Source of the DNA: Anaspis maculata
Taxonomy: Eukaryota; Arthropoda; Insecta; Coleoptera; Scraptiidae
Length of the DNA stretch: 64,000 bases
Assembly (NCBI GenBank): GCA_949128115.1
Contig: OX421964.1
Coordinates: forward strand, 4,588,001 to 4,652,000
Direction of reading: 5' to 3'
The notes under the pieces are model-generated. The model did no database searches and had not been told where the DNA came from. It was given only the letters and a program-made list of their open reading frames with translations. Both the position numbers and the translations under genes were made by a program. Below are positions 1 to 64,000 of this stretch, one piece after another. Every line of letters starts with the position of its first letter. Position 1 is the first letter of the stretch.

Positions 1-1029
1 TTTCGCCGTGAATCGCCCCCAACGCTCAGAAAGATTCCCGTGATCGAAAGTGCCTATAACCGGAAATGTTGAACCAAATTTCGCCCTTCCAAAAACTTTC
101 GAACCGATGGTGTACGCGAAACAATTACTCAAGTCAAGGTACTAATTTAATGTGGAGAACGTTTTGAGCAGGCCCCGTATACGCGCTAGTTCGTTGTTGT
201 TTAGCAATTTGTGAGAAAAGGCCGCAGCCAAGAGAAACAAAACGCAGAGAATTGACTATACCGGGTGTTCGCCGAAAGGCCGATGCGGAGAGGCGTCGAA
301 ATAATCTTTGCCCTTAACACGAAGTAATCGCCGTCTACACTATTCCTGATCGAGCCCTAATAACAATTCATTTTTCACAAAGTCCCTATCTGAACGATGG
401 CGTCGTTGGATACCGGCTTGAATTCATCAGTTTCGAATAAGAACGTCTTTATTCCCGTAACAAGCTCTATATGGAAATATCCGGAACTGTCGTGGCGCTA
501 AAACAAAATTATTAGTTTCAAGGAGGGGGGGGGTGTCCATCAATCCGATCAACAATTGCGACTCTACGGCAGGGTCCGAACCCCGATACAAACGCGATTC
601 TATTTTTCCAATTACTTGATTTTTCACGTAGTTCTCAAAATTTACATTTTCCGAATAACTAGGAGCTTCAGAAACGCAGAGGAAGCTCACCCGCGAGTTT
701 CCAGATCTAACCCACTAGGTCCGGTGCTCTGAGTACCGCAGTCACAAAGCCAAGTCCAGAGGGCCCAAGAGCACGAATATCTTTCTATGAAGGTATCCAA
801 CAAAGGACGAGGCTTTAAAGTGGCTGTACCTGACGGCAGACAGTAGCGCAGACACCAGCACGTGCAGGCAGATTCAGAACGCACGCGTGAGCCTCATCAT
901 ACATTTTCCCGACAAAGCCTAACCGTAAGCAACTATCCCAACTCACCAAGACTAACCTCCCGCTCGTCGAGGTCATCACTCCGCCACACGAGATACCGAA
1001 ACGAGAGACCTCATTTCTATCGGGCCTGG
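1..1029. other. GC-richer single-copy-looking sequence, no gene recognised
   Basis: Base composition is much more balanced than the AT-rich rest. Open frames here are short and carry no recognisable domain, and no splice pair of the array type was seen. A 5' exon of locus 1 could hide here but I cannot identify one. Confidence 0.5.
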
Positions 1030-1590
1030 TTCATTTAGGGGTTTCAACTCGACATCCTCGAGGTGAGCTAGAACTCATCGTGGAGGGAACGCGACTCAGC
1101 ATCCTGGAGGGGGTTCGAAACACTTCGTCAACGGGTCCCAACTCTACGACTTGGAGAAGGGTCGAAACTCAACACCGGAAGGGCCTTGGCACATCGACCT
1201 GGAGAAGGGCTGGAACTCGTCGTCGGAGGGCTCTGACTCGACACCTGGAGGCGGATCAAGACTCAACGTCCAAGGGCTCTGACTCGACATCCTAGAGACG
1301 GGTTGCAACTCAACGGGGGAAGCAACTCATCAGTCTCTCGGAGGGTCAAAACTCAACCTGGAGGGTTCTCGACTCAGCGTGCCCCCAAGGGGACCAAAAC
1401 GCGTCTCCGAAGGGTTCCAACTCGACTTTCTCAAGGGGGCTGAAGGCACATCAGCCGGGGGAAATCGACTCGTCATTTTCCAAGTGGGCTGGGACTCATC
1501 ATTGGGGCTTCGACGCTTCGGCCTCTAGGAGGGTCGCGACGCAACATAAACGGGTTCTAACTCAGCTTCCTCGAAGGGGACTAAAACTCT
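1030..1590. repeat. GC-rich degenerate minisatellite
   Basis: Units of roughly 27-35 bp repeat the theme AACTCAncaTCCTGGAGGGG with variants such as GACTCGACATCCTAGAG and GAAGGGTCGAAACTC. More than fifteen imperfect units are visible. The open frame from 1080 to 1295 is a by-product of the repeat. Confidence 0.7.
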
Positions 1591-2269
1591 TCGCTAACAG
1601 GCCCGCAGAAGCACTCGGCAGCGGACGTGACAAGTCGGGAGCGGACGGCAGCCCAGGAGGATTGGTCCAGGTACCACGGTCAATCTCCGGCGATATCCTC
1701 CATTCCCAGCAATTCGGAATATTTTATTGCATCCAAAACGATCGCGAACGGTGTATAGACAGCTCAGGTAATCTGAGAAGCCGCTGGAGAATGCGGCCGG
1801 CGGTGCCAACACGTGTGGATCGGATGGTAGCGGGCGGGCGGCGGGCGGAACGTCAACACGGCAGGAGTACGGCAGCAACTAACTGGTTGATGTGCGGGTG
1901 CTTTACTTCATATGCACCAATTCACCATTTCATCGGACGTCAGGCAGGGACGGTTACTGAATGTCGATGATGGGCCAGTAAATTATGTTATAGAGCTTTG
2001 CGGGATTTACACGAATGAATTAAATAGCTAGCGACATCTTTTAATGATGCCTTGACTCTGAATATTCACATTCTCATACCTCGATTTCACGGCTTTGAAT
2101 TATTTTCCTCCGGAATATTTTCGGCCCGCCAAATGCGGGTGGCTTCAGTGGCCATCGATGTGTGGCGTCAGAATTTTTTTTCAACCCATTCAAAATTCCT
2201 CGACCTTTCAGCCAACAAGAGAGAAGAGTACTGTGGACGCGTTTGAATCTGAGTTCAAGTAACGCTGTC
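1591..2269. other. No gene recognised; end of GC-rich segment
   Basis: Overlapping frames on both strands near 1600-1970 have no domain. Around 1980 the sequence becomes AT-rich. From 2140 it matches 13800-13890 (GTGGCCATCGATNTGTGGCG and the following block), so a direct duplication begins here. Confidence 0.45.
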
Positions 2270-2600
2270 TAAAATAGAATGACTAATCTGAATAAAAATT
2301 GCCGTAATCATCTGAATTAGAATTGACCTCATCTGAAATTCAATGGAACTTTTCTAAAGTAGGTACATTGGTGTTTTCCAAATTACAACTGAAAAATCTG
2401 ACCCACAAATGACGATTTCCAAAGTACAATTGACTAAACCAAACTACAATCAATGATCTCTAGAAATCATTTGACAAATCTAGATTACCACTCACACTTT
2501 CTGGAACTCAATCGACTCTCATCAATTACAACTGATAATTCCTGAAATAAAAATGATACTTTCTGACATACAGCTTAGAAAATTCGAAATTATGAGCGGA
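2270..2600. repeat. AT-rich degenerate tandem repeat (TCTGAATTACAATTGAC type)
   Basis: Units of about 20-35 nt repeat TCTGAATTAGAATTGACCTC, TCTGACCCACAAATGACG and similar. The same array in the same order lies at 13930-14190. It directly precedes microexon 1 and, in shortened form, the module copies at 7741 and 8466. Confidence 0.65.
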
Positions 2601-2625
2601 TGTTGAGTTCGAATGAATTTTCTAG

Positions 2626-2694
2626 GTGATAGAAGGATGTCAAACTATCCGCCTCCCACGCCGAATCTTACACCAACCCCAGGAAGGCAACCTG
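2626..2694 (+). CDS. Locus 1 microexon 1 (69 nt, phase 1-1)
   Basis: The acceptor ...GAATTTTCTAG ends at 2625 and the donor CCTG|GTGAGT follows 2694. The encoded unit is GDRRMSNYPPPTPNLTPTPG then RQP. It belongs to the 23-codon subtype shared with exons at 7134, 7864 and 8828. The frame upstream of the acceptor has a stop (TGA near 2604), unlike the sister copies, which supports the TAG acceptor as the true exon edge rather than the more distal CAG near 2572. Confidence 0.6.
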
Positions 2695-5600
2695 GTGAGT
2701 TTTTTGTGATTAAAAAGGTAACAAAAACAACTTTTGGAAGTGGGATAAGAAAACTTGCTTCTACCGCGATAACTTTCCTAATTGAATATATCAACCAGGA
2801 GGCTTCCACGATAGCACTGGAAAATGCGGACAAATTGCTTTTGAGATATGTCCAGCATATTTTCCAATGACAGATGTAATGGGGATTATATCCAATCTGC
2901 CACTCACTATCTGCGCTTCACTAATGATTCAAAATTGATGACATCTAGTAATTGATATGCATGATTACGAGCATGATTATTTTCATTCAACTTCCAACTA
3001 TCAAGGAAGAACAATAATTTGATGAAAGTGATCCAAACAAGGCATCCCTCAAATGTTTGGAAAACAGTTTCCGTCTAATATAGCTTTCATTCAATTCTAT
3101 AATTATACAAGGTGTCTCAAAAGTATCCAAGTTCCAAGTCCAGAGCTTTATAGTTCCACTCAAGAACACCAGAAAAAAAAATAGAAAAACCAAATGACGT
3201 TTAGTTTTAAAGTTTTCACGACTAAAGGGTGAAAACTCGCCCCCTTCCCCATTTTGATTATCTGAAGTGATTTTGATGAACTGTTTGTGACTGAACAGTG
3301 AAAACCATCAACCACTTGTTGTGCACTGAATTTTGTTTCATGATACAGGGTAGGGTTTCTGCTTCACTTTTATTTTAATATTCAAGCATGTTTTCACTAT
3401 AAGCGCGCCGTCTATAGCTTAAAAATTTGTTTATGTTCGAATTATTAGAATGTGACGAGATTTTTGGGGTTCATGGCCTAATCGTGGGTCGAGGGGCGAA
3501 AGGAAATATTATGTCTTTTTGCCGAGGAGCGAGGAGGTGCTAAGCACCTTGCGCAAGAAATGCTGAGGGACTCGCTCTGTATCTGGCGGTCGGAGAGGTG
3601 TTGTTTGTTTGTGTATACCCATGGTACGTACGTTTATAAATTGATGTCTGTACTAATTTCGTCTCGTTTTTGAACATTGCATTGAGTTTTGAATGTACCT
3701 CAATCATCATTTCTTGGGGTAGTTTACATTTTTGTCTGATAATTTTTGAACGCACGCATCATTTTCTGGTGGCTATTTATAATTCACACGGAGTATGTCT
3801 TTGTCTAAGCCCTGTGCACTGTTTCAAGTTTCACCTTGTATGAATTTGAGCTTGTTTATTCACATTTTATGTCATTATTTCGATGATGATCATGTCATTT
3901 CTTTTGTGTGAAATTTGTCTGTTATGTACTCACACAACTGTAATTTTTGTACGCCGTATTTTGGTCTGTGTCATGCTTTGATTTTCATGTAAATTTAATG
4001 TCAATTGTCCTCCGTCTATTTTTGTGGCTTTATATTTTTTTATGTCATTTTGATGCTTACTGCTAATTTGGTCAGATATTTGATATATCCATGTATTTTT
4101 CACGATCCCCATCGATATTTTATCATTGCTGATTTTATTATACTTTGTGGATTTGATTCCTTGTTGAATTTTATACATTATCTACTGATGTTTTCACTTG
4201 TGTTTACTGATGTTCCTTCGATTTTGTTTCACTAATTTCACGTACATTGAATACCTGAAATTATCAGTGAGTCGCTAGTCATTTTGTCACATATTTGAGT
4301 CTTCTTCTTCGGGCTTAACTTGATGGTTTGTTTGACGTGGTTCTTCCATTTTGTGCCTTGTTTCCGAATCCGTCACTTTGTCTTTTCTTTGACTGACAGT
4401 TTTGGCATCTTGTTTTTGTTGTGTTTCAATTGTTTTTATTGTGTCAGTCCTGTGTTCGGTGTTTTGGGAAAAGAATCATGAAAGAACTATTTTGCACTTA
4501 TTTTGCTTGAGTAAGTGTAAATTTCTGTGCAATGAGCGTGTTTTATTGAGCTCCTTCTTCTCTCCCTCCGAGTCGTCTTACTCCTGAGCAAAAGCGGATC
4601 GTAGGGTTTTTAGAAGCGGATTTGAACGCGGGCACAACGAAAACAAAAACAGGCACAATGGAGGGTTCCAGATTCCAAATTCCAGATTTCAGACGATCGC
4701 AAACAGGCTAAATGAATGTCATGTCAGGGGGGTAGGGGGAGTATACACAACAGGTGGGTATTGGATCACGAAAATCCAGTCCTCTTCAATTATGTCTCCA
4801 AAATATTCCATTGGTCTCTGAAATAATTAGGAACATAATTATGACCTTTTTCCTTGCCACAGAAGAATTTTCAGTAGTGTTTTTGATGGAAAATGAGTTT
4901 TTATCATTTATGAGTCCCCCTTCATATTATTAGAATTTCGGTGCACACCTACTGATTGATCACCTTCACTGATGAGTCTATCATAAATTCATAAACAGCT
5001 CCCCAGAATGAATTTACTTAGGAAATAAACTTCACATTATCCCAAGATGAACGGACAAGTTGTCTTGATCAATCTCCACGCATCATAGAAACTGCTGTTA
5101 AGTGGCTTTAGAAAGACATCTGGCGTATTTTACAGTAACAGAGATAATGGGGATGATATCCATTCTATGACTTATGACCTGTTCCACTAGAAATCAGAAA
5201 TTGATTGCATCTTGTCATTATTATGAATGATTATTCTCATTCAACTGCCAAAAAAGACTTGGTACAAATGGACGATACTGATTGAAGCAAGCAGCTAGAT
5301 AACCATCTTTCTTCTGTTTTTTTTTTCAGGCGATATGAACTATCCGCCTCCCATGCAAAACTATCCACCTCCCATGCAAAACTATCCACCTCCCACGCCG
5401 TATCTTTCACCAAACTCAGGGAACCAACTTGGTGAGTTTTTCATACAACAACTTGTAACAAAAAGCACAGCCCTTGAAAGTTTATATACGTTTATATTAA
5501 GTATAAAGCTATATTATCAAATTATCATAGTGTTAGCCCATCTTTATTGTGTTACCAACTTTCTTCTAATTTTCTAGGCGACAGAATGTCAAATTATCCG

Positions 5601-8600
5601 CTTCCTATGCCGAATCCTACACTGAACCTAGGAAGCCAACTTGGTGAGTTTTCCATCTAACAACTGTAACAGAAAACACAGCCCTGAAAAGTTTAATAGG
5701 AAGAGTTGATTTCACAGCAATTACTCTCTCAACAAGATAGGTATATTCACCAGTTGTCTTGATAATTTTAACAAAAGCATAAAAAATTACAGACAAGTCG
5801 CTTAAAAAAAATATACAGGGTGTTTCGAAAATTAGTGCCATCTTTTCCACCCCTGATTTAGATTTCCAAAATATGAAGATTGTGCTATTTTTTATTTTTC
5901 AAAAGTGCCCCTGAAAAAAGTTACAGGCCTTGAGAGTTCAATTTTTTAAATCGTTTTTCATTCATAACTTCTACACAGCTGGGCCGATTTTGCCTAAATT
6001 CCAACCAGAGTGTGCTGAAATACGTCTCTATTAAACAATGATGGCGTATTTGAACAAAAGTTCCCAGTGGCGTAGATAGTGAGGGGTAGCTCCTTCCCCC
6101 CCCCACTTTCCACGTCCCTGAAGATTTTCCAAAACAGATTCCATTTTTAGATTACTGATTCAATTTTCAAAAAAAAGTTTATCCCGCAAAATTTTGATTT
6201 TGCTTCATTTTTGGAATATTTGAGTTTGAAACTTTGAAAAACATCTCGTAATCGCCACTTTTCAGGGCCCAGATTATTTTTTCCTGAAAAACTCCATGTC
6301 TCATAGCAAAAATTGTGGTTTATCAACTTAAAACACCTGAAAAACTTATTTCAGTTGAGAAATCATGAGTTTTCTTGCATTTCAATTTTTAATTTTCTGA
6401 AAAAAAATGTTGGACCCTGGAAAGTGGCGTTTCTGAAATGTTTTTCAAAGTTTCCAACCCAAATATCTTGAGAATGGAACCTCTAACCAAAATTTTGCAG
6501 GAGTAACTTTTTTTCCAAATTGAACAAGAAATCTAAAAATGTAATCAATTTTGGAAAATCCTTAGAGGCGTAGGGAGTGGCGGGGGAAAACGGAAGCTAC
6601 CCCCCGCTATTCACGCCACTGGGGACTTTTATCAAAATACGCCATCATTGTTCAATAGAGACGTATTTCAGGACACCATGGTTGAAATTTGGACAGTATC
6701 GGTTCAGCCGTATTAAAGTTATGATTGAAAAACGAATTTAAAAATTGAACTTTGAAGGTCTGTATTTTTCTTAGGGGCACTTTTGCAAAATAAAAAAAAA
6801 GCACAATCTTCCCCGCAATCTTCATATCTTGAGAATCTGAATCTGAGGTGGGAAGGATGGCACTTATTTTTGAAACACTCTGTATGGCCTATTTCCCAGT
6901 GTCAAAGATAATGGGGATGATATTCATTCTACTGCCTGTTATTGGCGCCACTTGAAATTCGAAAATGTGATCATTTGACAAATCTGGATTTTCACTTAGG
7001 TACACTTTCTGGGACTCAATCGACTCATAATAATTACAACTGATAATTCCTGAAATAAAAATGATACTTTCTGAACTACAGCTGAGAAAGTTCAAAATTA
7101 TTGGCAAATGTGAAGTTCGAATGAATTTTCTAGGTGACAGGAGGATGTCAAACTATCCGCCTCCCACGCCGAATCTTACACCAAACTCAGAAAGGCAACC
7201 TGGTGAGTTTTTTGTAATCAAAAAGGTAACAAGAAAACAGCCCTTGGTGGTGGGATGAGAAAGCTTGGTTCTCCCGTGATAACTTTCCTAATAAAATATA
7301 ATTAACCAGGAGGCTTCTACGGGAGCACAAGAAAATGTAACCAACTTTTTTTCAATTTTCTAGGCGATAGGATGTCAAACCATCCGCCTCCTATGCCGAA
7401 TCCTACACCAAACCTAGGAAGCCAACTTAGTGAGTTTTTTATCTAACATCCTGTAACAAAAAGTACCGCCCTAGGAAGGGTAATGGAAGACTTGTTTTTA
7501 CCGCAATAACTTCCTTGATAATAAGATATACCTATACATCGACCAGTTGTCTTGATAAATTCAAACGGAAGCATAAAAAATTACAGACAGACAAGTCGCT
7601 TTTAAAAAAACATGTGGCGTATTTCCCAGTGTTAGAGATAATGGGGATGATCGATATTCATTCTACGGCCCATTATCGGTGCCACTTAAAATTCGAAAAT
7701 GAGATCATTTGACAAATCTGGATTTTCACTCACACTTTCTGGAACTCAATCGACTCATATAAATTACTACTGATAATTCCTGAAATAAAAATGATACTTT
7801 CTGAACTAAAGCTGAGAAAGTTCGAAATTATTGGGAAATGTGAAGTTCAAATGAATTTTGTAGGTGACAGGAGGATGCCAAACTATTCGCCTCCCACGCC
7901 GAATCCTACACCAAACCCAGAAAGGCATCCTGGTAAGTTCTCTATGATCAAAAAGGTAACAAAAAAAAAAGCCCTTGGCAGTGAGATGAAGAAATTTGGT
8001 TCCCCCGCGATAACTTTCTTGATACAATATATTAACGAGGAGGCTTCTACGAGAGCACAAGAAAATGTAACCAACTTTCTTTCAATTTTCTAGGCGATAG
8101 GATATCAAACTATCCGCCTCCTGTGCCGAATCCAACACCAAACCCAGGAAGCCAACTTGGTGAGTTTTTTATCTAACACCCTGTAAGAAAAAATACAGCC
8201 CTGGGAAGGTCAATGGAAGACTTGTTCCCACCGCAATAACTTCCTTAATTATAAGATATACCTATACATCAACCAGTTGTCTTGATAAATTCAAACGGAA
8301 GCATCAAAAATTACAGACAGACAAGTCGCTTTTAAAAAAACATGTGGCGTATTCCCCAGTGTTAGAGATAATGGGGATGATATTCATTCTACGGCCTATT
8401 ATCGGTGCCACTTAAAATTCGAAAATGAGATCATTTGACAAATCTGGATTTTCACTTACATTTTCTGGAACTCAATAAATAAAATAAATAAATAATTTAT
8501 TTTACTCATTTGACCGAGACAACAGTGTGACAACAGTCGGGGAGGAGAAAAGACTATGAGTTACACTTAAATAACACAATTTAACAGGTATATAGAACAA

Positions 8601-11600
8601 ATACATACACAAATTCACAACAATGTATACTTATTATTGAACAAGTACAACAAGTTCAACAAGTGCCTACCAATCGCAGGCCAAAAAAGGTCAGGCCAAA
8701 AAGATAAGGTCAATCGACTCATATTGATTACAACTGATAATTCCTAAAATAAAAATGTTACTTTCTGAACTACAGCTGAGAAAGTTCAAAATTATTGGCA
8801 AATGTGAAGTTCGAATGAATCTTCTAGGTGACAGGAGGATGCCAAACTATTCGCCTTCCACGCCGAATCCTACACCAAACCCAGAAAGGCAACCTGGTAA
8901 GTTCTTTATGATCAAAAAGGTAACAAAAAAAAACAGCCCTTGGCTGTGGGATGAGAAAATTTGGTTCTTCCGCGATAACTTTCTTGATACAATATATTAA
9001 CGAAGAGGCTTCTGCGAGAGCACAAGAAAATGTAACCAACTTTCTTTCAATTTTCTAGGCGATAGGATATCAAACTATCCGCCTCCTGTGCCGATTCCTA
9101 CACCAAACCCAGGAAGCCAACTTGGTGAGTTTTTCTATCTAACACCCTGTAACAAAAAATGCAGCCCTAGGAAGGTTAATGGAAGACTTGTTTTCACCAC
9201 AAAAAACAAAGTGGGATCCTGGATATCTGGATTATTAGCAGAATATCATATCAATCATTTTCTCTCGCGTAAAGTCATTTTTCTTTGTTCGACATGATTC
9301 AGACTGACTAACTGAGAGTTGCGTACTATTTGGCTTGTCTGTCATTCATCACGACCAGCTCAATTTGTGAAAAAAAAACCAAAAAATTACAAATTTTGTA
9401 AAAATTTCCGATTATCTCAAAAAAAATTGAGTTCAAGGGTAAGGTACCCCCAGTAAAAATAGAAGAAGATAAAAAAAGCTATCAGATAACGTTATAAAAT
9501 TATAGGCATGCTAGTTGAAAAAATGAGTTATGAGACTTTGAAAATTATAAAGTTTGATTTTTTTTTGTGAAGGCCCTGTATCAAGAAATCGCAATTTTTT
9601 GACATTGAGATATTGGTCTTTGACTTGACTATCACCATGTTAAGCATCATCTCTTAGTTTCGGAAAGCAAGGCCGCTACGATTTTTTCAAGATAACTGTG
9701 GAAATGCGTTTTTTTCAGTTTTCAATTTTTAGTTGGTAGCACTGTCACACAATTGGAAAACAAAAATACAGGCATATGACAGTTGAAAATGATGAACTCG
9801 GAAATGCAGAAAAATATAGGGTGTTCCATTCAAAAAAATCAACGTTTTGTTGATCCCGTCAAGCTGGAAATAATTATAGGTTATAGGTCTTAATCAACCA
9901 TATAACTTCTTTCCCATATTTTTTTCTCTACCTTGAACGGTAAGACCGCTATGGGATAATTACGCTAGGATGGACCAGCCTGTATGTATGGACATACTTG
10001 ATACAGAGAAACACAGATGAATAAATACTTCACACTGTGACAAATGAATAAACTAATACGATACACAGCCATAGAGTGAGGATAAGCCTGCAAACCTCAC
10101 TAAGCTGTTTGAAATTATTCTTGAAGTGTATAGAACTCATTAGACTGTGAGTGGTGTTTGACTTTACTTTTGAAGATAGAGAAAGTTTTTTGCATTTCTA
10201 ATCTCCAACGGCAAGTGATTGAACATTTTTGCAATTCGAAAACAAGTACATCTTGTATCGTCTTGTATTCAAAATGTGTGATTATTCTCATTCAACTCTC
10301 AAGGCAGAACCACAATTTGACGATATTGATTGGAGCCAGGCAAATCGTTTGAATGTTGAAAAACGATTCGAGTATAAATAGTCTAGGCTCAATTTTTGAA
10401 AAGTGCTCTCTAAACTGTGTTCAGCGGCATGGAAAGGTTACCGGTTGGCGATAAAATTTTCAGACTAATTCGATCCAGCTGGATTCGAAAATCCCGGTTT
10501 CCAGAACAAAAAATGGTGCCTTCTGGGGCGGAGCCCCTATTTTCGTCAATTTTTCCAATTTCAAGTTTTTCCAATTTTTTGCGTTCAACCAGCTAGAAGT
10601 CGAAAACCATAGTAAATACGGCAAATTTTTCCACATAGTTCTAATGCTGGGTAATTTTTCAAGCGTTCAGAACAGTATTCATTTTTCAAATGTTCATAGT
10701 TGCCTTTCCAAATCATTAGAAACCCAAGAAGTACAAAAATATGATACAAAAACTTCGACCTATGGGGAACTACATCAGTTTTTTAAAATAAGTCCATACA
10801 AATGCCAGATCATGTGTGGAGAAAACTTTCAAAAATATTTTGGGAAAGTTTGGTTGCTCCAAAACTCACAGTTGAGGAGTTATAAATTTTTCAATCAACA
10901 GGCAACAGGCAGGTATAGCCCAGTCAATCTAGACTTTATATCATAAATACCGAGAACAAATTCGCTCAAAGCTGATTTTCAGTCAAGTGAGTCCTTAGAC
11001 CATGAGAACTCAGTAGAAATTTTCTCGGACTTTCCCGCGTGTGCTTCATGGTCTTCCAGGTCTTTGAATGTTTTGAGTCGCTGTAAATTGCAGTACTCGC
11101 CTGGAATTCGCAACACGGCACGGCCGCAAAAATGATCAGATTGAGCCCGAACGGGTCTCAAACGAAAAAAAGTAAGTCATAAAATGTCTTACGATGCATA
11201 TGACTAATGGCGGGCCACTTCCGGTAAACGCGGAGCCAGCCAAATTCAAATTTTTGCACCTCAGTCAAATCAGTACGGGGAAGAGAGTAAAAAAATCGTC
11301 ACAACCTCGGAAAAAACATTGGCGTCCTAAAAATTTGGAATTCTGTTTACAACTGAATGCCCTATTACTTATTCAAAATCTGCAAAAATCGCACCTCGGG
11401 GTTCTGAGTGATTGGAGAACAGGGTTGGAAAATTGCAACTCAAAGTGGAGGGGATGAAATTCTTCAATCCATTGGAAGCAAATACGTCGTAATTCAATGT
11501 ATCACATCATGTTGATACTATTTTGGCATAAAAAGTGTCGATCATTGTTGAAGGGGAGTCGGAGAGGGGGGGGGGAAGCGAAGCCCGGCTAGGTGGCTCT

Positions 11601-14600
11601 ATCTGTTTTCCAGGCCATATAAAACCGATCACGACAAGTTTGGTATCGTTTCCGACTAAATTCAATCTCCTGAACTCGAATCTGATGTGTAAATTTGAAA
11701 AAAAAAAGCTCAAACAAGTTAACTTGAAAGAAACTTGTTTTTTATTTGACAATTTCTATAGACGGTTCAATCACGCCACACTGCTTTTGGTAACCTTCCT
11801 TAGTGCATAAAAGATTAAATTTTTTAATATTAAAGGGTCAACGGGAGAGAATTAGCCCCTAGTATTTTGGTTACTTTAAGGTATTTCGAAACAAAGTTTA
11901 GGAAAAATAATCAGTGATCCATTCGTGAAACAAGGTGCATGAGACAAGAAATTCATTATACTAGGGTGGTGGGTCATAAATCATGAGAATCTACTTTTCC
12001 TCAGAAGAACTAAGGTGCATAAATTCGAGTAGTTTTTGAACCGATATAGACCACAAGATGACTAGGTCATTTATACAGCAACGAAGATTGCCAAAACAGC
12101 ATTGCATTGCAGTTTAGCGTAATTTTTCATAGACACCGTGAGAAATTGAATATCGCCCCTACGACTCACACCCGACGCTCGCAGGCCAATTTCCCTGGAA
12201 CTACGGCAGATACGTGAAAGTGATACCTACGCATCTTTTTTGTAGACAATTTGATGGCCTTTTATTTGAACAAAACCGTTTTCCGATGGGATCGCTATTT
12301 ATGGAGATAATTGGAAGAAATACTCAATTACACCAATAATCCAAGATGGCGCCGACTCTACACCTCCTATATCGATGAGTACTTTTTACACAATAATCAA
12401 CAAGCTCTCGAAATCATCTACACGATTTATTTTCGCTATTTTTTCCTCGTTGACTGGGCTAAATAGGTAATTTCATGCTCTTTGACTCACACTGCCTCTG
12501 ACATATTGATAATTTTATCCAGATAAAGTGTTACTGCTGTTGTTTAGTATCACCCGATCTGAAAAAATACACTTGGAATCATGAAAATTGTGAACAGAAT
12601 CGAACTGAACAAATTTTTTTTTTCTGTTTCTGGTTCCTAGTAAAATCATAGTGCTAGAACAATTACCATGGGAAATGTATAGCTTGCATTTAAAACCAAT
12701 TCCAATTGACCAGGGGAGTTCAAAAACCTAAAAAATGACACTTAAATTGTAATCCTAGGACTCCTAGAACCCTGAAACAAGACATTTCCGGTTTACTTGC
12801 TCCTTGTCCGCCATCTTGGATTTTGAAGCTTCCGGTAAAGTTTTTGAAGTGGAAACCGCGATTTTCATATTCAGCGATGTCGAATTAGTCTATAACGTCA
12901 TGTTGTCAAACAATAATAGTAAATGCCGCTGAACTCTCTTGATTTTTGTTTTGTGCCTAGTCTAAAAATGAATATAAGTTTATATCATAGCTTTATTGTG
13001 GTGTGAACCCATATTAGGTAGCCTCCTTGCTTCTTATTTTCTAGGCGATAGGATGTCAAACCATCCGCCTCCGAAACCAAATCCTACACCAAACCCAGAA
13101 AGCCGACCTGGTGAGTTTTTTATAGCAAAATGTAACAAATAACACATCCCTTGAAAGTGTGATGGAAAAACTTGGCTCCCCTCAATCCCGCAATGCAGTA
13201 AATCGAATTTTAGAAAGTCTCAAGTGTAATTCAGATTTGTAAAATGAATTTCAGGAAGTGTCATCTGCAATCCAGACTGGTCAATTGTATTTCAGAGAGC
13301 GTCAATTTATCTTCAGAAAATCTCAATTGTTGTTCGGCCGTGTCAATTTTGATTCAGAAAATTACATTTGTAGTTCGGAAGAAACAGTTACAATTCAGAT
13401 TGCATTTTTTTACAAATTTTGTTAAGACAGTTGTATCATTTGTATTTCAGAATAATCAATTTATTCACAGAAAGCGTCAATTGTAATTCAATTTTGTTGA
13501 ATGAAATTTCAGAAAGCGGTTATTTTAATTCCGATTTTCCAAGTGCAATTCGGCAAATGTCAATTGTATCTCAGAAAGCGTCGAATGAAATTCCGAACAG
13601 TACATTGGACACACCGATCACACGCCTCCGGTGAAGATAATATTCTCCACCTTCTGCACTCTCTCTACTCTTGACGTTCAATATAATTGTGTCCACGTGA
13701 CTCCGAAGTGGTATTGGTGAAGATGGATTGAGAGTGTTTTATGTACATGATGTAGGTTCATATTATTCAGTTTTTTAGGACTATCCCTAGATAAGGATTT
13801 CTTTTGGTGGCCATCGATCTGTGGCGTCAGAATTTTTTTGAACCGTTTTAAAAATTTTCCGGTCCACCAGCTTACAAGAAAGGTAAGTACTGTGATTGCA
13901 CTTGAATCTAAATTACAAAAAATTGACGCTTCCTGAAGCACAATGACTCATCTGAATGGAAATTGCTTACATCACCTGAATTACGATTCATTTCATCTGA
14001 ATTCAAATTGAACTTTTCTGAAGTCCATACTGAAGTTACAACTGAGAAATCTGAGCCACAAATGACGCCTTCTGAGAATTATTCGACATGTCTGAATCAC
14101 CACTCACACTTCCTGAAGCTAAATCGACTCATAAATTACAACTGATCATTTCTAAATTAAAATGACACTTTCTGAATTATAGCTGGAAAAGTTGTAGTAA
14201 TCCGAAATTGATGACATCTTCCCATTCCCAGATCCATGATCATATATTGTGATCATTTAGATCATAGATAATATGAGTATAGCTTTTCGTGAATAGTATA
14301 TTGTAGGTACCTATGTAGTATGAACCCAAACTAGGTAACAACCTTTCTTTCAATTTTCTAGGTGATAGGAAGACGTCAAACTATACGCCTCTTACACAGA
14401 ATCCTACCCCAAACGTAGGAATGCAACTCGGTGAGTTTTTTGTATAAACAAGGTAACAACCCTAGTGGAAATGTGCCCCCTTAGTCACATTCCCATGGGT
14501 ACGTTGAGCACATCCTCATTGTGCACATGAGTACATTGAGCATATTTCCATGGTAGTTATGGTACACATGGGTAGGTACATTGGGCATATCTCCATGGTG

Positions 14601-16704
14601 CACATGGGCACATTGGCCATTCGAAATGTGCTCATATGGGCACATTATGGGCACATTTTCACTAGAGAAAAAACGAACCTTGGAAGTGGAATATAAAAAC
14701 ATGGTTCTAACGCGATAACTTCCCTAATTAGATATACCTATCAACCAGTTGGCTTCTACTGAAGCATGGGAAAATGCAGATAAATTGCTTCTGAGAGATA
14801 TCTAGCATATTTTCCAGTAACAGGTATAATGGGGACTATATCCATTCTACCACCTACCTACTGTATGCGCTACTTATTATTCGAAACTGATGACATCATG
14901 TCGTTGATAATATGCGCATAATAATTTTCATTCAACTACCAAGGAAGAACCTTCATTTGATGGAACTGATTGGAGCAAGCCACCCCTGAAATATTTGGAA
15001 AACAACGTATAATATACCCATACCTAGTTTTCATTTAATATTTATATCATGCAGAGTATCTCAAAAGTATCCAAGTTCCAAGTCCAGAGCGGTATCCAGA
15101 ATCCACTCAAAAACACTTGAAAAATTCTTGGAAAAAATCACTGACGTGATTTATTATAATTTATATTTATATTTATACGTCAAAGGTCAGAATTCGCCTC
15201 CTCCCCTATTTTAATTATTTGAAGTGATTTTGATCAACTGTTCGTGATGGAAGGAACAGTAAAAATCTACAACTAGTGGTTGTGCACTGAATTTGGTTTC
15301 ACGATACAGGGTGGGTGATAACTCACGAAAATTGACACTTCTCCAATTATGTCTCTAAAATGTTCCATTGGTCCCTGAAATAATCTAGAGCATATGACCC
15401 TTTTCTCTGTTACAAAAGAATTTTCAGTGGCGTTTCTAAAAAGAAATGAGTTTTTGTGATTTATGAGCAACCCTTTATATAAAATAGAATTTCAGTGCAC
15501 ACCCAGTGATTGATAACTTTCACTGATTAGTCTACCTACTATAAACAGCTTTCCAGAATCACTCCACTTACGAATTGAACGTCTCTAATTTTCAAGATGG
15601 AAGAAGCGTGGAAATATTCCCACTGACGGAACAAAATAATGACTTTCCGAATGAAAAGTACATACTAGAAAAAGGTAGATTTTTTTTGATGCTGGTACTG
15701 GAGAACTAAAATAATATAGCGAAACACTGTGTCTACAGCTTCCATTTCTGGAGAAAACTACCGCCTTCTGGTATGTACTTTTCATTTGAAAAGTCATTCG
15801 TTTCGTCAGTGGAAACATTTTCACACTTCTTTCATCTTGTAACTGAGTCGACGGTTCTAAGAAAAAAACACTCACTAACTTTCTAGATATTTTTTTCGTC
15901 TTTTTGAGTGGATCCCATGCGTTCTGGACTCGGAAAACAATACTTTTGAGACACGCTGTATTATGACAATATGTACCAATATCACATTGCCAGTTTTTTT
16001 TAAATTTTCTAGTAAGTGTGATGCCAGAATACAGGCCTGATAGAATCGACCTAGGTGAGTTTTTTCTTATAACAACCTGTAACAAGAAATACAATCTTTG
16101 GAAGTTTGGTGGGAGAACTGAGTTTTCCGCAATAACTTTTCTTGTAACGATCATCGATCTTTCTTATAAGATGATGGAACAATTGGAGGTGAACTGCTTT
16201 CAGAAGATTTCTGGCGGATTATCTATTACCGGAGAACATGGAGATGATAACTATTTCACCCTCCATTATTCTGCGCCCCTAGTACCTAACTTGAAACTGA
16301 TTGTATTTTGTGAATCAAGCATGATTATTTTCGTTTCATTTCCAAAGAAGAAACACAATTTGACATCATGTTTGGAGCCAGCATTCGTTTGGAGGGGTAA
16401 ACCACTAATGGAATTCTTGTACACCGGTTTCCAATGATTTTTAAGTGATGATGATTCCCGATCATTCCAGATGATTTCCAATTATTTCCATGGAAGTGTA
16501 CCCCAGATTTCCAAGATGGTTCACCCCTCGATTCGTTTTAATGTTTAAAAAACCATTTGCGTACGATAAGGATATGAGTTGAAACTATAGATATAATGTA
16601 ATATGAACCTTGACTACATTACTATATCTTCCTCAAAATTTCTAGATCAGGTGCCAAACTTTTTGCCTAGCATGCCGAATCGCATGACAAAACTACAAGG
16701 TTAA
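2626..16704 (+). CDS. Proline-rich microexon gene, locus 1 (multi-exon span, 5' end not found)
   Basis: Thirteen short exons on one strand join in frame, each starting with the last two bases of a codon and ending with the first base of the next. Joined they give 882 nt, open until a TAA in the last exon at 16702-16704. The product is built from a 22-23 residue unit, GDRxSNYPPPxPNPTPNPGSQ, repeated about eleven times with drift. It is low in Cys and hydrophobic residues, so an extended extracellular or disordered protein is likely. No first exon with a start codon and signal peptide was found between 1 and 2625, so the 5' end probably lies upstream of the window. Every exon keeps an acceptor and donor, and synonymous differences coexist with a conserved frame, which argues for coding use. 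I do not recognise the family. Pseudogenisation of part of the array is possible. Confidence 0.6.
3108..5030. mobile_element. Partial copy of the 15.05 kb palindromic element, split by an insertion
   Basis: 3108-3350 matches 15050-15310 (GTCTCAAAAGTATCCAAGTT and onwards) and 4755-5030 matches 15312-15570 (CAATTATGTCTCnAAAAT). Between them lies 3352-4750, absent from the second copy. The right-hand inverted arm present at 15880-15962 is missing here. Confidence 0.6.
3352..4750. mobile_element. About 1.4-kb insertion with strong T-over-A asymmetry
   Basis: Comparison with the uninterrupted copy near 15310 shows this block is an insertion at a CAGGGT|GGGT site. It is very T-rich on the + strand, with long runs of T-biased sequence at 3780-4460, so the minus strand is A-rich. 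No protein family was recognised in it. A similarly T-rich block occurs at 48450-48800. Confidence 0.45.
5330..5431 (+). CDS. Locus 1 microexon 2 (102 nt, internally triplicated)
   Basis: The acceptor is a long T-tract ending in CAG at 5329 and the donor CTTG|GTGAGT follows 5431. It encodes GDMNYPPPMQNYPPPMQ, then NYPPPTPYLSPNSGNQL. The heptad NYPPPMQ is present twice and a third NYPPP follows, so the exon grew by two extra 21-nt units while keeping phase 1-1. It is the longest exon of the array. Confidence 0.6.
5578..5643 (+). CDS. Locus 1 microexon 3 (66 nt, phase 1-1)
   Basis: The acceptor AATTTTCTAG ends at 5577 and the donor CTTG|GTGAGT follows 5643. It encodes GDRMSNYPLPMPNPTLNLGS then QL, the 22-codon subtype. 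It lies 146 nt after the previous exon. Confidence 0.6.
5812..6886. repeat. Long palindrome with CAGGGTG end (centre about 6349)
   Basis: The left arm starts TATACAGGGTGTTTCGAAAA and the right arm ends TTTTGAAACACTCTGTAT. Intermediate blocks (TTAGTGCCATC, AAAGTGCCCCTGAAAA, GCTGAAATACGTCTCTAT) reappear inverted with scattered mismatches. Arms are about 535 bp. It has no coding capacity and is probably a non-autonomous transposon. Confidence 0.8.
7134..7202 (+). CDS. Locus 1 microexon 4 (69 nt; first exon of module copy 1)
   Basis: The acceptor TTTTCTAG ends at 7133 and the donor CCTG|GTGAGT follows 7202. It encodes GDRRMSNYPPPTPNLTPNSE then RQP. The intron just upstream happens to be open in the same frame, so a read-through frame begins at 7061. 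The short pyrimidine tract at this acceptor is a common property of the 69-nt subtype. Confidence 0.6.
7364..7429 (+). CDS. Locus 1 microexon 5 (66 nt; second exon of module copy 1)
   Basis: The acceptor TTTCAATTTTCTAG ends at 7363. The donor is CTTA|GTGAGT after 7429, with the usual final G of the exon replaced by A. It encodes GDRMSNHPPPMPNPTPNLGS then QL. The A ending would turn the next junction codon from Gly to Ser without shifting the frame. Confidence 0.58.
7864..7932 (+). CDS. Locus 1 microexon 6 (69 nt; first exon of module copy 2)
   Basis: The acceptor is TTTTGTAG, a C-to-G change from the family TTTTCTAG, ending at 7863. The donor is CCTG|GTAAGT after 7932. It encodes GDRRMPNYSPPTPNPTPNPE then RHP. 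It starts exactly 730 nt after its counterpart at 7134. Confidence 0.58.
8094..8159 (+). CDS. Locus 1 microexon 7 (66 nt; second exon of module copy 2)
   Basis: The acceptor TTTCAATTTTCTAG ends at 8093 and the donor CTTG|GTGAGT follows 8159. It encodes GDRISNYPPPVPNPTPNPGS then QL, the cleanest example of the consensus unit. It is 730 nt after microexon 5. Confidence 0.62.
8476..8712 (-). mobile_element. 3'-end fragment of a non-LTR retroposon inside module copy 3
   Basis: The insertion splits CTCAATCGACTCATA of the module and begins with AATAAATAAAATAAATAAAT, an A/T tail read on the minus strand. CTCAAT and GGTCAAT flank it as a probable target duplication. TTTGACCGAgACAACagTGT matches a second copy near 21297. 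Confidence 0.55.
8828..8896 (+). CDS. Locus 1 microexon 8 (69 nt; first exon of module copy 3)
   Basis: The acceptor ATCTTCTAG ends at 8827 and the donor CCTG|GTAAGT follows 8896. It encodes GDRRMPNYSPSTPNPTPNPE then RQP. The distance from microexon 6 is 964 nt, which is the 730-nt module plus a roughly 234-bp retroposon insertion at 8476-8712. Confidence 0.6.
9059..9124 (+). CDS. Locus 1 microexon 9 (66 nt; second exon of module copy 3)
   Basis: The acceptor TTTCAATTTTCTAG ends at 9058 and the donor CTTG|GTGAGT follows 9124. It encodes GDRISNYPPPVPIPTPNPGS then QL. It differs from microexon 7 at very few positions, indicating a recent duplication. Confidence 0.6.
9300..13040. other. Long intron of locus 1, no further exon seen
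   Basis: Apart from the module remnant at 10235-10345 this AT-rich stretch shows no array-type acceptor-donor pair and no recognisable protein. The frames at 10644-10946 and 11194-11457 have no domain. It may hold old transposon sequence that I cannot classify. Confidence 0.45.
10235..10345 (+). repeat. Orphan intron module remnant without an exon
   Basis: GATTATTCTCATTCAACT, followed by AAGGCAGAACCACAATTTGA and a GATTGGAGC block, matches the far intronic part of modules at 2970-3035, 5225-5290 and 14925-14985. No adjacent microexon or splice pair is present. It looks like the leftover of a module whose exon was deleted. Confidence 0.55.
13045..13110 (+). CDS. Locus 1 microexon 10 (66 nt)
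   Basis: The acceptor CTTATTTTCTAG ends at 13044 and the donor CCTG|GTGAGT follows 13110. It encodes GDRMSNHPPPKPNPTPNPES then RP. It is separated from microexon 9 by about 3.9 kb of repeat-bearing intron. The donor is followed by the family sequence TTTTTTATA and then a CTTGAAAGT block, as in other copies. Confidence 0.58.
13200..13610. repeat. Inverse-orientation copy of the TCTGAATTACAATTGAC array
   Basis: Units such as TCAATTGTAATTCAG, CAGAAAGCGTCAATTG and TTTCAGAAAGCG recur every 20-30 nt. They are reverse complements of the array at 13930-14190 and 2270-2600. Together with the latter array they could form a long imperfect hairpin. Confidence 0.65.
13800..14190. repeat. Direct duplicate of 2140-2590
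   Basis: The segment starts with GGTGGCCATCGATCTGTGGC and continues into the AATGACTCATCTGAAT array in the same order as at 2140-2590. The intron copy precedes microexon 11 as the first precedes microexon 1, extending the exon duplication to at least 400 bp of intron. Confidence 0.65.
14362..14430 (+). CDS. Locus 1 microexon 11 (69 nt, diverged)
   Basis: The acceptor TTTCAATTTTCTAG ends at 14361 and the donor CTCG|GTGAGT follows 14430. It encodes GDRKTSNYTPLTQNPTPNVG then MQL. There are several replacements relative to the consensus but the frame and both splice sites are intact, as expected under constraint on frame. Confidence 0.55.
15055..15962. repeat. Palindromic element with nested hairpin
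   Basis: The left arm TATCTCAAAAGTATCCAAGT...CCACTCAAAAACAC reappears inverted at 15885-15960. A second hairpin at 15620-15812 has CACTGACGGAAC and GAAAAGTACATA repeated inverted as TATGTACTTTTC and CGTCAGTG. The 189-codon minus-strand frame here is an artefact of this repeat. Confidence 0.65.
16013..16054 (+). CDS. Locus 1 microexon 12 (42 nt, atypical)
   Basis: The acceptor AAATTTTCTAG ends at 16012 and the donor CTAG|GTGAGT follows 16054. Phase 1-1 is kept. It encodes VSVMPEYRPDRIDL, which lacks the PPP core but keeps Pro and the final Leu before the donor. The downstream intron matches the module introns (GTGAGTTTTTT, then a CCTGTAACAA block), so this is a shortened paralogue of the same unit. 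Confidence 0.5.
16646..16704 (+). CDS. Locus 1 microexon 13, probable terminal exon with in-frame TAA
   Basis: The acceptor AAAATTTCTAG ends at 16645. Reading in phase 1 gives DQVPNFLPSMPNRMTKLQG and then TAA at 16702-16704. A family-type donor CCTG|GTGAGT is still present after 16708, which would make a 63-nt symmetric exon containing the stop. An AATAAA occurs at 16822-16827, so the exon may end the transcript. Alternatively the shorter donor AAG|GTTAAC after 16699 skips the stop and leads to a last exon at 19314. Confidence 0.45.
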
Positions 16705-16992
16705 CCTGGTGAGTTTTTCATACAACTTTTGAAAATTTGATGAAGAAACTGGGCTTTTGCGCAACAAAGTTCCCAATAACAATTATTGACCAGTTGTCTT
16801 GATCTCTTCCACAAGAGGATGAATAAAATAGCGGAAAAGTTGCTTCTGTATCTGGCGTATTTTCCAGCAACAGAAATTATGCATGGAGATGATAATATAC
16901 ATTCTACCAAACCTATTGTCTCCGCCACTAGCTGTTCGAAATTGATTGCAATCAATATGCATGATTATCTCTATTCAGCTACCAAAAAAATA

Positions 16993-19189
16993 GGCCAGTC
17001 AAATTAGAACAAATTTTTCCGTTTGAGGGAAAAAACTGTTGGAGTTCTGAAAATTTGACAGTAATGTCCGATAAGGTGTACTGTTGAACACACTAAAAGT
17101 CTCCAACTGTACCTATTGAGCTTGAGCCGCCATCTTGGAAAAATGGTCCTTCGATGCAGTTTTCTGCTCATATTTCGCTAATCATCAGAGATATTCAATT
17201 AAGTTTGATAAAAAATCAAGGCTATAAAATTGTCTACAAAAATTGTTTCATACCGATTTTTTCTCGTATCTGTTACATTTAATAGAATTAAATTAACAAA
17301 AAAAAAATAAAGAAAATGAGCGATTTTTTGCCTATGGCTAGAGATATTGTCTTCAAAATTTGTGAAGATGTTGGCAGTCTACATCAAAGCTAAACGTGAC
17401 AGTTAAGATAGAAAAAAAAATTGCGAAAATATTTTTTTATTTTTTTTTTAAATTAAGCAAAAATTTGGTTTTTGAGTTTGACATTTCCAACACGGCGGAG
17501 TAAAGGTTTAAATCAAACATCAATCAGTTTTTATATTTACATATTGCAAGACAAGATTTCATCAGTATATTGTGCCTTCACGAGCTTCTGGAATGCTCGA
17601 TATGAATTAAGCTGAAAGAATAATAGCTAAGTCCAAAAAGTGTTGTCGATTGGTTCTGGAAGTAACATTTCAAAACAAAAGACATCAGCAAAGGATATAC
17701 AGGAGGTCCAAAGGTTATTCAACTGTATATGAGCCCCATATTGATGTGCCTTGTCCAAAATAGCACAAAAGAATCAATCAAAATGTTAAAATCCACCCTG
17801 TATAACAAAAAGTAACGATACAAAATGGAAATAGTAGATCATACCTGGTGCCAAAAATACAGCCTTCACATTTCTGGAAAAAAGAACAAAATTGATTGAC
17901 TTATTTGGAAGTTATTGGTCGTCAAACTTGACTTTACAAATTTCAGCCAGTCAAATGGGGAAAAGTAGAGAGAAGTAACTGTCGGAGTTTCAGAAATTTG
18001 ACAGGGATGTTCGCTAAGGTATACTAATAAACATACTAAAAGTCCCCGCCTCTACCTGTTGTGCTCGAGCCGCCATCTTGGAAAAATAGTAATAAACTTG
18101 ATCGAAGGACCGTTTTTCCAAGATGGTGGCTCAAGCGTAATAAGTAGAGGCGGGGACTTTTAGTATGTTCATAAGTATACCTTAGCAAACATTCCTGTTG
18201 TATTTCTGAAACTCCGACCGTTACTTATCTCTACTTTTCCCTATTTGACTGGCTGAAATTTGTGAAGTCAAGTTTGAGGACTAATAACTTTCAAATAAAT
18301 CAAATAATTTTGTTTTTTTCTTCAGGAATGTAAAAGCTGTATTTTTGGCACCAGGTATGATCTACTGCTTCCATTTTATATCGTTACTTTTTGTTATACA
18401 GGGTGAATTTTCACATTTTGATCATTCTTTTGTACTATTTTGGATAAGGCACATCAATATGGGGCTCATATACAGTTGAATAACCTTTGGACCTCCTGTA
18501 TATCCCTTGCTGATGTCTTTTGTTTCGAAATGTTTCCTTCAGAACCAATCGACAACACTTTTTGGACTTAGCTATTATTCTTTCAGTTTAATTCATATCG
18601 AGCATTCCAGAAGCTCGTGAAGGCACAATACTTATGAAATCTTGTCTTACAATATGTGAATATCAAAACTGATTGATGTTCGATTGAAACCTTTACTCCG
18701 CCCTGTTAGAAATGTGAAACTCGAAAACCAAGTTTTTGCTTAATTAAAAAAAAATAAAAAAATATTTTCGCAATTTTTTTTTCTATCTCAACTGTCACGT
18801 TTAGCTTTGATGTAGACTACAACATCTTCACAAATTTTGAAGACAATATCTCTAGCCATAGGCAAAAATCGTTTTTTTTTTTTGTTTTTTTTGTTGATTT
18901 AATTTAATTAATTTCAACAGATTCGAGGAAAAAATCGGTATGAAACAATTTTTGGAGACATTTTTATGGCCTTGATTTTTCATTAAACTAAATTGAATAT
19001 CTCTGATGATTAGCGGAATATAAACAGAAAACTGGATCGAAGGACCATTTTTCCAAGATGGCGGCTCGAGCTCGATAGGTAGAGTTGGGGACTTTTAGTA
19101 TGTTCAACAGTACACCTTACCGGACATGACTGTCAAATTTCCAAAACTTCAACAGTTTTTTCCCTCCAGCTTTCCTTATTTGACTGGCC
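16993..19189. repeat. 2.2-kb palindrome (centre about 18095)
   Basis: GGCCAGTCAAATTAG at the left and TTTGACTGGCC at the right bound two arms of about 1.1 kb that match inverted along nearly their whole length. Blocks such as GCCGCCATCTTGGAAAAATG and CTAGCCATAGGC occur in both arms. Each arm also contains two copies of the GCCATCTTGGAAAAAT block, so smaller repeats are nested. No coding frame spans it. Confidence 0.85.
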
Positions 19190-19313
19190 TAAAAGAACCA
19201 TCATTTGACCAAATTGATTGATCAATGAATTCAATTGAAATTGAATTTCACATCGATTTTTGTGGGACTTTTCTATTTTCAATAAGTACAATAATTTGGA
19301 TCTTTCTGTTCAG

Positions 19314-19351
19314 AACTCTTCAACCAAAACCAGGTGAAAAATCACAAATAG
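19314..19351 (+). CDS. Candidate alternative terminal exon of locus 1
   Basis: The acceptor TTTCTGTTCAG ends at 19313. Reading in phase 1 gives ELFNQNQVKNHK and then TAG at 19349-19351, with AATAAA at 19476-19481. It follows directly after the 17.0-19.2 kb palindrome. Only the splice signal, a compatible phase with a stop and the poly(A) signal support it. It has no sequence resemblance to the array, so confidence is low. Confidence 0.25.
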
Positions 19352-19499
19352 GAGAAGTCGGAGGCTTCAAATTTGCAACATTTGAATATCCCAGAATGTT
19401 GGTAAAGTTGGGACAAAAAGGACCTTCCGTCATCCAATGGAAAACTTTTATCTTCTTAATAACTAAGTATTTGTTAATAAATTGTTTCTGAAATATGTC

Positions 19500-21060
19500 T
19501 TATATTATTGACCATTATTTATGCATGTGGAATGAGCTGATCACATACAACGCCAATTCTTATTTGCACTATTGCAAACGATACAAGCTGTTCCAAATTT
19601 CATCAAGATCGGACCGGAATCGGAAGTTCAATAAGGCGGCCAAGCCAAGATTAAGGTGAATCCTGGAGTTGATTTCATCAGTCATGGAACGCCGTTAGAG
19701 GCCAAAGCATGCTGCAAGTTTCATCACAATCGGTACACTCGGAAAAAAGCTCAATCTAGGGTCCAAGAGCTGCATCTCAAGTCCGACTTGTAGCCTGTGC
19801 AGCGGCCAAGTGAGCCACGTGATTCTTCACAGCCAATAGCCAGAGCATATCGATGACTTGCGCCGGTGACGCAGCTTATCGCAGGTTGCAGGTCGGACTT
19901 GGAATTTAGCCTGAATATTGTCAAGGGCTGTCCAGAATTCGATTATAGGATGTACCAGAATTGAAGCCTGAATTGGAAGGTAAGACGACAGCCCTTGACA
20001 TTATGGTGGAGGCGCCGGGTGTGTATAAGATAGTTAATTATAGCGGGTCAAGGTCATGACACAATTGGAAAAAGCCCATTGTCTACCCAATGGACATAAG
20101 CCATCCATCGTAAAAAGTGACAGAGCTTCAACTTTATTCCACGAGGAGGAGTTCATGTTCTGAAATTTGTACAGAGACAGACAGACGTACAGATCTAATC
20201 TCTAAGAACTTGACACAAGTATTGATGAAATGGGATCGACTGTTCTTGTTCCCTTTCATGGGTTAATTGATCCAAAGAAACTCGATCAACTGAATTTTGA
20301 AACAAAGAATCAGTCTCAAAGTTCAGAGGGGTCATGCTACATCTGTGCTGGCAACTTCAGCACCCACTGTTTATTCCTGTGTCTACTATACACGTCAACA
20401 GTTCCTTTGCTTGCGCTTGGGTATCGCTGATACTGCTCGTTCTTATCCGCTCGTTATCACTTTGGATTAAATACTGCCCTGTGGGCCGATCGTGGTGCTT
20501 ATATTATATACCCGGCATACCGTTTCTAGGCGACTCTCGAAAAATCATACAGTTTTCGCATGCATACTGTGGGCTCTGGAGGCGCAGCGCCTCCGCCAAA
20601 TCGGCCGATCTTTCCTACTCGGCTGTTGAAATCTCCACGAGTGGAGTTTCATCTGATAAGGTACTTCGTGTAGTTGTCCAACTAAATATATACTCAACTT
20701 TTCCAATTTTACTTTCACAAAGTTTACAGCTATTTTGAAAATTGGGCACTTTTGAACAATGTTGTATCAATTATACTCAATTTATATTTTCCATTAATCA
20801 AAGCTCTAGTCTTTCACATTTGTATAGTATCGCATGAAATCTCTTCGCGGTCTCTTGTAGGTCTTTAGTTTTCAAGTTGAACTTTTTGAAGAAGTTGACC
20901 ACGCTGTCTCCAGCTGTACCTCTTGCTAACCCCTTTACTGCTGGATCTCGTTTACCAATAAGTTTCTCTTTCTTTGGACTTTCATCTTCCTCTTTGTATA
21001 GAAGGGAATGCAAGAATTGTAAATATTGTGACGGATTTTGCGTTCGAGTTTTGTTCTAAC
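19500..21060. other. Intergenic or intronic sequence, no gene supported
   Basis: Repeated phrases (CAAGTTTCATCACAATCGGT, then CAGAGACAGACAGACG) look like old transposon sequence. A minus-strand 71-codon frame at 20798-21013 has a Lys-rich start but no recognised domain. Confidence 0.4.
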
Positions 21061-21061
21061 T

Positions 21062-21345
21062 GAATGAATAAATAAATTTATGAATAAAATATTTATTCGT
21101 ATAATACCCAATTTTAAATTGTTTTTCGGTTGGGTGGCATCAGAGCAGTCAAAAAAGTTCAACCCTGCCTCTTACACAGACCCCTAATCATTATTATCAG
21201 CGTATTGTTCATTGAGTATTATTTTATGTTGTGTATACTAAAAGCATAATTTAATAATATTATTATCAATGATTGAATGAATAATTTATTTCATTTATTT
21301 GACCGATACAACTAACAGTGTAAGTGATAGTCAGGAAGCGAATGT
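21062..21345 (-). mobile_element. Second copy of the retroposon 3' fragment
   Basis: GAATAATTTATTTCATTTAT followed by TTGACCGATACAACTAACAG resembles the insert at 8490. An AT tail and repeated GAATAAATAAAT occur at its left edge. Confidence 0.4.
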
Positions 21346-22718
21346 GTTTTTCAAGCCCTTTGAGTGATTATGAAATGGTTGACTCTTTGTTCCACTACAA
21401 GTATGGATAAACTCCAACTTTTCCGGTAATTCTCTCGAAAAAACATTGACGAATGGAGAATATTCTCCATGCTTGCCCGTTGCAATCCATTCAAGGGTTA
21501 CCTACGTAGAAATACCTGATTGAACTTGAGAAGTACAGTTGAAGCTGGTTGTTACAGTCTAGAAGGAGTCGGTTGTGACATGGCACTGGAGGGCAGAAGT
21601 CCAAATTTTTGACTGAATCTCTTGAAACTCCCAGAATGAGTAGGTACTATAAAAAAAACACTTCAAGGAAGAATAGTAACCAAAATTACTCAAAATAGAG
21701 GTTAAAACAGCGGGTGGAGAATAGGAAAACGAGATAAAAAAAATTATTTCGAATTTTATAGGCCTCTGATTTTGGTTTTGATAATGAAGCTTTTTTTTTG
21801 TTTCACTGCATCAGGATTATAGTATGTTATTTAATTTTGAGTATCCACCATTGGATACTTCAAGAAAAGTGTTGAATGATTACCCGTAACAACTTGTCCC
21901 AAGCTTGTAACAAGGTGACCCCGACATGGGTCATGGACTGGACATGGGGTGATGAAGGTCATCTCGAAAATCTGTAAGAAAAATGACTGCTGAATGGTAC
22001 ACTACCACTACAAATAGCCTTCAATGAGCTTTCACCACATTCACCCATGGTCATTCCAAATATGTCATTTTAGGCAGATCTCCCCTATACGAATAATCAG
22101 TTGAACGGTTTAGAAGTGAAGCGTGTCACAAGAAGTGCGACTGACTGCTGCACATATCGACATCTGATAGAAATCAGAAGTTATAGAACCATTTCAAGAC
22201 CTCACCATGCAGTAGGTCGAAGTGGCAATAAGATGAAATGTCGGATGCAACAGGTACAACTGATGACGAGGGTGACCAAAAAGAAACGCCTATGAACATT
22301 ATTCTTGTGAACCTTTGACGACGAAATATCGAAATAAATGTTCTTTTGATGTAGCACACATTAGTCCATCGTACTTTTGTTACAATTCAATGTTTCAAAG
22401 GGAAACCTCAATTTTTTGACGGAAAATATACCAATCATGACTTTACATTCACAATCATGTTTGTCACTTTGTAAGCATCCATTATGGGCCACGGATATAT
22501 ACCTCCTTTGTTTTGCAACACATTCTAGAACCCATACATCAACAATAGGCAATAACTAATTGGTGTTCAAAACTCTGATATTGATAACTGATACAACCTT
22601 TTGAATGTTGTCGTAAAGCTCTTATTTAACAAATAGGTATTGAACACTGTTTCTATTCCACGTATTGGCTATTTTCATTCTAACAAACATAATATACAAT
22701 TACCCTGGACAAATCAAC
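21346..22718. other. Upstream region of locus 2, no gene recognised
   Basis: AT-rich DNA with several overlapping short frames on both strands. The promoter of locus 2 is expected at its right end but I see no unambiguous TATA box. Transcription start is therefore not placed. Confidence 0.4.
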
Positions 22719-22763
22719 ATGGCGAAAATTATCATCGTGTTCGTTTTTGTCTTGGCGGTTGCA
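22719..22763 (+). CDS. Locus 2 exon 1: signal peptide
   Basis: It encodes MAKIIIVFVFVLAVA, a textbook secretory signal: a basic residue at position 3, an 11-residue hydrophobic core and an A-V-A ending suited to signal peptidase. The donor GCA|GTAAGA is strong. The upstream context AAATCAACATGG is favourable for initiation. Confidence 0.7.
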
Positions 22764-25700
22764 GTAAGATGATCTGTATTTTATTTTTTCAATCTTCAAA
22801 TTTCCTGCCGGCATTGGCATATTTACCTCAATTTTCGTTTTCTTTTTGCACAGCATAACAGCGCAGCCTCAAAGATCCAGAAGAGAGCTGAAGGTAAGAA
22901 AAGTATACTTTGAAAATGAGACGCTGCAGATAAACACTTTTTGACAAATTCCAAATGACACATGATTCCAATATTGACAAGCAACAACTGTGAATTGGAT
23001 GGCACTTTTCACGAGCTGTATTCTTTTTGGATGAAAAAAATCAGAAATTGTCGATGCTTTCTTTATTTTATTGAACTTTTTGCATGATGTTAGACCCTGT
23101 CTCATCAAACCTGCCATGAATACCATGATACCTACCTTATGTCATTCAAATTTTGCTCATCTGGAGAGAATCGACAAAAAAGGGAGCAAAAAAGTATTAA
23201 AGATTTCCACTGAAATTCCTTCAACATTTCATTAATCTTCTGCATTCTGCATCATCTTTCAGCCATTCCAAGAGCTGGCTGCTCGAATTTGTATTTTTTT
23301 TTCCTAATTTTGGATGTTTGTCCTTCCACAGATCTGCAAGAGGCGTTGGAGATCTTATCCAGATGGTAAGTGCGACATATTATTCTCATTCTACAAAAAT
23401 AATTGGGCGCCAGGGCAAAAGAGGCAGCTCAATCACATGGTTTGGTGGAATCAAATTGAGTGATGGTGAAAGCGCTTTATTTCGTGAAGCAAGAAATGCT
23501 AAGATCCCCTTCCTTTTACAACATTTGATGCTTATGTGTGGTGGTCAGCGCATTCGACTACCACTCCAGAGGTCGCGGGTTCGATCCCCACCTGGGACGG
23601 ATTTTCGCCTCGAAAACAAGCTTCTCTGTTCTGTTGGAATGCTTGCTAAATGCAAGACGTGTCGCATAGCACGTAAAATACGATCGATGGTGCCGACCCT
23701 TTGCGATGTTGGTGGTCGTTAAAAATCCCCACTCTGTGTTGGAACAAACAGGAGTTCGGCAAAATTTCCGGTATAGTGGAGCAAAGCATTCACTGGCGTC
23801 GGTGTTAGGCCTCGTTGCGGAAATAGGCTGACATTGATAAACGAATAAAAAAAGTCATCAGCTAGAAGTCCAGAGGGAAAAAGCCCTATCTATTTTAGCA
23901 ACGCTGCCTACCCAAAAGTCATTCGACGAAATGTTTCTCATTTCACGTTGACTCATTATATTTTATTCATGTTTTGTTTCAATAAACTACTTTCACACCA
24001 CAAAAAATTACCAGTGATATTAGGTGTCTGACAACATTTGAGAAACTTTCATTGGGCTTAAACTATCAGAATTATCTCTATGTCGAATATTCAGAATTTG
24101 GGCATTGGCCCTATCCTCCCGGATAGTATTGACTCACTACTCAATCTTTGCATTTTCTACCTGATGTTGCATCACCTTTTGTTGACACCTCAAATTTTTC
24201 CCTCATGTTAACCCATAAAGTCATCTGTTCACTCCGAACACGTCTCTGGCCTCTAACTCGAAGCTCGAACTTGGCGTTGAAGTTGAACAAGTCTGAATAT
24301 ATCCAATAACTATTCATCCAAACCAACTGTATTGAACCTCCAATGAATTGGTATGAAATACAGCAATAAATGCATAGTTGATTTATTGTGAATTACACAC
24401 AGACAAGAATAATACTTTAATAAGAATCCAAATTAATAATCAGTATTACATTATCAGACCTTGTATGTTTATAAATAAAGTCGTACATATAATTTGTCTT
24501 TCCACGTAAATTGTATATGTATATTTTGCTGACGCGTTTCGGCTTCACAATTCGGGGTGAAGGACCATCTTCAAAGCAATAAAGGTGTAAAATGTATGAA
24601 GTGTCCAAGTCCTAATTCCTACAAGACACAAGAGAATCCCTAAACATTCACGATATTGTTTGTTTATGTCGTAAGTACAGTTGTCATTGATTCAATTTTA
24701 AAGTTACTTCCATCATGAGTTGGGTTCTCTTTGGCTGTTTAGGTTTGTTCATAGGAATTGATTGAAACCTATTTGATGAACCGATAGCTGAACCTTCATG
24801 CCGAATAAACTATCTATACATTATTCATCATATCATCATTGATGTCATTCAACTAATACCTGTTAGCATGATATTAAATACCTAATTATTGATTTTATTA
24901 GTCGAGCAATATCTATCTGTACCCGTTATTCGAACAACTTCATTTGTTTTTACTATTCAAACAACCTTCTATTATTTTTAACACTATCTATTTGTAGTTT
25001 TATCCAAAGCGATCGCATAATTTCAACAATAAAGGCCAACACAAGTTTTGCAATTTTAAGAATTGGTAAAATTTAAGCTTGTGGCCCATGAGTCACTTGG
25101 TGCAATCAAGAAATGTAGATAGGTACACGACGTGTAGCGCAACACCAAATGATGGGATCAATACATCGTACGCATTCTACATATTTGGCATTATCGAGAT
25201 ATTTATTGAATAAGTGCTTCCCGCACGGTGCTCTTGGGTATCGATCTATCCTTCGATTTGCAGTGCTGATTTTATAAACCACACATAAAAGCCTTGTGTG
25301 GCGCCCGCTTTTTGCCCGAGCATAGCCTATCGATTTGTCTTGCCTTGCCCACCAGCGTTTGATGCGATGAGTGGTAAATTTAAAAATAGACGCCACAATT
25401 GAATATGACAAATCAATTTCTATAACTCATGCCACCACAGCTCTTCATTTCGAACTTTTTTTTCAGGGTAGGAGATTTTACCTTTTTTGAGGCTCATCAT
25501 GGAAGTCCAAGCGCGTCTGCTGATGACCCCGGTGAAAGCATGCAGGCCCAAGTAAGTTATAGTGTTAGTTCAAATTAAGCAATCAATCAACCACATAATT
25601 ATACAGCTACCAATCAGGTATGAAATACGAAAATACAAACATCAACGTTCAAGGAAGCTCCCAAAGTGGATTAAAAGTCGAGGGCAAACCCGAGAAGCAA

Positions 25701-27146
25701 CGGCCTCGACGTCTCTACTGTCTATTATTATCACGCAGTTTTTTTTCCCACAGAAGCGCCAGTTCATGGGGGGATATGGGATGTCCCCATCTTACGCTGC
25801 TCAAACTCACCCTCCTTATGGCTATCACTCGGGCTATGGAGCTATGGTAAGTAGTAGATCTGACTTGAGAATAAGTAACTCACGAAGCTCAGTTAGTTAC
25901 GTGTTACGTGCATAAATTGAGGTCCCTTTTCACGTTCAGTGTTGATTAACAATGATGTCTCAGCTGATCAATGATCAATGAAGAAGGCTGGGTTAGGTAC
26001 TAAGGATACGGTGAAATCGCCGTAAAGCTGTGGACCATCACTCAAAAGATACGTTCATTGTAATAATAATCAGTTCCTGATGAACCAAGTGAATTGGTAA
26101 AATCTTCCATTTTGGCATTGCAAGCTTGGCAAAAAATTTGACATTTTACACATTTTTCAAGTTTTATACGTATGATTCGGTAAGCTCTCGTTAATGTTCA
26201 TTGACAATTGTTTTAAATTAATTATATAATAAATTTCAGCCTGACGAAGCCGATGCTAATCGACGAAACGTTGCGTAAAATATACAATTTCACTGTTTTT
26301 TTACCATCCTGCCCAAAAACCAAAAAAAAAAATTCATATACAAACAAATCCAAGGACAGAGAATATACAACATTATCAAAAATTATCTTGGTCAAGGGTG
26401 GTGTCAAAATGGCAAACATTGACAGTCACACCAATTACACGGCTGAAGAGTATCTATCTTATTTGTTATGTTCGATTAGTTGATTACCAATCCCGTCTCG
26501 TGAGGTATAGAACTCTTTTTGTCTCTCGGGAGCTTCAGAGGCCATTTCGAATTTGTGAGGGTACCAAACGGTTACGTGATCAAAAGCTTTAATAAGACTT
26601 CTGGAGTCTTTTTTGTTTTGTTTGGTCACCAGTACTGTTTTGTAAAAGTCCCCCATTTGAGGGCTTTTTCATGTTTATAACAGGCGTCAGTGCCGTGGAG
26701 TGAAGTGTAGAGCCCTATTTTACCCTTGGGAGTCTTCAAGCATCCTCTCTGTTCTGTGAGCTAAACAAACACCCTGTACTTACCTACATCAGGCAGAGTC
26801 CATCATTTATCAAGGCGTATCATAACGTCGCATCTGTTTCGCGCTATAAAAAATATCTCGTTAAAACAAGATAATGATTTGAGACATGCTGCAGTTGATA
26901 AAGTGCACGCGTAATCAAATATTTATCAATGTCATCAAATTCAAATATTTTATAATGAATTAGTAGATGGTGTAAGTTTATTATCATTTCAAATTGTTAT
27001 TTCATGGAGAAATTTTCAAGGCATCTGCTCCCATGGACAACGGCTTCCATCCTTCCTATTACTACGTACCAATAAAAAAACCACCAAAAGAGAAGGAAGA
27101 GAAGGACAAGGAAGCGAAAAAAGGGGCTCCAGGAAAAGGTCTGTGA
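22719..27146 (+). CDS. Six-exon gene for a small secreted Gly/Tyr-rich, Lys-tailed protein (locus 2 span)
   Basis: Six exons at 22719-22763, 22854-22893, 23332-23365, 25467-25551, 25754-25846 and 27021-27146 join to 423 nt, giving 140 residues and a TGA, with consensus splice sites and compatible phases (0, 1, 2, 0, 0). The order is a signal peptide, a short segment with a KR pair, a helical-looking acidic stretch, a Gly/Tyr/Pro-rich middle and a Lys/Glu-rich basic tail. The product is probably secreted. The start is the first ATG, directly before the hydrophobic stretch. I do not recognise the family; salivary, cuticular or adhesive proteins have such composition. No clear AATAAA follows the stop closely, so the last exon may instead splice on to locus 3. 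Confidence 0.65.
22854..22893 (+). CDS. Locus 2 exon 2 (40 nt)
   Basis: The acceptor CTTTTTGCACAG ends at 22853 and the donor GAAG|GTAAGA follows 22893. It encodes HNSAASKIQKRAE. The KR pair is a possible propeptide-processing site. It enters in phase 0 and leaves in phase 1. Confidence 0.62.
23332..23365 (+). CDS. Locus 2 exon 3 (34 nt)
   Basis: The acceptor TCCTTCCACAG ends at 23331 and the donor AGATG|GTAAGT follows 23365. It encodes DLQEALEILSR and two bases of a Trp codon completed by the next exon. It looks amphipathic and helical. Phase is 1 in, 2 out. Confidence 0.6.
23535..23857 (+). mobile_element. tRNA-derived SINE in intron 3 of locus 2
   Basis: A pol III A-box-like TGGTCAGCGCATTCG is followed at the expected distance by a perfect B box, GGTTCGATCCC, about 23579-23589. 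The tRNA-like head continues into a tRNA-unrelated body of about 230 bp and an A-rich tail near 23847-23856. The tRNA cloverleaf is too degenerate for a functional tRNA gene. Confidence 0.8.
24527..24576 (-). ncRNA. Hammerhead-like ribozyme motif, Penelope-type (candidate)
   Basis: On the minus strand TTGAAGA is followed by a hairpin GG..CTTCAC / GTGAAGCC and then GAAACGCGT. The order core-stem II-GAAA is that of a hammerhead with a very short stem III, the kind known from Penelope-like elements. One core base departs (T for C at the start). Stem I could not be established. Confidence 0.35.
25467..25551 (+). CDS. Locus 2 exon 4 (85 nt)
   Basis: The acceptor TTTTTTTCAG ends at 25466 and the donor CAA|GTAAGT follows 25551. 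The frame fixed by exons 1-3 stays open: W, then VGDFTFFEAHHGSPSASADD, then PGESMQAQ. The other possible frame hits TGA within 30 nt, so the open phase match is meaningful. Confidence 0.6.
25754..25846 (+). CDS. Locus 2 exon 5 (93 nt), Gly/Tyr-rich
   Basis: The acceptor TTTTTTCCCACAG ends at 25753 and the donor ATG|GTAAGT follows 25846. It encodes KRQFMGGYGMSPSYAAQ, then THPPYGYHSGYGAM, in phase 0-0. The GYG and PPYGY motifs resemble structural or adhesive secreted proteins, but this is compositional only. Confidence 0.65.
26241..26275 (+). ncRNA. Hammerhead-like ribozyme motif, Penelope-type (candidate)
   Basis: CTGACGA, stem II CGAT-GCTA-ATCG with one weak pair below it, then GAAACGTTGCGTA. 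The last part gives a 3-bp stem III (ACG/CGT) with loop TTG and a U16.1-type T before A. It matches the minimal hammerhead core. Stem I is weak and the flanks are AT-rich. Confidence 0.4.
27021..27146 (+). CDS. Locus 2 exon 6, terminal or bypassed by a GTCTGT donor
   Basis: The acceptor AATTTTCAAG ends at 27020. It encodes ASAPMDNGFHPSYYYVPIKK, then PPKEKEEKDKEAKKGAPGKG and L before TGA at 27144-27146. An alternative end is AAAAG|GTCTGT after 27138, which leaves phase 1 and would join the locus 3 exon at 43212 as KKGAPGK-DPPRPAPESS. C at donor position +3 is unfavourable, so the stop is the default reading. Confidence 0.6.
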   Translation, partial: ASAPMDNGFHPSYYYVPIKKPPKEKEEKDKEAKKGAPGKGL

Positions 27147-28230
27147 AAGTTTTCGCATATATTTTTTCAAAAGATGCACATCAGAAAGATTACTTGAATA
27201 TTCTGCATATTTTGTTTTGAATAAGCGCAAAAAATGCAATAGTCTTGCTAAAATATGAAGAATTAGCATGGACCTGTTCCTAAACTGGACCAATGATACC
27301 GCACCTACATTGCCATGACTCCAGTAGAAAGCTGACATGGTAGCTATAGCTAGGGACCTTCATTTTCTAGAGTTACCGTTGATCATCCTGCTACTTTGAC
27401 TTCTATTCTCTGCTTTTTGCTAGCATGGATGAAGTTCAGCTTTAAAAATATAATTTTTTCAATCTTGCATTGATTTGGTAGTTGACTAAGTGACTGCCGC
27501 ATGCTCGCACATGCTAAAGCGGCCTGCCACTGTGAAGTAGATAGTAATTGCAGGGTTTGACCGCTACGCCGTCCATATTCAGTGTGCCTGAGGCTTTTTT
27601 TTGGTATCGGCTTAATTGCTTCGCGTCAGCCACTGTTTTTTATTAGTTCCGCCTGCCGAATCAGGACGTTGTATTTCATCTCACTAAATCACAGATAATG
27701 AATAATCAATCAATTCATTCATGAAGCAACGGAAGAAAAAGAGCGATTTCAAGTTGGACGCAAAATACCGCAAACACAACATCAACGCGACACTCGCAAA
27801 ACGACAGCTGTCAATTTGGTTATAAATCTGACAAGCCCCGTATTCGCAACGGAACTGCCAACCTGGCGTAAATAAATTGACAGACAGCGGTTCTCAAGTC
27901 ACCAATACTGCTCATATCACAACGCGTCTTTTGAAGCTGAACAAAGTCGATGGCAACTTCTCGAAGAAAGAAACATACCTAGTGCCGACAGAATTTTTCA
28001 TTCAAACAAATATATGTACAAAAAATATCGATAATATAAAGTTTTCAAATTCAACTTGTGAACTTTCCGTAGGCATTTCAAAACTTTTGATATTCCAACT
28101 ACCAGCATGGTGGCGCCCGTATGATGTCATACATCATTGTTCGGTCTGTTATTGCGTTACCGAGTCAGCATCAGCAGTCCATTTCAGATACAGGTCCATG
28201 GGAATTAGGTATAAAGTTCAGGTTGCTGTG

Positions 28231-30650
28231 CTAGACTAGGATCATTTTTGAAAAAGTGGCCTGGAAAGTGGTTCTAGAGGCAAGTCATGTTAAAGTTTGG
28301 CAACAAATGTTTTAAGGGTATTTGGACCTCGCTAAATGCAAAAACCATTGTTGTCAAGCCGAATTTTGCACCAAGCCCGCAATGGGGGGGGGGGGGGAGG
28401 GGGGGGTAAAGGGAGGAAAGACAAAAAATCACCATTTTCCACCATTTTTGATACCGGGACTGAGACCTGTCATCAATGTGGAGTGAATTACATCGTATTT
28501 TGATTAACTGAGGTCTTATACTATCATCTTGACATGATTACTGTCAAAATTTTCATAGGGGGGCGACTGGTGAGGGAATGTTGACTGTGAAGATGATTCT
28601 TCTTTTCTCTTGATTTTGAGTGGATATATACATGTTTGGTATCCTTTCCTCTCAAGTTTCATATTCTCAGTTCAATTATGGTGTCAAAATTGCAATAGGA
28701 GCAAGTTTGAACAAGTTTTAGATGATGAAACATGTTTTTTTGTCAATATTTTTTTACCACTTTGAACTGTGCTATTTATTGCAAATCGGCATTTTTTTCT
28801 CAAAATTCTTGCGTAGTTCGTTAGTCTGGTGTATTTCACACAATACAGTTATATAACTGATGTGCCTTTAACATTAAAAATATTTTTTTGTGAAAACTGT
28901 TTGGCGCTACTTTTCAACTTTATTTCTTGCTATTATTTTATTGTATGATGAAAAACTGTGGTCCTCCACCCCATCATTATAAAGAAAACCTTAGCTGAGA
29001 TATTCTAGAATGTACTTTTTTCAAAAGAAGAGTTTTTCATGTCAGAACCTGATGCTCAGTGGGCAAGAGTTCTCTCAGAGAGGCCTGAGATGTTGATTGC
29101 CTGATTGAGCTCGAGAAACGGTTACCTCTTCCAAACGGCTTTGATATGCCCTATTAAAATACAGAGAGGTAACCTTATCCCAACTTTTTTTGTAATGTTC
29201 CCTTGAGCTCCAAAAATGTTACCACTTCTGCACTTCTTTGAGATGTTCTATAAAGCTCCAAAAAGGTTACCTTTTTCCAACTTCTCTATGATGTTCTCCC
29301 AAGCTCCAAAAAAGGTAACCTTTTTAGAACTTATTCAAAATGTTTTATAAAATTATGAAGCTCCAAAGGTTACCCTTGAGGTTACCTTCTTCCAACTTCT
29401 CTAAGAAGTTTTATTCCAGCTCAAAAAGAAAGAATTTTCTTTGGTATGTTTGATTATGCTCTAAAAAAGGTTATCTTTTTTGGATTTCCGTGAGATGATC
29501 TATCAAACCTCAAAGAAAAGTTACCTTTTTCGAACGTCTTGGGCAGGTGTTCTCTACTCAACCTTTAAAAAAGAACAACTTCTCAAAATTTAAGTTTATG
29601 ACATGTACCTATATTCGGAAAAGCCGCATTCTTCTAATAATACCCAGGGAAGAGGTAGATAAAGAGATTTTGAAATCCAATGTAATGAATGTGAATGATA
29701 AAACCTATAATTGTATTATGCAACTTAACGTTTAGGGTAATGTACGTATCTGCCTCCGGTTGCACCAAGTTCTCTTCAGTTTTATTAGCGTATTTTTCTT
29801 AATTCTATAAATTATGATATCTCAATGCAAATCGTAGTTTTTTTTTCGACAATTTTTGCGTAACTCGTTAGTCTGGTGTATTTTACACAATATACTCACA
29901 TACTAAGTGTGTCTTCACTTTTTAAAATATGAATAACTTGAGTTTTGATCATATATACATCATACAGCAAAAAACAAAGTTGAAAAGTAGGGCCAAACAA
30001 TTTCCACAAAAAAAATGTTTCCTTCATATTCAAAAAAGTGGAGGCAAATCAATTGGATGCCTATATCATGGTAAATATATGAGACTAACAAACTACGCAA
30101 GAATTTTGAGATAAAATGCCCATTTGCAGTGAAATAACACAGTTGAAAGAAAAAAAAAATTGACAAAAAACATGTTTTATTATGTAAAACTTGTTCCAAC
30201 TCGCTTCTATTGCAATTTGAACACCATAGTTGAATAGGGAGTATCGAATTTAGTCAAAAACGATACCAAACATGTTCATGTTTACTCAAAATCGAGAGAA
30301 AAGAAGAGTCATCTACACAGTCAACATTCCCCCCCACCAGTCTTCCCCCTCTAGAAATTTTGACAGTGGTTATGTCAATATGGTAGTATAAAACCTCAGT
30401 GAATCAAGATATGATGTAATTCACCTCACGTTAATGACAGGTCGCAGTTCCGACATCAAAAATTGTGAAAACTAGTGATTTTTGGCCTTCCCTCCCCTTT
30501 ACCCCCCCATTGCGGGCTTCCGGTGCAAAATTCGGCTTGGCAACAATGGTTTTCGTATTCAGCGGGGTCCAAACACCCTTAAAACGTATGTTGCCAAACT
30601 TTAACATGACTTGCCTCTAGCATTGCTTTTTATCCGAAGAGATCCTAGAC
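28231..30650. repeat. 2.4-kb palindrome with poly-G/poly-C arms (centre about 29440)
   Basis: CTAGACTAGGATC at the left and GATCCTAGAC at the right bound arms of about 1.2 kb. GAATTTTGCACCAAGCCCGC and a G-run at 28384-28406 reappear as a CCCCCCC run with GCGGGC near 30505-30520. The inner part contains degenerate direct repeats of CTCCAAAAAGGTTACC at 29120-29530. Confidence 0.85.
29110..29540. repeat. Degenerate tandem repeat, about 60-65 bp unit
   Basis: Units contain AGCTCCAAAAAGGTTACC, then TTTTCCAACTTCTCTNNGATG and TTCT. About six to seven copies occupy the centre of the palindrome, so the palindrome hinge is repetitive. Confidence 0.6.
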
Positions 30651-30989
30651 TATGCGGCAGAAATTGGAGTTTCATGTTACTTTTCTAGATAAGAGCAATA
30701 ATATACTGTATTATACTTGTACAACTGGTTGATTACTCACTGGTGATTGCTCCTGAGTAAAAAAAAAGCCTGCATGCATTTCAGTTAGTCTTGAAAATCA
30801 GTAGGAGGCTGAAGTTTTGCGCACACGTTTCTTTGAAAGTCATAAATGACCGGTGATAAGTCCCCTGGAATCCGATCATGGAAACCTTCGATAGCCGCCA
30901 TCAAGTGTTGAAGTATCTGTCAAGTCGTTTCTTTCGGCAAACAAATCATTGCTCTATCCTCAAGATTACGTTGCCTATCAGTCCGGGTA

Positions 30990-33900
30990 TTAATAGTACG
31001 TCGGGTACACATTAAATTAAACCAAAAAGCTGCACATTTTGATTGGAATATGCCGCTTGCTATGATCATAGATAAGGTCAGAACAAAGTTTTTTGGCAAC
31101 AGCGCCACTTGAAAATCAGTGCAGGAAACACGATGGCGGGCTTCAAAGATGGGCACCACCTGTTTTTTGTAATTTGTGGTTTTTCACCATCTAGCGGTCC
31201 GATTTCAATTTCCTTTCTTTTTGTTCATAAAACCCTGCTGAAGGCTAAGCTTATCTGCCATCACACATTTTTCTTTTGACATTTACAGTTTCGTAATATT
31301 TGGAAAAAGTAATATTTTGCCTCACTTATTAAAATGGTTAACATGTGTGTATTTCTCGTGCACTTCATTGCTTCTGATGATCATTGTATAGAAGAAAGAA
31401 CGGTTTCTGATTCCTGAAACTCTTCCCTCTGTGAATAGAGTAAAAATGAAAAAAAACTTTATGTAATTAAATGGGAATAGACGTGTTTTTGATGTCTAAA
31501 CAATTCTATGGAATTTGGAATAGGTTTCAATAAAAATAAATACATAGGTCTGAATTTCTCTCATTCGGACTCTAGCACCTCGTCTTCTCCATTACCTTCT
31601 CCTAATTCCCTCCTGAAAGAGCAACCGAACGCTGCATTTCACCAGCTCCCGACAAGCTGCCCAAATTAGTTCTAGACAAGATCAAACCGGCGTCCACTCC
31701 CTTGCAATCATAGTCCATCCCCATCCGTTTGGTTCTGGAATGATTTCCGTCATAGAACACTCACGCCCCCAGACTCTGCCCCAGACTTTGTCCTGCTTGA
31801 TATGCAGACCTTGGCGCATGCTGCCCAACTGAACTAAGTGCTTTTTTCGTTGGAGGGAGGTTTTGAAGATTGCGACTTTCCGTTATAAAAAGAAGCTTTC
31901 TCTTATGATTGACGGAAAATTTTGAGCACCTTTGTGGTAGAGCAGGACAACAAACTTTTCAAGAGCTCCAATGTTTTATCGGAAATGGATTGTTGTGGTA
32001 GAGATATGACTCCAAATGCTTTCGTGGCTTCAGGAAAGGACTTCCATACATTCCAGGCGGTTTGTCATTTACCCTTTATTGCAAATGACGATGTTATATC
32101 TGAACCTCTGAATGCATGGAAACATCTCAAGGCAACAGTTCTTTATTAATCCATTCTTTCTGCCATGGCGTTGATATTCATTTATCTCTGGGCTTCTCCT
32201 GATCCAAAAATTATCCACATCTCCTGTACAGCATTTTTCAGAGTTTGGAAAAAAGATATTGCCAAAACAACTACGTCAGTGTCTACTGTACAGATCATAA
32301 TTTTCGTTGCTCCTTGTTCGACACTATCTTTGGCATCGAGCAATATTCTGCCATCTGCTTCTTCCTGTTGCCTACGTTTCTGCAACAATATGTGCGCAAC
32401 CAAATTTCAAAAGAGCATGTTGTCCAAGTAGCTTGAACTATTTTATTTTGTTTTCATCACTGCAAGAAAATCATTCCAATTCTTTGGCAACACATTCTCT
32501 TTAGCTGCATGGCGACGAATACCAGAGCCTCTTTTCTCTCTCACGAATCTCTTCAGGCTGGTTTTGTGGTAAATATCCCACAAAATGTGTATCCTACTTG
32601 CATGGAACTTTTCAGTATCATGAAACATCCTGTTTTTGAATTCTGTGTCACAATATAGACTAATTGTATGTGATGTTTTCGGTGGTAGAGCATGTGCTAG
32701 TGCTGCTCCGTCATAAATTATTGTGTCACAGAATCCATCGAACTGTGATTGATCAACGGTTTGTTCAAGGATTTTGAGAAGCTGTGATTTCTGAGATGTT
32801 CGCAAAACACCATTTGAGGAAAGCGACGGCGGTGCACTCGTATTGTCGTATTCAAAAAATTTCCTAAAATCCATGTCTCTGTTTTGGCTTACGATAACAG
32901 CCCTAGAGAACCGCTGGACGTCATTTTTTGAATCAGAAATCGTGGGTGAGAGGACTTTTTGGCGAGCAAATTCAAAAACTTTTGTGCCAGTTTTTCGTAG
33001 TGGAGCAAACATACTGACTTTTGCCTCTGTACTTGAACGTTCTTCTACATATATCCCATACACTTTCTATTTTTAGTAGAATGACTTTTTGGAGCAAAAA
33101 TAGAGTGACAAGCTGGAGCACTGGGAGAACACAGCCGATGGCCGCTGATAGTTTTGCTCGTGAACACTTGGTGCCTCAACTTTCAGTTCCTTCAAGTCTT
33201 TTATATGAATTGGCGACTAACGAGCATAGTGGAGATGATCCGTTATGAAAAACCACGGTGTCAACTCTTTCAATGCATGAATGAACAGTTCATAGTTGCC
33301 ATCTCTGATGAACCAAACAAACGCCAAAAGAAGTAGGTATCTTCAAATTTAATACTGAAAACCAGAAACGGAAAGTTGGATAGTTTGTACGTTTTTTTTT
33401 TCAACCCACTCGTCAAATGAGATATCTGAATGATCTTGTAAATTATAGGAATCTTTGAGTGAATTGTATAAAACACCAGCAGTCTGATGAATTGCTCTTG
33501 ACTTTGTTACATGAGTAACTTTGAGACATACGCCTCGGCCCCCGCTTCTGCATTTATTCCAGAGTTTGCCCTTACTTCAATCCAACCACTACCTTCAAGA
33601 ACTTGGCCAAGTACCTTCAGCAAAGCCTACACAATATGGAGAGCTGCAAACATGGCTACAAAACTTGATTCGTGTATTCTTTGCTCTAAAAATGTAAACA
33701 ATTATCAAGTCTTTTTACAGTTTTGCTTTTATCTTCGGTGTGTTTTCAACAAATGTGCCGCCGTTTTGTGAAACTTTTTATATAGGTGGAGAGTAGAACC
33801 TGTTCTTCCATCCGTAAAGTGATCAGGAAACTGATAATGTTAATAGGTATATTAAAGCCGTGTTTGATAAATGAAATGAATTAGAACTAACAGTTGAATA

Positions 33901-34212
33901 TTAAGATTTTTCAAAATTTTAGAAACCGTCAATGTCAAAAAAAAAACACTGTGATAGCAGATAAGCTTTATCGTAAGCAGAGCTCCCATACAAAGAAAAG
34001 AAAATTGAAATCGGTCCGTTAGAAGCTGAAATACAAAAAATTCCAAGAAACAGGTGGTGCCCATCTTTGAAGGCCGCCATCTTGTTTCCTGCACGGATTT
34101 TCAAGTGGCGCTCTTGCCAAAAAGTTTTGTTATGACCCTATCTATGATCATAGTAGGTGGCATATCCCAATCAAAATGTGCAGCTTTTTTTTGCCTACCC
34201 AACGTACTATAA
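30990..34212. mobile_element. Transposon-like unit with about 300-bp inverted ends
   Basis: The left end 30990-31310 (AGTACGTCGGGTACAC, AAAAAGCTGCACATTTTGAT, ACTTGAAAATCAGTGCAGGA) is the inverse of 33890-34212 (TCCTGCACGGATTTTCAAGT, ATCAAAATGTGCAGCTTTTT, CCCAACGTACT). A decayed protein gene lies between, on the minus strand. The layout is that of a DNA transposon, but the ends could also be a later non-autonomous copy. Confidence 0.55.
31600..33063 (-). pseudogene. Decayed transposon-associated gene (TVDTDVVVLA family)
   Basis: The minus strand reads, in broken frames: a 206-codon piece (33063-32443) with CDTIIYDGAALAHALPPKTS, ILWDIYHKTSLKRFVREKRG and GIRRH; then EEADGRILLDAKDSVEQGAT and KIMICTVDTDVVVLA (32403-32182); then FHAFRGSDITSSFAIKGK (near 32100); then PPTKK with QDKVWGRVWG (near 31800). 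This order matches a widespread invertebrate and fish repetitive protein family as I remember it. Frameshifts and stops between the pieces show it is dead. Its biochemical role is not known to me. Confidence 0.65.
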
Positions 34213-34289
34213 GGGACAAATTCAAATGAAACTCTGCACTTGGTAATAAAGTTTTGAAATTTGGCACACATGTTCTTTTAATGATTTTC

Positions 34290-35525
34290 AACAGACCTGG
34301 ATGTGGGGCAGACTTGACAAGTGGCGTATACAGGGTGGAAAATAAAGTTGAAAAATAAAAAAAAATTATCTGAAGAACCAAAAGTGCTGGAGTCTTGCAA
34401 ATCACCGCATATTCAGATGTAATTTGATGTTCATGAAGCTCCTCCAAACAGGCTTGAAATATCTTGTTTATTCTTTGAGATATTTTGGAAAACGTAAAAA
34501 TGCTCGAAAAAACGGCTTTTTGCCTATAAATCAGCAAATTCCAAAGATTTTGAGGCGAATCTTGGTATTTCTACAATGTGTGGAGGTAGAAATAGAATAA
34601 GATCAGGACCAATTTCTACGTCTCTTATTTTCAGGAATACGATAGTCAATTTTTTGTTGTCTTCACGGCGGCCATTTTGAATTTTCCTGTGACTGAATAT
34701 CACAAAACGTGGTCGTGACCATTGTATACAGAAATAAACATTCTGAAACGGGAACCTTTCTCAATGGGGTGAAGAAGACCATGAGATTCTCACTTTTGTT
34801 AAAAAAGTGATATTTTATTGGACGTCGCCCACAAGAAATTTTTGAACCGATGATGATGATGAATTTTGACACAAGATCTCGGAAAAGATGAAGGTTTGAA
34901 TTTCTGGTTGTATTTCACTTCTGCAAGTACCACGTCACCCGTCATCCACACTGAAAATGTGTAAAACCAAGGAAAACTATAGATTTACAGATTTTGTCAG
35001 GCTCTGATTTGAATTTACCTAAAAATCACTACTTTCATTTACATCACAGAATGTCTTTTTCTGTATGTTATGGTCCAATGAAGTCTCCTTCTCAATTGCC
35101 GACCACGTTTTGGAGTATTTAATTACAAGGAAATTCGAAATGGCCGCCGTAAATACAAGAAAAAGTTGACTACCGTATTTCTGAAAATAGTAGGTCCAGA
35201 AATTGGCTCTTGGTTTTATTTCATTTCTCACGTCACACGTGGTAGAAATACCAAGTTGCACCTCAAAATCTTGAAAATGTGCAGATTTATGGGTAAAAAG
35301 TCGTTTTTTCGAGCATTTTTACGTTTTTCAAAATATCACAGGAATGAAAAAAGATATTCCGAAACTGTTTTGAGCAGCTTCATAAACATCAATCCACGCA
35401 TATATACGGTGATTAACAAGACTCCAGCACTTTTGATTACTCAAATAGAATTTTTTAATTTTTCATCTTTATTTTCCACCCTGTATACGCTACCTGTCAA
35501 GTCTGCCCCACATCCAGGTTTGTTG
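34290..35525. repeat. Long palindrome with CAGGGTGG end (centre about 34907)
   Basis: GACCTGGATGTGGGGCAGAC and GTATACAGGGTGG in the left arm face CCACCCTGTATACGC and GTCTGCCCCACATCCAGG in the right arm. Homology continues inwards with CCAGCACTTTTG, ATATTTTG and GTAGAAATACCAAG blocks. Arms are about 610 bp and it may extend outwards on both sides. Confidence 0.8.
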
Positions 35526-35620
35526 AGAATAATTCGAAGAGCATGTGTGTCAAGTTTCAAAACTTCATCACCAAGTGCTGAGTTTTTTCCGTTAGTATCC
35601 GAACTAAACTGCGCACCAAT

Positions 35621-37092
35621 TGAAATGGGCCACCCAAAAATTTCAGTCGAATTCAAAATGTCGTAGCTTCAAAGGAGGTTGACTAATTCCAAAACTTTCT
35701 TATTCCTTGGATACCTTATTTATTGTGCTATAAGATGCTACATTTCATTTTTGGTATTATAGTTTGTTATTATTTATACAGGGTGTTACATTGAGGTACT
35801 GCAAAATTGTAAAAGTTTGGATCCCACCCAATCGACGAAAAAAGAATTTGAATTTTTTCTAACCTGTTCTGGGGAACTGGTTTATCTGTGTCTCAGAACG
35901 GTTTTTCAAGTTTTCCTTCATCTCCTTTGATTACAGAGAAAACGGAAAAAAGTAGTTTCAGGCTTTCGGTGATAACTTTTCCCAATGTTGATCGATCTCC
36001 AACCTATGGGGCTTGTGTTGGAGCCAAAGCTTCAGGTCAGGATGATACAGGATGAAAATTTGTTCAAGATCAAAACTTGAAATAGGGGGCTCTACCAAAA
36101 GTTACTCAAAACTTGCCAGTATTCTAAAATCTGTTTGTGGGAAGCAGCAATTGAGTTGACAGCTGTTTTTGAGAGAACAACTCATTGTGACCAATTTGCA
36201 ACGGTTTTCAGTTCATTTGGATGAAAACTTTTGGCGTCAAAATTAATAGTCCTCCTGCATGTTTGAACAAAGAAAATCGTCCCCATTCACCTGGAAAGTT
36301 ATCGTCACTTATCACTTAGGTTACGAAAAAATCCAATAATAAATACAAACAGGGCATCCGAACTGTCACGTGCTGTTACTAATGAATTTTTTCGTAACCT
36401 AAGTGACAATAACTTTTCAGGTGAATGGGGTAGATTTTCTTCATTCAAACATGCAGGAGGACTATTATTATTTTGACGCCAGAATTTTCTGGCCAAATGG
36501 ACTGGAAGCCGCTGCAAATTGGTCACAATGAGTTGCTCTACCAAAAACAGCTGTCAACTTAATTGCTGGTTCCCACAAACAGATTTCAGAATACTGGCCA
36601 TTTTTGGGTATTTTTCGTAGAGCCCCCTATTCTGAGTTTTGATCTTAAACAATTTTCATCCTGTATGGTCCTGACTTGAAGTTTTGGCTTTAACACAAGC
36701 CCCATAGGTTGGAGATCGATCAACATTGAAAAAAGTTATCACCGAAAGCCTGAAATACTACTTTTCCCCGTTTTCTCTGTAATTAGAAGAGATGGAGGTA
36801 AACTTGAAAAATCGTTCCGAGACACAGGTATACCAGTTCCCCAGAATAGGTTGGAAAAAATGATAATTTTTTTTTGTCGATTGGGAGGGATCCAAACTTT
36901 TACAATTCCGCAGTACCTTAATGTAACACCCTGTATAAATGATAACAGAATATTGTACCAAAAATGAAATGAAGCATCCTATAGCACAATAAATGAGCTA
37001 TCCAAGGAATAAAAAAGTTTCTAAATTAGTTAACCTCCTTTGAAGCTATGACATTTTGAATTTGACTGGAATTTTTGGGTGGCCCATTTCAA
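35621..37092. repeat. Long palindrome (centre about 36356)
   Basis: GAAATGGGCCACCCAAAAAT and TCAAAGGAGGTTGAC in the left arm, with ATACAGGGTGTTACATTGAG at 35777. The right arm has CTTAATGTAACACCCTGTAT at about 36918, GTTAACCTCCTTTGA and ATTTTTGGGTGGCCCATTTC. Arms are about 735 bp. The centre contains an inverted CCTAAGTGACAATAACTTT block. Confidence 0.82.
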
Positions 37093-38184
37093 TTGGCGCT
37101 CAGTTTATATTCAGATCTTGATGAGAATAACCACCTATGAACTATTTCCACTTTTTCATAAATGACGGATCCAAGAGGAAGGTCAGTTGACTGTCTTTGA
37201 ACTTGAATATCTCAAAAACTTACTGATTTATTGGGAAAAAGTTGCATTATGAGAATTTTTCTGGGATATTTTGACGAATATTTTAAAAAATGGCTGGATA
37301 TGCACAATAATTGTACATTTCCAACCGTATACAGCACATTCATCAATCATAAATCATAATCATGCAATAATTCCAAATAAAAACCAATATGACGCTTCAC
37401 ATATTATTTTCGCTCTTCAGCTACTCAGGTTTCTGGGAAGTATTTTTTTTAAAGGCTTCTTACTTGTTTTTTTGTGTGTTGTACTTTGTTCTAATTTGTA
37501 ATTTGACGCAATTCATGTCTTCCGTTATGATATATTATCTCACTTAACACGCCAACAATCATCTACTTGAAATATATCGCAGGTACTACTTCGCTTGTTT
37601 GAATTTGGAACCAACTCGTTCGCTACCAAATTCAATACTGACTGTCGCGCTGAGGACGGTGCTTATATATTTGCCCTCGATTAGTGTTTCCGAACTTTCC
37701 ATCATCCTCCAGCAATTTCCATAGTGACCCGACATATGGTTTCCAGACGACTCCCGAATAATGACACACCTTTCGCGTGCTTCCCGCGTGTTCTGGTATG
37801 TGGCACCGCCGCCAAAATGGACAGATGTAGCTTGACCCACTGCTGAAGTTTCTATACAGTTATACGGGAAAAAGCCTTCACGTGCGCTCTGGAACACACC
37901 AGAACGCTCCGCACTTGTACGCTGCGATCTAACGGGAAGGGCCTAGAAAGATCGCGTGTTATCCAGAATCGCCGCTCGTAACAATATCATTATTGTGACT
38001 AATAAATGTCTGCAGTATAGACCGTCCCTCGATCAGCCCCTGTGCACTTCTTTTTCCGCAACCTGTCATTAATCTGTCAAAGTTATATTGGCTCTACCTA
38101 CTGTGCTGAAATGTTACTATTCTGGATGAAGTACCACTAATGCCACAGTTCAGTTTTCTAAAGCCGATTAGCCTCCAAAATATA
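37093..38184. other. No gene recognised
   Basis: AT-rich on the left, with a GC-richer patch at 37590-37950 containing a 103-codon minus-strand frame that has no domain I recognise. No array-type splice pair was seen. Confidence 0.4.
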
Positions 38185-38915
38185 CCAACTCATGCTTTAC
38201 TTTCAACTCAGGCTGTATTGTTTTCAATACCTCATGCAACGTTCAATCACTCGAGATATGAGCGAAATTTTATATATCAATGGCGAAGAACAGCAACCTT
38301 CTATGTCACCATTTGCAGAAAATCAACAACCTCCTATGTCAATTTCAGCAGGGTTGAAAATAATAAATCAAACGATCGACATTTCAGCCTTTAATCGACT
38401 GTCAAAACCTCCAATTCCAATTAAGACTAATTCGTATGTCAAGTGCAAAATATCAACCTTCTATATCAGACAAAGAAGGTTTTTGCAAAAAATACGATGA
38501 CAAGGCAGAAGATAATAAAATAACCTTCTATGTCAAAGATGGAAGGTTGTGGCACAAAATTTCAACAACAAGATAAAAAATAGCCTTCTATAGCAGACAA
38601 AAAAGCTGCTATAAAGCTTCTATTCTGCAAAAATTATCAATATTGCTGACAAAACCGTCTATGTCACGTTTTATAGCCAAATCTAGTGGATAATATAAAA
38701 TTTCATATCCCATTATGTCACCTTAATTTATAGTGGAAATTATTTCAACCTAAAATGGAAGAAAATATAGTACATCACGTTTAAAGTACAATTTTGTTCC
38801 TCCTGAAAAGTACCCCTTCTTGACATAGGAGCTTGCTGAATTTCGGCAAACAGTGACATAGAAGGTTGCTGTTCTCCGCCATCGATATGATTAAATATGT
38901 CCCCGCAGTCTCGAG
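38185..38915. repeat. Inverted repeat made of CAACCTTCTATGTCA minisatellite units
   Basis: Units AACCTTCTATGTCA and variants occur at about 38293, 38327, 38455, 38521, 38582 and 38650. The block at 38270-38350 reappears inverted at 38813-38895, with GACATAGAAGGTTGCTGTTC. The + frame over the left arm reads EEQQPSMSPFAENQQPPMSI, peptide-like, but it has no splice or gene context. Confidence 0.6.
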
Positions 38916-39490
38916 ACTTTGATCAACTAAAATCCCGTCCATTTCCCTCCCGAATAGCGTTATTTTTTTTATACGAAAACGAATCCAACCTGAGTGGAAA
39001 CAAGAATTTGTGATATAACTAACGATAAAAGCGTTTTAAAATTAAAACAATCTATGCACTTCAGGAACCAGAGCAACTGGAACATCAGTAAGTTTTTGAG
39101 ATATTTCAAGTGCAATTTGGTATTGCTATACAATGAATTCTTCAAGCCTGCTATATTTTGAGAAATAAGGCAGTCAGCTTTATTAAAATATACTAAAGGG
39201 ATTAGAAATTGTGTTGCAAAATTTGTGGGAAATGATGAGTACCTAAACAATTAGAAAGTAGGTACCATGCACGATTCTCTTGAAAAATGGGTTTGGGTCG
39301 AATTTCCTGGATTTTTGATTAGTTGATTAGTAGATTTGAATCAAAGGGATGGAAAAGGAAAAAAACATGCACTTGCTGAAAGATCCAGGTTTTAGAATCC
39401 CAACCAGAATGAGCCGCTTTTCAACGGCTACAAGGCAAGGACTCGCCTGGATTTCGTTGACGTTAAAACGCCAGAAATAATTGACTTTAC

Positions 39491-40551
39491 TAAACTGCTG
39501 GACAACGAAGTTGTCGGTATCGGAAATATAGTCCGACTTTGAAGACCGATGACTTCCGATTGCCGGATGCGATTTCCGTTTTGTTTATTGTGTTGATTAG
39601 CCTAATGCCTCCGTAACCCATCCTATAATAGTGAATGTTGAGAAACTTCACGTTAAGTTTCTACAGGGTGATACGTGAAATGCTGCAAAGTTGAACCAAC
39701 TTCATCGTACCCCCATTTGCCGAAAAAAATTTTTTTAGGTCTTTATACAAAAATCATGAATTGTGGTGTCTTACCTCGAAACGATTTTGAATATTCCGGA
39801 TTGGAAGTCTAACATCGAAGATATAAATTTTTATTTTGATTGTTACAGATTTGCCTTGTTGGCCCGCGAGATTGAATTACTTCTGGTGAATGGATGTTGA
39901 CATTGAGCAAGATTGTTCGTACAACAGTGCAGAATAATTCAACTCTCAACACAACCCGAATATTTGTGTAGGGCCAAGCAGGGGGCACTTTTTTGAGTGG
40001 TTGTCCCTGCCTGTTCTTCGTACGTTGGATTTCGTCAGAATTTCATCAGAATTTTGGATATATAACATGCTCTTTTTGCAGATTTAAGTCCCTGAACATA
40101 GTAACGATGTGAAACTTCAGTGTCCGAGTCAAGTAAAGCCCCCCTGGACGTTATACTTTTTCTGCTTGTGCTATGCCTGAGTCTCGTAAATCTGAAACAT
40201 TCAATATAAAAACTTATATCTTTAATGTTAGACTCCCAATCCGGGAAATTTCAGAATCTTTTAGAGATAAGACACCACACTCCGTGATTTTTGTATTAGA
40301 ATACATAACAAATATTTTTTTGACAAATGGGGGTACGATGAAGTCGTTGCAATTTTGCAACATTTCACGTATCACCCTGTAGAAAATTCACATGAAGTTT
40401 CTCAACATTCACTGTTATAGAATGGGTTACGGAAAGATTAAGCTAGTCAACGCAACAAACAAAATGGAAATCGCAATCGGCAATCAAGAGATATTGACCT
40501 CCAAAGTCGGACCATTTTTCCGATACCGACAATTTCGTTGTCCAGCAGTTT
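39491..40551. repeat. Long palindrome with CAGGGTG blocks (centre about 40021)
   Basis: TAAACTGCTGGACAACGAAG at the left and CGTTGTCCAGCAGTTTA at the right bound it. TTTCTACAGGGTGATACGTG in the left arm faces CACGTATCACCCTGTAGAAA in the right arm. Arms are about 530 bp. Confidence 0.85.
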
Positions 40552-40948
40552 AGATGACAACAAAACTCATTTTTGGGATAGAAAGGTACAAAAGGTAAGA
40601 CAAAATGTCATTTTGCATTGACTATTTCATTGAAAAAACTGTTAATTCCCTCATCACTGGCATACAAACGTTTGTTTCAAGCTTGTTAGCTCTCGTCAGT
40701 GACAGATATAATTATGTTGGAATTAGGCTCTGAATGACCAAAAAAAAAAAATTAAAATCGAAAGGGAAATGTCAAGGAGGGCTATACCTCCTCTATATGC
40801 ATTATTGATAACAAGTTTTTGAGTCCGCTCTTATTATTTTCTCATGCTCTATCAATCCTTCAAATTTTTCCGATGAATCCTGGACCGTTCTGGTTCAGGT
40901 TGTAGTAGCATAATTCCTAGGGTCGATAGAAAATCGAAAGAGAATATA

Positions 40949-41814
40949 TCTGAAGTGCATAATAACGGAGCTTTGAGTCTTCAAAGTTGAGCAAAAAATT
41001 TAGTTTGTTTTGGAATAACTTTTGAACCATTGGACTTATTGAGCCCAAATTTTGCAAAGATATTTTCCAAAAACATACTGAGCTAGTTCTCAGAATGAAT
41101 TTTTTGAAAAATGTTCAGTGGTGTAGGCGAAAGGGAGTGGGTCATATCTTGAACGCCACTGAATTTTTTTTTCAATGATCAATTTCTCATTTTGCAGTCA
41201 GTTTTGGAGCGAGAACTTTTGAAATTTTTCCATAATTGAAGCGACCGTTCTCGAGATATTTCGGTTGAAATAAACAAAAACACTTAATTCAATCGGCAGA
41301 TCTCCCGTCAAGATCTTTCAATCTGGAACGCTATTTTTCAAAAGGCAATTCAAAAAAATTATATTATGTAAATCACAATGTTTTTTCTGTATTGAGCGAT
41401 TTTCAGAGCCCCGTAAGTGTCTTGGTTCTAAAAAGTGGTACGGAAGTGCCGATTCAATTGAGTGTGTTTGCTTATTCAAACTGAAAGATTTCGAGAACGA
41501 ATGCTCCAGTCATGGAAAAACCAAGTAGTTTTTTCCTCCAAAATTGACCGAAAAATCCGAAAATTGATCACGTTCCAAAAAAAACCAGTGGCGTCAAAGA
41601 TATCTGGGTAAAAAGAAGCTCACCCTCTCCCACCTACGCCACTGAAAAATTTTCAAGAAACTCATTCCAAGTATTAGCTCAGTATATATGTATTTGACGA
41701 ATATCTGTGCAAAATTTGGGCTCAATCGGTTTAATGGTTCAAAGGTTATTCGGAAAGAACGGACTTTTTTTGCCCAACTTTGAAGGCTTAAACTTCGTTG
41801 ATATGCGCTTCAGA
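40949..41814. repeat. Palindrome without CAGGGTG end (centre about 41382)
   Basis: TCTGAAGTGCATA...CTTCAAAGTTGAGCAAA at the left faces GCCCAACTTTGAAG...TATGCGCTTCAGA at the right. Inner blocks AAATTTTGCAAAGATATTTT and CTCAGAATGAATTTTTTG recur inverted. Arms are about 430 bp. Confidence 0.8.
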
Positions 41815-42110
41815 TATATAGTTTTTAGAACCGGTCTGGTTTTAAGGCTTTTAGATGACATATCGCGGGTCACGTTCCGCGAAACATGGATTCTCATTAG
41901 TTTTAATCTGGGCTACAACATATCGAACACTCAGCAGATTTGACCATGACCCATATTCCACAAAAATCGTGCATGAACCTTTATGACAAAAGTTTTGGGA
42001 TGTTATTCCCATGAAAATGCAATGCCAGATCTAAGCTGTCGCTGATCAGTTTTTTTTTTGCCTCAAAAAGTCATTCTACTGAAAATAAAAAGTGTACGGG
42101 ATATGGTATA

Positions 42111-42823
42111 TACAGGGTGATTCATGAGTAACCTTACATAGACTAATGAGAGATAGAGGATTTTGGGGCGAGTCAGAATCCATAAAAGAAATTTTGTTTT
42201 CGCCATTGGTTACGAAGATACAGGGTGTTTTGTGTGTTTCGTATGAAACTTTGATAAGCGATATTTCTGAAACGGCTGAAAATATTTGATTGAAATTTGC
42301 CAGTTATATTTCTCTGTTGGAACTTATTCAGAAGCCATGCCGGGTAAGTCAAAATCCAAGGCCAGGCTAGAAAAAATGTGGCCCTTTGTTTTTTTTATCA
42401 AAAAACACATTTATTGACCATTTTTCTGATAAACTGAGCCAAGCCAAAAAATAAATTTGAATTATTTCAATCAAACAATGAGTCGATTATTTCCGGTTGA
42501 AAATGGAAAGTCATACACAAATTTTACTTTTAATTTTATTGCCGGAACGGTTCAAGTGTGCCATCTGAATTGAAAAGTGATTCCTGGAGAACTTTTCCTT
42601 AGATTTTCGAATCCGATAGCAGTTTTTTAGAGAAGCGGTCAAAAAATGTACTTTTTGATTCAAAAAAAAGGGGCATCAAAGTTTCATACGAAACACACAA
42701 AGCATACCCTCTGTATCTTCGTAACCAATGGAGAAAACAAGATTTCTTCTTTGGATCCTGACTTGCCTCGAAGTTATCTATCTCTTATTAGCCTATGTAA
42801 GAATATTTATGACTCACCCTGTA
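42111..42823. repeat. Palindrome with TATACAGGGTGATTCATGAG end (centre about 42467)
   Basis: TATACAGGGTGATTCATGAG at the left faces GACTCACCCTGTATA at the right. GTTACGAAGATACAGGGTGT also has its inverse, CATACCCTCTGTATCTTCGT. Arms are about 350 bp. The ends suggest a TA-rich target site. Confidence 0.85.
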
Positions 42824-43211
42824 TAGTGTGCGTTAACGTTTGTTTCTAAATTATTGATGTACGGTATTCAAATTTGTAACAATTTTCAAATTTTTGCCAC
42901 ATTCACCAGGACCCGATTTTCTAATGAAATGTGCGGGGGATAAACCACTGATGTAATTTTTGTACACCAATTTCCAATGATTTTTAATTGATTTCCGAAG
43001 ATTTCCGAAGATTCCAAAATGATTTCCAACTGATTTCCGGATAATTTCCAATGATTTTTAATGATTTTCACGAAAGTGTACACCAGATTTCTAAGGTGGT
43101 TCACCTCTCGGAACTGTGCCGGATTCATTTATTCAATATGCGCCCATTAGCGTTTCAATTCAACATTCTAAGTGCTAATCATTGTATCATATTATTTTTT
43201 TGATTTTCCAG

Positions 43212-43241
43212 ATCCCCCCAGACCGGCTCCGGAGTCATCAA
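43212..43241 (+). CDS. Locus 3 microexon 1 (30 nt)
   Basis: The acceptor GATTTTCCAG ends at 43211 and the donor TCAA|GTGAGT follows 43241. It encodes DPPRPAPESS when joined to a phase-1 G. It is Pro-rich like locus 1 but not homologous to it. Confidence 0.5.
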
Positions 43242-46200
43242 GTGAGTTAATCTCTCAAATAGATACTGTTCAACATTATGAAATTTTGCAAAAAATTTTT
43301 GTTGCTGATGAAATTTTATTCTTGTATTGCCACTTATTAGTATTCACACCAGGACTGTCATTCTGTACTTCTCTTTGTTCATGTAACCGCGGATAGACAC
43401 AAAAAGCGATACATGCATATTGCATATACATGGAGGGATTCTCAGACACAAAGATAGCATGCACCGAGGTATGCACATAACATGTACGTTACACGATACA
43501 GAATAGTCGTGTGAGTCTACTTTTCAAGATACATCAGTAGAGTACAGTTTGAGAAATTCTGATTTCGTCAGTTGACTTGAAGCTTGATAGTGTGGTTCTT
43601 GTGCCTTTAGACGCCATGGTGCCGTCATAAGAAAAATAGTATATTATTCAACAAACGGGCTATGATTGCTTCTCACTCATGAGGATGCAGTTTGCCGACA
43701 CGAGCCTTGGCGAGTGTCGCAAAGCATCCGAATGAGTAATAGCCATTACTTGGGAGTAGAATATTATGCTTTATTCAGTCTAATTGAAAAATGCAGGCAT
43801 GTATGCGCGTGATAATGCGTGCATCATTCAATAGGATTGGATAAAGACGGTAACTACATATTTTTACGGAATTGACTTTTAAGCTTTCAAGAATATACCT
43901 ACATTGTAAATCGGTAGAACGAAAGCTTTTAAAATAATGTACCCTGTGTCGTAGCTCAGTCGTGGGGTTATGGTTTCGTATATAACTAAATAATGATCGA
44001 AGAGGCGAATCCTAAACATTTCGGACCGAATTCATATCTCGATGACCAAACATCACCGATTTGATAATTACAGCTGTCCGAAACAATAATCCCACGAGTG
44101 TACCATAATATGTATAGGTATTTATACATAGGTAATATATCCATAGTCGGGTCATGAAAAGGTAAGAGAGTGTTGCTTGCAGGGTGAACTTAAGAATTGG
44201 AGACGAAACCAAAACAGACCTGTCTTGACTATGAGATTTTTCAAAAAATTAACATTTTGCCCAGCAAAATTCGTCCAAATAATCCGAATGTGCGAAGACC
44301 GTTAGCTATAGTCCGCCATCCACTAACTTTTTAATTTTCAACAAGATAGAATGATTGTTCTAACCGTCTTTTTCTTTCAATTTTCTAGATATGGCGGGCC
44401 CCTTGATGAAGAACCCCATCGGCCCAGGTGAGCTCTTTCCACTTTCCCGACCCACTATCCAACAAGAAAGAGAAGTATTGTGAACGCACAAAAAAAAAAT
44501 TCGAGATGGAGTCGGATATATCCATTTTAGTGCAGTCATTTTAGGAGAAAAAGCCAAAAAAACTCGAAATGGAAGGGAACTTGGTACAGTGATATACAAA
44601 GCCTTCTGGTGAACGCACCGAAAGTTCCTGGAAATCGAACTTATGCTACGGCCGCCATATTGAAAAATGTCTTGAAGTTAAAAACTGAATATTCATAGGC
44701 CAATATCTGAAGGATTGTTGGAGCGATACTTAACTTATACCCATCAAAATAATGGTTTCTTTTTTGTTCTAACTTTTGCTTCAGAAACGGAATTGATATC
44801 TTCAAAGGTCACAAAGATATAGACAAAAACCTATAATTTACCAACATCCTAAGATATACGTATGTGCTATTCCCCATGAATTTGTGCCACCATTAATGCT
44901 TTCCTCGCATGTGGCTGAGAGTCTTGTTTGATCGGACGTTCTGTGGGAAATGGTGCCGTTTGACTTGTATGACGTCATCAGTTCAAGATGGTGGATCAGT
45001 TCTATCTCTTGAACCAAGACCAATAGAATCATGAGACCAATCAGATCGATCGAGGGATAGATGCGGAATTTTGTGCTGATTTTGAGATGCATGCCGCAAA
45101 CTGCTCTGGAATATCTTCAACCGTTTTCAAAATATTTCAATTTCAGGCTAGGGCACGATGAATTCAATCAAAAATGGGAGTATTTTGTAGGCCGTGGTTT
45201 TATAACAATATGCTTATGGAAATTATCACGTAGATGTAGAATTTGATGATGAGCAAGGAGCAATAAATAGTTCTTGAATATATTCAACCGATTCTGGAAT
45301 ATTCGAGATTGAAGCCGACGGCCGTGAAGAATAATTGAGAAATTGTAGCGGGCCTTGATTTCATAACAAGTGCTAGTGGATATTATCGTGTTAGATGCAG
45401 AAACTCACTCGCTGATCAAGGTCCAGCAAACCGTTACAGATTGTTCTCAACCGCCTTGAAAATATAGAGCTTCTCACCAGCAATTGTTTTCCTAGTCCTC
45501 AATCCTGGGTTGAGGTTCGAGCCTTGCTCTCGTTCAATTTTGGTTCCTTTTGCAAATACAGCAAACTTGATTCAACATAATTATAGTAGGTTCACTTGTA
45601 CTGTGACTCTAGTTGGCTGGGCAAATTTTCTACTTTAGCATTGTAGGCTTGCCGCCTTTTTACCTGGTGTGAAACTGACTTCTCTGGAAGTGAAGTTATA
45701 TTTCTTATCAAATTGATATTAAAATCTTGGGGAACTGACCTGGTCATATGTGGAAGTGCGACTAGGGGGACGCAGAGCTGTGTTACCATCATGTAGACAC
45801 CAAAATAGCACGGGGCGGCCGCAAATCTAAGTCATCTTGACGGCGGCCCACTCAGGGTCGACAAAAACTCGTCCCGGAAAGCCCCAAAACGAAAGCAAAT
45901 TGCAAATTGAAGGTACTAACATCAATTTCGGTCCAATACGAAACTTTGAGCGGCTGGGTTTTTTGAAATTTGGTTTAATTTACTTTTTACACGTAAATTC
46001 TTTTGCCAATGACAGACTGCACGGCGATCCTTGTGTCGCCCATAATTCTTTAGGGTTTGGCTTGTATTTTTGACTGGAAGAGGCGAAAGGGTTGATGATT
46101 GCATGGGGCCCCCTTTTAGGACGAAGGGCATTGTATACACTTTAATTTGAAGCACCGAAAGTTGAACCGGCTTCAAGAGGTTAGGAATATTTTTCACAAC

Positions 46201-49200
46201 TGTCAAATGTCAAGGCTCTCTTGATTTATTTGTTCGTTGGCAAAAATTAAAAACAGGTCGAAAAATTGTTACATTTTCCAATAAAATGGAAAAAAGCGTC
46301 AGACATCACGTCCCGCAAAAATGTTCCGGCCATCTGCAAAGGAAATACGCAAAAAATGTGTTTCAAAACTGGTCCGGCCAGAGCAGCCAACTGCAAAGTT
46401 TTGGGGATTTTCTATATTTCACATTTGGAAACTTAGAAACAAAATCTCACAGCCGACTAGAATCACGGTACAAGTGAACCTACTTTATCTTTAAGACGGT
46501 TGAAGATTTTGTGTAACGGTTTGTTGGTTCTTCACCAGAGTGAAACTCTAATACGATAATATCTATGAGCATAACTAATTGTCAGAAGATGTGTGAAAAA
46601 CTGTGGGTCCGACTTTGAAAATTTTGCCTCCAAAAATCAACTCAACCTTATCTCTAACTGTTTTTCCAGTATGTCTGCCCCTAAAATTACTATTCCATGG
46701 GGCTCACCGCATATTGAAGTTTGCACTGCACTTTTTTTCTCAATTCACGGAATGTGCAAATTTCAATTTGAAAAAATTACCGTCAAAAAACCAAAGCTGT
46801 GTAGATTTTGGAAATGGGTCTACACAACGCTCGCTCTAATCTTTTTCCGATATCAGTTCAAACTATTCAAAAAAAGTCGATCCCCAAGCAGGAATGAGTT
46901 TTTGAGTGGAGTTCTGCATCGAAAGCGAGTCGTCCCGGTCAAAATCCAGATGAAAGGCCCTCTCGGCTGGCCAAGGCCAAAAGAAATCTCGACAATTCAT
47001 AACGCCCGACTGGAAAATGGTGGGAATCTGCAATGCAGACTAGCAAATTAGATTGAAATCCATCGGATAGATTTTGAATAATGAAATGCTAGATAAAGTT
47101 CCAAGATTTGACATTTTTTAATATTTGACAGATGAGAGACAGGCAAAGAGTTCCAACAGCTTTAAATAGAGCTTTTTAAGAGCTTCCAGAAGATGATATA
47201 ATGCAAGTCAAGTTCCGTGGTATAACTTCTGTAATTTTTTGATACTGACATTTTAATAATAATAATAAGATTAAAGGACTCTTTATTTCATATCGCTGTT
47301 GAGAGGCGAAGTCTAGCAGATATTTTCGCAAATATTTTCGTCCAACACGGACACTTACTCTGTGTAGTAAGCACGGTTGCGGACATTATAAAGTGGACGA
47401 CAATGTCGACGAGTTGGCTTGCTGTCATGCGACGTTTAGGCCAGAATCCCAAAGAATCTGTCAACTGTCGTCCACTTGATTTTGACTGCAATGGTACCTA
47501 CCAGTCGTGAGGTCGTCTCGTACAGTTGAATGATCAAAATAACCCTCGTGTAGTTTGTCACACTCAAAGTTATTATCACGTTCATGACCATTGGAACCGT
47601 TAGTTTACGTTTGTTTAGCTATTCTATTCTGAACAGCTCGGGCCGACTTCATATCTTGAAGACTGAACATCTGAACACTGAACAACAAGATAAAGTGATT
47701 AATTATTGTTCTAACCATGTTTATCTTTATTTTCTAGCCTCAACGAAGCAGAAGGATATGGCAGGAAAGTTTACAAAAAATTTCCTCGGAAGAAGTTGGT
47801 CATCTGTTTCTCGTGAGTTCTTTCTATAATACAAGAAGTTCATTTTTCGTGATAGCTCAGTGAAAGGTCATTTCATTTTTTTTTTTAAATCTTGCTGTTT
47901 CTAATATCATCATTGTTGCTGCGATCTTAATTTTTTATTTTCAAGAACAAGAAACTGATGGACGTGTTCCGGACAGACCATCTTCCAAGTACGGTGAGTT
48001 CTTTTTACATAACTAGGTTGAATTTCCGGCTTGATTTCCGGTGAAGTCCAGTGGCAAAGCTAGTATGCTTCCTACTCTCGCAGTTCTAAAAACAAGTACC
48101 TATCAAACAGGGTATTGCTGTTGTATAATAATTGTAATATTCTGAACAGTGTTGAGATATAAACTACCTCAGACGGGGTCTCTCGATAACACTTTAAATA
48201 AATAAATAAATAATAAATGAATATTGCAAAAGTTGGAGGCCGTTGTTTCCGGTGGCTAGCTCTATCACTTGACAGCTAGCCTGGAATAGAGATTCCTCTT
48301 TTGAATGGTTGATGCTGAGGGAATCATTCAAATGGCCTCTTCAAAAAACGCATTTTTTTAAACTTGAAAAGCTACATCCACATTCTGATCTTTTTGCACT
48401 CCTTTGTCAATCCGCCAAATAACGAAACCACATAGAAGTCTTTATCAACTGTATCAACAAAAAAATCGTCGTCATGTCTGTCGCGGGACTTGTTTGTTTT
48501 CTTGTTCTTGTTTCATTTATCCCTTTGTGATCCTTTCTTGTTCTGCTTTATTTATCTTTTCGTATTGTTGTTGCTGTTCCATTCGTTTCACATGATTGTG
48601 AATGCTTTTTCTTGTTTTATTTTTTCTTTTGTCTTTCCAACCTCTTCAATTTTGTTACTCTGTCTGTTTCATTTTGTGAGGTGTTTGAGAAAAGATCTAA
48701 TTCATCTAAATTTTGCTAATAATTTCAATAAAACCTCCATTTTGTTTGCTGTCGATTCGTGTCTGTTTTCAATCCCAACCTCACCGTCAAAGTTTCGTTC
48801 TTGTCTGGAGTAAGATTCTGAGTGAAACAATGTGAGTGAAACGTAGGAAGAGGTCCACAAAGTGGAATGGGGAGGAGGTGATGACCATCACAGCCGAAGG
48901 TCAAAAAGGGTGGAACAGCTCATGTGTGTTCACGATATCTGTAACTTTGTTGTAGCTGAAAATTGCCATCTTGTTGCTGTGAGTAAGACTCGGTTGTCCT
49001 TAGAAATTTCTGATAGTCTGGATGACACTGAAAACTAAACGGGTGTTTCTCTGACTCTGGCGTCCAAGTATGCTGTGCTCCAGCCGAAAACAGCCTTATT
49101 CGGCCGAAGCACAGAATGCTTGACGCCTGATTTGGAAAAACACCCGTTAGGTATATCTATGCTTGTACGAAGGGACAGGCTGTCGAGAAAAGGCGGTGTG

Positions 49201-52200
49201 TGTTGGTTCATACAAAAAGATCTGATATTCACTATCAATGGGTTGAACGACGACAATAATGGTGAAGCGGATTCGTAACAGTTACGGAATCAAAAGTCGA
49301 TCAACTGGAGCCTGGTCCGCAAGAAGCAAGTAACATCACCATTTTTGAGGATTGTCACTAAAAAAAAAAGATTCGGTGTCTCGACCGTGTGATTCAGCCT
49401 TCCCTTTCTAAAGGGACGCTTGGCTCCTGCAAGCCGGGTCCACACTTGTATAACACTGTTTTATCACAAAGTTATATAACCTGTTATCAAGTCTGAACGC
49501 GGCTTCTAGCAAGACATTCGCTTTTCTAACACGTTGGATGTTATCTGTCGGGTGAAGGTACGATCAAACCGCGGTTTACCACTAGCAACAATGATCAGCT
49601 GGTTTCAAACAAAGTTGTATAACATGTTATCATTCGTGAACCCTGCTTTTCTGACGTTTATATGGCTACCGTCGAGAAAGTTTTGTGTTGCACATAAGTG
49701 ACAGATTTCTAAATTTTCAGGTGCGCCCATCCGATACCTTGGGCGCAAGGATAACGAGGGTGAGTTGGTTGATTTTAAAATCCAACAAATTCAACATCAT
49801 TGACAGCTAATCATTGTTTGTACGATATTCCTTTCAAAATTTTCCAGATGTGGATGAATCACAAGGTGAGATCAGTATAGAGAGCAGACCGTCTAGTTCA
49901 CGAATTCCGTATACAAAGCTTGCGTATTGTACAGTTCGGAGCACGCCACTGTCACTTCGTCTCTCGGCTTTGCAATCGGAGAAGATCGTGAAAAGTCGTG
50001 CTCATGGATGCGCTGGGATGTCGTCTGTCGACGGCCGCCTACTGTTGAAATCAAAAAGACGAAGGAGGAAGATTCAGAGATATTGATGAATGAATTGTAA
50101 GAGCATCAAGGACTGACCAGAGAAATAGGTCTAGTGAGAAAGCTGATCACAACACAACTTGAAAACTGTGAGTCCATGACAGATTATGTGGATGAGGTGA
50201 TTGTAACTACCAATAACTTGAGCGGTGTTGGTTTCGATGTGAATGATGAATGGCTCGGGTCAATTTTATCAGCCGGATTGCCTCCAAATTTCAAACCAAT
50301 GATAATGGGACTCAAAAACAGTGGTGCTGCTATCACGGCGAACCTAATAGAGACTTTTTTTGGAAGAAATGGCCAAAAAGCAGTGAAATAGCAAACAGAA
50401 AAATTAAAGAATCAATTCAAATGTTACGGTTGCGATAGACGAGAGCACAAAGCGAATGAAAATCAAAAAAAAAATGGATGCAATGAACAGCAGAAATCGT
50501 GCGGACCAAGTGACTGACATGATTTATTGAGATTTATGCGGTCCAACGGAAACAAGTCCATGGGTGAAGCCACATATTTTCCCACATTTATTGCTGATCA
50601 TTCAAGAGAATTTTTCGTTTTCTTTATCAGATCGCAAACTGAAGTTCTAAATCGATTCGAACAGTTGAAATAGTTTGTTGGAAAGCAAACTGGCGGGAAA
50701 ATCGAAACAATTAAAACTGATGATGGAACAGAATTTTGTAACAGAGGGTTTGATGGATTTTCACTCAGGAATGGTATTCAACACCAGACTTCTACTACTC
50801 ACACCCCTCATCAGAACGACATAGCTGAGAGAGCGAGCCAAACTTTTGTTGAAAAAGCCAAATTGAAATCAAGAAATCTAAAATTGGCCCAATTTTCAGT
50901 AGATCATAGAGATATTTCTGAACTTATTGCATCAACATCTCCGACAATCACAGAACGATATATCTGAAGGCCGATAAGTGATATTCATTAAAATCGTGAA
51001 GTAATTTGCCAAAGATGGCGGAGCGATATGATCAAAGGCCGTCAAGCAATATCTCAGAAGTCAGAAGATCGTGGAACGATATTCTTGTATATCGTAGAGC
51101 GACCCATGAATGATATAGAGGGACGTTTGCGAGCTTGGTCGAATAGCCTACCCACAAGCTGTGAATAATCTGTACATGACACCCTGTACATGACAAGAGG
51201 CAGAAACTAATAGTTGGATAACTAATATTTTGAAACCTTCCGAGAAATCTTCATACAAATTGATAATGGAAAGTTTTTTCCCCATCCTTCCACTGTTTAT
51301 CAAGATAAAACAATTGTTCTGACAAATTTTCATTCAATTTTCTAGAAGAAGATCGAGAAGAAGGTCCTTTCGTTCAAGTCCCGGAAAAGGAGTTGCGAAG
51401 TTTTCGTGAGTTATTTTTAGACAAAATGTTCCATAGTTACGCGTTATTATCTTGCCAGGCGATTCTACGACCAAAAATAAGAAAAAAGTTCCCGTAGGAA
51501 CTATGCCGAAAAATTATTTACTTGTGTAAAGGCGCTACGGCACTCTGAATGTGTGCCCCTGAGGCCCCTATAGATGGCTTACATTTAAAAACTCTGAAAC
51601 TAGTTATGGCAGAATGGTGATATTTGGCACACACCTACACTAAAATTTTTATGCTCGATATGATAAGAGTGAGAATCATTTAACAATCATCCGGGAGCGA
51701 GGGGGTGCGGTAACTTGGGAAAAGAAGGTGTGAAAATTACCTCAGCCCTTTTGTGTGCAGGTACTTTTTCAGGCTGACGGAATTCATTTGTAGACGGCCA
51801 ATTTTTTTTTTCTTAAATCAGCCCTGAGCTTTATTCCATCAGCATATGCTACGGCTTAAAAACATGAAGAAAAGTCCTCTTGACCCCTCAAACATCGAAA
51901 GAGGCTCTTGGGGAAGCTACAGTTACCGAAGTGTGCCATTTATGATAAATGCGAATAACTTTTCAAACGATTTTATACTCGAAAACTGTGCAATCTATCG
52001 ATGTTTGACAGGAGCAGCTTCTTTTCAAGTGAAGCTTACTTTAATGTCATGATTTTGAATTGAATCAATCATTGTTTATAAAACTTGGAGTAATTCATAT
52101 TTTGCTTTGAGTTACACCATAAATAATTATTAATACTTCTTTGGCCAACCGGTTTCGCTGTTAAGCATCGTCAGGGTTGAGAAGTGACATTTTGTTATTT

Positions 52201-55200
52201 ATAATTATAATATATAATTAATAATAATATAATTATAAATAACAAAATGTCACTTCTCAACCCTGACGATGCTTAACAGCGAAACCGGTTGGCCAAAGAA
52301 GTATTAATAATTATTTATGGTGTAACTCAAAGCAAAATAAAAAGTACCTATAACGTCAACACCATTGGAAGAAGGATGGAAGAGTTTTTTCAATTTATTG
52401 GAGTAATTCAGTCCACGGGTCATTTTTTCCAATGATTTCCACTCCATCTTTTTGAGCATGAAAATTTTAGTTCATGTGCTGAGTTTCATCATTCTCTCTT
52501 AACTAGTTTCGCGAGTAACTGATGAAAATCATCTTCAGGAGGACAATAGGGGGCTTATAGCCCGAAGTATAATTCTGTGTCGATCCTTCGAGTTAGGGAA
52601 CTAGAATGAAATCAACTGGAGGGAAGCACCCAAGGGAACGCAGGGGGTAACCTTCAATTGCTTTTGAGCGTCGCCGACAAAAAAATCTGATTCTCTGGAC
52701 CTTGGTCCTTAGAATTGCAAGATACGAAATTTTTAAAAATCAACTGAAAATTGTGGAGATTGTGTCTCCATAGACTATACCGGGTGGGCCATAAACAACC
52801 GTGCTTAGAATTTTTTCTTCTAAAATTATCATTTCGCTACCCATTTTATCAAACTTTCCAGCATTGGCTAGCCAATTGAATAGGCTATCATTTCCGTATT
52901 TCAAAATGGCCAACATATCAAAATCGAAGAAGACAGAAACAATTGAGAATAGGCCTTCTTTAGTTCTCGTTGCTTTTTATTAAGAGTCACCAGAAAGTCA
53001 AAACCAATAATGTATTATGAAGGAATAGACCTTTTTTGTCAATTCAAGATCACACTCAGTAGAATCGGGTCATCTGCTGACAAGCTATTGCAAGTTGAAG
53101 CAAAGCCTACTTTCCGTTTTTTTCCATTTCCGCATAATTGATCAAAAAAGTATCCTGCCCGCCAATCTGCCATTTGGTCATTTCTCAACCGATTTTCTTA
53201 AATTTGATATCAATGGCTAGTCAATTGGACAGGCTATCTTTTTGAAATGAGAAAATGACGTGAAAAGGTCGCCGGCTTATGCGCGTGTGGCCTTATTCAA
53301 TGCGCTCCCACTGAATGTGAGACGGGCAGCCAACGTCGTCTTGTTCAAGAAGGAAGTCAAAAAAATATTGATGAAGGCTGGTTTTTACGACGTGCAAGAG
53401 TTTTCCAGCTTGGCCTTCATGGTTTGAACCTTTCATATTCAATGATCGATCTGTGATTGCGATATTTTTCTCCACTAATACCTCCATGTTTTCAATCTGT
53501 TTTCGTTCCTTATTTTTGTTCGTATTTTATGATAACTATTCTTAACAAATTTATCATTGTGCACGCCTTAAATGGAGGCTGAGACATCGACGATCCAACT
53601 TCATGTATTCATGATCGGAAATAAACGCTATTATTATTATTATTATTATGTCAAAATCCAAGATGGCAGAGGCAATTGAAAATAGAATTTATTTTGTCCT
53701 CATTGCTTTTCAATAAAAATTGGCAGAATAGTATGGGAGCATGGGTCGTGCCGTGTGCAGCTTCGTGAAGATATATAGAGTTATGTCTTAATCGATTCCT
53801 GGGGGATCAAGGACTATGAAAAATTAAGGTGGAATATTGGCATTTACTGCAGGCAAATATGGCAGAGGCGCCAAGATGGGCTTCATCTGGTTATAAAAAA
53901 CTGGCTGTAGCTTAATTGTTTTTCAACGGATTTCAACATCTGACACGTCATTTTGTGAACAAAAGAATTCTCTTCTTACTTCATACCTATATTCACAAAC
54001 GTCATTTCGTGAAACTGTCAAAATTGTCTTCATAAGATATCCTAAATTCCGCAATTTTTTTAAGGTTATCCGATATTTTTGGAACCTGGCAGAACCATAG
54101 ATCTTGAGATGCTTTTTCCGAATTTCTACTTTTGCACTTCGTATCTTTGCCGTTTTGGCCGCTATATTGAAAAGAGGGCGCCCCAAAAAACAGTTTTTTT
54201 TGTCAATATCTTGAATTCAACTGACTCAAGATTGAAACGTGTACATGCGGAAGAAAGCCCATTCAAGTCTCTACAATTTGACATTATCAGTCATTCATGT
54301 GCAATTCATGGTTCTTGAGTTAGAGCTTTCAGTACTTCCGGAAGTATCAACTTTTGGTATTCAATCAGCATGTTGTATTGATATCACCGTCATGTAGTAA
54401 GCAAATTAACCATAAATAGCTTTTAGTCATTAACCATAGAAAATGAAAAATTTAGAAGATCAATCATGGTGATGTTATTTGTGTAATTACAGGGTGAACT
54501 GTGAAAGTAAATTGACTTTAGAAAGAAATGGAGGTAATATAGCATATGAAGGATATCAGATACATTCGAAACTCATCAATATGATGAAATTTGGAATCAG
54601 TATTCAAAATATTTACTTTTCCACTTTGTGTCTCTGCTGTTCTGGTCATAATTTTGAAAAGATGGCGTCCAAAAAACATATTTCCAGAAAATTTTAGGAA
54701 AATTTGTCATTAAATCTCCGCCTTAAGATCAAAAGTGGAGGTCTATTAAATTCTATGGAACTTGACATCTGAATCACTCATGTGCGACTTACGGTTCTCA
54801 AGCTATACCCTTTCAAAGTCAATTTTCCCTTAGAGCTCACTCTGTAGTTGCATAACAACCGTTACCATGATTGATTTTCTGGATATCAATGGTCTGTGGT
54901 TGACAACTTATCATAATTTATGGTCAATTTAACTGCCACGTCGAGCTGAGATCAACTTTATATGCTGATTGGATGACAAAAGTTGATGCTTCAGGGAGTT
55001 CTAGAAGCCATAACCCAAGAACCGAAAGTGGCACATACACGAGTAAGGTGTCAAATTGTAGAGAATGGAATAAGCTTCGCATACAATTGCTTCCACCTCA
55101 CATTGACTGAAATGAAGATAGTGACAAAAAACTGTTTTTTGAGCGCCATCTTTTCAATATGGCGGCCAAGACGGTAGATATCCGGAGTGGAAGAAAGGAA

Positions 55201-58200
55201 ATTCGGAAAGGGCACCTCAGGATCTACAATACTGCCAAGTTTCAGAAATATCAGACAACCTTCAAAAAAGGCCGGAATTTAGCATATCTTATGGAGACAA
55301 TTTTAACAGTTTCCCGAAATGACGTTTGTAAATTCAGGTATGAAAAAAGAAGATAATTTTTTTGTCTACAAAATGACGTTCCAGATGTTGAAATCCGTTG
55401 AAGAACAAAGGAGCTACAGCCAGTTTATTATTACCAGATGAAGCCCATTTTGGCGCCTCCGCCATATTTGCCTGCAGCGGATGTCAATATTCCACCATAA
55501 TTTTTCATAGCTCTTGATCGCCCAGGAGTCGATAAGGACATATCTCTATACAGGGTGTCCGTTATTCGAGGCTAAGCATGGGTATATCGCTCATCTTTGG
55601 AGATACAGAGTCGGTTGAATCGGAAAAAAGTTGCGAATTTTCATGGCGATCAATGAATCAGGAAGATATTTGACTTGTCAGCTCTAGTTTTCGAGATATC
55701 GAGAAAAAACAGAAATGTAATTTTTGTTTTCATTTTTTATTTGAAAAACGGTTGAAGGTAGCTTTTTCTGATTAAGACATTGTGGAGGCACTTTTCTAAG
55801 ATGAATTCAATGTTGCCAAAAACTTCATTCTAGCTTCCAAAACAACCGAGATATGACGTTCAACTTTTTTTTCTCTCATGAGCGCCCTAGGAGGATATAA
55901 GAATAGGGAGGGAGTATAACCCAGCTTGTGGGCGGGGGGAAATGAAGCCGGGAGACGTAAGGGGTGAGGTAGCAACTACGCCCAAATATTGCATCTAGTT
56001 ACAGGAGTCTTTTGACTTTTGTGGATTAATTGACGTTATTGAAATAATTTGAAACTATTTGAGGTTAGTGAGATTTTTTTGATTGACATAAAATGAGTCC
56101 TGCCTGATATCTTTTATCTTTGTGCCTGGATCTTGTTTGAATGGTGCTTCATCTATAGGAGCTGAATAGATCAACTTTCCCAGGTGTGGGAAAGACAGAG
56201 GCTACGTGCGCTGGATACAATATCATGTATGAAGAATACCTATCCCATCAATGCGAGCCGGAGCTGCCGAAGGCAAGATACCTACCTGTAGTATGGGGTC
56301 GCCTAATGTTTCAGTAGAATGTTAGGCAAGGATGAGAATGACCAGCAAATTCCAAAAATAATGAGCAGAAAATGAGCAGTTCGATTCTTTCCTCCTAGAT
56401 TATCACGTATTTGTGAGGTCAGCATTGTTAATACACCTAATGATGATCTACACTCTGTGATCTACACTGAACAGTGATAGGAGGTAGGTACTCTGGAAAC
56501 CTCATCATCAGCCAATTTTAAGGCCTGTGTAGACTTCAAGGTTCATGGCAAAATTACAATGAAAAGTACCCACTACTAGGTATCTATCTTGGTGGAATTT
56601 CTATCCTGCTACGGACTATCACCTACCTTAGTCCGGATGCTAGTTGCATAAAATGGAATGAACCTTGCATTTTTTGATGAGAAGATGCCACTCGGTGAAA
56701 ATGTTCTTTGCATCATACTCTTCCGATCCAGAAAGGTAGCCATCAGCGCCATCCATGCCGGCAGCGTATACAGGGTGAAACAGAAAAAAAAAGTTGAAAA
56801 AATATATTTGAATAACCGAAGCATGTGGAGACGTCCAATTTACCACATACATCAACTGTTTTATGCTCATGAAGGCACAGTAAACCGTTCTTGATTACCT
56901 TGAACCATCTTTGAAATATAGGGGAAAAACAGAAAAAGAAACAAAAACACTCTTTTTTCCATAAATAAGTGATTCTTAGAGATATTGACACAATACTTGG
57001 CATTTGTACTAAAAGTAATGTGAGAAATGATATGAGTTGGGTAACCAATTCCTAAGCCAACTATTTCCAGAAATACGATTGTCAACTTTTTTTTCCTCTT
57101 GAGCACCATCTTGAATCTGCCCTGTGAGGCATCGTTGAAAAAGTGATCGGCTATTATAATAATGGTAGCATGGAATCATTGCATCGCAAAAACAACCTCC
57201 TCATCATAATTTAGTGACCTCTTCGGCGGGAAAGAATTGCCATTCACGTATTTTCTGGCTCTTCCAAGCTTTAGTGCTCATGATGGCATTTGCAACATCT
57301 GAAATGATGAAATATGTTACGCATTATGAACCGTGATGTACTTTGAGGTAGCCTCCAAGTTTTGCAATCATCAATTGAAAGGTTTGTTCTCAAAAGCTGT
57401 TTGAACAAAATTTGTTTAATTTTTTTATGGAAAATTCAAAATATTGTATCTTCCACCCTTATTTGATCCCTCGTTGAGGAAAGCCTGAAACCGAAAGTCT
57501 CCAAAATTTTCATGCTAATGGTTCACTGAGAACTGCTCTTCAATGTGTAGTTGTCAAAATCTGCATAGTTGCGTTCAGATTCTAGACAGAGAGCGACAAA
57601 GAAGTTCATGCAGTGGAAAAAGACACAGCTTTCAATGCAACGGAAAAATCCTGGAAATGTCCCTTTTAGATAGGCTTCCCGCAATACACAGGTTCTGTGA
57701 GACTCTCAAGCGTGGGTAAAAGGCTTGAAACATTACTAACTTAAGGTTCTAACAGTGTACCAAATTGCACATTTATGTTATGAAAAGCAAGGTCTCCAGG
57801 CTGCTTTCAGTCTAGCTCTGGACTAGTTTTTTCTCGACTGTAATTTATGTCTTTTTTTACTGCATGAACTTCTTTGTCGCTCTTTGTCTGAAATCTGAAC
57901 GCCACTATGCAATTTTTGACAACTAAACATTGAAGAGCACTTCCCACTGAACCATTATCATGAAAAATTCGGAGACTTTCGGTTTCAGGCTATCCTCAGT
58001 GAGGGATCAAGTAAGGGTGAGAGATCCAATATTTTGTATTTTTCATAAAAAAAACGACACAAATTTTGTTCAAACAGCTTTTAAGAACAAACCTCTCAAT
58101 TGATGACGGTGAAACTTGGTAGGTTACCTCAAAGTACATCAAGGTTCATAATGCGTAATATATTTTACCATTCCAGGTGTTGCAAATGCCATCATGAGCA

Positions 58201-61200
58201 CTAAAGCTTTGAAGAGCAAAAAAATACGTGAATGACAATTCTTTTTCGCCGAAGAGGTCACTAAATTATGATGAGGAGGTTGTTTTTGCGATGCAATGAT
58301 TCCATGTTACCATTATTATAATAACCAATCACTTTTTCAACGATGCCTCACAGGGCAGATTCAAGATGGTGCTCAAGAGAAAAAAAAAGTTGACAATCGT
58401 ATTTCTGGAAATAGTTGGCTTAGAAATTGGCTACCCAGCTCATATTATTTCTAACATTACTGTTGGTAGAAATACCAAGTATTGTGTCAATATCTCGAAG
58501 AATCACTTATTTATGGAAAAAAGAGTCGTTTGGTTTTTTTCTCTGGTTTTCCCCTATATTTCAAAGACGGTTCAAGGTAATCAAGAACAGTTTGTTGCGA
58601 CTTCATAAGCATAAAATAGTTATTGTATGTTGTGAGTGACACGTCTCCACATGTTTGGGTTAATTAAATATAATTTTTCAACTTTTTTTTTCTGTATCAC
58701 CCTGTATACGCCGCCGGCATGGATGGCGCTGATGGCTACCTTTCTGGATCGGAAGAGTACGATGCAAAGAACATTTCCACCGAGTGACAAATTCTCATCA
58801 AAAAATGCAAGGTACTTTCAACTAGCATCCGGACTACCTACCACGAAGTTAGTGACGAAAATGCTAATAAGTAGAAGCAAGTGAAACCTGTGATGAAATT
58901 CCTTTATGTAATCCAACGATCATATTTAGGAAGGATGTGGCTGGATCTGGTGCAGCACAAAGCGTCATAGACTGACACTGACAAGAGCGACAGATCGCAG
59001 AACTTGACGTGGCAATATTCAGTTTCAATGGTAAAGTGATAAAAATTTTGGGCGTACAAAGATGGCGGATATGACATTTCCATGGCTTCACTTTTTATGA
59101 CGAACCCTCCCTCCCTATTCTTATATCCTCCTAGTGAGCGCCATATCGAATTTTGACATTTTTGAATACAATATTTTTTTCTGGTTACAACGATGTGTCA
59201 CATGTCACTGTTGAATTTATCCTTTCGAGCAAAACAAAATTTTTTCATTTTTCAAAGAGTACTTTGGAAACAAAATCAGCACCGACAATAAAAAAAAATG
59301 TAATTGTTGAACATTTATTCAACAGTGACATGTGGCACATCGTGGTAACCATAAAAGAATACCGTATTTAAAAATATCAAAATCCAATATTGCGTCCATT
59401 AAAGAAAAAAGTTGAATGTCGTATCTCGGTTGCTTTGAAAGATAGAATGAAGATTTTGGCAGTTTTGACTTCCCCTTAAAAAAAAGCCCCGACAATGTCT
59501 AGATTAGAGAAGGCCACCTTCAACCGTTTTTTGAATAAAAAGTTTAGACAAAATTCAAATTCCTGTTTTTCACGATATCTCGAAAACTAAAATCGATACG
59601 TCAAATTTCTTCTTGGATCATTGATTGTCATGAAAATGCGCAACTCTTTCCTGATTGAACCGACTTTGTATCTCTCAAGACACCCTGTATATCTTCACAA
59701 AGTTGCACACGGCCAAGCCTTTTTTGACCCCATGCCCTCAAACTAGAAAGTCAAAACCAATAATTATTATGGAGAAATAGACATTCCTTGACAATTCAAG
59801 ACCGCAACCAATCGAATCGGGTCATCTGCCGAGGAGCTACGGCGAGTTGAAGCGAAGCCAACCTACTGGTTTCTTATTCCCGCCTAAATGACCCGAATTT
59901 AGGAATCCTGCCCGCCATATCCTTATTTTCCAACCGATTTTTCTAAATTTGACATCAATGGCTAGCCAAATGGACAGGCTGCCTTTTCATGTGGAAAAAT
60001 TGCCAACATTTAAAAATTCAAGATGACGGAAACTATTGACAATGAGCCTTATTCGTCTTCGTTGGAATAGAGAAACGGAAAGTAGGCTCCGCTTGAACTG
60101 GCCGTAGCTCCTCAGCAGATGACTCGATTTGATTGGTTGCGATCTTGAATTGTCAAGGAAGGTCTATTCCTCTATAATAATTATTGGCCTTGACTTCCTG
60201 CTGAATTTCATTAAAAAGCAATGAGGACAAAAGAAATTCTATTTTCAGTTGCTTCCGCCCTCTTGGATTCCGACAGGTCGATCATTTTCGCATATTAAAG
60301 AGGTAGCCTGTCCATTGATACCAAATTTGAGGAAATCGGTTGAGAAATAAGCATATGGCGGATTGGCGGACAGGACACCTAAATTTTGGTCAATTCTGCG
60401 GAAATGAGAAAAACCGAAAGTAGGCTTCGCTTCAACTCGCAGTAACTCCTCAGCAAATGACGCGATTTCATTGGTTGTGGTCTTGAATTGACAAAAAAGG
60501 TCTATCTCTTCATAATACACGAGATAATACATTACTGGTTTCGACTTTTTGGTAACTTTCAAGAAAAAACAACGAGAACAAAAGAAGGCCTATTTTCAAT
60601 TGTTCCTGCCATTTTGAATTTTGATTTGTCGGCCATTTTAAAATACGGAGATGATAGCCTATTCAATTGGCTATCCAATGCTGAAAAGTTTGATGATATT
60701 GGTGGCGAAATAAAAATTTCAGGAGGAAAAATTCCGAGCACAGTTTTTCATGGCCCACCCGGTATAGTGTGACAGCCGTCGACTCGAATTTAGAAAAGTT
60801 ACAGTCCAATGTTGCGAGTAATAGTGAAAGACCTTTCAAATGACGTGCTTCTCGACCCATTATTTGTTATCAAAAAACCGTGAGATGGCGATGCTGAACC
60901 TCCTCTTGCAGTTTTGTCGTATTTAATGTTTTTTCATGAAAAACTTGTCCAAAAATGACCCGTGCAAACGCAGAATAAATGTCTTGACCTGGCCTTTTAT
61001 TTTATAATAGTTTAGATACGGTTCAAATTATGTCGTAAAGAAAAAACAGGAGCATATCTCAGAAAAGCCTTTTGTTATTCAACAGTACATACTACCGATT
61101 AAGTGCTAAGCAGCTAAGCATTATTGCTAATACTATATTTCGTTTTTAAATTTTTAGTGAATGCGTATTTCATCAGTAAGAAAAGCGAGAAGAGAATCTC

Positions 61201-61842
61201 CAAAGTACCAAGTGAGTTCTATTCTTATTATACCTTAACCTACCTACTTACAATAGCAACATAGTAATGCGGACAAAAAGATCTCACACTTGCCACTAAC
61301 AGGAGGATCATTCTGCATCTTGTATTGTCCATTATATCCCGTCTACTTTTCATTTTCAGTAGAATGACTTTTTGGAGCAAGAATAAAGTGACAAGCTGGA
61401 GCGCTGGGAGGATACAACTGATGGTTGCTGATAGTTTCGCTCCAAAACTTTGCAGGTGCCATCAGCCGTAGAAGTAGCTCCCCAGCTTTTCACCTTATTT
61501 TTGCTCCAAAAAGTCGTTCCACTGAATTCAAAACGTGAACGGCATTTCATCATAATCATTTTGCTCACAAATGTGTTACTTAGCTCTTTTTGCAGGGCAA
61601 ACCTGAGAATTTGTTATGAGCCCGATAAAACAAAAATAGACGTGTCTTGGTTCTGGTGTTTTCCAAAAAATAAGCACTGTATCCAGGAAAATTCGTCCAA
61701 ATAATAAAATGCATGGAGTCCGCTTGCGTTTCCTGATCTTTCAATGTTCCTCAAGATGAAATAGTTGTTCTAACAATTTTTTTGTCCAATTTTCTAGGAC
61801 CACCTTCCGTACAAATCCCGGAAAGAGTGATAGAGGAACTCC
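43212..61842 (+). CDS. Locus 3 microexon series (partial; 3' end beyond the last exon seen)
   Basis: Nine exons of 30, 39, 75, 48, 39, 18, 60, 54 and 45 nt, all on + and all phase 1-1, join to 408 nt with no stop at any junction. The product is hydrophilic, rich in Pro, Lys, Glu and Ser, with no membrane segment. Splice signals are the same style as locus 1 (TTTTCTAG acceptors, GTGAGT donors) but the exon sequences do not resemble the NYPPP unit. No start exon is seen; the nearest signal-peptide exon on this strand is locus 2. The 3' end was not found before 64000. Function unknown. Confidence 0.55.
44389..44427 (+). CDS. Locus 3 microexon 2 (39 nt)
   Basis: The acceptor CAATTTTCTAG ends at 44388 and the donor CCAG|GTGAGC follows 44427. 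It encodes NMAGPLMKNPIGP with the A carried over from the previous exon. An ATTGTTCTAAC block lies about 35 nt upstream, shared with other exons of this locus. Confidence 0.55.
44428..45079. other. Intron of locus 3, no feature recognised
   Basis: AT-rich sequence with short shadow frames only. No repeats with clear partners in the window were found here. Confidence 0.35.
45080..46580. repeat. Degenerate inverted and direct repeats
   Basis: GTAGGTTCACTTGTACTGTG at 45587 is mirrored by ACGGTACAAGTGAACCTACT at 46466. About 170-bp direct repeats at 45080-45480 share CAACCG, then a TATAACAAnnnGCTNnTGGAN block with ATTATCNCG. It is probably an eroded member of the palindromic element class. Confidence 0.45.
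46581..47257. other. Intron of locus 3, no supported gene
   Basis: A 152-codon + frame at 46593-47051 shows no domain, has unusual composition and lies beside eroded repeats. It is left uncalled. Confidence 0.35.
47258..47560 (-). mobile_element. Possible non-LTR retrotransposon 3' end
   Basis: On the minus strand the block ends AAATAAAGAGTCCTTTAATC then (TTA)n, the typical tail of a truncated non-LTR element. The 67-codon minus frame inside is not recognised, so the call rests on the tail and signal only. Confidence 0.3.
47738..47812 (+). CDS. Locus 3 microexon 3 (75 nt)
   Basis: The acceptor TTATTTTCTAG ends at 47737 and the donor TCTC|GTGAGT follows 47812. It encodes ASTKQKDMAGKFTKNFLG then RSWSSVS, a basic segment with the only Trp of this series. 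ATTGTTCTAAC occurs upstream. Confidence 0.55.
47946..47993 (+). CDS. Locus 3 microexon 4 (48 nt)
   Basis: The acceptor TTTATTTTCAAG ends at 47945 (AAG rather than YAG) and the donor TACG|GTGAGT follows 47993. It encodes QQETDGRVPDRPSSKY. The intron before it is only 133 nt. Confidence 0.5.
47994..49720. other. Intron of locus 3 with T-rich block and a short hairpin
   Basis: 48450-48800 is strongly T-rich on +, like 3780-4460. 49038-49149 forms a hairpin: ACGGGTGTTTCTCTGACTCT with GGCGTCCAAGTATGCTGTGC is inverted as GCACAGAATGCTTGACGCC with AAAACACCCGT. An AAATAAATAAATAAATAAT run sits near 48195. Confidence 0.5.
49721..49759 (+). CDS. Locus 3 microexon 5 (39 nt)
   Basis: The acceptor AAATTTTCAG ends at 49720 and the donor GAGG|GTGAGT follows 49759. 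It encodes GAPIRYLGRKDNE, a charged segment. Confidence 0.52.
49848..49865 (+). CDS. Locus 3 microexon 6 (18 nt)
   Basis: The acceptor AAAATTTTCCAG ends at 49847 and the donor CAAG|GTGAGA follows 49865. It encodes only DVDESQ. The intron to the previous exon is 88 nt. Failure to splice at this donor would run an open frame into the Copia relic as far as about 50086, an alternative ending that I think less likely. Confidence 0.45.
50005..50935 (+). pseudogene. Copia-type LTR retrotransposon relic (gag and integrase)
   Basis: Frame pieces in order: WDVVCRRPPTVEIKKTKEED; a gag (UBN2-like) piece with QLENCESMTDYVDEVIVTTN and LGSILSAGLPPNFKPMIMG (50134-50391); a zinc-knuckle CYGCDRREHKANE lacking the last Cys; then integrase with DLCGPTETSPW, TFIADHSREFFVFFIRSQTE, TIKTDDGTEFCN, HTPHQNDIAERA. 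The integrase is interrupted by a frameshift near 50570 and a TAG near 50670. Protease and reverse transcriptase are absent and no LTRs were seen, so it is a deleted dead copy in a locus 3 intron. Confidence 0.8.
51220..51740 (+). repeat. Duplicated exon-intron block, copy 1 (partner about 61690-62150)
   Basis: Beyond the exon, the intron shares ACAAAATGT, TTGCCAG, CGATT and AAAAAAGTTCCC, then ATGCCGAAAAAT and CACCC-type blocks in the same order as after 61842. The upstream side shares the CAAGAT...TTGTTCT motif. The exon was therefore copied with flanking intron across 10 kb, on the same strand. Confidence 0.7.
51346..51405 (+). CDS. Locus 3 microexon 7 (60 nt), paralogue of exon 9
   Basis: The acceptor CAATTTTCTAG ends at 51345 and the donor TTTC|GTGAGT follows 51405. 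It encodes EEDREEGPFVQVPEKELRSF. The PFVQVPEKELRSF part aligns with PSVQIPERVIEEL of the exon at 61798, and the introns after both exons are homologous. Confidence 0.58.
51741..52098. other. Intron of locus 3, nothing recognised
   Basis: AT-rich sequence between the duplicated exon 7 block and the 52.2 kb hairpin. One 68-codon shadow frame has no domain. Confidence 0.35.
52099..52339. repeat. Near-perfect 117-bp-arm hairpin carrying two hammerhead-like motifs
   Basis: TTTTGCTTTGAGTTACACCA...to TTATTTATAATTATA is mirrored base for base on the right, centred near 52219 in an AT-rich loop. Each arm contains CTGACGATGCTTAACAGCGA followed by AACCGG, facing outwards. The near identity of the arms implies a recent origin or ongoing gene conversion. 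Confidence 0.85.
52263..52290 (+). ncRNA. Hammerhead-like motif in the right hairpin arm (mirror copy 52147-52174 on -)
   Basis: CTGACGA, then GCT-TAAC-AGC as a 3-bp stem II with one unpaired base, then GAAACCGGTT. Stem III would be the self-complementary ACCGGT, too short for a stable monomer, as in dimeric Penelope-type hammerheads. Confidence 0.35.
53245..53650 (+). mobile_element. 5'-truncated non-LTR retrotransposon with (ATT)n tail
   Basis: The + frame reads ARVALFNALPLNVRRAANVV, then LFKKEVKKILMKAGFYDVQE and FSSL, the conserved C-terminal end of many insect non-LTR reverse transcriptase ORFs (FNALP...FKK.L...L). A short 3' UTR with GGAAATAAACGC precedes (ATT)n at 53630-53649. It interrupts the left arm of the surrounding palindrome, whose sequence resumes as GTCAAAATCCAAGATGGCAG. 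Confidence 0.75.
53760..55560. repeat. Inner palindrome of about 1.8 kb (centre about 54663)
   Basis: GGTGGAATATTGGCATTTAC and GGCAGAGGCGCCAAGATGGG in the left arm face CCCATTTTGGCGCCTCCGCC and TGTCAATATTCCACC in the right. GATATATAGAG near 53769 faces CTCTATACAGGGTG near 55546. Confidence 0.78.
55550..59690. repeat. Palindrome of about 4.1 kb with CAGGGTGTCC ends
   Basis: ACAGGGTGTCCGTTATTCGA and the TTTCGAGATATCGAG block at the left face CGATATCTCGAAAAC and AGACACCCTGTATATC at the right. ATATAAGAATAGGGAGGGAG near 55895 faces CTCCCTATTCTTATATCCTC near 59110. It encloses a further palindrome that was probably inserted later. Confidence 0.78.
56590..58880. repeat. Innermost palindrome of about 2.3 kb (centre about 57737)
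   Basis: CCATCCATGCCGGCAGCGTA then TACAGGGTG at 56750-56778 faces CACCCTGTATACGCCGCCGG then CATGGATGGCGCTGAT at 58697-58735. GACAAAGAAGTTCATGCAGT near 57595 faces ACTGCATGAACTTCTTTGTC near 57860. Arms are about 1.15 kb with low divergence. Confidence 0.85.
60780..61157. other. Intron of locus 3, nothing recognised
   Basis: AT-rich DNA between the nested palindromes and locus 3 microexon 8. No splice pair or repeat partner identified. Confidence 0.35.
61158..61211 (+). CDS. Locus 3 microexon 8 (54 nt)
   Basis: The acceptor TTTTTAG ends at 61157 and the donor CCAA|GTGAGT follows 61211. With the carried C it encodes LNAYFISKKSEKRISKVP, a Lys-rich segment. It lies 9.7 kb after the previous exon, across the nested palindrome. 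Confidence 0.5.
61355..61540. repeat. Small hairpin element related to 33070-33180
   Basis: AGTAGAATGACTTTTTGGAG and AAAGTGACAAGCTGGAGC are inverted as CAGCTTTTCACCTTATTTTT and GCTCCAAAAAGTCGTTCCAC. 33075-33165 contains one arm of the same sequence and 42060-42095 a fragment. This is a small non-autonomous inverted-repeat element in several copies. Confidence 0.65.
61798..61842 (+). CDS. Locus 3 microexon 9 (45 nt), paralogue of exon 7
   Basis: The acceptor CAATTTTCTAG ends at 61797 and the donor CTCC|GTAAGT follows 61842. It encodes RPPSVQIPERVIEEL. The phase at the donor is 1, so a further exon is expected downstream, but none was identified before the window ends. Confidence 0.55.
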
Positions 61843-62330
61843 GTAAGTTTTTCTTTACACAAAATGTCTCATAATCAGGCGTCAATACTTTGCCAGCCGA
61901 TTTTACGATAAAAAATTAGAGAAAAGTTCCCATGAACATGATGCCGAAAAATGCGTTCAAAGGAGGCTATACGGCCTCCTAAATGTGTGCTTCTGAAGAT
62001 GGCTCTTATTGGTCACCTCCGGAACTATTCAGGGCAAAATGATGTCAGCACATACACTTAAGTTTTAATGCTCAACATGATGAGGTAAAACTCATAAAAA
62101 ATCACCCAGGGGTGGGGTGGTTGGAGACAGGCAGGGTAAAAATTGACCTACATTTTGTGTTTGTTTTTTTCCAGGATTTTATGCAAAATAGTTATCAAAA
62201 TACGGTTATTTCTCATCACCAAACTCCAGCTTTGTTTTTAAAACCAAAGAAATCACTTGCGCTTCAGTAGATAGGGAAGAAGGAGCCCAAATCAACTCTC
62301 ATTACTTAAGGATGTAATTACAGAGAAGGA
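61843..62330. other. Intron copy homologous to that after 51405
   Basis: See the duplicated block at 51220-51740. Similarity fades near 62150, and a TTTGTTTTTTTCCAG acceptor-like string follows at about 62175 without a convincing exon after it. Confidence 0.5.
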
Positions 62331-62930
62331 AATTACGACGTCGGTAATTAGCCCGGTGGTCTTACCGCTCTACAGTACACTCTTTCGATTGCGACGGCGG
62401 ACGGCGGAGGGAAAGATATGGATAAGCGGTCCTGAAACCGAGCTCAATAATTATTGAGGTAATTACGGCGGCGGTAATAACGCCGGAGGTAAGACCGGCC
62501 TCGGGAAATAATGCAGAGGTATGAATGAGCGCGACGAGTGCACTCAGCTCGGCAGTTGACCGTGCCAACACGCTTTCTCACTCGCACCTCTTCCGACACC
62601 GTTTGCGCTATATTGGTAAGAGCGAGATGAAGCGCTGCCATCCTCTTAACACAGCTCGACCAAGCGCACAGCGGGAGGTCTTCTCCTCTGGCGCTCGGTT
62701 TTTACCCGCTCTTCTCAGTCGAACCTTCGTCGTTACCATTTGTTCTGCGGTTGAAGGAGCGAGATGGAGCGTACGGTGCGAGCTCATGCGAGCGCTTTAC
62801 CTGGGACGTCCGCGTTCCTCATGCAGACTATTTATCGAGAGTTGTGGAAGCTCGGCTAGAGCAGGTCCTGCACCAGCGTAAGGTAGGTCCTCATCATTGG
62901 AAGACTCGAGGTTCGGAGGTCCTGCACATC

Positions 62931-62969
<39 letters not shown>

Positions 62970-64000
62970 ATTTCGCTCCACATCTCTGTCTATCATCCTA
63001 TGCAGTGGCGGTCCAGCCAAACGCAGGTGTTTATGCATCGGTGTACGGTTTCATTTATCAACGCTCACAACATGGGAACGAAGGGATGCACGACGCTTTA
63101 AAAAAAATAGGAGGAGGTAGCTAATTTTTCCATATGACCGCTACGTCGCAATGTTTTAATCATAGCAAGGAAAGAGAATATGAAATAGATATGGGAGCAG
63201 AGGTGAGGCGCACAGCGTTTTAAAAAAAATGAGATGAGGTACCTAATTTTTCTATATGCCCGCTGCGTCGACAGCGTGTGACAGAGCGCGCTATATTGGG
63301 ACCCATCCCTGTCTATCATCCCACATCGCATAAGATAGGTGCTAGGAACATCGGCATGGATATATTATGTGAGGCCTGTTAGATGCATAAGGTGAGGTTT
63401 CCCACCGTGGGTCTGCAGGTATAAAGTGCTATTATCATACAAAACCGGTAGGTACCTGCTCTTTAAAAAATTCATGCTCTCAAAGCTCGGGGTATATTAT
63501 AGAAATATGTGCCATCATAGTTTCGAGGAATATGGTGATATGATGGTGGTGTATGGAGATATTTCTACGAGCACTTTGGAAAAACCATATAGCAACACAT
63601 CGACACGGCTTCTATACCACTTTTTGAAGCATGGGGAAGCAGTGCCACTTGAATGAAAACTACGAGTGCACTCGCTTTTTTTTTATAAACCCAGCTGTGA
63701 ATGAGCATAATGAGCACCGTTTACCTGGAATCGCATGGTTTAGCTGTAAAGATGTTGTGGGGTATGAGACAGTTCGGCATGCGTTAATTAGCAGTAGCCG
63801 TTGAAAAAAACTAGGCAATCTTTTTTTCAAGAGTTTTATTCAAAAATTAATACATGTCTTCAGTCGTTCATAATCCGATAATACATCGTCGTAGTGTAGT
63901 TCGAGGAACTCTAGCATGCATGAAACTTTTTCATTAGATTTGAAACCAGCCAAAATCTGTTTGAGAACTTTATACATAGAAACGTTCGAGTTCGATACAT
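62331..64000. other. CpG-richer end region with microsatellite, no gene supported
   Basis: (GA)n occupies 62932-62967. Blocks at 63090-63145 and 63207-63275 are direct repeats (TTTAAAAAAAATNnGANGAG, then GTANCTAATTTTTCNATATG). GGTAATTACGGCGGCGGTAA-like units repeat near 62330-62500. The 118-codon frame at 62525-62881 shows no domain and is not called. Confidence 0.5.

Follow-up and report, generated by a model that had tools for sequence, protein, structure and literature searches.

Vertebrate tropoelastin is built from small, in-frame cassette exons, all of one phase, which together specify a secreted, disordered protein. The PEVK arrays of titin, an intracellular muscle protein, likewise consist of many small in-frame exons, here with local exon duplication, and their product is proline- and charge-rich as well as disordered. 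In the micro-exon genes (MEGs) of schistosomes, as described in PMC5825161, ~80% of the coding region consists of symmetric exons that are just 6-36 bp long. Bicycle genes possess internal exons that mostly start at codon position 2, with homologues, among the 22 species treated in PMC9168663, reported from aphids, a phylloxerid and coccids only. Some bicycle proteins, according to PMC13041983, are without cysteine. No description of a beetle micro-exon gene family was found among the papers listed in searches of open-licence full text.

The locus considered here is found on chromosome 4 (C4, OX421964.1; 95,735,550 bases) of Anaspis maculata, a false flower beetle. This is, as its genome note has it, a saproxylic, flower-visiting species whose larvae take fungi and wood fibre and also scavenge, and whose genome was annotated using BRAKER2 in protein mode. 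The window, i.e., the whole stretch of DNA that was analysed, is 64,000 nt long, and it was studied as part of a 264-kb stretch (C4:4,498,001-4,762,000) with positions in the latter prefixed R, such that window position p is R p+90000. Genome-wide searches covered the 757.8-Mb assembly. That assembly includes a mitochondrial contig, C50 (16,310 bases), with COX1 and, around it, an ARAGORN tRNA order of I-Q-M-W-C-Y-L-K-D; among its reading frames ND2, COX1 and COX2 could be identified by eye. A second contig, C48 (31,570 bases), holds COX1 twice, with one of the copies truncated where the contig begins, and would seem to be a mitochondrial dimer that stayed in the assembly along with C50.

An earlier note on the window had placed 13 exons of 42-102 nt at 2626-16704, all of one phase and all with a common unit. 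All 13 could be located. Each lies between an AG acceptor and a GTGAGT or GTAAGT donor, and 12 of them are multiples of 3 that are open in phase 1-1. The thirteenth has an in-frame TAA and thus is not symmetric. The common unit, of NYPPP..PNPTPNPGSQ type, was recovered in the first 11 exons, with the twelfth and thirteenth having diverged (Table 1). Nor is this array confined to the window. A single iteration of an nhmmer profile built on the exon and its flanks adds 15 cassette-class exons upstream, reaching as far as C4:4,568,765 (R70,765), ~19 kb, for 27 intact cassette-class exons in what is termed here unit A (15 upstream of the window and 12 inside), a count which leaves out the copy at R88905, whose 3' half and donor are gone, and the TAA-bearing copy at 16646. 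The latter may be a terminal exon or instead a decayed cassette. In unit A, copies of cassette plus intron are 92% identical over 300 nt. Just ahead of the window's first cassette, at 1-2000, GC is 0.515 versus about 0.37 around it, and a low-complexity, repetitive reading frame is found there.

Unit A is accompanied by two paralogous units in tandem, B and C, all three being on the + strand and together spanning ~233 kb, as measured from a first signal exon at R25,379 to the furthest exon observed in unit C at R258,084, with unit C continuing beyond the 264 kb. These units probably represent three paralogous protein-coding genes, clustered in tandem, with modular products that are predicted to be secreted and disordered. 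The best reading, that is, would be of a family of such predicted proteins which is private to this locus. Homologous blocks of units A and B are largely colinear, through and around both arrays, with the unit B array found by nhmmer at R181,272-188,582 and consisting of 9 intact cassette-class exons. The unit B counterpart of the last intact unit A exon (SVMPEYRPDRIDL) is GVMPEYRPGGSDP. A third copy of the leading blocks is seen at R191.9-195.5k, i.e., unit C, which then continues with an array built from another exon, PTDPPLPSEID, of 36 nt. At least 13 cassettes were listed there by script, leaving out a fourteenth similar stretch near R231524 whose donor has changed to GATGAG. The earlier note's notion of a modular gene of symmetric phase 1-1 microexons, multiplied in frame, is borne out in these arrays: in units A and B, the 36 intact exons of cassette class are all stop-free multiples of 3 in phase 1-1 with an AG acceptor and a GTGAGT or GTAAGT donor, and all 13 of the listed unit C cassettes are stop-free multiples of 3 in phase 1-1 as well. 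In best-candidate searches of the whole genome, unit A cassette DNA yielded at least 17 matches (17 of 17 in the cluster) and unit C cassette DNA at least 19 (19 of 19 in the cluster), with no further close copies among these elsewhere in the genome. Between units B and C, stretches of 742 and 308 nt (window 55887-59134; L024:673-1704) are 98.7-98.8% identical, with most other B-C blocks only roughly 65-82% identical, and these stretches may be either a recent insertion or a gene-conversion tract.

Table 1. Putative exons of units A and B located in the window, given as window positions.
Feature	Position	Strand	Remarks
Unit A cassette exon	2626..2694	+	69 nt, phase 1-1, DRRMSNYPPPTPNLTPTPGRQP; nhmmer E 6.6e-34
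Unit A cassette exon	5330..5431	+	102 nt, phase 1-1; NYPPP x3 internally
Unit A cassette exon	5578..5643	+	66 nt, phase 1-1; nhmmer profile
Unit A cassette exon	7134..7202	+	69 nt, phase 1-1; nhmmer profile
Unit A cassette exon	7364..7429	+	66 nt, phase 1-1; nhmmer profile
Unit A cassette exon	7864..7932	+	69 nt, phase 1-1; nhmmer profile
Unit A cassette exon	8094..8159	+	66 nt, phase 1-1; nhmmer profile
Unit A cassette exon	8828..8896	+	69 nt, phase 1-1; nhmmer profile
Unit A cassette exon	9059..9124	+	66 nt, phase 1-1; nhmmer profile
Unit A cassette exon	13045..13110	+	66 nt, phase 1-1; used as genome-wide query
Unit A cassette exon, diverged	14362..14430	+	69 nt, phase 1-1; nhmmer profile
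Unit A last intact phase 1-1 exon, diverged	16013..16054	+	42 nt, SVMPEYRPDRIDL; nhmmer E 3.3e-10
Diverged cassette, TAA in frame at 16702-16704	16646..16708	+	nhmmer E 5e-16
Candidate terminal exon of unit A	19314..19351	+	phase 1: LFNQNQVKNHK then TAG
Unit B first exon, putative signal peptide MAKIIIVFVFVLAVA	22719..22763	+	donor phase 0; conserved in A and C
Unit B exon 2, HNSAASKIQKRAE	22854..22893	+	phase 0 to 1
Unit B exon 3, LQEALEILSR	23332..23365	+	phase 1 to 2
Unit B exon 4, VGDFTFFEAHHGSPSASADDPGESMQAQ	25467..25551	+	phase 2 to 0
Unit B exon 5, KRQFMGGYGMSPSYAAQTHPPYGYHSGYGAM	25754..25846	+	phase 0-0
Unit B exon 6, lysine-rich	27021..27138	+	118 nt; if unspliced, stop at 27144-27146
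Unit B candidate phase 1-1 microexon PPRPAPESS	43212..43241	+	upstream flank like unit C cassette flanks
Unit B candidate phase 1-1 microexon	44389..44427	+	39 nt, donor GTGAGC
Unit B candidate phase 1-1 microexon	47738..47812	+	without paralogous exon found
Unit B phase 1-1 microexon QETDGRVPDRPSSKY	47946..47993	+	paralogue of unit A exon
Unit B phase 1-1 microexon APIRYLGRKDNE	49721..49759	+	paralogue in unit A
Unit B phase 1-1 microexon VDESQ	49848..49865	+	18 nt; paralogue in unit A
Unit B candidate phase 1-1 microexon EDREEGPFVQVPEKELRSF	51346..51405	+	DDxYVKIPRS class by eye; script found no paralogous exon
Unit B candidate phase 1-1 microexon	61158..61211	+	without paralogous exon found
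Unit B candidate phase 1-1 microexon PPSVQIPERVIEEL	61798..61842	+	script found no paralogous exon

An ‘exon-like site’ is taken here to be a stretch flanked by a strong acceptor and a GTRAGT donor whose length, within 12-159 nt, is a multiple of 3 and whose phase-1 reading is open. Over the 264 kb there are 85 such sites on the + strand versus 9 on the - strand, with a mean of 5.4 in 20 first-order Markov simulations, though the 85 are sites rather than a final exon list, i.e., 6 of the 36 unit A and B cassette exons fall below the pyrimidine threshold (being missed or represented by a 12-nt tail), and two or more of the entries (R31023, R115754) are in truth a phase 0-0 exon. The window alone has 17 versus 2, and a stricter donor (GTRAGTTYTT) combined with a looser acceptor gives 41 versus 1. 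Lengths not divisible by 3 display no such excess over the 264 kb (6-9 on the + strand, 2-12 on the - strand). The divisible-by-3 class is in excess also when read in phase 0 (56 versus 9) or in phase 2 (38 versus 9), as numerous sites have several open frames, with phase 1 open most often. For 66 of the 85 sites, versus 1 of the 9, there is a paralogous exon in which the frame and the two splice sites are preserved, mis-started and phase 0-0 entries being counted in. The splice-site pattern ATTTTCTAG N50-80 GGTGAGTTTTT, which specifies no exon letters past the last G, has 12 matches in the 757.8 Mb, nine of unit A and three of unit B, with none over the whole genome on the reverse strand or in a reversed control. 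Two sister patterns for shorter exons, matching 5 and 3 times genome-wide (2 and 1 at the locus, respectively), are not locus-specific since three of the five and two of the three fall elsewhere.

Substitutions between copies were assessed by NG86 using exon pairs that were hand-picked and are not independent: 13 A-B pairs give pS 0.222, pN 0.134 and intron divergence 0.282 (pooled dN/dS 0.56), and 10 tandem pairs give pS 0.130, pN 0.088 and intron divergence 0.180 (pooled dN/dS 0.65), with dN over intron divergence 0.42 and 0.46, respectively. For N-terminal exons (signal, exon 4 and exon 5, over three unit pairs) pS is 0.31 and pN 0.18. Constraint is purifying but weak, on what would be a fast-evolving protein, with the N-terminal exons evolving fast too. 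The earlier note had named dN/dS near 1 along with random frameshifts as what would count against a gene, and found instead are pooled values of 0.56-0.65 and exon lengths that differ by multiples of 3 only.

Non-coding tandem repeats that are merely exon-like would be consistent with repeats that take in intron and with the decay of some copies (R88905 without its donor half, 16646 with a stop). They would be consistent also with pN being above pS in 8 of the 23 exon pairs (4 of 13 A-B and 4 of 10 tandem), e.g., R49672/137946 (pN 0.41, pS 0.28) and R69912/176501 (pN 0.16, pS 0). Such repeats nevertheless seem very unlikely given a strand bias of 85 to 9 that is an excess only within the frame-keeping length class, lengths differing by threes, a pooled pN below pS and a conserved signal exon.

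That putative signal exon is the hydrophobic first exon in all three units, encoding MQKMITVFVIVLVVS, MAKIIIVFVFVLAVA and MKEIIIVVVFAVAVA, and it ends in phase 0. Hydrophobic ATG exons number 22 on the + strand versus 21 on the - strand in the 264 kb, so without strand excess, and thus it is three-way conservation, not a hydrophobic ATG as such, which is the distinguishing mark. The phases of the exons that follow chain as 0-1, 1-2, 2-0 and 0-0 in units A, B and C. Exon 5 has three protein-level matches genome-wide, one per unit, a DNA search having given two only. A conserved stretch between exons 4 and 5, KYENTNINVQ.., was excluded as an exon, there being stops in all three frames in unit C. 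Window 23519-23640 resembles a tRNA and includes a GGTTCGATCCC box; it may be a SINE of tRNA origin, and it is present in unit B and absent from the aligned unit A and C stretches. ARAGORN reported 0 tRNAs over the window.

Between the N-terminal exons and the cassettes there are additional small phase 1-1 exons, of 5 to 22 aa, which are conserved between units A and B, e.g., PGLKDDYVKIPRSLLARL and LGGLE. Some of these non-cassette microexons have upstream flanks similar to those of unit C cassettes, and the exon classes therefore may have common ancestry. In the same region of unit B, a Copia-like integrase fragment (DDGTEFCNRGF..HQNDIAERA) is recognisable by eye at window 50100-50970, a related broken copy being found upstream, in unit A, at R52551-52818.

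At the other end of unit A, the call of a terminal exon (Table 1) is provisional because a longer phase-2 frame is also open. A unit B stretch at R189762 is conserved with it (phase 1: LFNQNQMRNYR then TAG), and an AATAAA downstream, at 19476, has a matching place in unit B. Upstream of that candidate exon is a large inverted repeat (window 17496-18700), foldback or MITE-like, with arms of 310 nt (17777-18086 / 18113-18422, 89%), 207 nt (17568-17774 / 18424-18630, 96%) and 73 nt (17496-17568 / 18628-18700, 92%).

The weak join of the gene model is that from exon 6 to the microexons, which requires the non-consensus donor GTCTGT or else a skip from exon 2 (phase 1). In all three units exon 6 is followed by G|GTCTGTG, a possible weak phase-1 donor. 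It is doubtful, though worth entertaining, that each unit contains instead two genes, the first a six-exon secreted-protein gene running from the signal exon to the lysine-rich exon and the second a microexon gene with its own, undetected first exon. Exon 6, if unspliced, indeed meets a stop in three of three units, the sole candidate donor after it, GTCTGTG, is non-consensus, and AATAAA is found downstream of exon 6 in unit A. Against that division, none of the units yielded another conserved signal-peptide exon, the stops that follow GTCTGTG differ in place from unit to unit, and the candidate terminal exon of unit A is 3.4 kb before the next unit's signal exon. If, as preferred here, there is one gene per unit, with the N-terminal exons joining the microexons, then gene A would be about 84 kb long and gene B about 77 kb, and secretion would be likely should the signal exon join the array.

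Unit A cassettes are 26% Pro, 14% Asn and 6% Tyr, and unit C cassettes 36% Pro and 17.5% Asp, with no Cys among 961 array residues from units A, B and C together; this Pro/Asn/Tyr- and Pro/Asp-rich, Cys-free composition suggests disorder. The claim that the peptide is unlike known families held up insofar as 12 exon pieces returned 0 Pfam families at E<=1, pieces of 21-58 aa having low power. Searching with nine concatenated window cassettes returned 4712 candidates, none at E<=0.1, which is uninformative because the query is low-complexity and the database may hold few spliced eukaryote proteins; a PDB search with one exon gave no match, such that no homologue outside of the A. maculata genome was found by the Pfam, one-exon PDB or nine-cassette searches. 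Rfam gave 0 over the window. A serine-protease-like C-terminal domain, suggested by an IGG-like stretch near 19360, downstream of A and B, was dropped; three catalytic-motif patterns had 0 matches in six frames over the 264 kb, with none from Pfam as well.

Tandem, near-identical, Pro-rich units behind a signal exon are also what would be expected of a multi-peptide precursor, i.e., with each cassette freed as a proline-rich peptide, antimicrobial or signalling. Precedents exist for proline-rich multi-peptide precursors. A dibasic pair is found in 10 of the 36 cassette-class exons of units A and B but in neither the other 26 nor any of the 13 unit C cassettes, which leaves this a rather unlikely explanation.

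The earlier note had further proposed an effector role, with the salivary gland as the place to look. That reading was dropped as unsupported, the host being a saproxylic, flower-visiting beetle, neither sap feeder nor parasite, and the 961 array residues being Cys-free. A plant- or host-manipulating effector family like the aphid bicycle genes would have in its favour a signal exon per unit, many small internal exons in the bicycle exon phase and fast evolution. It is highly improbable in a beetle of flowers, fungi and wood whose array residues, with 0 Cys in 961, contain no CYC motif, and whose peptides are low-complexity and Pro-rich versus the helical, saposin-like bicycle folds described in PMC13041983.

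On the preferred reading of three secreted, disordered, modular proteins, each gene would begin with a signal peptide and short N-terminal exons, Tyr/Gly-rich and then Lys-rich, leading to dozens of symmetric phase-1 microexons, some acidic and others amplified as proline/asparagine/tyrosine-rich cassettes. The unit of amplification would be exon plus flanking intron, copied through unequal crossing-over or segmental duplication. Because exon lengths are divisible by 3 and all exons have the one phase, the reading frame can survive the gain, loss or skipping of copies. Tandem growth appears recent in unit C since its 14 cassette stretches share 88-95% identity with a single query copy and mostly lie ~410 nt apart. 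The product most likely would be an extracellular-matrix-like or glandular secretion protein, with repeat number and composition tuned via exon copy number and possibly alternative splicing. More tentatively, and with somewhat less than even confidence, these could be an independent micro-exon system of the beetle lineage, i.e., three ~80-kb genes consisting almost wholly of symmetric phase-1 cassettes, different ones being amplified in A and B than in C, with copy-number change and splicing together giving a combinatorial repertoire of secreted, disordered proteins.

If transcribed, these units would mean that micro-exon gene design can arise outside of parasites and sap-sucking insects, and therefore that an effector cannot be recognised from its exon design alone. 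Near-identical copies of cassette plus intron keep successive steps of exon amplification within one locus, such that the origin of symmetric exon arrays becomes testable across haplotypes and sister species. Genes so designed may be overlooked by protein-guided annotation, which is how this genome was annotated.

The likeness to schistosome and aphid genes that the earlier note had drawn stands in terms of small, symmetric exons of one phase, and fails for the bicycle CYC motif and for MEG exon size. As with bicycle genes, there is a putative signal exon, small internal exons are numerous and almost always begin at codon position 2 (true of 36 of 36 intact unit A and B cassette-class exons), evolution is fast and the sequence is orphan. 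Unlike bicycle genes, the arrays are Cys-free and have no CYC motif, their peptides are low-complexity and Pro/Asn/Tyr-rich, their cassettes are amplified and near-identical, and the host is a beetle rather than an aphid, phylloxerid or coccid, the groups reported in PMC9168663. Missing Cys by itself does not exclude membership, which was rejected on account of the absent CYC motif. As with schistosome MEGs, much of the coding sequence resides in short symmetric exons, the product is secreted (here, predicted to be so) and the sequence is orphan, but the A and B cassettes are 42-102 nt versus 6-36 bp, only those of unit C being 36 nt, and the host is a free-living insect. To our knowledge there is no sequence relationship between MEGs and the beetle units, and we know of none with tropoelastin. 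The titin PEVK arrays resemble these units in their many small in-frame exons, Pro- and charge-rich product (for the beetle, with disorder predicted) and local exon duplication; titin is intracellular, whereas the beetle units have no Pfam domain in 12 exon pieces and do have a putative signal exon. Tropoelastin shares with them small, one-phase, in-frame cassette exons and a secreted, disordered product, as predicted for the beetle. The beetle locus differs from tropoelastin in that whole genes are tandemly repeated and in that its cassettes are recent, near-identical copies.
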